This document shows, piece after piece, positions 1-33,254 of a stretch of DNA of 33,254 bases. The translations under genes and the position numbers were made by a program. The stretch spans positions 1 through 33,254 of the forward strand of contig JALEKC010000102.1 in assembly GCA_022769325.1 (NCBI GenBank), given 5' to 3'. How positions within the stretch are numbered: the stretch's first letter is position 1; every line of letters begins with the position of its first letter. A model generated the notes under the pieces. The model was not told the DNA's origin, ran no database searches, and was given only the letters and a program-made list of their open reading frames with translations. This stretch comes from Eubacterium sp. GTDB taxonomy: Bacteria > Bacillota > Clostridia > Lachnospirales > Lachnospiraceae.

Positions 1-405
1 ATATCCGTCTTTGGTCTCAAATTCTGTCTGCATCCGATGGTAGCGTTCCAAAAGGGCAGTTAATTCATCGCCGGAAGCAGTCTGCATCGTCTCTTCCAGG
101 GCACGAATCTCACGTTCCAAAGAAACGATGTCTTTTTTTACTTCCCACAATTCATCATAGATGCTTTTTTCAGAATGATATCCCTGCTGTTGTGGAAGAT
201 ATCCCACAGAAGTGTCTTTTGCCAGGATGACATCGCCGCTATCCGCCGAGAGGTCGCCGACGATAATTCGCAGTAAGGTGGTCTTTCCGGTGCCATTTAC
301 ACCAACAAGTGCCACACATTCCTGTTCATTGATATGGAAAGAAACGTCCGAAAAGAGCATTTCGTCATTAAACTTTTTTTCGATATGGTTACAAGCTAAT
401 ATCAT
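1..405 (-). CDS. ABC-F family ATPase, N-terminal part (cut by window edge)
   Basis: The first 135 codons of a minus-strand gene that runs off the left edge. The start ATG at 405-403 follows a GGAG ribosome site. The protein opens MILACNHIEKKF and carries a Walker A motif, GVNGTGKTT, at residues 35-43. A LPQQQ Q-loop-type segment follows, then a charged helical stretch like the arm inserted in the first ATPase domain of ABC-F proteins. There are no membrane segments. ABC-F proteins are soluble twin-ATPase factors that act on the ribosome in translation or antibiotic protection. The subgroup (Uup, EttA, Vga or Lsa type) cannot be decided because the linker and second domain are outside the window. 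It is divergent from rex. Confidence 0.88.
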   Translation of the reverse strand, partial: MILACNHIEKKFNDEMLFSDVSFHINEQECVALVGVNGTGKTTLLRIIVGDLSADSGDVILAKDTSVGYLPQQQGYHSEKSIYDELWEVKKDIVSLEREIRALEETMQTASGDELTALLERYHRMQTEFETKDGY

Positions 406-564
406 AACATTCTCCAATCTATATGTATGCTAAGGCTTACGATTCACATTGGGTGGCTGTGAATAGTAACAGTATAGCATAAAAAGATATTTTTTACATC
501 TTTTTTTATAAAAGAAAATGTAGTATAATGAATCTGGAAATATGATATAACGGAGGTTGGTACG
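406..564. promoter_or_regulatory. Divergent ABC-F/rex intergenic region with nested inverted repeat
   Basis: For rex, TATAAT lies at 524-529 with only a poor -35 (TTTTTT, 501-506, 17-bp spacer). For the ABC-F gene, a minus-strand TATACT lies at 476-471, with a weak TGTAAA at 498-493. Between that -10 and the ABC-F start sits a perfect 7-bp inverted repeat, ATTCACA (442-448) and TGTGAAT (458-464). It is nested inside a second repeat, TATGCTA (426-432) and TAGCATA (475-481). This could be an operator or a leader hairpin on the ABC-F transcript. Promoter calls are from pattern only. Confidence 0.45.
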
Positions 565-1197
565 TTGGAAGAAAAGAAAATATCATCAGCGGTTATCAAA
601 CGTCTTCCAAGATATTATCGGTATCTCAGCGAATTGCTGGAAAAAGGTATCGATCGGATTTCATCTCATGAATTGAGCAAAAAAATGAATGTAACAGCGT
701 CGCAGATTCGTCAGGATTTCAATAATTTTGGGGGATTCGGACAACAGGGATATGGATACAATGTGAGTTTTTTGCATGATGAGATAGGCAAAATACTTGG
801 ACTGGAACATAATTATAATGTGATTATCGTGGGAGCCGGAAATCTGGGCCAGGCCCTGGCAAATTACGGAGGATTTACCAAACGGGGATTTCAAATGGCG
901 GCGATTTTTGATATTAATCCGGAAAAAATCGGGAAAACCATCAATGGTATTCCGGTATATTCCATTGATGAAATCGAGACATTTATACAAAAGCATTCGG
1001 TTGACATTGCGGCCTTGACGCTGCCCAAAGACCAGGCTTCCAAGATTGCAGGTTATCTGGCAGAGGTGGGGGTGGAGGCATTTTGGAACTTTGCTTCCAC
1101 AGATTTGAAAGTTCCTTCTCATGTTGTAGTAGAAAATGTACATCTGGCAGAGAGTCTGATGCGACTTTCGTACCGTTTGTCAGAAAAGGATAAGTAA
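565..1197 (+). CDS. rex: Redox-sensing transcriptional repressor Rex
   Basis: Rex is a cytoplasmic dimeric repressor that reads the NADH/NAD+ ratio and controls fermentation and reductive genes in Gram-positive bacteria. The 210-aa length is normal. Residues 1-75 form a winged helix with the family's typical SSHELSKKMNVTASQIRQDF region. Residues 84-200 form a Rossmann fold with GAGNLG at 90-95 for the dinucleotide, and the tail FWNFA...LKVP and ESLMRLSYRL is characteristic. The start is TTG at 565, eight bases after CGGAGG (551-556); no ATG fits better. It leads a run of closely spaced genes. No Rex-type operator (TGTGAA half-sites pointing toward each other) was found upstream. Confidence 0.97.
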   Translation: MEEKKISSAVIKRLPRYYRYLSELLEKGIDRISSHELSKKMNVTASQIRQDFNNFGGFGQQGYGYNVSFLHDEIGKILGLEHNYNVIIVGAGNLGQALANYGGFTKRGFQMAAIFDINPEKIGKTINGIPVYSIDEIETFIQKHSVDIAALTLPKDQASKIAGYLAEVGVEAFWNFASTDLKVPSHVVVENVHLAESLMRLSYRLSEKDK

Positions 1198-1215
1198 AAG
1201 GAAAGGGGCGGTTAC

Positions 1216-1803
1216 ATGGCTAGGGAAAATAAAGAACAATTGCCATTGCGCCAACTGGTTCATGGAAAGAAACTGCCGATTCTTGTTTTGGACCAGCGAT
1301 GGCATAAATTATTTCCGGGTGGAAAAAAGCCGGGTGAGGTTATGGCATTGGAAAAGAAATGCAATGATTTATTGAAAGAACAGGGAAAACTGGTGAATGA
1401 AATCAAGAATTTGCGAAAAGGCAAGAAGAAGTTGATGGATGCCATTGTATCCGGTATGAATGCAGAGGGAAATACACGAAAAAAAGAGAAACAAAAAAAG
1501 TTGTTGATTGAGACCAAAGAGAAAATTGAACGGGAAAGCGACCGATTGATGGAAGTTCCTTATGAAATTCGGAAAGCCAACGAAGAACTTTTGGTTGTTT
1601 CCATTACCTATTGTTATGACAAACTTAAAGAACGGGAGCAGTTTTTACAGGAATTGACCCAGGATATAGAAAAACAGCGGCAGGAAATCAAACAAAAGGT
1701 GGCGGACAAGGTAGAATTAGAAGAGAGTGTAGAGCAGACGTATGGATTGATGCATGCTCTTCTCGGTCGTGAAGTGATGAATGTATTTGATCAATATAAA
1801 TAG
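1216..1803 (+). CDS. Hypothetical coiled-coil protein
   Basis: A 195-aa soluble, highly charged protein that I do not recognise by name. Residues 1-35 form a short head (PLRQLVHGKKLPILVLDQRWHKLFP). From about residue 45 to 175 it is almost entirely heptad-like helix rich in Lys and Glu (for example ALEKKCNDLLKEQGKLVNEI), broken near residues 112-125 by VPYEIRKANEELL. There is no signal peptide, membrane segment or catalytic motif. It starts at ATG 1216 after a GGAAAGGGGCGG purine stretch, 18 bases after rex, and is followed 17 bases later by acpS, so it is probably co-transcribed. A structural or scaffold role would be a guess. Confidence 0.85.
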   Translation: MARENKEQLPLRQLVHGKKLPILVLDQRWHKLFPGGKKPGEVMALEKKCNDLLKEQGKLVNEIKNLRKGKKKLMDAIVSGMNAEGNTRKKEKQKKLLIETKEKIERESDRLMEVPYEIRKANEELLVVSITYCYDKLKEREQFLQELTQDIEKQRQEIKQKVADKVELEESVEQTYGLMHALLGREVMNVFDQYK

Positions 1804-1820
1804 CAGGAAAAGAGGTTCTT

Positions 1821-2222
1821 ATGATTCTTGGAATTGGGATTGATACGGTGGAAATTCACCGGGTGTTGAAAGCATGCGAACGAAATGGTCGATTTGTGGA
1901 AAAAACCTATACAAAGAAAGAACGAGAACAATTTGAAGGACACCAGGTAAGGAAGGCTTCGAATTTTGCCGCCAAGGAGGCGGTGGCAAAAGCTTTTCGT
2001 ACCGGCTTTTATCAATGCAATCCCGGAGAAATCGAGGTCCTTCGGGGAGAGTTGGAGGAACCCTATGTCCGATTGTATGGAAAAGCAAAACAATTGGCAA
2101 AAAGTATGGGAATTCGGCAAATGCATATTAGTATTACCAATACAAAGACAGATGCAACTGCCTTCGTAATTGCAACGGATGAAACAGAGGCCACATTGCA
2201 GCCTTTGTTCGAAGAAGAATGA
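1821..2222 (+). CDS. acpS: Holo-[acyl-carrier-protein] synthase
   Basis: AcpS moves 4'-phosphopantetheine from CoA to the serine of acyl carrier protein, activating fatty acid synthesis in the cytoplasm. The 133-aa length fits the trimeric AcpS class. The N-terminal GIGIDTVEIHR holds the metal-binding Asp, and NFAAKEAVAKAF (about residues 50-61) holds the metal-binding Glu. The C-terminal strand reads ISITNTKTDATAFV, where many relatives have S-[IL]-[ST]-H-T/E. The usual His is Asn here, although the two metal ligands are kept. The stop overlaps the first possible ATG of the next gene, and a ribosome site for that gene follows at once. Confidence 0.92.
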   Translation: MILGIGIDTVEIHRVLKACERNGRFVEKTYTKKEREQFEGHQVRKASNFAAKEAVAKAFRTGFYQCNPGEIEVLRGELEEPYVRLYGKAKQLAKSMGIRQMHISITNTKTDATAFVIATDETEATLQPLFEEE

Positions 2223-2236
2223 CAGGAGGAGGGGAA

Positions 2237-3757
2237 ATGCAATATTTATTTACAGCAAAACAAGCGAAACAATTGGATGAGCATGCCATTGGAAAAATTG
2301 GTTTTCCGGGAACGGTTTTGATGGAAAAGGCCGCCATGCTTCTTTCTTCTGTTCTGACGGAATATGTCCGAAAAGAAGAAGGAATTTTATTTGTATGTGG
2401 TTGTGGAAATAACGGAGGAGACGCTGTGGCAGCAGCCCGGATATTGCATCAGCAGGGATATCGTACCGCCATTTTGCTGGTGGGAGAGACCACAAGGATG
2501 TCTGCCGATTTGGAACTTCAACTTCGATTGGCAGCTGCCTGCGATGTGGAAGCGGTTACGGCAGAAGCCATAGACTCTCCGGAGTATTCTGTCTTGGTAG
2601 ATGGTTTGTTTGGCGTGGAACTGAACCGTCCGGTGGAAGGAATTTACAAAATGATGATTGAGGAGATGAATCGGTCACGCAAAAAAATTGTTGCGATTGA
2701 TATCCCTTCGGGGATTCATGGAGATACCGGGAAAGTGTTGGGGACAGCAGTGAAAGCCTGGATTACCGTTACCTTTGGCGTCAATAAGCTGGGACTGGTT
2801 TTGTATCCCGGATGTGAATATGCCGGAAACGTCATAGTGGGAGATATCGGCTATCCAATGTGTAGCTATGAAGCCATTGAAAATCCGGCTTATTATTATG
2901 ATGATACGGATCTTGAAAGTTGTTTTCCCCCTCGTCGGCCGGATGGCCACAAAGGCACTTTTGGTCATGTACTTGTTATTGGTGGAAGTGAAACGATGTG
3001 CGGAGCTGCTGTGCTTGCCGGAATGACGGCATATCGTATGGGAGCCGGGTTGGTAAAAATTCTTTCCCGGGAAGATAATCGACAGACCATATTGTCCATG
3101 ATTCCGGAAGCCCTCTTTGATACTTATGATTCCAGGGAAAATCTGGAAAATGGACTAGAATTTGCCGATGTTATAATACTTGGACCGGGACTGGGGAAAA
3201 CTGACAAAGCTCGGGAAATCGTTGAATTTGTTCTGCAACAGACCCAAAAACCGGTAATATTGGACGGAGATGGAATCACCCTTTCTACCAGGAAACAGTT
3301 GAAGGAAGTGTCAGCACAATGGATTATTACACCGCATCCCAAGGAATTTTCCCATATTTCCGAGAAAAATATTTCGGAAATCAAGGATGATTTGCTGACC
3401 AGTGTCAAGTCTTTTGCCCGGGAGACCGGGGGCGTGGTGGTTGGAAAGGATGCCAGGACATGCGTCAGCGATGGAGTCAGCTGTTATGTCAATGTTTCCG
3501 GAAATAGTGGCATGGCCACCGGAGGCAGTGGAGATGTGCTGGCAGGAGCTATCGGGGGGCTTGTGGCCCAGGGCATGCCATGCTTTGAAGCCGCTAAAGC
3601 GGCGGTTTACCTTCACGGAGTGGCAGGAGACAGATACAAAGAGAAATATGGTGAACAGGGTTTGATGGCAAGAGATTTGATTCATTATTTGGGAGAGGTT
3701 CACCGGAATGGAGATTGGAATGGAAGAAATGGAACAGGAAATGAAAAAAATATATGA
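2237..3757 (+). CDS. nnr: Bifunctional NAD(P)H-hydrate epimerase / ADP-dependent dehydratase
   Basis: This repair enzyme converts the damaged cofactors NADHX and NADPHX back to NADH and NADPH. The N-terminal YjeF epimerase domain (about residues 1-210) has VCGCGNNGGDAVAAARIL and DGLFGVELNRPVEG. The C-terminal dehydratase domain of ribokinase-like fold (about 225-490) has GHKGTFGHVLVIGGS, ILGPGLGKT, ITPHPKEFS and the nucleotide-loop signature GGSGDVLAG. I chose ATG 2237 (506 aa) because AGGAGGAGGGG (2224-2234) lies just before it. The in-frame ATG at 2219 would put that site inside the gene. It overlaps the start of alr by about 50 bases, which suggests translational coupling. Confidence 0.95.
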   Translation: MQYLFTAKQAKQLDEHAIGKIGFPGTVLMEKAAMLLSSVLTEYVRKEEGILFVCGCGNNGGDAVAAARILHQQGYRTAILLVGETTRMSADLELQLRLAAACDVEAVTAEAIDSPEYSVLVDGLFGVELNRPVEGIYKMMIEEMNRSRKKIVAIDIPSGIHGDTGKVLGTAVKAWITVTFGVNKLGLVLYPGCEYAGNVIVGDIGYPMCSYEAIENPAYYYDDTDLESCFPPRRPDGHKGTFGHVLVIGGSETMCGAAVLAGMTAYRMGAGLVKILSREDNRQTILSMIPEALFDTYDSRENLENGLEFADVIILGPGLGKTDKAREIVEFVLQQTQKPVILDGDGITLSTRKQLKEVSAQWIITPHPKEFSHISEKNISEIKDDLLTSVKSFARETGGVVVGKDARTCVSDGVSCYVNVSGNSGMATGGSGDVLAGAIGGLVAQGMPCFEAAKAAVYLHGVAGDRYKEKYGEQGLMARDLIHYLGEVHRNGDWNGRNGTGNEKNI

Positions 3758-4862
3758 CAGAACCTATGTAGAGATTGATTTAAATGCCATTCGACATAAT
3801 ATTCGCTGTGAGCGTGAAAAAGTTGGCTCGGATGTAAAAATCATGGCAATTGTAAAAGCAAATGCCTATGGTCACGGAGATATTGAAGTGGCAGAGGCAT
3901 TGGACGATCTAGTAGATGCGTTTGGTGTAGCCATTATCGAGGAAGCATTAAAACTTCGAAAAGCCGGTGTGACAAAGATGATATTGATTTTGGGTCATAC
4001 CGGGGAAGTCTGGTATGAAGATTTGATAAAAAATGACATTTCACAGGCAGTTTACAATTATGAGATGGCGAAAGCCCTGAGCGATAAAGCAGTAGAATTT
4101 GGTAAAAAAGCAAAAATTCATATCAAAGTCGATACAGGAATGAGCCGAATTGGGTTTCTGCCGGTGAAAGATAATATCGAAGTTATTTATGCTATTTCTA
4201 ATTTGCCGGGAATTGAGATAGAAGGGATTTTTACCCATTTTGCAAGAGCAGATGAAACGTCTACGGAATGGGTGAAAGAACCTTTTGAAAAGTTTCAGAT
4301 ATTCCGACAGGAATTGGAAAAGAGAGGAGTGGAGATTCCTCTTTCCCACGTGGCAAACAGTGCTTCTATATTGCGCCTGCCGAAGACCTATCTGGATATG
4401 GTTCGTTCCGGAATAACCACCTATGGTTTGTTTCCTTCTTCTGAAATGCCACAGGAGGTAGCCCTGCAGCCGGCTCTTTCCTGGAAAACGGAAGTGGTTC
4501 ATGTAAAAACCATTCATGCAGGAACCAGTGTCAGCTACGGAGGTACTTTTACAGCCACGAAGGATACCATCATTGCTACTGTGCCGGTGGGATATGCCGA
4601 TGGTGTAAAACGAGATATGTCTGGAAAGGGAAGAGTTCTTGTGAGAGGATGCTATGCCCCTATCGTTGGAAGAATCTGTATGGATCAGTTTATGATTGAT
4701 GTGACGGAGATTCCGGGGGTAGTTCCGGGAGATGAAGTGACTCTAATCGGAAAAGATGGTTCTTTGCAAATTTCAGTGGAAGAAGTGGCAGAACTGGCTC
4801 ATTCTTTCTCTTATGAATACATTTGCAGCATTACGGAACGTGTTCCGAGAAAATATATTTAA
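3708..4862 (+). CDS. alr: Alanine racemase (PLP enzyme)
   Basis: It interconverts L- and D-alanine for peptidoglycan precursors. The 384-aa length is typical. The PLP lysine is K50 in MAIVKANAYGHG. The second catalytic residue is Y277 in SVSYGGTF. The family block GRICMDQFMIDV lies near residue 323, and HVANSASILR and VRSGITTYGL are also typical. It starts at ATG 3708 after GGGAGAGG (3691-3698), inside the 3' end of nnr. In-frame ATGs at 3720, 3729 and 3741 leave a small doubt, since the conserved domain begins only near residue 17. The acpS-nnr-alr-endoA order resembles the Bacillus subtilis neighbourhood. Confidence 0.97.
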   Translation: MEIGMEEMEQEMKKIYDRTYVEIDLNAIRHNIRCEREKVGSDVKIMAIVKANAYGHGDIEVAEALDDLVDAFGVAIIEEALKLRKAGVTKMILILGHTGEVWYEDLIKNDISQAVYNYEMAKALSDKAVEFGKKAKIHIKVDTGMSRIGFLPVKDNIEVIYAISNLPGIEIEGIFTHFARADETSTEWVKEPFEKFQIFRQELEKRGVEIPLSHVANSASILRLPKTYLDMVRSGITTYGLFPSSEMPQEVALQPALSWKTEVVHVKTIHAGTSVSYGGTFTATKDTIIATVPVGYADGVKRDMSGKGRVLVRGCYAPIVGRICMDQFMIDVTEIPGVVPGDEVTLIGKDGSLQISVEEVAELAHSFSYEYICSITERVPRKYI

Positions 4863-4966
4863 TCTTATGACGTACCTATGGTATAAACTCACGTATATTG
4901 GTAATAATAGGATAGAAAAGAAAAATCCTGTATTACATAGGGAAATAAAAACGAGGGGTATGTACC

Positions 4967-5314
4967 ATGGTGGTTAAACGAGGCGACATTTATTATGCAG
5001 ACTTAAGACCGGTTGTGGGCTCCGAACAAGGTGGCGTACGACCGGTTTTAATTATTCAAAATGATATGGGAAATCGATATAGTCCCACAGTGATATGTGC
5101 GGCAATTACATCCAGAATGAATAAAGCTAAACTTCCGACGCATATTGCATTGGATTCTGATAGTTATGGAATTGTAAAAGATTCTGTTATTTTGTTAGAA
5201 CAGGTCAGAACCATAGATAAATCCCGCTTGCGGGAAAAAGTGTGCCATTTGGATGAAAAAGTGATGAAACAGATTAACCAGGGACTGGAGGTTAGTCTGG
5301 CTCTTCATACATAA
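4967..5314 (+). CDS. ndoA: EndoA/MazF-family mRNA endoribonuclease (toxin)
   Basis: A 115-aa toxin-family RNase that cuts mRNA at short sequence-specific sites. It matches the well-known Bacillus EndoA/PemK pattern throughout: [54 protein letters not shown]. The residues that correspond to the EndoA active site, R25, T48 and H59, are all present. It starts at ATG 4967, eight bases after GAGGGG (4953-4958). In Bacillus an antitoxin gene lies between alr and ndoA. Here the 104-base gap (4863-4966) is too short for one, so the toxin has no adjacent antitoxin. A strong terminator follows within 30 bases. Confidence 0.95.
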
Positions 5315-5340
5315 GAAAAAAGGGGGCTTTTACTAAAAAC

Positions 5341-5370
5341 AAAAAACACCTCTGGGAGGAGGTGTTTTTT
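5341..5370 (+). terminator. Rho-independent terminator after ndoA
   Basis: A perfect 12-bp stem, AAAAAACACCTC (5341-5352) and GAGGTGTTTTTT (5359-5370), with a 6-base loop and a run of six T. The A-run on the left could let it work in both directions, but no minus-strand gene needs it here. Confidence 0.88.
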
Positions 5371-5606
5371 GTGGTACCATAAGGTACCTAAGCGTATAAT
5401 AGGGTGGGAGTAGAAAGTTTATACTTTCCGAGTATTAAGATACTAAAGGTTTGTGTCAAAAATGTGTCAAAATATATTTTTTTTGCAAAAAAGAAAAAAA
5501 GTTTTTTTGCTTTTTCAAAAATTGTTATTGCATTGAAAGGGTCCTTGTTGGTATACTGTTATTTAGATAAGATAGAAAAATATGTTGGAGGATTTGGAGG
5601 ATACCA
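5371..5606 (+). promoter_or_regulatory. Intergenic region with candidate promoter for the phosphatase-rlmH-mscS run
   Basis: 236 bases without a convincing gene. TTGCAT (5528-5533) and TATACT (5552-5557), with an 18-bp spacer, form a plausible sigma-A-type promoter about 40 bases upstream of the ribosome site GGAGG (5596-5600). Farther left are two close copies of GTGTCAAAA (about 5454 and 5466) and long A/T runs. The pair GGTACC...GGTACC just after the terminator has no function I can name. Confidence 0.5.
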
Positions 5607-6203
5607 ATGAAGATTGGATTAGTACGACATTTTAAAGTGGACTGCCCCCATAAAGTCATGATGACTTCAAAAGAATTTCGGGAGTGGTCTGAAAAATATG
5701 AACATGCCAGAATTTTAAAAAAGAAAGTAAATATGTCAGGAATCCATTGGGATGTCTGTTATTGCAGTGATTTGGAGCGGGCAGTGGAGACGGCAAAAGA
5801 GGTTTACAGTGGAAACATCTATGTAGACAAGTTGCTTCGGGAAGTGGACAATGCACCATTTATTCATACGGATCATTTAAAACTGCCTTTTCCTATTTGG
5901 CATTTTTGTGGACGGCTTGCCTGGTTTTTTAAATCGAAAAGTCAGCCGGAGGATATCAAAGGAACCAGACGGCGAGTGCGTAAATTTTTTCGTCAGATTG
6001 ACTGGTCCAAGGATAATATTTTGATTGTATCCCATGGCTTTTTGATATTTAATTTTATCTATGAATTGTTCCGCCTTGGTTTTATGGGAAAAGAAGTACG
6101 CCGTGTGAAAAATGGTATCTTATATTTATATGAAATCCCGGATTATAAGCGGCCTTTTCAATATCATCCGAAAAAGAAAAAAGCGGAGGAAGAAGAGGAA
6201 TGA
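5607..6203 (+). CDS. Histidine phosphatase family protein
   Basis: A 198-aa cytoplasmic protein of the phosphoglycerate-mutase-like superfamily. The phosphoaccepting His is H8 in the RHF form of the usual RHG motif (LVRHFKV). CSDLERAVETA is the second family block, and the second catalytic His is H143 in IVSHGF. The substrate is unknown; sugar phosphates, nucleotides and phosphoproteins are all possible for this superfamily. The last 20 residues are a very charged tail (PKKKKAEEEEE). It starts at ATG 5607 after GGAGG (5596-5600). The stop overlaps the rlmH start (ATGA), so the two are probably translationally coupled. Confidence 0.9.
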   Translation: MKIGLVRHFKVDCPHKVMMTSKEFREWSEKYEHARILKKKVNMSGIHWDVCYCSDLERAVETAKEVYSGNIYVDKLLREVDNAPFIHTDHLKLPFPIWHFCGRLAWFFKSKSQPEDIKGTRRRVRKFFRQIDWSKDNILIVSHGFLIFNFIYELFRLGFMGKEVRRVKNGILYLYEIPDYKRPFQYHPKKKKAEEEEE

Positions 6204-6679
6204 AAATAACGATTCTTTGTGTAGGGAAATGCAAAGAAAAATATATGCAGCAGGCAGTGGCAGAGTATGTGAAACGACTGAGCCGTTATGTGAAAATGCA
6301 AATCATCGAAGTTCCGGACGAAAAAACACCGGAGGGGGCCTCGACGAGACAGGAAGAACAGATCAAGGAAAAAGAAGGAAAACGTCTGCTGGAAAAGATA
6401 CGGTCGGAGGATGAAGTGGTTGTGTTGGCAATTGAAGGAGAGCAAATGAAGTCAGAAGAGTTTGCCCACCAGATAAACCAATATGGAATTAGTGGTAAAG
6501 GAAATGTAGTATTTGTGATTGGCGGCTCTTTGGGCCTTTCCCACGAGGTGATGAAACGGGCCAATCAAAAATTGAGTTTTTCTAAAATGACATTTCCCCA
6601 TCAATTGATGCGGGTAATTCTGCTGGAACAGATTTACCGAGCATATCGTATTATAAAAAAAGAACCATATCATAAATAG
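6200..6679 (+). CDS. rlmH: 23S rRNA (pseudouridine1915-N3)-methyltransferase RlmH
   Basis: RlmH is a SPOUT-class enzyme that uses S-adenosylmethionine to methylate pseudouridine 1915 in helix 69 of 23S rRNA on the 70S ribosome. The 159-aa length is standard. The N-terminus MKITILCVGKCKEKYMQ is typical, the SAM knot loop is FVIGGSLGLS, and the C-terminus LSFSKMTFPHQLMRVILLEQIYRAYRI...PYHK is diagnostic of the family. It starts at ATG 6200 within the 3' end of the preceding gene, with GGAGGAAGAAGAGG as ribosome site. Confidence 0.97.
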   Translation: MKITILCVGKCKEKYMQQAVAEYVKRLSRYVKMQIIEVPDEKTPEGASTRQEEQIKEKEGKRLLEKIRSEDEVVVLAIEGEQMKSEEFAHQINQYGISGKGNVVFVIGGSLGLSHEVMKRANQKLSFSKMTFPHQLMRVILLEQIYRAYRIIKKEPYHK

Positions 6680-6697
6680 GTAGAAAGAAGGAAAAAA

Positions 6698-7519
6698 ATG
6701 CCACTATCATATTTTACAGATAAACTGCCTGTGGTGGCAGATGGGGCGATTCATATTCTGATTGCACTGGTGTTGTTTGCTATCGGGAAGAGAGTTGTCA
6801 AAATTCTATTAAAAATATTGAAAGCTTCTTTTGAGAGGAGTAGCATGGAGGAAGGGGTAGCACACTTTTTGCTATCCATCATTAAGTTTTCTCTGTATGC
6901 CATACTGCTTTTGATATTATGTCAATTTCTCGGTTTTGCAACCAGTTCCATCATTGCTTTGCTTGGCTCGGCAGGACTGGCAGTGGGGCTTGCGTTGCAG
7001 GGGAGTCTGGCAAATTTTGCGGGCGGTGTGCTGATTTTGATAATGAAGCCCTTTGTGGTGGGAGATTATATTATTGTAGGAGATTTGGAAGGAACGGTTA
7101 TCGGGATTGATATTGTTTATACCAAATTACAGATGATTGACAATAAAACGGTGGTATTGCCCAATGGAAAATTGGCAGATTCCAATATAATCAATGTGAC
7201 AGGTCAGGAAAAGCGTCGTATTGATTTGGAAATAGGTGTCTCTTACGAGGCGGATTTAAAGCAGGTACGCAATGTGTTGCAAAAAATCATTGCGGAACAA
7301 GAGGAAATACTTTCGGAGGAACCGGTGGACGTGGTTGTAGGAGCCCTAGGCAGCAGTTCCGTGGATATGGCGGTGCACGTCTGGGTGAAAAAAGAGGATT
7401 ATTGGACTGTCCGCTGGCGTATGCTGGAACAGATAAAAGTAGCCTTTGACGAAGAGGGAATCGTAATTCCATTCAATCAATTGGATGTAACACTGAAACA
7501 GGAAAGTGAAAAAGAATAA
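6698..7519 (+). CDS. mscS: Small-conductance mechanosensitive channel (MscS family)
   Basis: A 273-aa membrane channel that opens under membrane tension to release solutes during osmotic downshift. It has three predicted membrane segments at about residues 12-33, 52-78 and 83-118. The last is the Gly/Ala-rich pore helix (ALLGSAGLAVGLALQGSLANFAGG, shown in part by LGSAGLAVGLALQ). The beta domain follows with VVGDYIIVGDLEGTV and VVLPNGKLADS, then a cytoplasmic alpha/beta domain to the end. Length and layout match the simple E. coli MscS type. It lies 18 bases after rlmH and 28 bases before the SGNH hydrolase, so one transcript is likely. Confidence 0.95.
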   Translation: MPLSYFTDKLPVVADGAIHILIALVLFAIGKRVVKILLKILKASFERSSMEEGVAHFLLSIIKFSLYAILLLILCQFLGFATSSIIALLGSAGLAVGLALQGSLANFAGGVLILIMKPFVVGDYIIVGDLEGTVIGIDIVYTKLQMIDNKTVVLPNGKLADSNIINVTGQEKRRIDLEIGVSYEADLKQVRNVLQKIIAEQEEILSEEPVDVVVGALGSSSVDMAVHVWVKKEDYWTVRWRMLEQIKVAFDEEGIVIPFNQLDVTLKQESEKE

Positions 7520-7547
7520 AAAATTTTTTATGAAAAGGAGAATAAAA

Positions 7548-9245
7548 ATGAGAGGACCCAAAGCACCTAAGGACCCAACTAAAAAAAGACCTTGTTTGTA
7601 CTTGATGTTAGATAAGGATATCGCCGGACTGCCGGGAAGAGATGGCAGTTGTCGGGATACCAATTATATGGAGGGAAGACTGGTTAATCAGGTAAAAGGA
7701 ATTTGTGGCGATGTGGAGGAAGAGATTCTTAAACTCCTGGAGTCCTTTGAAGGAGTTCGGAAATTGGTACATAGTGTGGGAATTAGTATAACCGCACATG
7801 AAGAGAGTCAAAAAAGCAGTTTTGTCGATTTTACCATGAATTGCTATGGGAAAGTGGATAAATATGTGACAGGAAGTAATATTTGTGCAAAATGCCCATG
7901 TAATGGAGAAGAAGTTACCATTCTTCTTTCCGATGTGCCGGAAAATGAGCAGGATGATATTATCGGGGAGTTTGACTTTGATTTTCCACAGGAGTGTAAG
8001 AGTGCCAGTGTAACTCTTAAATTCTATTTAAATGATGGATATCAGGTTCCGGAGATTGAGGTAGATCCTCCGATTGATTTTGATTCAAAAGAATATCAGG
8101 AGATGATTGAACGCTCCCTTTTGAATCTGGGAAATATAAAGCGCCTGAAAACAGCCATTGAAAAGGCAGAACGTGGGGAAGATGTGACCATTGCTTATAT
8201 TGGTGGTTCCATTACTCAGGGAGCCGGTGCGAAGCCGATTGCAAGTAAATCCTATGCTTATTTGTCTTACCGGGGCTTTTGTGAAAAATTTACACCGGAT
8301 GATGGCGCCCATGTGACATTTGTGAAAGCAGGAGTGGGGGGGACTCCTTCGGAATTAGGTATGATTCGATACGAAAAAGAAGTGACAGAATATGGTAAAA
8401 TCAAACCGGATATTGTGATTGTGGAATTTGCAGTAAATGATGAAGGAGATGAGACCGAGGGAGTTTGCTTCGAAAGTCTTGTGCGCAAAATTGCCAAGGC
8501 GGATTATAAACCGGCAGTAATTATTAATTTTGCCGTCTTTATGAGTGAATGGAATCTGGAGGATCGCTTGGTCCCTATTGGAAACCATTATGATTTGCCT
8601 ATGGTGAGCGTGAAAGCAGCAGTGGTTCCACAATTTTCGGGAAATACCGTCGTTACAAAGAGACAATATTTTTATGATATTTTTCATCCGACCAACGACG
8701 GACATCGTATCATGGCAGATTGTCTGATTTCTTTATTTGAACAGGCAAAGAAAGCTGAGATGCCGGAAAAAGACAGTGATTTTTCAGTGGAGCCGGTGAA
8801 GGGGGCAGAGTTTGAAGATGTTATTTTAGTAGATGCCTCCAATGTGGAACAGTATGGAAAAGTGACCCATCGTGGATTTGATCATAAGGATACGGAAATT
8901 CAATACGTAGAGCGTAATTTAAGCAGCGAGCCATCTCCGGTATTGGAAAATGGATGGGCCAAGGCTTATGATACCAAAGACGCAGAGTTTGTATTGGAGA
9001 TAAAGGCAAGAAATATTGTGCTGGTATCAAAAGATTCCGGGACTCCACGGTTTGGAAAAGCCGATATTTATGTCGATGATAAATTGGTCCTGACGGCGGA
9101 TCCCCTCGTGAATGGATGGAATCATTGCAATCCTCAAATTATTTTGAATGATAAAGAGACCGCAGAACATGTAGTAAAGATTGTGATGCATCCGGGGGAG
9201 GAAGAAAAAGCATTTACGATTCTTGGTTTTGGAGTAACCTTATAG
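7548..9245 (+). CDS. SGNH/GDSL-family hydrolase with flanking beta-rich domains
   Basis: A 565-aa protein with no signal peptide. The central SGNH esterase domain (about residues 205-405) shows the four family blocks: nucleophile S221 in YIGGSITQG, Gly in AGVGGTPS, N297 in EFAVND, and the D377-x-x-H380 dyad in YDIFHPTNDGH. The N-terminal 200 residues hold beta-rich segments of unknown role. The C-terminal 150 residues (ILVDASNVEQYGK to the end) look like a beta-sandwich, possibly sugar-binding. Relatives often deacetylate oligosaccharides, which would suit imported acetylated xylan fragments, but the substrate is inferred. I chose ATG 7548 because AAAAGGAG (7533-7540) precedes it. The upstream in-frame ATG at 7506 lies inside mscS. 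Confidence 0.85.
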   Translation: MRGPKAPKDPTKKRPCLYLMLDKDIAGLPGRDGSCRDTNYMEGRLVNQVKGICGDVEEEILKLLESFEGVRKLVHSVGISITAHEESQKSSFVDFTMNCYGKVDKYVTGSNICAKCPCNGEEVTILLSDVPENEQDDIIGEFDFDFPQECKSASVTLKFYLNDGYQVPEIEVDPPIDFDSKEYQEMIERSLLNLGNIKRLKTAIEKAERGEDVTIAYIGGSITQGAGAKPIASKSYAYLSYRGFCEKFTPDDGAHVTFVKAGVGGTPSELGMIRYEKEVTEYGKIKPDIVIVEFAVNDEGDETEGVCFESLVRKIAKADYKPAVIINFAVFMSEWNLEDRLVPIGNHYDLPMVSVKAAVVPQFSGNTVVTKRQYFYDIFHPTNDGHRIMADCLISLFEQAKKAEMPEKDSDFSVEPVKGAEFEDVILVDASNVEQYGKVTHRGFDHKDTEIQYVERNLSSEPSPVLENGWAKAYDTKDAEFVLEIKARNIVLVSKDSGTPRFGKADIYVDDKLVLTADPLVNGWNHCNPQIILNDKETAEHVVKIVMHPGEEEKAFTILGFGVTL

Positions 9246-9540
9246 CAAGGTCAAATGCCTTATGAACGTCATTTGACTTATTTGCCCTGGCAGATGCCTA
9301 CGAATTGCTCCGTTGCTTCGCAACTTTCGCAATTCTACAAACATTCGAAATTCGCTGATTTACTGCGTAAATCGCTTCTTTCTCATGTTTGGCGGGTCCC
9401 AAGGTCAAATGCTAAAGGAAACGCCCCCGAATATGCATTCGGCGGCAAGTCGTCGGCACAAGAGATACAAGAACTACGTTCTTGTGAGTGCCTCCTCAAG
9501 CATGAACGTCATTTGACTTTGGGACCCTGGCATCAAGATA
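9246..9540. repeat. Structured intergenic repeat element (multi-hairpin, terminal repeats)
   Basis: This fills most of the 378-base gap before the two-component system. ATGAACGTCATTTGACTT occurs twice (9262-9279 and 9502-9519), each followed shortly by CCCTGGCA. The right half is bounded by inverted arms at 9394-9411 and 9510-9527, starting GGGTCCCAA and ending TTGGGACCC, with one mismatch in 18. Inside are hairpins CCGAAT/ATTCGG (loop ATGC, near 9428-9443) and ACAAGAAC/GTTCTTGT (near 9466-9485). The left half has GAATTGC (9302-9308)/GCAATTC (9329-9335) enclosing GTTGC/GCAAC, and GATTTAC (9357-9363)/GTAAATC (9367-9373) enclosed by AAACAT/ATGTTT. I see no gene in it. It looks like a mobile or repeated palindromic unit, with two related copies side by side. 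Confidence 0.8.
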
Positions 9541-9543
9541 CAT

Positions 9544-9583
9544 TTTACATGGATTTTACATGGACTTCTAACTTGTTTTACAA
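9544..9583 (+). promoter_or_regulatory. Pho-box-like operator: four 7-mers spaced by 4 bases
   Basis: TTTACAT (9544-9550), TTTACAT (9555-9561), TTCTAAC (9566-9572) and TTTACAA (9577-9583) are each separated by exactly four bases, an 11-bp period. This is the geometry of PhoB/PhoP binding sites, where TT(A/T)ACA-like half-sites repeat every helical turn. It lies 41 bases before the start of a PhoB-like regulator gene, so autoregulation is likely. Candidate -10 elements (TAAGGT at 9592 or TAATAC at 9597) are weak, as expected for an activator-dependent promoter. Confidence 0.6.
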
Positions 9584-9623
9584 AACAATGCTAAGGTAAT
9601 ACAAGGAAAAGGAGATGAGAGAA

Positions 9624-10295
9624 ATGGCTTTAATCTATGTGGTAGAGGATGATTTAAATATTCAGGAAATTGAAATGTTTGCTCTTAAGAACAGTGGATA
9701 CCGGGTGGAAGGATTTGATAATGCCAAGGAGTTCTTTTCTAAATTGACGGAAAAGACCCCGGATTTGATTCTTCTTGACGTGATGCTTCCGGATTTAGAT
9801 GGATTATCCATATTGAAAAAAGTTCGGACACTTCCGGATACAAAAAAAACGCCGGTGATTTTTGTTTCGGCAAAAACATCGGAAATGGATAAGGTAAAAG
9901 GACTGGATTTGGGAGCAGATGATTATCTGGCAAAACCTTTTGGGGTTATGGAACTGATATCACGAGTCAAGGCATTACTTCGGCGAAGCAATGCGGAAAT
10001 GGAAGAAAAGAGTCTGACACTTGGTAACATTCACATTGACAGTGAAAAACATTGTGTCCATGTGGGGACTGAACTTTGTGAATTGACATATAAAGAATAT
10101 GAACTATTGAAAATGATGATGCAAAATGTGGGCATTGTGCTGACCCGTGACCGCATTATGGACCGCGTATGGGGCACGGATTACGAAGGGGAATCGCGAA
10201 CCCTTGATATGCACATTAAGACTCTTCGGAAAAAACTTGGCGAAGAAGGATCGCGCATTAAGACCGTTCGGAATGTGGGGTATGTTCTCGAATGA
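9624..10295 (+). CDS. OmpR/PhoB-family DNA-binding response regulator (PhoB/PhoP-like)
   Basis: A 223-aa two-domain regulator. The receiver (about residues 1-120) has the acidic pair EDD at 8-10, phosphoacceptor D52 in LILLDVMLPD, Ser/Thr in FVSAKT and Lys in YLAKPF. The winged-helix effector (about 128-223) has LTYKEYELLKMMMQNVGIVLTR and the terminal block RTLDMHIKTLRKKL...VRNVGYVL. I chose ATG 9624, nine bases after AAAAGGAG (9607-9614). An ATG at 9615 is too close to that site. The gene overlaps the kinase start by four bases. The upstream Pho-box-like repeats and the kinase type support a phosphate-response role, which is inferred. Confidence 0.93.
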   Translation: MALIYVVEDDLNIQEIEMFALKNSGYRVEGFDNAKEFFSKLTEKTPDLILLDVMLPDLDGLSILKKVRTLPDTKKTPVIFVSAKTSEMDKVKGLDLGADDYLAKPFGVMELISRVKALLRRSNAEMEEKSLTLGNIHIDSEKHCVHVGTELCELTYKEYELLKMMMQNVGIVLTRDRIMDRVWGTDYEGESRTLDMHIKTLRKKLGEEGSRIKTVRNVGYVLE

Positions 10296-11629
10296 AGAAA
10301 AAATTGAATCATACTTTTCTTCTGGTAGCAGCCATTACGATAGGCATGACAGTTTTGCTCTTTAGTTTTGTGTTTTATCAGCTGCTTTGCGAAGAAGTAA
10401 ATGCCAGTCTTCGAAATGATGCCATTATTTTAGAAAGTGCATTGGAAGACACCGATGGAAAATGGGAAACCGTCAACAGTATGAAGTTTGATAATCTTCG
10501 TGTGACGATTGTAAATCAGGAAGGTACTGTGGTGTATGATAATTTTGCCAATGCCGGTAAGATGGATAATCACAAAGATCGACCAGAGATTGATGAAGCC
10601 TTGGAAAAAGGAGAAGGAAGTTCCATTCGACATTCCGATACCCTGGCAAAAAATTCATTTTATTATGCCCTGCGAAGGCCCGATGGGACGGTGCTGCGAG
10701 TGGGGAAAGAGTCCGATAGTCTCTATAGTATTTTATTGGATATCCTGCCGGAAATCATTGCCATTATTGTGTTGGTTTTTGTCATAAGCTGGATTCTCAC
10801 TTTGATTTTTGCTCAAAGTATCATTAAACCGATTCAGCAGATGGCAGAGGATCTGGATTCCGTTGAGGAAGAAAAAGGATATAAAGAATTGGTTCCCTTT
10901 ATTCGGCACATCAAAGAGCAGCATGCGGATATTATCAAAAATGCCAAAATGCGTCAGGTGTTTACGGCCAATGTGTCTCATGAATTAAAGACTCCGCTGA
11001 CATCCATATCCGGGTATGCAGAATTAATTGAAAATGGTATGGCTACGGATGCAGATGTGCAGCGGTTTGCCAAAGAAATTCATCGAAATTCGAAAAGGTT
11101 ATTGACCCTGATTAATGATACCATCCGTCTGGCGGAGCTGGATGTGACGGAAAAAACCATTGAATTTGAGGATGTGGACTTGTATGAACTGGCAGAAAGC
11201 TGTGTCAGCATGCTTCAGGTCAATGCGGAAAAACACGGCGTTTACATTACTCTTTTTGGTAATACGACACATATATATGCCAATAAGGGAATGATGGAAG
11301 AATTACTCTACAATTTGTGTGACAATGCCATTCGTTATAATAAAGAGGGTGGCAATGTGAATGTGATTATAAAAGAAGAGGATGATTCGGTAGAATTGCA
11401 GGTAAAAGATACGGGAATTGGTATCCCGCAAAAGAGTCTGGAACGTGTTTTTGAGCGATTTTACCGCGTGGACAAAAGTCGTTCCAAGCAAACCGGTGGC
11501 ACGGGACTTGGTCTTGCCATCGTCAAACATATTGTGGCAAAGCACAATGCTAGGATAGAATTGCAGAGTGAATTGGGAAAAGGTACGACAATTACGGTCA
11601 TATTTCCAAAAAATACTTTACAAGAATAG
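10292..11629 (+). CDS. Sensor histidine kinase (PhoR-like), partner of the upstream regulator
   Basis: A 445-aa membrane kinase. TM1 is at about residues 8-30, an extracytoplasmic sensor domain at 31-150 (with VTIVNQEGTVVYDN, PAS-like), TM2 at 152-174, then a HAMP-like linker. The phosphoacceptor is H230 in FTANVSHELKTPLTSI. The ATPase domain has the N box (LLYNLCDNAIRYN), G1 (DTGIGIP), F (FERFYRVDKSRS) and G2 (GGTGLGLAI). This layout is the PhoR/WalK-like class. It shares an ATGA overlap with the regulator gene, so the pair is one unit. No PhoU or Pst genes are nearby. Confidence 0.94.
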   Translation: MKKKLNHTFLLVAAITIGMTVLLFSFVFYQLLCEEVNASLRNDAIILESALEDTDGKWETVNSMKFDNLRVTIVNQEGTVVYDNFANAGKMDNHKDRPEIDEALEKGEGSSIRHSDTLAKNSFYYALRRPDGTVLRVGKESDSLYSILLDILPEIIAIIVLVFVISWILTLIFAQSIIKPIQQMAEDLDSVEEEKGYKELVPFIRHIKEQHADIIKNAKMRQVFTANVSHELKTPLTSISGYAELIENGMATDADVQRFAKEIHRNSKRLLTLINDTIRLAELDVTEKTIEFEDVDLYELAESCVSMLQVNAEKHGVYITLFGNTTHIYANKGMMEELLYNLCDNAIRYNKEGGNVNVIIKEEDDSVELQVKDTGIGIPQKSLERVFERFYRVDKSRSKQTGGTGLGLAIVKHIVAKHNARIELQSELGKGTTITVIFPKNTLQE

Positions 11630-11645
11630 ATTTTCATATTATAAT
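11617..11645 (+). promoter_or_regulatory. Promoter for the oxidoreductase operon
   Basis: TTTACA (11617-11622), a 17-bp spacer and TATAAT (11640-11645) form a near-consensus sigma-A promoter. The -35 lies inside the last codons of the kinase gene. Transcription should begin near 11652, at the base of the hairpin described next. Confidence 0.65.
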
Positions 11646-11652
11646 TTCTATT

Positions 11653-11680
11653 AGTGTCATTTTATCAACAAAATGGCACT
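11653..11680 (+). other. Leader hairpin or kinase terminator
   Basis: AGTGTCATTTT (11653-11663) pairs with AAAATGGCACT (11670-11680) over 11 bp with one G-T pair and a 6-base loop, followed by ATTGTTTTGT. The T-run is imperfect, so it may be a weak terminator for the two-component operon. Because the promoter just upstream would start RNA at its base, it may instead be a 5'-end hairpin of the oxidoreductase mRNA. Confidence 0.55.
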
Positions 11681-11732
11681 ATTGTTTTGTAGCACAAGCT
11701 GATTGAAACTAAAAAGAAAGAGGGAACTAACC

Positions 11733-12314
11733 ATGAGTGAGCTAACAGAATTTCGTTGGCATGGAAGAGGCGGACAGGGTGCAAAGACTGCGGCACTTCT
11801 TCTTGCTGATGTCGCATTTAAGACAGGAAAACATGTGCAGGGATTTCCGGAATATGGTCCGGAACGAATGGGAGCACCAATTACAGCCTACGATCGTATC
11901 AGTGATGATGTGATTCGCGTCCATTCCAATATTTATGATCCGGATTATGTGGTTGTTGTGGATGAAACCCTGCTGCATGCGGTTCATGTTACGGATGGAC
12001 TGAAGGAAGAAGGGGCGATTTTGGTCAATACATCAAAATCAAGTGATGAAATCCGTCCATTGCTCAATGGATATAAAGGACGGGTTTTTACCATTGATGC
12101 AAGAGATGTCTGTATGAAAACACTGGGAAAATATTTTCCAAACACCCCAATGTTAGCTGCCATTGTAAAGATTTCTAAAATCATGGAAGAAGAGAAATTT
12201 ATCAGTGAGATGGAGACTTCCTTGAGCCATAAATTTGCAAAGAAGCCGGAAGTGCTGGAAGGAAATATGAAAGCTCTTCGTCTGGCAATGCAGGAGGTAC
12301 GTGGAGATGAGTGA
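11733..12314 (+). CDS. porC: 2-oxoacid:ferredoxin oxidoreductase, gamma subunit (pyruvate type likely)
   Basis: Gamma subunit (193 aa) of a four-subunit enzyme that oxidises pyruvate or another 2-oxoacid to acyl-CoA and CO2, passing electrons to ferredoxin. RWHGRGGQGAKTAA at the N-terminus is the family signature, followed by QGFPEYGPERMGAPITAY. The domain ends near residue 180 with an E-x-N-x-x-A helix. I chose ATG 11733 after AGAAAGAGGG (11715-11724). It is first of four genes in the order gamma, delta, alpha, beta, typical of the archaeal/Thermotoga-type split enzyme. Pyruvate versus branched-chain 2-oxoacid use cannot be told from sequence by eye. Confidence 0.9.
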   Translation: MSELTEFRWHGRGGQGAKTAALLLADVAFKTGKHVQGFPEYGPERMGAPITAYDRISDDVIRVHSNIYDPDYVVVVDETLLHAVHVTDGLKEEGAILVNTSKSSDEIRPLLNGYKGRVFTIDARDVCMKTLGKYFPNTPMLAAIVKISKIMEEEKFISEMETSLSHKFAKKPEVLEGNMKALRLAMQEVRGDE

Positions 12315-12615
12315 GATGAAATATGCAAAGGATATTAATGAGAATTCAGCCTGGCAGGATCTTACACCGGGGTTACAAATCTATGAATCCGCTACTTCAA
12401 AGGATTTTGAAACAGGAGAATGGAGAGTAAATACCCCGGTATTTGATGCAGTAAAATGTAAACAGTGTTTGTTATGTGTACCATATTGCCCGGACAGTGC
12501 AATTCCGGTTTCCGGAGGCGAACGAGGGGAATTTGATTTGATGCATTGCAAAGGATGTGGTATTTGTGTAAAAGCATGTCCTTTTGATGCCATTACGATG
12601 AAGGAGGGCAAATAA
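12307..12615 (+). CDS. porD: 2-oxoacid:ferredoxin oxidoreductase, delta subunit (2x[4Fe-4S] ferredoxin)
   Basis: A 102-aa ferredoxin-like subunit that relays electrons from the catalytic subunits. Two classic cluster motifs are present: CKQCLLCVPYCP (about residues 55-66) and CKGCGICVKACP (about 82-93), each CxxCxxCxxxCP. The extra N-terminal segment (residues 1-50, with WQDLTPG and WRVNTPVFD) is standard for PorD. I chose ATG 12307 because AGGAGG (12292-12297) is nine bases upstream. A GTG at 12301 is too close. The start overlaps the porC stop, indicating coupling. Confidence 0.93.
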   Translation: MSEMKYAKDINENSAWQDLTPGLQIYESATSKDFETGEWRVNTPVFDAVKCKQCLLCVPYCPDSAIPVSGGERGEFDLMHCKGCGICVKACPFDAITMKEGK

Positions 12616-12616
12616 A

Positions 12617-13816
12617 ATGGTAAATAGTATATTGGAACGTATGTCTGGAAATGAAGCAGTTGCACATGCGATTAAGCAGGTGGAGCCGGATGTAATGCCG
12701 GCATTTCCGATTACACCTTCTACGGAATTGCCTCAATTTGTATCCAATTTCATTGCCAATGGTGAAATTGCAACAGAATTTATACCGGTTGAAAGTGAAC
12801 ACAGTTCCATGAGTGCTGCCATAGGAGCATCGGCAGCGGGAGCTCGTGCCTTGACAGCAACTTCTTCCTGTGGATTGGCATTGATGTGGGAAGTACTTTA
12901 TGTAGCCGCTTCCAATCGACTTCCTCTTTGTATGGCAGTTGTCAACCGTGCTTTGTCCGGACCACTTAATATCAATAGTGAGCACTCCGATAGTATGGGA
13001 GCGAGAGATTCCGGATGGATTCAGATTTATGCGGAAAATAATCAGGAAGCCTATGACAATTTCATTCAGGCATATCGTATCTCCGAGCATAAAGATGTCA
13101 TGCTTCCGATTATGATTTGTCAGGATGGTTTTATTACCAGCCATGCCGTTGAAAATATTACATTGATGGAAACCAAGGATGTCAAAGAGTTTGTTGGTAC
13201 ATATGAGCCGGAGCATTTTCTTTTGAATCCGGAGGAACCAATGGCAATTGGGCCTTACGCAGTATCCAATTATTGTATGGAAGCAAAACGTGCCCAGGCA
13301 CAGGCGATGATGAATGCCAAACAGGTCATCATTGATGTGGCAGATGAATTTCGTGAACTCACCGGACGTGGCTTCGGTTTGTTTGAAGAATATTGCCTTG
13401 AGGATGCGGAGTATGCCATTGTGGCAATTGGTTCTGCATGCGGTACCGTAAAAGATGCTGTGGATTGTATGCGAAAAGAAGGAAAAAAAGTAGGTTTATT
13501 AAAAGTTCGTGTGTTCCGTCCTTTCCCGGCAGAAGAAATGGCTGAAGCTTTGAAAACATGTAAAGCCGTGGGAATATTTGACCGATGTGAGAGCTATAGT
13601 GCCAATGGAGGTCCTTTGGGGTCAGAATTGATGGCAGCTATGTATCGGAATAAAAATACGGCAGAGACTGTAAATTATATATATGGTTTATCCGGACGTG
13701 ATTTAACAGTAGATCAGGTAGAAGCAACATTTGAAGAATTGATGAAGGTGGCAGAAGAGGGAACATCCGGAAATGCTTACCGATATATCGGACTTCGGGA
13801 TAAGATGGAGGATTGA
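12617..13816 (+). CDS. porA: 2-oxoacid:ferredoxin oxidoreductase, alpha subunit
   Basis: Alpha subunit (399 aa), holding the pyrimidine-binding domain for thiamine diphosphate and the domain II region. Visible blocks are GNEAVAHAIKQ at the start, MPAFPITPSTELPQF, FIPVESEHSSMSAAIGASAAGARALTATSS and the C-terminal SYSANGGPLGSEL. Length and motifs match PorA of four-subunit enzymes. It starts at ATG 12617 one base after the porD stop, with GGAGGG (12602-12607) inside porD. The dense spacing of all four subunits shows one operon. Confidence 0.94.
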   Translation: MVNSILERMSGNEAVAHAIKQVEPDVMPAFPITPSTELPQFVSNFIANGEIATEFIPVESEHSSMSAAIGASAAGARALTATSSCGLALMWEVLYVAASNRLPLCMAVVNRALSGPLNINSEHSDSMGARDSGWIQIYAENNQEAYDNFIQAYRISEHKDVMLPIMICQDGFITSHAVENITLMETKDVKEFVGTYEPEHFLLNPEEPMAIGPYAVSNYCMEAKRAQAQAMMNAKQVIIDVADEFRELTGRGFGLFEEYCLEDAEYAIVAIGSACGTVKDAVDCMRKEGKKVGLLKVRVFRPFPAEEMAEALKTCKAVGIFDRCESYSANGGPLGSELMAAMYRNKNTAETVNYIYGLSGRDLTVDQVEATFEELMKVAEEGTSGNAYRYIGLRDKMED

Positions 13817-13820
13817 TGAG

Positions 13821-14759
13821 ATGGAAGCAAAATTTGATTTTAAAGAAATACAGGAAAGAGAAGAACGTCTGGCACCGGGACATCGTATGTGTGCCGGATG
13901 TGGTGGAACCATTGCCGTAAGAAATGTATTGAAAGCACTTCATCCCGGAGATAAAGCAGTTATCGGAAATGCCACAGGATGTCTGGAAGTATCAACTTTT
14001 ATGTATCCTTATACAGCTTATGAGGATAGTTATATCCACAATGCTTTTGAAAATGCCGGTGCCACCTTGAGTGGTGTGGAAACGGCTTACCGCTTTATGA
14101 AGAAAAAGGGAAAATTAAAAGAAGATTACAAATTTATCACCTTTGGTGGTGATGGTGGTACTTATGACATCGGTTTTCAGTCTTTGTCAGGTGCCATGGA
14201 ACGTGGTCATGACATGGTTTATGTCTGCTATGACAATGGTGCTTACATGAATACCGGAATTCAGCGTTCTTCTGCAACCCCGATGTATGCGGATACTACC
14301 ACTACACCCGCTGGAAAAGAGTCTCAGGGAAAACCACAGACCCGAAAAGATTTGGCAGCGATTTTGGCTGCTCACAATATTCCTTATGTTGGTCAGACTA
14401 CTTTTATCGGAAATATGAAAGACTTATATACCAAATCCGAACGTGCGATTTATACAGAAGGGCCGGCATTTTTAAATGTTATGGCACCGTGTCCGCGAGG
14501 ATGGCGTTATGAGGCAGCAGATATTATGGATATCTGTAAATCCGCAGTGGAGACCTGCTATTGGCCATTATTTGAAGTGATTGATGGAAAATGGATTTTG
14601 AATTATGAGCCGAAAAAGAAACTTCCAATTGAAGATTTCCTGAAACGCCAAGGAAGATTTAAACATTTATTTAAACCGGGAAATGAAGATTTGATTGTGG
14701 CTTTCCAAGCTGAAGTTGACCGCCGTTGGGACGAACTTTTGGAACGTTGTCATGCATAA
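13821..14759 (+). CDS. porB: 2-oxoacid:ferredoxin oxidoreductase, beta subunit
   Basis: Beta subunit (312 aa), carrying the thiamine diphosphate-binding domain. CAGCGG (residues 24-29) supplies cysteines found near the N-terminus of the family, GGDGGTYDIGFQSLSGAMERG is the TPP/Mg motif (in part GDGGTYDIG), and YDNGAYMNTGIQRSSATP is the diagnostic active-site block. PorB ends with the FKPGNEDLIVAFQ region. I chose ATG 13821, nine bases after GGAGG (13807-13811). An upstream in-frame ATG at 13773 lies inside porA with no ribosome site. Confidence 0.95.
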   Translation: MEAKFDFKEIQEREERLAPGHRMCAGCGGTIAVRNVLKALHPGDKAVIGNATGCLEVSTFMYPYTAYEDSYIHNAFENAGATLSGVETAYRFMKKKGKLKEDYKFITFGGDGGTYDIGFQSLSGAMERGHDMVYVCYDNGAYMNTGIQRSSATPMYADTTTTPAGKESQGKPQTRKDLAAILAAHNIPYVGQTTFIGNMKDLYTKSERAIYTEGPAFLNVMAPCPRGWRYEAADIMDICKSAVETCYWPLFEVIDGKWILNYEPKKKLPIEDFLKRQGRFKHLFKPGNEDLIVAFQAEVDRRWDELLERCHA

Positions 14760-14796
14760 TCAAAGTTGAGTGACAAAAAAAGAGAGTGTGGATGAG

Positions 14797-15339
14797 ATGG
14801 ATAATCAAGACATACAAACCTACTTTTTGGAAAATGTTTCGATGTTTCAAAAAATATGTGACCGTATCAAATTTGCGGACATATCTCGTAGTGAATTTGC
14901 TATGGTGCATATGATTCATTGCAAACAAAATGAGGCTGCTTCATTAACTTTGAGTGATTTGGCAGGCTTTTTGGGAATCTCATCCCCTGCCGTTTCTCGC
15001 ATGATAAAAACCTTGGAAGATAAAGGTTATGTTTTTCGTAGGGTGAGCGAAAAAGATCGCCGTATCAGTTTTGTTTCCCTGACAGAAAAAGGTGAAGAGG
15101 TCCATGGGGAGTGTGCAGAAAAAATGCAGCAATGGGGTGAGCAAACTATGAATGCCATGGGTCGGGAAAATATAATACAATTGTTATCCCTTCTTTCTCT
15201 CTTTTTCCAGACTTTTGAAGAGGTACTGGATTCCGATGGAAAAACGGCGATATCTGTTATCTTGCAAAAAAGGCAGCAGGGGAATATACCCAGAGGTGGA
15301 AAATCTTCAAATGGAGAAACAACAACAGAATCGAGATAA
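14797..15339 (+). CDS. MarR-family transcriptional regulator
   Basis: A 180-aa winged-helix regulator. The DNA-binding region spans about residues 45-110: SDLAGFLGISSPAVSRMIKTLEDKG for the helix-turn-helix, then the wing VSEKDRRISFVSLTEKG with the conserved D-R residues. Dimerisation helices flank it at both ends, and the last 30 residues are polar. MarR proteins usually repress nearby genes and respond to small ligands or redox signals. It follows porB by 37 bases on the same strand, so it may control that operon. The start is uncertain: GTG 14770 and GTG 14788 are also in frame, and no strong ribosome site is visible. Confidence 0.88.
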   Translation: MDNQDIQTYFLENVSMFQKICDRIKFADISRSEFAMVHMIHCKQNEAASLTLSDLAGFLGISSPAVSRMIKTLEDKGYVFRRVSEKDRRISFVSLTEKGEEVHGECAEKMQQWGEQTMNAMGRENIIQLLSLLSLFFQTFEEVLDSDGKTAISVILQKRQQGNIPRGGKSSNGETTTESR

Positions 15340-15354
15340 TGATGAAAGAATAAT

Positions 15355-15404
15355 AGGCTGTCTGTACTGACAATGAATAGTTCAGTTACAGGCAGCCTTT
15401 TTTT
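15355..15404 (+). terminator. Rho-independent terminator after the MarR gene
   Basis: AGGCTG (15355-15360) pairs with CAGCCT (15393-15398). The stem is extended inward by CTGTA/TACAG and ACTGA/TCAGT with one bulge, and a run of seven T follows. It sits between convergent genes. In the minus direction the hairpin is followed by only a mixed A/T tail, so termination of the GH43 transcript here is possible but weaker. Confidence 0.87.
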
Positions 15405-15416
15405 AGTGACTTGATA

Positions 15417-17009
15417 CTATTTCAAATTGAGCTCGTTACAAGGAATGTATTCGATGTAATCAAAAGTAGCGAATGTATCGCTTTCCTTTCCATTGGAAGT
15501 AGCATATATTCCCATGGTATTGCCGACAAATCCACCGGCAACGTCTGTGGATAAAATTTGTCCATTCAAATGAGCGATAATCTCAGTAAAATGTGTTCCA
15601 TCATCCAGAGAATAGAGGAAACGTAAATCTTGTTGTTCTGCCTCCAGACGCAGGACGATATCGGTATATTGAGCATCCAGTGTTTTGGTGCAAAGGGTTA
15701 TGGTCTCGCCATGTTCTACTTTCAATACGGTGAGCTGGCTCACATTTCCATCGGTTCCTAAAAGACACTGATATTGGAAATTGGAATTTTGGAAAATGGC
15801 AATTCCCGCTTGTTCCCCTTTCTTTCCTTCAAAGTGAAGAGCCGATTCCAAAGCGAAGGAACTGTCTTTTTGGCGAAGACAGACATAACTTGGTCTTCCA
15901 TCCGAAGTCAGCAAATCTTTGCCACAGCGAAGAGAGAGGCTGCCATTCTTGGATAAATCATAATTCTCTTCGATGGGATTTCGTAAGAACATAAAGTGTT
16001 TCGGAAGTCCCTTTTCGGCAATGTGATCAAAATCTTCCCGGAAAGCTTCTTTTTTGGCAAAGAAAGTTGGGAGGTTTGGTGCGTTTACCCGATCTTCAAC
16101 GATTCCTTTTCCTGGATTGATAATGGGCCAGCCGTTTTCCCAGGTCATAGGAGTCAAAAAGGTTTCACGGCCTAAATTGCGGTGATATCCGTCTCCGTAT
16201 GGACGGGAGGCAAGAAGAACCATCCACCATTCGCCATTTTGAGTTTCTACGATATCCGGGTGTCCCACGTTGACAATCGGATAGGAACTGCCTATGTGAC
16301 GATGCGTCATAATTGGGTTGTATGGACAGCCCTGAAATGGCTCAAAAAGACTTTTGCTGCGAGCAATGGAAATGGCATGATGATGACCGGTACCGGCTTC
16401 GGAGATCATCAAATAATAGTAGCCATCTTTCTTATAAATATGAGGGCCTTCCGGCCATTCTACATTACGAAGGGCACCATGCCAGGCAGGATAACTGTCT
16501 CCCACCAGTTTCATGGTATTTAGATCTAATTCCTGGATATATATTTCGTTGTCGCCAAAATAGCGGGAACCTTCTCGACGGGGCTGTGTGCCACAATAAT
16601 AACATTTGCCATCCTCATCAAAAAACAATGAGGGGTCAATGCCGGAAGAACCCAGAGGATAAGGGTCAGACCATGGTCCGGCGGGATCTTTGGCGGTGAC
16701 AATAAAATTGCCCAGTGGGTTACTTACATGTGTTGTAATCATATAGAAGATACCGTCATGATAGCGGAGCGTCGGAGCAAAGATACCTTCACTGACACCG
16801 GAATTTCCGAGAGGCAACTGACTCTCTCGTTCCAGAATATTTCCAATTTGTTCCCAATGAATTAAATCTTTGCTGTGAAAGATGGGAACACCAGGGAAAT
16901 AAGCGAATGTGGATGTTACTAGATAGTAGTCATCTCCAACCCGGCAAATGGATGGATCGGGATAGAATCCCGGAAGAATCGGATTGGAATATGTCACATT
17001 TTTGTTCAT
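15417..17009 (-). CDS. Glycoside hydrolase family 43 (beta-xylosidase/arabinofuranosidase type)
   Basis: A 530-aa cytoplasmic enzyme that would remove xylose or arabinose from imported oligosaccharides. The five-bladed beta-propeller (about residues 5-310) shows the inverting GH43 triad: base D18 in GFYPDPS, pKa-modulating D125 in GIDPSLFF, and acid E187 in EWPEGPHIYKKDGYYYL. The C-terminal 200 residues form a beta-sandwich of the concanavalin-like domain common in xylosidase-type GH43 (WENGWP link, then FREDFD and FVGNTMGIYATSNG). No signal peptide is present. The start ATG at 17009 follows AAGGAG. It diverges from the transporter cluster. I see no strong promoter for it. Confidence 0.94.
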   Translation of the reverse strand: MNKNVTYSNPILPGFYPDPSICRVGDDYYLVTSTFAYFPGVPIFHSKDLIHWEQIGNILERESQLPLGNSGVSEGIFAPTLRYHDGIFYMITTHVSNPLGNFIVTAKDPAGPWSDPYPLGSSGIDPSLFFDEDGKCYYCGTQPRREGSRYFGDNEIYIQELDLNTMKLVGDSYPAWHGALRNVEWPEGPHIYKKDGYYYLMISEAGTGHHHAISIARSKSLFEPFQGCPYNPIMTHRHIGSSYPIVNVGHPDIVETQNGEWWMVLLASRPYGDGYHRNLGRETFLTPMTWENGWPIINPGKGIVEDRVNAPNLPTFFAKKEAFREDFDHIAEKGLPKHFMFLRNPIEENYDLSKNGSLSLRCGKDLLTSDGRPSYVCLRQKDSSFALESALHFEGKKGEQAGIAIFQNSNFQYQCLLGTDGNVSQLTVLKVEHGETITLCTKTLDAQYTDIVLRLEAEQQDLRFLYSLDDGTHFTEIIAHLNGQILSTDVAGGFVGNTMGIYATSNGKESDTFATFDYIEYIPCNELNLK

Positions 17010-17156
17010 ATTTTATCTCCTTATATTGTCTAAATTTTAGTGAAAAGCTACAAAATCATTGTAATATAGGAAAGAAATAAAGTAAATAGAAAACATAAAA
17101 TTATCAAAAACCGTTCAAAATTTAGTAAAAATTCATAAAAAAAATGTTTAAAACTA

Positions 17157-17185
17157 TAGACATGTCACAAAAATGATGATATACT
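17157..17185 (+). promoter_or_regulatory. Promoter of the transporter cluster
   Basis: TAGACA (17157-17162), a 17-bp spacer and TATACT (17180-17185) form a good sigma-A match. RNA would start near 17192, giving a leader of about 110 bases before the binding-protein gene. The rest of the 292-base divergent gap is A/T-rich, and no operator or cre-type site was recognised. Confidence 0.65.
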
Positions 17186-17225
17186 TAAATACAAACTGTA
17201 TGCAAAATATACAAAGAATTCAAAA

Positions 17226-17265
17226 ATGCGTTTCGCTGCCGCAGTTTTTTTTGTGCGAAACGCAT
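17226..17265. promoter_or_regulatory. Leader hairpin before the 1016-aa binding protein
   Basis: A perfect 11-bp inverted repeat, ATGCGTTTCGC (17226-17236) and GCGAAACGCAT (17255-17265), with an 18-base loop containing eight T. It is more GC-rich than its surroundings. On the plus strand it is followed by A's, so it is not a terminator for this gene. On the minus strand it is followed by TTTTT and could stop antisense RNA heading to GH43. It may be an operator, a leader regulatory hairpin or an RNA-stability element. Confidence 0.6.
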
Positions 17266-17301
17266 AAAAAAGAGAAAGGGCGAAAGGAGATTGCAACAGC
17301 C

Positions 17302-20300
17302 ATGTCAAAGTTGATGAAGAAAAAAGGCTTGGTTAAGTTTCTGGTGTTTGTATTAATACTCGTAGCTATCATAGTATTTTTCAAAATCAAAGGAGCTTCT
17401 TCAAGCGACAACTCCGACAAGTATAAGGGCGTGGATCTGACTGCATCCAATGACTCATATGGACGTGAAGACACATATGCAAAATATGTATCAGAGCACG
17501 AAGATACGAGACCGGCGGGTGAAGAGAACAGCTATGATCTGAATGTGTTAAAATATTCAGACAGCCAAGGTGTTTCTACACGAACAGATGTGGGTCCTTC
17601 CGACGACAAGTCGACGGCATTGCAGATTCCGGAGAAAGGTTATGCACAATTTGAGTTTGATGTGAAAACCGCCGGCTATTACAATGTTTACGTCGAGTAT
17701 TATCCTACAACAGATGAGGATGACCGAGGAATTGATATTGAATCCGAGATTCAGATCAATGGTCAGATTCCATTTAGTGGAGCAGATGCGATTGCATTCG
17801 GCCGTGTTTACACAGATGCCGGAGAAGTGACGCAAGACAACCAGGGGAATGAAATCCGTGCCAAACAGGTACAGGATGAAAAACGTGGTTGGATTTCCAC
17901 TTATTTTGAAGATTCTACCGGATATGAAGCTGAACCGCTTTGTTTCTATTTTAATGCTGGTAAGAATACAATCAAGTTGACGGGTGTCAATGAAAAATTT
18001 GTAATCCGTAAATTGGTTGTAAAGAACAAAGAAGTTACTCCTACATATGAAGAGTATAGTAAAAAGAATGCCAATGCTACCAACAATACGCAGCAGGGGT
18101 ACATTCAAAAAATCCAGGGTGAAACGGCAGTGCGTCGTTCTTCTCCATCTCTCTATGCTACCTATGACAGAACTTCAAGTGAAACGGAATATGAGAACAA
18201 AGACGGTGAGGCAGTGGTTGGAATTACCGATCGTCAGGTTCTTGATATGACCGGTGGTACTCAGTGGAAAGTGCCAAATGATTGGATTGAATGGGATATG
18301 GAAGTGCCTGAGGAAGGTGATTATGTCATTGGAATCAAAGGCCGCCAGGGATATACTCGTGGATATATCGCAAACCGTTCCTTGTATATTGACGGTGAAA
18401 TCCCCTTTGAAGAAGTGAAAGAAATTCAGTTCACATATAGCAATGTATGGCAGATGGTTTGCTTGCAAGATGCCAATGGAAATGCTTACAAGTTCCATTT
18501 GACGAAAGGAAAACATACCATTCGTTTGAAAAATACATTGGGTGAACTTGGTGAATACTTATCTGAATTGTCTGATTGTGTATTTAATATGAACCAGATG
18601 TATCGTCAGATTCTTGTACTTACAGGTACAGAGCCGGATGAATATCGTGATTACCAGATTGAAAAGGTTTATCCTGAAGTTATCACAGCTATGGATTTTG
18701 AATCTAAGAGATTGTATAAACTGGTAGACGAAGTGGTTGCATACACCGGTGAGAAAGGTGGAGAGATTTCTGTAGCACAGACTCTTGCAGCTCAGATGGA
18801 GAAGTTTGTGAAACGCCCGGATAAAATTCCTGGTACGCTTGAGAACTTCAAAAATAATATCAGTTCTCTTGGAACATCCATTAACAACTTGAGTGCAGCC
18901 GCAATGGATATTGATTATATTGTACTTGCAGATGCCAAGGAAACAGTTCCGGAAGTGAAAGAAACACGTTTTGATAAGATGGCACATGAGTGTAAGCTGT
19001 TTGTCAATTCTTTCCGCAGTGATTCTTCTGCTCTTGGTAATGTATACGATTCCGATGATCCGGATGTTCTGGATGTATGGATTACTGCCGGACGTGACCA
19101 GAGTACCATTTTGAAAAACATGGTTGACCAGATGTTCACACCGGAAACAGGAATCAAAGTTAATGTCAAACTGATTGATGCGGCAGCTTCTGCCAATACA
19201 GCAACCTCTGCCAATGGTGCGGTAAATGCTATGCTCCCGGCGGTTATTTCTGGATTTGGTCCGGATGTTGCTTTGTGTATCTCTCAGACAGAGCCTGTAA
19301 ACTATGCACTTCGTAGTGCGGTTGTTGATTTGGCACAGTTTGGCAGTGAAGTGGATGAAGTTCTTTCAGAATATTATCCAAGTTCCTATGAATCCTACAA
19401 GTTCAACGGTGGCCTTTATGGTTTGCCGGAGACACAGAACTACAATGTATTGTTCTATCGTACAGATATTATGGAAGAATTGGGAATTGATGCGGAAAAA
19501 GATGTCAATACATGGGAAGATGTATTGAAAACTCTTCCAATCTTGCAGAAGAACAGTATGTCATTTGCGATTCCTTCTGTGGAACGTAAAATCAACAATG
19601 TAACCAACCCTGACCTTGCAAACTATTATGCACAGTTGTATCAGCGTGGTGGTTCATTATATGATGAAGAGGCAATGGAAACTACGATTGCTTCTCCGGA
19701 AGGTATTGAGGCATTTGAATTCTATACCAAACTCTTTACCAATTATAAATTGGATAAACAGTTTGACTTTAACAACCGTTTCCGTAGTGGTGAAATGCCA
19801 ATCGGATGCGCGGATTATAGTAGCTTTAATACGTTGGCAGTATTTGCTCCTGAGATTAAAGGTCTTTGGAACTTTGGTTTGATTCCTGGTATACAGAAAG
19901 AAGATGGCAGCATCGACCGTTCTGTTCAGTCTTGGGGTACTGCGTCTATGATGCTTCGTGGTGCAGAAGAGCGTAATAAGAAAGACATTGCTTGGCAGTT
20001 TATGAAATGGTGGGCAAGTTCTGAAGTTCAGAGCAATTACGCAAGCGAGTTGGAAGCTGTTATGGGTGCTGCGGCACGTTATGCAACAGCAAACCGCAAC
20101 ACATTTGAAACACTTTCCTGGAGTAGTGAAGAGTCTGCTGCTTTGAAAAAACAGTGGGAATATGCATTTGGTCTTCCGGAAGTGGCTGGTGGTTATTATA
20201 CATCAAGACATATCACCAATGCGATTCGTAAGGTTATGAATGAAAATGAAGATCCAAGAGAGACACTTCTTGATTATGTCATCACAATCAACGATGAGCT

Positions 20301-20352
20301 TACAAACAAACGTGAAGAATTTGGTTTGCCAACGAAAGCAAGTAAAAAATAA
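17302..20352 (+). CDS. Giant membrane-anchored ABC sugar-binding protein with N-terminal beta-sandwich domains
   Basis: A 1016-aa protein, about twice the usual binding-protein length. Residues 6-29 are a single hydrophobic segment (LVKFLVFVLILVAIIVFF) with no lipobox Cys, so it is probably an uncleaved anchor. Two beta-rich domains follow at about 114-230 and 265-430. Both read like carbohydrate-binding sandwiches (AGYYNVYVEYYPT; EGDYVIGIKGRQGYTRGY; the paired KNTIKL and KHTIRL strands). A helical linker covers 430-570. The C-terminal 590-1016 is a family 1 solute-binding fold (ISGFGPDVAL, GLYGLPETQNYNVLFYRTDI, WQFMKWWASSEVQ). I chose ATG 17302 after AAAGGAG (17283-17289). It opens the cluster just before its permeases. 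The xylan-type ligand is inferred from neighbours. Confidence 0.87.
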   Translation: MSKLMKKKGLVKFLVFVLILVAIIVFFKIKGASSSDNSDKYKGVDLTASNDSYGREDTYAKYVSEHEDTRPAGEENSYDLNVLKYSDSQGVSTRTDVGPSDDKSTALQIPEKGYAQFEFDVKTAGYYNVYVEYYPTTDEDDRGIDIESEIQINGQIPFSGADAIAFGRVYTDAGEVTQDNQGNEIRAKQVQDEKRGWISTYFEDSTGYEAEPLCFYFNAGKNTIKLTGVNEKFVIRKLVVKNKEVTPTYEEYSKKNANATNNTQQGYIQKIQGETAVRRSSPSLYATYDRTSSETEYENKDGEAVVGITDRQVLDMTGGTQWKVPNDWIEWDMEVPEEGDYVIGIKGRQGYTRGYIANRSLYIDGEIPFEEVKEIQFTYSNVWQMVCLQDANGNAYKFHLTKGKHTIRLKNTLGELGEYLSELSDCVFNMNQMYRQILVLTGTEPDEYRDYQIEKVYPEVITAMDFESKRLYKLVDEVVAYTGEKGGEISVAQTLAAQMEKFVKRPDKIPGTLENFKNNISSLGTSINNLSAAAMDIDYIVLADAKETVPEVKETRFDKMAHECKLFVNSFRSDSSALGNVYDSDDPDVLDVWITAGRDQSTILKNMVDQMFTPETGIKVNVKLIDAAASANTATSANGAVNAMLPAVISGFGPDVALCISQTEPVNYALRSAVVDLAQFGSEVDEVLSEYYPSSYESYKFNGGLYGLPETQNYNVLFYRTDIMEELGIDAEKDVNTWEDVLKTLPILQKNSMSFAIPSVERKINNVTNPDLANYYAQLYQRGGSLYDEEAMETTIASPEGIEAFEFYTKLFTNYKLDKQFDFNNRFRSGEMPIGCADYSSFNTLAVFAPEIKGLWNFGLIPGIQKEDGSIDRSVQSWGTASMMLRGAEERNKKDIAWQFMKWWASSEVQSNYASELEAVMGAAARYATANRNTFETLSWSSEESAALKKQWEYAFGLPEVAGGYYTSRHITNAIRKVMNENEDPRETLLDYVITINDELTNKREEFGLPTKASKK

Positions 20353-20376
20353 TCAAGAGAGGAGAGTATAGATAGA

Positions 20377-21312
20377 ATGAAGTTTCTTGGAAAGTATATG
20401 CAAATTAAGAAACGGGATATCGGGATTGCCTGGAAGAAGGCAAAGATGTCAAAAACCTGTTATCTGTTCTTATTGCCATATTTTATTCTTTTTGTCACGT
20501 TCTACGTGTTGCCGGTATGTATGTCTGTATTTTACAGTTTTACTTACTACAACGTGTTGGAACCTGCGAAATTTATAGGCGTTGAAAACTATATTGATTT
20601 GCTCCTCAATGATGATGTGTTCCTGATTGCGGTTAAGAATACATTCTTGTTGGCAGCGATTACCGGTCCGCTGGGTTATATCATGGCATTTTTATTTGCC
20701 TGGTTTATCAACGAGTTGCCGCGTTTTGTCCGCGCATTTGCCGTTATGGTATTTTATGCGCCGACAATTTCCGGTCAGGCATATTTGATTTGGTCCATCC
20801 TCTTTAGTGGAGATGCTTATGGATATGTAAACGGATTTTTGCTTAAATTTGGTATTATTAATGAGCCAGTCCTATGGTTGACGGATACCAAGTACATGAT
20901 GAACGTAATTATTATTGTAGTACTTTGGATGAGTCTTGGTACTGGATTCCTTTCCTTTGTAGCTGGTCTGCAGGGTATCGATGCTTCGCAGTTTGAGGCT
21001 GGTTATGTGGACGGTGTCAAAAACCGTTGGCAGGAATTGTGGTACATTACCCTTCCTAATATGAAACCAATGCTTTTGTTTGGTGCCGTTATGGCGATTA
21101 CTCAATCCTTTGGTGTTGCCGATGTAACGATGGCACTTTGCGGATATCCAAGTACGGATTATGCGGCCCGTACCGTAGTTACCCACTTGGTTGACTATGG
21201 TACCACGCGATTTGAGATGGGTTACGCATCAGCGATTGCAACGGTATTGTTCGTAGTTATGATTTTGTGTAACAAGGCGATTCAAGCCTTGCTTAACAAA
21301 GTTGGAACTTGA
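20377..21312 (+). CDS. Sugar ABC transporter permease, MalF/LplB-type (system 1)
   Basis: A 311-aa membrane subunit with about six hydrophobic segments, beginning near residues 29-55 (YLFLLPYFILFVTFYVLP). The coupling (EAA) motif for contact with an ATPase is EAGYVDGVKNRWQELWYITLP near residue 205 (core EAGYVDG). This is the MalF-like partner in family 1 oligosaccharide importers. It lies 24 bases after the giant binding protein and overlaps nothing. The next gene, a MalG-type permease, follows at 17 bases. The lack of an ATPase gene nearby suggests use of a shared one. Confidence 0.94.
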   Translation: MKFLGKYMQIKKRDIGIAWKKAKMSKTCYLFLLPYFILFVTFYVLPVCMSVFYSFTYYNVLEPAKFIGVENYIDLLLNDDVFLIAVKNTFLLAAITGPLGYIMAFLFAWFINELPRFVRAFAVMVFYAPTISGQAYLIWSILFSGDAYGYVNGFLLKFGIINEPVLWLTDTKYMMNVIIIVVLWMSLGTGFLSFVAGLQGIDASQFEAGYVDGVKNRWQELWYITLPNMKPMLLFGAVMAITQSFGVADVTMALCGYPSTDYAARTVVTHLVDYGTTRFEMGYASAIATVLFVVMILCNKAIQALLNKVGT

Positions 21313-21329
21313 TAGGAGGTATAACAACG

Positions 21330-22193
21330 ATGAAATTAATCAAACTCAAAAGGAGAAAGCCAAATCGATCCATTGGTGGAGACATCGGAATTTACATTAT
21401 GTTAATTCTGTTTGGTATATTCTTTGTTATGCCCCTTGTGTATACCATTTGTAGTGCGTTTAAACCATTGGATGAGATTTATCTTTATCCACCAAGTTTT
21501 TTTGTAAAGAACCCGACATTCAATAACTTCCAGGATATGCTGGTTGTTATGTCAAGTTCTTACGTACCTTTTACAAGATACATTTTCAATACTGTATTTA
21601 CCACGTTAGTAGGTACAGTAGGACATTTGATCTTCGGATCAATGGCAGCGTATGTGTTGGCTAAATATAATTTTCCGGGAAGCAAGGGATTCTTCAATCT
21701 TTGTGTAACCGCGATCATGTTTAATGCGTATGTTCTCCAGATTCCTACCTATTTGATCATGTCAAAACTTGGATGGGTAGATACTTATGCCGCACTGATC
21801 GTACCTGCGTTTGCACTTCCTATGGGATTGTTCCTGATGAAGCAGTTCATGGAGCAGATTCCGGATGCGCTGATCGAAGCAGCAAAGATTGACGGTGCGA
21901 AAGAAGGAAGAATCTTCCTTCAGATCGTTATGCCAAACGTAAAACCGGCTTGGCTGACAGTTACAATCTTCTCAGTACAGAACCTTTGGAATATGAAAGG
22001 ACAGATTTATATCTACTCTGAGGAGTTCAAAATGCTTCCCTATGCGCTGCAGCAGATCATGTCTGCCGGTGTTGCCCGTGCGGGTGTAGGTTCCGCGGCA
22101 ACGATGGTAGTTATGATGGTTCCGATCATCATATTCGTAGCAGCCCAGAGTAACATTTTGGAAACAATGGCTAGTTCAGGTATTAAAGACTGA
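21330..22193 (+). CDS. Carbohydrate ABC transporter permease, MalG/AraQ-type (system 1)
   Basis: A 287-aa membrane subunit with about six membrane segments; the first is at about residues 22-45 (YIMLILFGIFFVMPLVYTI). The EAA coupling motif is EAAKIDGAKEGRIFLQIVMP, with core EAAKIDGA. I chose ATG 21330, ten bases after AGGAGG (21314-21319). An in-frame TTG at 21309 lies upstream of that site and is unlikely. It pairs with the preceding permease to form the channel of the first importer. The gene for the NHL protein begins 15 bases downstream. Confidence 0.94.
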   Translation: MKLIKLKRRKPNRSIGGDIGIYIMLILFGIFFVMPLVYTICSAFKPLDEIYLYPPSFFVKNPTFNNFQDMLVVMSSSYVPFTRYIFNTVFTTLVGTVGHLIFGSMAAYVLAKYNFPGSKGFFNLCVTAIMFNAYVLQIPTYLIMSKLGWVDTYAALIVPAFALPMGLFLMKQFMEQIPDALIEAAKIDGAKEGRIFLQIVMPNVKPAWLTVTIFSVQNLWNMKGQIYIYSEEFKMLPYALQQIMSAGVARAGVGSAATMVVMMVPIIIFVAAQSNILETMASSGIKD

Positions 22194-22208
22194 TAAAGGA
22201 GGATAAAA

Positions 22209-23702
22209 ATGAAAGTATGTAAGAAAGTAACATCCGTGTTTGCTCTTGTACTGATCTTGTCTCTCCTTATCGGTGTGACAGGAGCCAGTGCTGCGACAAG
22301 TTCAGATGGAAATCATTATACATATATTTATGACTGCTGGGGTTATGACCGCGAGTCGCCGGATGCTTATTCCGTAACACGTATCATTACGGGTTCGGAT
22401 TATGAGTGTGGTAACTTCAAAGAGCCTCAGGGAATGTATGTAAATGGTACGGATCTTTACATAGCAGATACAGGAAACAATCGTATCGTAAAAATGTCTT
22501 ATCTCAATGATACGATCACACAGACAGGTCTTGTGACAGAGTTTAATAACGGAGATAAGAAAGACACTTTGAGTGGACCACAGGATGTCTTCGTAAGTGA
22601 TGAAGGAGATATGTATATTGCCGACACAGGAAATAAACGTATCGTTCATTTGGACAAAGATAATAATGTCATTAAGATCATTACAAAACCGGATGATGAA
22701 ACTTTTGACCAGACTACAGACTTCCTTCCACAGAAGTTAGTAGTAGATAGTTCAAAACGTATCTTTACACAGGTACAGAACGTAAATAAAGGTTTTATGG
22801 AATTTGCAAGCGACGGATCTTTTACCGGATACGTTGGAGCAAGTAAAGTAACTTATAATATTCTTCAGTATATATGGAAGATGGTTGCAAGTAAAGAGCA
22901 GAGAAGCCAGATGGAACTCTTCGTTCCAACAGAGTACAGTAACCTCTGCCTTGATTCCGAGGGATTTATCTATGCAACAATCGGTAAGACCGGTGAAAAT
23001 GTTGCTCCTCAGAATTCACAGCCAATCCGTAAATTGAATGCCAAAGGAACCGATATCTTGGTTCGTAACGGATACGAAGAGCCTTATGGAGATCTTCGCT
23101 GGACCGAGTCCGGAGAAATGAAAGGTGCTTCTAAATTCGTAGACATTGCTTGTTTGGACAACGATGTATATTATGCACTTGATAATACCAGAGGTCGTGT
23201 TTTTGCTTATGACTTCCAGGGAAATATGTTGTATGCATTTGGTGGTCATGGATACAAAGCAGGATACTTCATTAATCCAATGGCAATTGAGGATCTTGGC
23301 GATACATTGCTCGTTATGGATTCTACATTAGGAACGATCACTCAGTTCACTTTGACAGAATATGGTAAATATATCAATCAGGGATTGAGTGAGTATAAAA
23401 TTGGTGACTATGATGCTTCTGCTGCTACATGGCAGAAAGTATTAAAACTGAATGGTAACTATGATCAGGCGTACATTGGTATTGGTCGTTCTCTCCTCCG
23501 CCAGGAAAGTTATCAGGAAGCCATGGATTACTTTGAATTGAAACTGGATGCAACAAACTATTCCAAAGCATACAAATTGTATCGTAAGGAATGGTTCGAA
23601 AACAACATAATGATCATTTTGATTGTTCTTGCAGTATTGATCGTTGTATGCTTCGGCGTTGGATTTGTGAAGAAGGCTAGAAAGGAGGTAGAGAAAGGAT
23701 GA
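22209..23702 (+). CDS. Membrane-tethered NHL-repeat protein with TPR-like segment
   Basis: A 497-aa exported protein of unknown function. A signal peptide covers residues 1-28 (ending GASA). NHL-type beta-propeller repeats follow from about residue 60 to 385; two clear copies are PQGMYVNGTDLYIADTGNN and PQDVFVSDEGDMYIADTGN. Residues 395-450 form a TPR-like helical pair (YDASAATWQKVLKLNGNY; AYIGIGRSLLRQESYQEAM). A C-terminal membrane helix (about 466-487, IMIILIVLAVLIVVCFGVGF) and a short basic tail anchor it. NHL propellers are usually protein- or ligand-binding platforms. The start after AAAGGAGG is clear, and the stop overlaps the YIP1 gene start (ATGA). Confidence 0.85.
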   Translation: MKVCKKVTSVFALVLILSLLIGVTGASAATSSDGNHYTYIYDCWGYDRESPDAYSVTRIITGSDYECGNFKEPQGMYVNGTDLYIADTGNNRIVKMSYLNDTITQTGLVTEFNNGDKKDTLSGPQDVFVSDEGDMYIADTGNKRIVHLDKDNNVIKIITKPDDETFDQTTDFLPQKLVVDSSKRIFTQVQNVNKGFMEFASDGSFTGYVGASKVTYNILQYIWKMVASKEQRSQMELFVPTEYSNLCLDSEGFIYATIGKTGENVAPQNSQPIRKLNAKGTDILVRNGYEEPYGDLRWTESGEMKGASKFVDIACLDNDVYYALDNTRGRVFAYDFQGNMLYAFGGHGYKAGYFINPMAIEDLGDTLLVMDSTLGTITQFTLTEYGKYINQGLSEYKIGDYDASAATWQKVLKLNGNYDQAYIGIGRSLLRQESYQEAMDYFELKLDATNYSKAYKLYRKEWFENNIMIILIVLAVLIVVCFGVGFVKKARKEVEKG

Positions 23703-24364
23703 GTATAAAACAACGTGTTTTCAATAAAGAAAGCTGGAGTGCTTATCTTGGATCACTTCGTTATGCATTACACTGTTGTGTTCGTCCTTTTGACGGCTTT
23801 TGGGATTTGACTCATGAAAAGAGAGGATCTGTAGGAGCAGCTAATACAATCGTTATTTTGGTGTTACTTACAAATCTTTTAAAACTCGGTTTTACCAGTT
23901 TTATTTTCCAACCAGTCAATTGGAATGAAGTTAACCTTCTTTTAGAGATTATGACATTTTTGCTTCCGTTTGCAGTCTATTGTGTAGCAAACTGGTGTCT
24001 GACAACTTTGTTTGAAGGAAAAGGTACATTGAAAGATATTTATATGGGAACCGCTTATGCGATGACACCATATGTATTGATTCAGCTTCCTTTGATCGTA
24101 TTAAGTAACGTAGTAACAGAAGAAGAGGGTGCATTTTACACCTATTTTGGATATTTCTCCATGGTATGGTGTGGACTTTTGATCATGGCATCTGTCATGA
24201 TGATCCACGACTTCCTTTTGGGAAAAGCGTTTGCATCACTCGTTTTCACAGGAGTCGGTATGTTGGTTATCGTATTCCTGCTGGTTCTCTTCTTTAGTTT
24301 GATAAGTGATGGTTTCTCATATTTCTACTCGATTTATAAAGAAATCATTTACAGATTCTATTAA
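23699..24364 (+). CDS. YIP1-family multi-pass membrane protein
   Basis: A 221-aa integral membrane protein with about five hydrophobic segments (roughly residues 48-70, 80-100, 120-143, 150-172 and 180-207). It opens with a soluble stretch, RYALHCCVRPFDGFWDLTHEKRGS (core RPFDGFWDL), typical of bacterial Yip1-domain proteins. The YxGTAYAMTPYV-like block, here YMGTAYAMTPYVLIQLP, is the family hallmark. The bacterial function is unknown. Its coupling to the NHL gene (ATGA overlap) and its place next to the lipoprotein gene suggest the three products act together. Confidence 0.82.
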   Translation: MSIKQRVFNKESWSAYLGSLRYALHCCVRPFDGFWDLTHEKRGSVGAANTIVILVLLTNLLKLGFTSFIFQPVNWNEVNLLLEIMTFLLPFAVYCVANWCLTTLFEGKGTLKDIYMGTAYAMTPYVLIQLPLIVLSNVVTEEEGAFYTYFGYFSMVWCGLLIMASVMMIHDFLLGKAFASLVFTGVGMLVIVFLLVLFFSLISDGFSYFYSIYKEIIYRFY

Positions 24365-24387
24365 TTGGAAGGAGGGCAATGTTAAGA

Positions 24388-26958
24388 ATGAAAAAGAAAT
24401 TTGGTTTGCTTTTAGTTGCTGCGCTGGCTTCCTTCGCTTTAGTAGGTTGTGGTGATTCAGCCTCGAGTTATAAAGAATTGACATCTTATACAAACGAAGA
24501 TAGTCAAGAAGTTACCATTAGCAATAGTTCTTTGGAGCTTACTGTTGATAAAGATACGACAACATTCGTATTAAAAGATAAGAAGAATGGTAAGGAATAC
24601 CGTTCCAACCCTTCTTCAGAAGATATCGAAAAGTATGCAAATGCCAAAGGACAGTTAAAAGAAATGTTGAATGCAACCCTTCTTGTGAAGTATTCCAATA
24701 AAACGGATACACAGAAGGATATCAACAATTATAGCCAGTCCATTTTGGATGGCAACTATAAGATTGAAAAAGTAAGCGATGACACAGTAGCGGTTCATTA
24801 CACCATTGGAGATATCGAGAAATTGTACGTATGTCCATTGGTTATTAAAGAATCTTCTATGAAGAAACTTTTGGAGCAGATGTCAAAATCTGATCAGAGC
24901 CGTGTGACACGTAATTATGTTCATTATGATTATGAAGAACTGAGCGAGTCAGATGACGATACAGAACTTCAGCAGGCATTGGAAAAATTCCCTGATCTTA
25001 AAGATGAGCCGATTTATTACTTATCTGAAAAGATCACAGATTCCAAAGCAAAACAGTTGGAAGAAATGTTTACTAAGGTTGGTTATACTGAAGAACAGCG
25101 TAACAAAGACAGCGAGGGATACAATGTTTCCCGTAATGCCGGAAAGCCGATCTTTGATGTTACCGTACAGTATATACTGGATGGTGACCAACTGGTTGTA
25201 AAAGTACCGATGGAACAGATTGAATATAATACAGATTATCCAATCGTTGAACTTTCTGTTCTTCCTTACATGGGAGCCGGAAACACAGATGAAAGTGGTT
25301 ATGTTCTTGTTCCGGACGGAAGTGGTGGAATTATCAACTTCAACAACGGAAAGACAACACAGCAGACGTATCTTGCGGATATGTATGGATGGGACTACGG
25401 TACAAGCAGAGATATGGTTGTCGATGAGACAAGAGCAACCTATCCGGCATTTGTGGTATCCAATACGACAAATACAAGTTCCTTTATCTGCGTATCCGAA
25501 GAGGGAAGCGCTTACTCTAGTGTAAAAGCGGATGTCGCTGGAAAAGAAAATGGTTATAACTATGGACGTTTTGTTTACAAGATGATTCATGGTGAAAACA
25601 TGGACATTTCTTCAAAATCCGATACAACGGTTCGTTCTTATGAAGCAAGTCTTCCGAAAGAAACGTTGACACAGCGTTATATTTTCTCTGATAAAACAGA
25701 TTATGTAAGTGCAGCAGGAACATATCGTGATTATTTGACAAATCGTTATCCGGAACTGGTTAAGAAAGAAGATACAACCGTGCCAATGGCAGTTGAACTT
25801 CTTGGTGCCGTAGATAATATCGAACATGTTCTCGGTTATCCGGTTACCCGTTCCCTTGCATTGACTACGTATTCACAGGCTCAGGATATTTTGAAGCAAT
25901 TGAAAGGTGCCGGCGTAGAAAATATCAAAGCCAAATATACCGGCTGGTTTAATACCGGTGTGAAGCAGAAATCTGCCGCAAAGGTAAAATTGGTTGGACG
26001 TTTGGGCAGCAAGAGTGATTTATCAAGTCTTGCGACTTATGCAAATGCGACAGAAGGTCTTGATCTGTTCATGAATGCAAAATTCACTTATGTAATGAAA
26101 GACAAATTAGGTGATGGATTTGGAGTAAACCGCGATGCGGCAAAATTTGTAAGCCGTGAGATTGCAGAATTGTATACACTGGATCCAATTATTTACCAGA
26201 CAAATGAAGATTACGAAAACTGTGATCGTTACTATCTGGTAAAACCATCCTATACAATTGCGAACATTGACAAATATGTAAATACAATTTCTTCCTCTTA
26301 TGGAGTTAAGAATGTTGGATTTGAAGATATTGGAAACACTCTTGCCGGAGACTACAATCCAAAGGATCGTGTATCTCGTGAAGCTTCAATGAACATGCAG
26401 GTTGATAAGATGAAAGCATTGAAGGAATCCGGAAGTCTTGTAATGACAACAACCGGTAACCAGTATGCGGTTCCGTATTCTGACTATGTAACAGATATGG
26501 ATATTGACAGCAAAGCCGTTAATATCATCGATGAATCGGTTCCATTTTATCAGATCGCACTTCATGGTCTTGTAAATTATTCCGGAAGCGCAATCAACCT
26601 CTCCGAGGATGAGACTGATATGATCTTGAAATCTGCAGAGACAGGTGCCGGACTGTACTTCACATTTATGAATCAGCCGACAAGTGTATTGCAGGATACA
26701 GATTATACGCAGTATTATGCATGTAACTTCACAGACTGGAAAGATACAACTATTGAATTGTATAAGAAATTTAATAACAATCTTGGTGATACATACAGTC
26801 AGTTCATTACAGGACATGAAAAACTTGCAAATGGTGTTTATAAGACAACTTATGAAAATGGTAAGTCTGTCATTGTAAACTACAATTATGCAGATTATGA
26901 TTACAATGGAACAAAAGTTCCTCAGAGAGACTTTATCACAACAGGAGGTGGAAAATAA
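24388..26958 (+). CDS. DUF5696-like lipoprotein, putative glycosidase-fold
   Basis: An 856-aa surface lipoprotein: signal peptide with lipobox LVGC, lipidated C21. The N-terminal 400 residues are beta-rich (VTISNSSLELTVDKDTTTFVLKDKKNGKEYRSNP, in part TTTFVLKDKKNGKEYRSN), like the sandwich domain that precedes many glycosidase barrels. From about 450 to 770, alternating beta/alpha segments include YSQAQDILKQLKGAGVENI, VKNVGFEDIGNTLAGDY and FYQIALHGLVNYSGSAINLS. A closing beta segment is VIVNYNYADYDYNGTKVP. I recognise this as the DUF5696 type found beside such transporters. Hydrolase function is inference. ATG 24379 is also in frame, but it sits only three bases after the GGAGG; 24388 fits better. 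Confidence 0.75.
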   Translation: MKKKFGLLLVAALASFALVGCGDSASSYKELTSYTNEDSQEVTISNSSLELTVDKDTTTFVLKDKKNGKEYRSNPSSEDIEKYANAKGQLKEMLNATLLVKYSNKTDTQKDINNYSQSILDGNYKIEKVSDDTVAVHYTIGDIEKLYVCPLVIKESSMKKLLEQMSKSDQSRVTRNYVHYDYEELSESDDDTELQQALEKFPDLKDEPIYYLSEKITDSKAKQLEEMFTKVGYTEEQRNKDSEGYNVSRNAGKPIFDVTVQYILDGDQLVVKVPMEQIEYNTDYPIVELSVLPYMGAGNTDESGYVLVPDGSGGIINFNNGKTTQQTYLADMYGWDYGTSRDMVVDETRATYPAFVVSNTTNTSSFICVSEEGSAYSSVKADVAGKENGYNYGRFVYKMIHGENMDISSKSDTTVRSYEASLPKETLTQRYIFSDKTDYVSAAGTYRDYLTNRYPELVKKEDTTVPMAVELLGAVDNIEHVLGYPVTRSLALTTYSQAQDILKQLKGAGVENIKAKYTGWFNTGVKQKSAAKVKLVGRLGSKSDLSSLATYANATEGLDLFMNAKFTYVMKDKLGDGFGVNRDAAKFVSREIAELYTLDPIIYQTNEDYENCDRYYLVKPSYTIANIDKYVNTISSSYGVKNVGFEDIGNTLAGDYNPKDRVSREASMNMQVDKMKALKESGSLVMTTTGNQYAVPYSDYVTDMDIDSKAVNIIDESVPFYQIALHGLVNYSGSAINLSEDETDMILKSAETGAGLYFTFMNQPTSVLQDTDYTQYYACNFTDWKDTTIELYKKFNNNLGDTYSQFITGHEKLANGVYKTTYENGKSVIVNYNYADYDYNGTKVPQRDFITTGGGK

Positions 26959-27870
26959 ATGAAACGTCAGAAGAAGAAAAAAACTCTTGCATTTAAGAAT
27001 GCAGTAGCAGGATACTTGTTTATTTTACCATTTATCCTTGGTTTTATTCTGTTCATGGTTGTTCCGTTGATTAGTTCTTTGCGAATGACATTTAATGATG
27101 TAACTCCTGTTGCCAGTGAAGGTGTAAAAATGACCTGGGTTGGTATCAAGAATTACAAAGATGCTTTTACCGTTGACCCGGATTTTGTACCTTACTTACT
27201 GAGTGAGTTGCTCCGAATGGTAGTAAATACACCAGCAACATTGATCTTCAGTTTCTTTATTGCATTGCTGTTGAACCAGAATTTCAAAGGAAGAGGAGTT
27301 GTCCGTGCGATATTCTTCCTTCCGGTTATTCTTTCATCCGGTGTAATTGTAGGTATTGAATACAACAATGAGTTGCTGAACGATATGAAAGATATGATTT
27401 CTAAGACATCCAATGATGCCAGTGTTACCGGGGTGCTGGAGAGCATTCTGGTAACGTCAGATAGCAGCCCGATGTCGAAGATGTTCCAATATGTATTTGA
27501 TATCATCAACAAAGTTTATGATATCGCGATTGCATCTGGTATCCAGATCATCATGTTCCTTTCTGCTTTGCAGACAATCTCGCCAAGTATGTTTGAGGCT
27601 GCAAAGATTGAGGGATGTACCGCATGGGAAAGTTTCTGGAAGATTACCTTCCCTATGGTAAGTTCAATGATACTTGTAAACGTAGTTTATACCGTAATCG
27701 ACTTCTTCTTGAAGACCGACAACCAGGTTATGACGAAGATTTCGGAAGAGGTAGGAAAGTTAAGTTATGGATTTAGTTCGGCGATGGCTTGGATATACTT
27801 CCTATGCGTAATTCTTATACTTGGAATTGTTTCGCTGATTATTTCTAAGAGGGTGTACTATTATGAATAA
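26959..27870 (+). CDS. Sugar ABC transporter permease, MalF-type (system 2)
   Basis: A 303-aa membrane subunit with about six hydrophobic segments; the first is GYLFILPFILGFILFMVVPL (about residues 18-37). The EAA coupling motif is EAAKIEGCTAWESFWKITFP near residue 215 (core EAAKIEGC). A longer polar loop (about 133-185, KDMISKTSNDASVTGVLES) separates segments 3 and 4, as in some LplB-like permeases. It starts right after the DUF5696-like gene stop, with GGAGGTGG inside that gene. It overlaps the next permease by eight bases, so the pair is coupled. Confidence 0.93.
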   Translation: MKRQKKKKTLAFKNAVAGYLFILPFILGFILFMVVPLISSLRMTFNDVTPVASEGVKMTWVGIKNYKDAFTVDPDFVPYLLSELLRMVVNTPATLIFSFFIALLLNQNFKGRGVVRAIFFLPVILSSGVIVGIEYNNELLNDMKDMISKTSNDASVTGVLESILVTSDSSPMSKMFQYVFDIINKVYDIAIASGIQIIMFLSALQTISPSMFEAAKIEGCTAWESFWKITFPMVSSMILVNVVYTVIDFFLKTDNQVMTKISEEVGKLSYGFSSAMAWIYFLCVILILGIVSLIISKRVYYYE

Positions 27871-28861
27871 GAAGAACAAATTAAAGACCTTTATCGAACG
27901 AAACAAAAAATCCAATGGCTACTTACTGCGCAAAACATCGTTCAACGTATTTTACAAAGTCATTCGTTTTGTATTGTTGTTTGGATTATGTTTCATGATT
28001 TTACAGCCATTGTTGAACAAAATTTCCATTAGTTTCATGGAAGAGCAGGATTTGTATGATTCAACAATTGTTGCAATCCCAAGACATTTTACTTTGAGCA
28101 ATTATCAAATTGCTGCTTATTTGATGAAGTATTGGCAGGCATTGGCAAACACAGCATTGATTTCACTTCTTGTCAGTGTATTGCAGATTATTTCTTGTAC
28201 ATTGGTAGGTTATGGATTTGCACGTTACAAATTTCCGCTGAAAGGACTTTGGTTCGCAGCCGTAATTCTTGTAATCGTTGTTCCTCCTACAACAATTCAG
28301 GCGTCCTTGTTCCTGAATTTCCGATTCTTTGATATCTTCGGTATCATTGAATTGATCACCGGACAACCTGGTGTAAACTTATTGAATTCTTTGACACCAT
28401 ATGCTTTGATGTGTCTTGGCTGTATGGGTCTGAAGAGTGGTTTGTACATTTACATGATTCGTCAGTTCTTCCGTGGAATTCCAAAAGAATTGGAAGAAGC
28501 TGCTTATGTGGATGGATGTGGAAAATTGTCAACATTCGTTCGTATCATGTTACCGGATGCAAAACCAATTTTGACATCTTGTTTCCTGTTTTCTTACGTA
28601 TGGCAGTGGACAGATTCCTTCTATTCAAACCTGTTTTTGAATTCCGAATTTGTTCTGTTGTCCAGTAAGTTAAATGGTATCGCCGGAGCACTGGATAGTT
28701 ATCTGGATGTCCGCGGTATCGCAAAGAAAGCGACTACAGCTTATTCACAGGGAATGATCGCAACAGGTACATTGATGGTGATTTTACCATTGATCATTAT
28801 TTATCTGTTTGCCCAGAAAGGTTTCGTAGAAAGTTTGAGCCAGTCTGGTATCAAGATGTAA
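27863..28861 (+). CDS. Carbohydrate ABC transporter permease, MalG-type (system 2)
   Basis: A 332-aa membrane subunit, longer than the usual 280-300 because of a charged N-terminal stretch of about 30 residues (MNKKNKLKTFIERNKKSNGY). About six membrane segments follow, the first near residues 35-52. The EAA motif is EAAYVDGCGKLSTFVRIMLP (core EAAYVDGC). It ends QSGIKM, close to the SSGIKD end of the first MalG-type permease, suggesting an ancient duplication of permease pairs. The gene overlaps its upstream partner, and a 336-base gene-free gap follows. Confidence 0.93.
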   Translation: MNKKNKLKTFIERNKKSNGYLLRKTSFNVFYKVIRFVLLFGLCFMILQPLLNKISISFMEEQDLYDSTIVAIPRHFTLSNYQIAAYLMKYWQALANTALISLLVSVLQIISCTLVGYGFARYKFPLKGLWFAAVILVIVVPPTTIQASLFLNFRFFDIFGIIELITGQPGVNLLNSLTPYALMCLGCMGLKSGLYIYMIRQFFRGIPKELEEAAYVDGCGKLSTFVRIMLPDAKPILTSCFLFSYVWQWTDSFYSNLFLNSEFVLLSSKLNGIAGALDSYLDVRGIAKKATTAYSQGMIATGTLMVILPLIIIYLFAQKGFVESLSQSGIKM

Positions 28862-28890
28862 CATACGCGAATCAAGCACAGGATTTATTG

Positions 28891-29010
28891 AGGGGGGAGA
28901 GGCAAAAAACTGCGTAGCAGTTTCCGATATCAACGATATTGCTGCAAGCTTGCTTGCAAAGCAGATATCGTTGATATCGGAGAAAAGCCTTTGGCTTTTT
29001 TGCCTCTGCC
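28891..29010. repeat. Cloverleaf-like inverted-repeat element
   Basis: An outer stem, GAGGCAAAAAA (28899-28909) and TTTTTTGCCTC (28996-29006), encloses three hairpins. The first is ACTGC/GCAGT around GTA (28909-28921). The second is long, with 16 perfect base pairs (28924-28939 with 28965-28980, starting CCGATATC), capped by CTGC/GCAG. The third is AAGCC/GGCTT around TTT (28985-28997). The overall plan is a four-way junction. It lies in the 336-base gap between a permease and the second binding-protein gene. No coding sequence is seen. It may be a mobile palindromic unit or an mRNA processing/stability structure. Confidence 0.82.
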
Positions 29011-29050
29011 ACTCCCAGAGAGAAAGCCTGTATTTGATGAGTAACATCAT

Positions 29051-29123
29051 GAGCGAAGGGCGTCAGCCCGGAGCGAATGTAAAAAGTGACATTGAGTGAA
29101 GGGCGTCAGCCCGGAGCGAATGT
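29051..29123. repeat. Two tandem 30-bp repeats with inner hairpin
   Basis: A 30-base unit occurs at 29051-29080 and again at 29094-29123 (43-base period), differing at one base: GAGCGAAGG versus GAGTGAAGG at the start. Each unit contains the small palindrome GGGC-GTCA-GCCC and ends GGAGCGAATGT. It directly follows the cloverleaf-like element in the same gene-free gap. With only two copies and no array structure, it is not a CRISPR. Confidence 0.8.
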
Positions 29124-29197
29124 CCAAAATTATGTAGTTATCACTGCGTCCTTGGTGGGCACAGTGTAACGATAAAAAATAAGGAGGTAAAAAAATT

Positions 29198-30628
29198 ATG
29201 AAAGCAAACACGAAAAAATTGCTTGCAATGGGTCTCTCTGTAGTTCTTGCTGTTGGATGTCTGACCGGTTGTGGAGGCGATAGTAACTCTTCTTCCACTA
29301 GCGGCGATACAGCGAAGACGGGAGACGAAGGTGGATCTTCCAGCAGCAAAAAAACTTTTGATGATTTGGGAGGCATGTCTATCAAAATTGGTGACTGGTA
29401 TACTTCTGAAGATGCAGGAGAAACAGATTATGCCAAAGCTACAGAAAATTACAGAAAGGAAATCATGGATAAGTACAACTTCAAGATTAATCGTGAAAGT
29501 GCTTACTCCTACACTGACCAGCAGGAGACATACGTAAACGGCGTTATGTCAAACAGTCCTTCTTGCCAGTTGTTCTATCTGTATCAGGAAATGGTTTCTG
29601 CACCTTTGATGAAAGGTTTGATGTATGACCTGAAAACACTTCCTGAATTCGATTTCACAGAAGAGAAATGGAATCAGACCGTTGTTGAACTTATGAGCAT
29701 CGGTAATGGTATCTGGGGTATGAGCCCTGAGAACGAGCCACGTGGTGGTGTGTTCTTTAATAAACGTATGTTGAAAGAAGCCGGTATCGGTGAAGAAGAA
29801 CCATACGACCTTCAGAGAGATGGAAAATGGACATGGTCCAAATTTGAAGAGTATTGTAAGAAACTTACTGTAGATGCAGATGGAGATGGTAAAACAGATC
29901 AGTATGCACTTGCTAGTTTCTCAAAATACTACCTTCCTCTGTGTGCTGCAAACAACAATGCAACATTCGTTTCCCGTGACAAAGACGGAAGCTACCAGAA
30001 TGCTACAGGATCCAAAGAATTCCTCGAAGCTATGAACTGGGGTATGAGCCTTATGGACAAGGGTTATATCATGCCAAAACCAGACGGAGCTGCATGGGAT
30101 TGGTATAAAGCAGCATTCCGTGATGGTGAAGTTGCAATGCAGACAGCTGAAGTTTATGAGATCAGCGCATTCGCTAGTATGGAAGATGACTGGGGATTCG
30201 TTATGTTCCCATACAACGAAAAGAACAAAGGTGCTACAAACAAGACTACTCCAAACGACAACATTGTTGTTATGCCTAGCTGCTTTAGTGCAGAAGAAGC
30301 TGAAAAGATCGCATTTGCTTATGATCTTTACACAGAAGCTACACCAGGCTATGATTTGGATGATGCTTGGAAACAGACATACTATGATCAGTTCAGAGAT
30401 GACCGTGCTGTAGACGAGACTTTGACAATGATGCACGAGCAGGAGCACATTCAGACATCTTATCTGCCACTTATCAATGACCTTGATTATGGTGATTTCT
30501 GTTATGCAGTATATGCTGGTGCTACAACTCCTGCGAAGAAGATCGAAGCAATTTCTTCAAAATGGGATAGCAAGATCAGTGATATGAATAAGAAGTATGC
30601 AAACTTTGCAGCTTCCCATTCTAAATAA
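29198..30628 (+). CDS. ABC sugar-binding lipoprotein (system 2)
   Basis: A 476-aa extracellular solute-binding protein of family 1. The signal peptide ends in lipobox LTGC with lipidated C25, followed by a Ser/Gly/Thr-rich linker (residues 28-50). The binding fold then runs to the end (SPSCQLFYLYQEMV; NGIWGMSPENEPRGGVFFNKRML; DGEVAMQTAEVYEI; MFPYNEKNKG). An EF-hand-like loop, DADGDGKTDQYA, lies near residue 226 and probably binds calcium, as in other hemicellulose-binding members. The start after AAGGAGG (about 29181-29187) is clear. It is unusual that the binding protein comes last in its operon, behind a structured gap. Ligand by context: an aldouronic acid or xylo-oligosaccharide. Confidence 0.93.
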   Translation: MKANTKKLLAMGLSVVLAVGCLTGCGGDSNSSSTSGDTAKTGDEGGSSSSKKTFDDLGGMSIKIGDWYTSEDAGETDYAKATENYRKEIMDKYNFKINRESAYSYTDQQETYVNGVMSNSPSCQLFYLYQEMVSAPLMKGLMYDLKTLPEFDFTEEKWNQTVVELMSIGNGIWGMSPENEPRGGVFFNKRMLKEAGIGEEEPYDLQRDGKWTWSKFEEYCKKLTVDADGDGKTDQYALASFSKYYLPLCAANNNATFVSRDKDGSYQNATGSKEFLEAMNWGMSLMDKGYIMPKPDGAAWDWYKAAFRDGEVAMQTAEVYEISAFASMEDDWGFVMFPYNEKNKGATNKTTPNDNIVVMPSCFSAEEAEKIAFAYDLYTEATPGYDLDDAWKQTYYDQFRDDRAVDETLTMMHEQEHIQTSYLPLINDLDYGDFCYAVYAGATTPAKKIEAISSKWDSKISDMNKKYANFAASHSK

Positions 30629-30656
30629 TTTGCATAACTTGGCAGATTAAAAATCA

Positions 30657-30701
30657 AAAGCCGGACAAATCGGGAAATACTCGGTTTGTTCGGCTTTTTT
30701 T
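30657..30701 (+). terminator. Rho-independent terminator after the second binding protein
   Basis: AAAGCCGGACAAATCG (30657-30672) pairs with CGGTTTGTTCGGCTTT (30682-30697) over most of 16 positions, with a 9-base loop, then a T-run to 30701. It separates the transporter cluster from GH67. Confidence 0.9.
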
Positions 30702-30713
30702 GTAAAAAGAGTA

Positions 30714-30742
30714 TTGATTTACGGACAAAAAAAAGATAGAAT
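30714..30742 (+). promoter_or_regulatory. Promoter for GH67-uxuA
   Basis: TTGATT (30714-30719), a 17-bp spacer and TAGAAT (30737-30742) lie right after the terminator and about 35 bases before the start codon. GGAG near 30766 is the ribosome site. Confidence 0.6.
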
Positions 30743-30777
30743 AAAAAGGGAATAAGGAAAGTGATTGGAGAAATACT

Positions 30778-32802
30778 ATGAATTATACAAAATGCTGGCT
30801 GGATTATAAGCCATTAGCGAAAGATAAGATCCGACCATGTTATTTGAATCCAGTATTGCTTGCATCAGGAGAGATTGCACAGACAATCGCAGAAGAATAC
30901 AAGACGGCGATGTCTGTCATGCTTGGAGAGACGGTGGAAATGTCTTATGAGGTACTGGAAGAACCGTCTGTTTTTATGCAGATACAGAAAGAGTATGAGT
31001 TCCCGGATGAAAAAGGAAAAGGACATAGCACGGAGGTGCTGAATCAGGCGTTTGCCATTTATGAGGAAGAGGAGAGCATTGTGATCACAGGAAGAACAGA
31101 GACCGCAGTGCTGCAGGGAGTATTTGCTTTTTTGCGTATGGTAGCTCTTGACAATCTTTTTGAAAAAATGCCGTATTACTGCATCCCATCTATGCCGTTT
31201 CGCATGATGAATCATTGGGATGATATGGATGGAAGTATTGAACGAGGATACTCAGGAAGATCATTTTTTTATGATGATTACAAAATTCTTTATAACGACC
31301 GCACAGAGATGTATGCGCGATTGATGGCATCCATTGGAATCAATGCCATTGTCATCAATAATGTAAATGTTCATGAAAAGGAAACATACCTTATCACAGA
31401 TGTGTATTTGAAACAAGTAAAACAATATACCGATCTGTTTGCCAGATATGGAATTCGTCTGTTTATGAGTGTTAATTTTGCGGCTCCGATGGAACTTAGT
31501 GATATTCCGGTTTCGGATCCACTTGACCCGCAGGTAATTGCCTGGTGGGGAAAAGCCGTGGCACACGTTTATGAGGTGATTCCAAATTTTGGAGGATTTT
31601 TGGTAAAGGCAGATTCCGAAGGTCGTCCTGGTCCATTTACTTATGGACGTACGCATGCGGATGGAGCCAATATGCTTGCGAAAGTGCTGAAACCATATGG
31701 CGGAACCGTCGTTTGGAGATGTTTTGTTTACAACTGTGGACAAGACTGGCGTGATAAAAAGACGGACCGTGCAAGAGCAGCTTACGATCATTTTATGAAT
31801 CTGGATGGAACGTTTGATGACAATGTCATTTTACAGATTAAAAACGGACCGATGGATTTTCAGGTTCGTGAGCCGGTTTCCCCATTGTTTGGCGGGCTGA
31901 AAAAGACAAATATGATGTTAGAAGTGCAGATTGCACAGGAGTATACCGGTCAGCAGATTGATCTCTGCTACCTGATTCCGATGTGGAAAGAAATCCTAGA
32001 CTTTGATACGTATGGCGATGGAGAGGGTACGACCGTAGAGAAAGTTGTTTCAGGACATGCTTACAATCAGGTCCATTGCGGTATGGCAGGTGTTATAAAT
32101 ACCGGAGACGATGAGAACTGGACCGGAAATGATCTTGCGGCAGCAAACATGTATGGATTTGGCCGCCTTGCGATGGATACCAGTCTGACAGCAGAAGAGA
32201 TTGCAGAAGAATGGAGCCGGTTGTCTCTGGCAGACGACAAAGAGGTGACGGATGTTGTCGTACCGATGCTCTGTGGTTCCTGGGCAACGTATGAAAAGTA
32301 CAATGCACCGCTTGGCATTGGCTGGATGGTAACTCCACATTATCATTACGGACCGGATGTCGATGGCTATGAATACGACCGCTGGGGTACGTATCATCGC
32401 GCGGATCTTCATGGAATCGGAGTAGATCGTACGATGGAAGGAACCGGTTATGTGTCCCAGTACAATGAACCTTGGAGAAGCATTTATGCAGATACGGAGA
32501 AATGTCCGGAAGAGTTATTGTTGTTCTTCCATCATATTCCGTATACGTATATGTTAAAAACCGGAAAAACTTTGATCCAGCATATCTATGACACTCATTT
32601 CGAAGGAGTGGAAGAGGTAGAGGCGATGCAGAAAGCATGGCAGGGATTAAAAGGAAAAGTGTCTGACCGCGCATTTGACTGTGTGTCAGAGCGTTTTGAA
32701 AGACAGCTTGTAAATGCAAAAGAGTGGCGTGACCGCGTAAATACGTATTTTTATAGAAAATGCGGTATCACTGATGAAAAAAACAGAAAAATTTATGACT
32801 AA
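30778..32802 (+). CDS. aguA: Alpha-glucuronidase, glycoside hydrolase family 67
   Basis: A 674-aa cytoplasmic enzyme that removes (4-O-methyl)glucuronic acid from the non-reducing end of aldouronic acids made from glucuronoxylan. An N-terminal beta-domain (about 1-130) precedes the TIM barrel. Catalytic candidates fit the family: acid E281 in VKADSEGRPGPFTYGR (core KADSEGRPGP), and the D360 (KNGPMDFQVREP) and E382 (MMLEVQIAQEYTG) pair that activates water. Their spacing agrees with characterised bacterial GH67 enzymes. No signal peptide is present, so the substrate must be imported. uxuA follows 23 bases downstream. The start is ATG 30778 after GGAG. Confidence 0.96.
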   Translation: MNYTKCWLDYKPLAKDKIRPCYLNPVLLASGEIAQTIAEEYKTAMSVMLGETVEMSYEVLEEPSVFMQIQKEYEFPDEKGKGHSTEVLNQAFAIYEEEESIVITGRTETAVLQGVFAFLRMVALDNLFEKMPYYCIPSMPFRMMNHWDDMDGSIERGYSGRSFFYDDYKILYNDRTEMYARLMASIGINAIVINNVNVHEKETYLITDVYLKQVKQYTDLFARYGIRLFMSVNFAAPMELSDIPVSDPLDPQVIAWWGKAVAHVYEVIPNFGGFLVKADSEGRPGPFTYGRTHADGANMLAKVLKPYGGTVVWRCFVYNCGQDWRDKKTDRARAAYDHFMNLDGTFDDNVILQIKNGPMDFQVREPVSPLFGGLKKTNMMLEVQIAQEYTGQQIDLCYLIPMWKEILDFDTYGDGEGTTVEKVVSGHAYNQVHCGMAGVINTGDDENWTGNDLAAANMYGFGRLAMDTSLTAEEIAEEWSRLSLADDKEVTDVVVPMLCGSWATYEKYNAPLGIGWMVTPHYHYGPDVDGYEYDRWGTYHRADLHGIGVDRTMEGTGYVSQYNEPWRSIYADTEKCPEELLLFFHHIPYTYMLKTGKTLIQHIYDTHFEGVEEVEAMQKAWQGLKGKVSDRAFDCVSERFERQLVNAKEWRDRVNTYFYRKCGITDEKNRKIYD

Positions 32803-32825
32803 TCAAGGAAAGGAAGAATAAAATT

Positions 32826-33254
32826 ATGGAAATGACATTGAGATGGTATGGCGAAGGAAATGACAGTGTAACCTTGGAGCAGATTCGCCAGATCCCGGGA
32901 GTAGCAGGAGTTATCACAGCACTTCATGATATCCCAGCAGGAGAGGCTTGGACTTATGAAGATGTAATGAAGAGAAAACAGGAAGTAGAAGCCAAAGGTC
33001 TTAAACTGTGCGGTGTAGAAAGTATCAACGTACATGAAGATATCAAGATCGGACTTCCTACCAGAGATAAATTGATCGAAGATTATTGTAAATCTTTGGA
33101 AGCCGTTGGAAAAGCAGGCATTCACCTTGTATGTTACAACTTCATGCCTGTTTTTGACTGGACAAGAACGGATCTTGCGATGCCTTTAGAGGATGGATCT
33201 ACAGCACTTGCTTATGATTCTTCTATTATCGATGGTATCGATGCCAGTGAAATG
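32826..33254 (+). CDS. uxuA: Mannonate dehydratase, N-terminal part (cut by window edge)
   Basis: The first 143 codons. UxuA dehydrates D-mannonate to 2-keto-3-deoxygluconate, the last hexuronate-specific step of glucuronate breakdown. The opening MEMTLRWYGEGNDSVTLEQI (in part LRWYGEGND), IPGVAGVITALHDIPAGEAW and CYNFMPVFDWTRTDL are family hallmarks. It starts at ATG 32826, preceded by AAGGAAAGGAAG. Its place right after GH67 links release of glucuronic acid to its catabolism. UxaC and UxuB would be needed for the steps between, and they are not in the window. Confidence 0.95.
   Translation, partial: MEMTLRWYGEGNDSVTLEQIRQIPGVAGVITALHDIPAGEAWTYEDVMKRKQEVEAKGLKLCGVESINVHEDIKIGLPTRDKLIEDYCKSLEAVGKAGIHLVCYNFMPVFDWTRTDLAMPLEDGSTALAYDSSIIDGIDASEM

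Follow-up and report, generated by a model that had tools for sequence, protein, structure and literature searches.

Nine genes in the window (the whole stretch of DNA analysed, 33,254 nucleotides) appear to encode a CUT1 import system made of two halves, a proposal in which we place even confidence. One half (SBP1 and pore 1) would be constant, and the other (the NHL, YIP1 and DUF5696 trio, together with pore 2 and SBP2) would be specific for the substrate, here pieces of glucuronoxylan, the trio presumably serving as a docking platform. The usual sugar importer (CUT1, or family 1) manages with one binding protein, one pore of two permeases and an ATPase; here a sugar importer is inherited together with a second pore and three extra genes across plant-degrading Bacillota. 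Should the trio take part in transport, a well-known class of importers would possess accessory machinery that has gone unrecognised, DUF5696 would gain a fold and a testable role, and bacterial YIP1 proteins would gain a testable context.

Gene organisation of the window

The nine genes all lie on the + strand, in the order SBP1-MalF1-MalG1-NHL-YIP1-DUF5696-MalF2-MalG2-SBP2, and are followed by GH67 and UxuA:

15417..17009, - strand: GH43 family glycosidase, divergent neighbour (Pfam GH43, 324 bits, and GH43_C2)
17226..17265, + strand: 11-nt inverted repeat in the SBP1 leader
17302..20352, + strand: SBP1 (enclosing ORF 17173-20352; likely start ATG 17302, 1016 aa)
20377..21312, + strand: MalF1 permease (BPD_transp_1)
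21309..22193, + strand: MalG1 permease (BPD_transp_1)
22209..23702, + strand: exported NHL beta-propeller with TPR repeats and a C-terminal TM helix
23699..24364, + strand: YIP1-family membrane protein (Pfam Yip1, 37.3 vs cut-off 28.6 bits)
24379..26958, + strand: DUF5696 lipoprotein with a GH129-type glycosidase fold
26959..27870, + strand: MalF2 permease (BPD_transp_1)
27863..28861, + strand: MalG2 permease (BPD_transp_1)
28885..29025, + strand: highly stable hairpin in the malG2-SBP2 gap (-69.5 kcal/mol, z -8.9)
29198..30628, + strand: SBP2, lipoprotein solute-binding protein
30778..32802, + strand: GH67 alpha-glucuronidase
32826..33254, + strand: UxuA mannonate dehydratase, truncated by the contig end

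The preliminary description had this run right, with two binding proteins, two MalF/MalG pairs and the trio between them, as well as the ATGA overlap (NHL ends at 23702 and YIP1 starts at 23699), the five-pass YIP1 (five hydrophobic segments) and the 856-aa lipoprotein (the ORF has 859 aa, 856 counted from the next ATG, with a VGCG lipobox). Features beyond that description are the TPR repeats of the NHL protein (TPR_16, 33.0 vs a Pfam cut-off of 32.7), the kinship of DUF5696 with GH129 and the hairpin before SBP2, which sits in a 336-nt gap and was equalled by none of 200 shuffles. The RNA fold of the SBP1 leader (17186-17305) gave a z of -2.9. At C134 a second copy was found with the same gene order and a DUF5696 93% identical, and it is therefore likely to be a strain variant within a composite genome rather than an independent paralogue.

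In Pfam, the window proteins matched SBP_bac_1, four BPD_transp_1, NHL, Yip1 and DUF5696, every score above its cut-off. As in CUT1 importers, the locus has a MalE-type solute-binding protein and MalF/MalG-type permeases, the EAA motif being present in all four; no ATPase gene was found in the operon, and a UgpC/MsmX-type ATPase is encoded at G000:C51 (505.5 bits vs a cut-off of 432). The EAA loop of MalF1 has one residue more than those of the other three window permeases, and this longer loop is found in 112 of 114 MalF1 proteins across loci. SBP1 consists of an N-terminal TM anchor, two beta-sandwich regions (weakly CBM-like), a helical region and a MalE-like binding domain, the last of which took up the matches in fold searches, so that the N-terminal half was hardly probed; weak Pfam matches of this half among 28 relatives were Golvesin_C (8), GH115_C (4), CBM_35 (3) and CBM_6 (2). 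SBP2 gave no Pfam family at E 1e-3, and it matches the arabino-oligosaccharide-binding protein 6RJY at E 1.4e-9, a distant relationship.

The cargo of the window copy is most likely a glucuronoxylan-derived oligosaccharide (plant xylan pieces), a link supported by the GH67 and UxuA genes downstream and by the GH43 gene upstream, whose product is probably a beta-xylosidase. No strong hydrophobicity was detected at the N-termini of the GH43 and GH67 proteins. The glucuronoxylan role put forward earlier is thus supported for the window copy but not for the trio in general: GH130, melibiase, GH26, apiosidase and fucosidase genes neighbour the module at other loci, which rules out a glucuronoxylan-specific trio.

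DUF5696 and the GH129 fold

Fold searches gave DUF5696 a GH129 glycosidase fold, so it is not a protein without known relatives. In profile alignments with the GH129 glycosidase NagBb, the nucleophile position (Asp435) corresponds to Asp650 of the window protein, and the position of Glu478, which we take to be the acid/base, corresponds to Thr691. Because this acid/base feature is missing, DUF5696 was not assigned to GH129 outright. Among 140 DUF5696 proteins, Asp occupies the nucleophile-equivalent position in 85, the window copy among them, and Glu the 691 position in only 17; both catalytic residues are found in only 8 and neither in 35, at least one being lost in 132. The Asp330 position and the LHLDGW segment of NagBb, presumably also functional in GH129, are not retained in the DUF5696 profile alignments. 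Literature searches on DUF5696, and on combinations of terms, returned no paper.

With regard to the other members of the trio, the Yip1 domain profile (PF04893) gave no match at E 1 against PDB sequences. NHL propellers and TPRs are known to mediate contacts.

Conservation, separation of the proposed halves and alternative readings

Conservation was studied in 140 loci sampled by presence of DUF5696. The eight-gene core is found in order in 106 of them, and 16 more agree up to the contig end. In 200 genomes of the family, the YIP1 and NHL profiles match the identical 43 genomes, all with DUF5696, and no more than 3 kb separates it from 73 of 76 YIP1 and 70 of 74 NHL matches; permeases follow DUF5696 in nearly all the 140 loci. 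These data bear out the earlier statement that the combination recurs, as well as the suggestion, made there as a check, that the trio co-occurs with transporters. NHL and YIP1 are fused in a single ORF in 23 loci, a YIP1 ORF is absent in four (L112, L126, L156 and L172) and NHL in one (L134). The set is widespread among plant-degrading Bacillota, both those of gut and rumen and thermophilic ones, and is also present in nine contigs labelled Treponema.

The halves can nevertheless separate. In six genomes read from two other families (f65 and f50), compact NHL-YIP1-DUF5696-MalF2-MalG2 units stand alongside one stand-alone SBP1-MalF1-MalG1 unit per genome; trio modules of this kind, with no pore 1 next to them, are frequent there and rule out a strict linkage of both pores. 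In agreement with this, in 12 genomes searched for both, SBP1 lies on the same strand and no more than 10 kb away for only 31 of 68 NHL matches, so that linkage of the halves is not strict. The grouping of the giant binding protein with the trio, as described earlier, is therefore correct at the window, but SBP1 and pore 1 can sit apart in other families. Overall, the earlier interpretation is partly supported.

This separation could also mean that there are two independent importers of different specificity, often sharing an operon, with the trio serving pore 2 only, for example as a docking or assembly factor, a reading that is quite possible though we do not think it probable. Compact modules (including SBP2) and stand-alone SBP1-MalF1-MalG1 units both occur, the trio stays with pore 2 where SBP1-MalF1-MalG1 is displaced downstream (L167, L170 and L171), and two transporters are named for a related operon (PMC8579813). 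By contrast, SBP1 and the trio are both present in all 12 genomes searched for both, and co-divergence with DUF5696 is about as close for SBP1, MalF1 and MalG1 (rho 0.93-0.96) as for MalF2 and MalG2 (0.92-0.93). Such co-divergence and sharing of genomes would also be expected if a compact operon with separately acting parts had been transferred.

An active DUF5696, that is, a GH129-related surface alpha-glycosidase removing alpha-linked side groups to let the backbone in, with NHL-YIP1 as its anchor, is unlikely: the fold, Asp650 and its frequent conservation argue for it, as do the GH129 label in Table 3 of PMC8579813 and, as reported in PMC5698469, the activity of ZGAL_3152, in which Asp435 is the only conserved one of the two NagBb catalytic residues, but the rarity of Glu at 691 and of the complete pair, and the loss of the Asp330 position and LHLDGW segment, argue against it. 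Much less probable is a sensor role, in which the trio would signal external glycan to gene regulation and take no part in transport. The contacts made by NHL propellers and TPRs would fit such a sensor, as would two genes directly before YIP1-DUF5696 in L134, whose N-termini resemble a response regulator and a membrane sensor; against it, Pfam signalling domains are absent from the three window proteins, and permeases directly follow the trio in most loci read. Chance neighbours or hitchhiking genes are hardly credible and are ruled out by the conserved gene order and the shared genomes.

In the two-half system that we propose, membrane-tethered SBP1 and pore MalF1/MalG1 would form the constant half, because this is the best conserved pore, the MalF1 EAA loop is distinctive, and the unit stands alone with several trio modules elsewhere in the genomes of some families. 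The substrate-specific half would comprise NHL-TPR, YIP1, DUF5696, pore MalF2/MalG2 and a variable SBP2, and would adjoin the glycosidases for its glycan. DUF5696 may be a GH129-fold glycan-binding protein, usually non-catalytic. Together with the NHL propeller, mounted on YIP1, it would make an outward docking platform that retains long or branched chains next to the pores and connects both halves. A shared MsmX/UgpC-type ATPase, whose gene lies elsewhere, would hydrolyse the ATP, and GH67 and GH43 would break down the imported oligosaccharide in the cytoplasm, the released glucuronate passing on to UxuA.

A bolder version, which we offer tentatively, is a hub with spokes: SBP1-MalF1-MalG1 would be a general partner required by all trio modules, adjacent in most genomes and acting in trans as one stand-alone copy in f65 and f50, and both pores with the pseudo-glycosidase platform (DUF5696, NHL-TPR and YIP1) would be one machine for plant glycan chains longer than usual CUT1 cargo. 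Its counterpart in role, if true, would be the SusCD systems of Bacteroidota. The shared-partner idea could be tested directly in genomes that combine one stand-alone unit with several compact modules.

Comparison with known systems

The gene set is partly in print. The xylan degradation locus of Caldicellulosiruptor bescii contains an operon xloEFG-X-GH129-axoFGE, reported to be up-regulated on xylan, in which XloEFG and AxoFGE were named as two separate transporters (PMC8579813). Deletion of msmK in C. bescii is described in the same paper. The operon's arrangement, in which a binding protein and two permeases precede X and GH129, and two permeases, a second binding protein and glycosidases come after (Table 3 there), matches that of the window and of L190 and L192, two genomes in which the operator published for Athe_0174 precedes the module, X corresponds to an NHL-TPR-YIP1 fusion and GH129 to DUF5696. 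These differ from the window in having NHL-YIP1 as one ORF instead of two genes, and a GH43 gene lies downstream in L190, against GH67 and UxuA here. The operator, at up to 3 mismatches, is absent from four of seven f92 genomes searched, although they have DUF5696. The earlier statement that no function had been assigned therefore holds for NHL-YIP1, designated only 'X' in the passages covered, which do not discuss the trio, but not for the two named transporters or the gene labelled GH129. New here are the GH129 fold of DUF5696 with its rarely complete catalytic pair, the longer MalF1 EAA loop and the split of the set in two other families.

Compared with GH129 glycosidases (NagBb, 5WZN; the GH129-like ZGAL_3152, 5OPQ), DUF5696 differs by Thr691 at the acid/base position, its membrane anchoring and the co-encoded transporter. 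Two loci (L153 and L197) resemble the set in having a GH129-like gene beside one MalFG pair and a binding protein, but NHL and YIP1 were not found there; L153 belongs to a NagBb-like set, and the profile of that set scores 5wzn at 999.9 bits. Finally, the window set shares with CUT1 importers using a common MsmX/MsmK ATPase the MalE-type binding proteins, the MalF/MalG permeases with EAA loops and the lack of an operon ATPase, whereas it differs from a typical CUT1 system in its two pore pairs, three extra genes, longer MalF1 EAA loop and a TM-tethered SBP1 with beta-sandwich domains.

Gene cluster in the window

The window is the complete contig C175 of an incomplete source genome (2.28 Mb in 193 contigs). 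The preliminary description had proposed a same-strand run with two binding proteins, two permease pairs and the NHL, YIP1 and DUF5696 genes, and all of these genes were found on the + strand, in the order SBP1, MalF1, MalG1, NHL, YIP1, DUF5696, MalF2, MalG2 and SBP2, followed by GH67 and UxuA, where MalF1/MalG1 form pore 1 and MalF2/MalG2 pore 2. From MalF1 to MalG2 the ORFs are separated by 0 to 15 nt or share 4 to 8 nt, and the ATGA overlap also described for the NHL and YIP1 genes is present; the SBP1-MalF1 gap is 24 nt and the MalG2-SBP2 gap 336 nt.

Features flanking or interspersed with the cluster
5' of SBP1, divergent: GH43 gene, neighbour of the cluster
3' of SBP2, + strand: GH67 alpha-glucuronidase gene
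3' of GH67, + strand: UxuA gene, truncated
17226-17265, SBP1 leader: perfect 11-nt inverted repeat with a T-run between its arms
28885-29025, between malG2 and SBP2: hairpin, -69.5 kcal/mol, z -8.9
29050-29128, 3' of this hairpin: two 36-nt direct repeats
9295-9499, minus strand: Rfam matches to Clostridiales-1 RNA and GA-cis RNA, overlapping in part

The inverted repeat of the SBP1 leader is a possible operator or attenuator, and the hairpin may set SBP2 dosage. Contig C134 of the same genome (L003, 1-20000) carries a second, near-identical copy of the locus, whose DUF5696 shares 93% identity with that of the window, and a sequence related to the hairpin and repeat region at the equivalent place. 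This copy, which may be a strain variant or alternatively a recent duplication, extends through UxuA into a mannitol-dehydrogenase-family gene, probably UxuB.

CUT1 transport combines MalFG with a shared MsmX-type ATPase. No ATPase gene was found within the operon of the window, and a UgpC/MsmX-type ATPase above the cut-off is encoded on contig C51 of the source genome; the stretches of the 140 relatives hold three ABC-ATPase-like ORFs (L063, L092, L174), reaching only 79-86 bits against the C51 ATPase.

The NHL protein begins with a signal-like N-terminus, continues with NHL and then TPR repeats, and carries a transmembrane helix at its C-terminus. In the SBP1 structure model (pLDDT 86.7) the C-terminal part is a MalE-type domain, and the N-terminal half has helices and two beta-sandwich regions that bear a weak likeness to CBMs.

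Conservation and co-inheritance of the core

The 140 loci, collected by a DUF5696 match, comprise named GTDB contigs (80, the best 80 of at least 517 relatives with at least 590 matching stretches; with titles naming Lachnospiraceae, Oscillospiraceae, Butyrivibrio, Anaerocolumna, nine Treponema and others) and hand-picked loci from the same family as the source (40) and from other families of the phylum (20), with ORFs assigned by profile matches. The full core SBP1-F-G-NHL-YIP1-DUF5696-F-G (F and G, MalF- and MalG-type permeases) was ordered on a single strand in 106 loci, accepting fusion of NHL and YIP1 into a single ORF (23 of the 140); it agrees up to the contig end in 16 and deviates in 18. 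A split or partial binding-protein ORF occupies the SBP1 position in L098, L105 and L111, no YIP1 ORF was detected in L112, L126, L156 and L172 (the last broken up further), and one upstream permease ORF is missing in L092 and L141. SBP1-F-G is placed downstream in L167, L170 and L171, and is absent 5' of the fused NHL-YIP1 in L160, L161 and L162. L134 has YIP1-DUF5696-F-G without NHL, its contig ending downstream; the N-termini of the two genes directly 5' of its YIP1 resemble those of a response regulator and of a membrane sensor. In L165 MalG1 is interrupted by a foreign ORF (442 aa, about 4684-6012, minus strand), which, judged from its sequence, looks like an insertion-sequence transposase. 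L153 holds a GH129-type enzyme rather than a true member of the DUF5696 family.

The recurrence of the NHL, YIP1 and DUF5696 combination, put forward in the preliminary description, was borne out in 200 genomes of the family searched independently with the YIP1 and NHL profiles. Both match the identical 43 genomes, and DUF5696, counted above 160 bits, occurs in these and in G030. A same-strand DUF5696 match lies within 3 kb of 73 of the 76 YIP1 and 70 of the 74 NHL matches, and conversely YIP1 lies within 3 kb of 73 of the 76 DUF5696 rows; these are given as counts rather than as a probability because the genomes share descent. The DUF5696 rows lacking YIP1 are a partial match (G016:C189), G051:C156 and G030, the latter a 560-aa GH129-like protein adjoining one ABC transporter (L197). 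Among the YIP1 and NHL matches without such a DUF5696 neighbour, the three places of G173 hold DUF5696 and permeases on reading, with the full core in two and the third cut by the contig end; G051:C171 has the order SBP2-SBP1-F-G and ends within the NHL gene. A DUF5696 match at E 1e-40 occurs in 37 of 398 genomes from the wider phylum. The Pfam DUF5696 model also scores above threshold for GH129-type enzymes, 12 of which were aligned and gave a profile that matches 5wzn, and therefore counts by that model alone overstate the family.

Pairwise identities in the 79 loci holding all nine genes gave Spearman coefficients, to which species descent contributes, of 0.92-0.96 among the eight core proteins and 0.85-0.89 for SBP2. 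Between modules of a single genome, the correlation with DUF5696 was 0.89 for SBP1 (15 pairs), 0.84 for NHL (29), 0.82 for MalF2 (30), 0.80 for YIP1 (29), 0.78 for MalG1 (17) and 0.68 for MalF1 (17), and was not clear for SBP2 (0.48, 14 pairs, p 0.085). Mean identities were 0.62 for MalF1, 0.59 for MalG1, 0.50 for MalG2, 0.49 for MalF2, 0.47 for SBP1, 0.44 for YIP1, 0.43 for NHL, 0.37 for DUF5696 and 0.31 for SBP2. Such co-divergence shows that the module is inherited as a unit and says nothing of protein contact.

Two halves of the module

Families f65 and f50, the source of L160-L162, show the module split in two. The split was followed in 12 genomes of the wider phylum, spread over five families (G261, G334, G364, G438, G300, G239, G281, G540, G529, G379, G404, G583), all of which have both SBP1 and NHL. 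Only 31 of their 68 NHL matches have a same-strand SBP1 within 10 kb, and most compact loci examined consist of a fused NHL-YIP1, DUF5696, MalF2, MalG2 and SBP2, with pore 1 absent (for example L220, L222, L223, L240, L242-L244; L238 is ordered differently). Conversely, nine of the 40 SBP1 matches have no nearby NHL. The six examined (L232-L237, in G261, G300, G239, G334, G364 and G438; the rest are in the fragmented G281) are all stand-alone SBP1-MalF1-MalG1 units, one per genome, with the trio modules elsewhere in those genomes. G438 has a single NHL and a single SBP1 on separate contigs, and its contig C161 may end near its module. The six SBP1 share 57-85% identity with each other and 44-50% with the SBP1 of full modules found in G300 and G540, so that they look like one conserved unit. 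Compact modules and stand-alone units together make pore 2 the constant companion of the trio (NHL, YIP1 and DUF5696); the half made up of SBP1 and pore 1 is separable, yet was found in 12 of 12 genomes.

The EAA loop of MalF1 is distinctive. Measured from the Gly to the I-x-L/I-P end, it has ten residues instead of nine in 112 of 114 module MalF1 and in all six stand-alone units; nine were found in 113 of 114 MalG1, 112 of 133 MalF2 and 115 of 133 MalG2, and ten in none of these. Seven of 27 other permeases from the relatives' loci also have ten, all of them matching the MalF1 profile best and lying in loci whose module was left out of the parsed set. Among 19 BPD_transp_1 matches of the source genome, only the MalF1 of the window has the ten-residue loop; four lack the motif, and the L213 reading belongs to a neighbouring ORF.

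In the mechanism that we favor, the trio would be an outward docking apparatus tied to pore 2, with NHL and DUF5696 outside the cell and YIP1 in the membrane, and SBP1 with pore 1 would serve as its common partner. The two halves could instead be separate importers, a reading that the stand-alone units invite and that we hold possible though somewhat doubtful, as SBP1 and NHL accompany each other in every genome of the split set. DUF5696 might also be an active enzyme; it has the GH129-type fold of NagBb (PMC8106489 gives background on NagBb) and has lost active-site residues, and we consider this unlikely.

Substrate and comparison with the known operon

GH67 and UxuA process glucuronoxylan products. 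Among 83 proteins scanned as neighbours of the near modules there were 16 GH10, 13 GH3, eight GH43, three GH67 and one GH115, and among 84 in the wider set nine GH43, six GH130, five melibiases, three GH3, two each of GH26, GH31, fucosidase and apiosidase, and one GH10. A hydrophobic N-terminus was seen in six of the 17 GH10-like matches and was absent in nine of 321-337 aa and in two longer ones; given such cytoplasmic endo-xylanases, chains of some length would therefore be imported.

The transporter class and one operon with this gene order are already known. PMC8579813 describes in Caldicellulosiruptor bescii an operon xloEFG-X-GH129-axoFGE-xynF-..., assigned to the regulators XynR and AraR, which shows differential expression on xylan and Avicel; each of the 25 XynR-regulon genes is up on xylan versus cellobiose, and deletion of the shared-ATPase gene msmK impairs growth on xylan. 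The XynR operator is printed upstream of Athe_0174 in PMC12285236. Allowing up to 3 mismatches, its 20-mer occurs once, and exactly, in three of seven f92 genomes and is absent from the other four. In L190 and L192 the 20-mer is located about 150 and 90 nt, respectively, 5' of the SBP1 ORF, followed by SBP1, F, G, fused NHL-YIP1, DUF5696, F, G and a binding protein, and in G521 the operator-to-DUF5696 distance agrees with this layout. From this placement and gene order, X is taken as NHL-YIP1 and GH129 as DUF5696.

Among open-licence PMC papers, neither the module as a recurrent unit nor its GH129 relationship with active-site loss was found in print, nor, in searches aimed at other aspects, the compact/stand-alone split and the MalF1 loop. 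The C. bescii xloEFG-X-GH129-axoFGE operon and the window have counterpart gene orders, with NHL and YIP1 fused in L190 and L192, whereas they are separate genes in the window.
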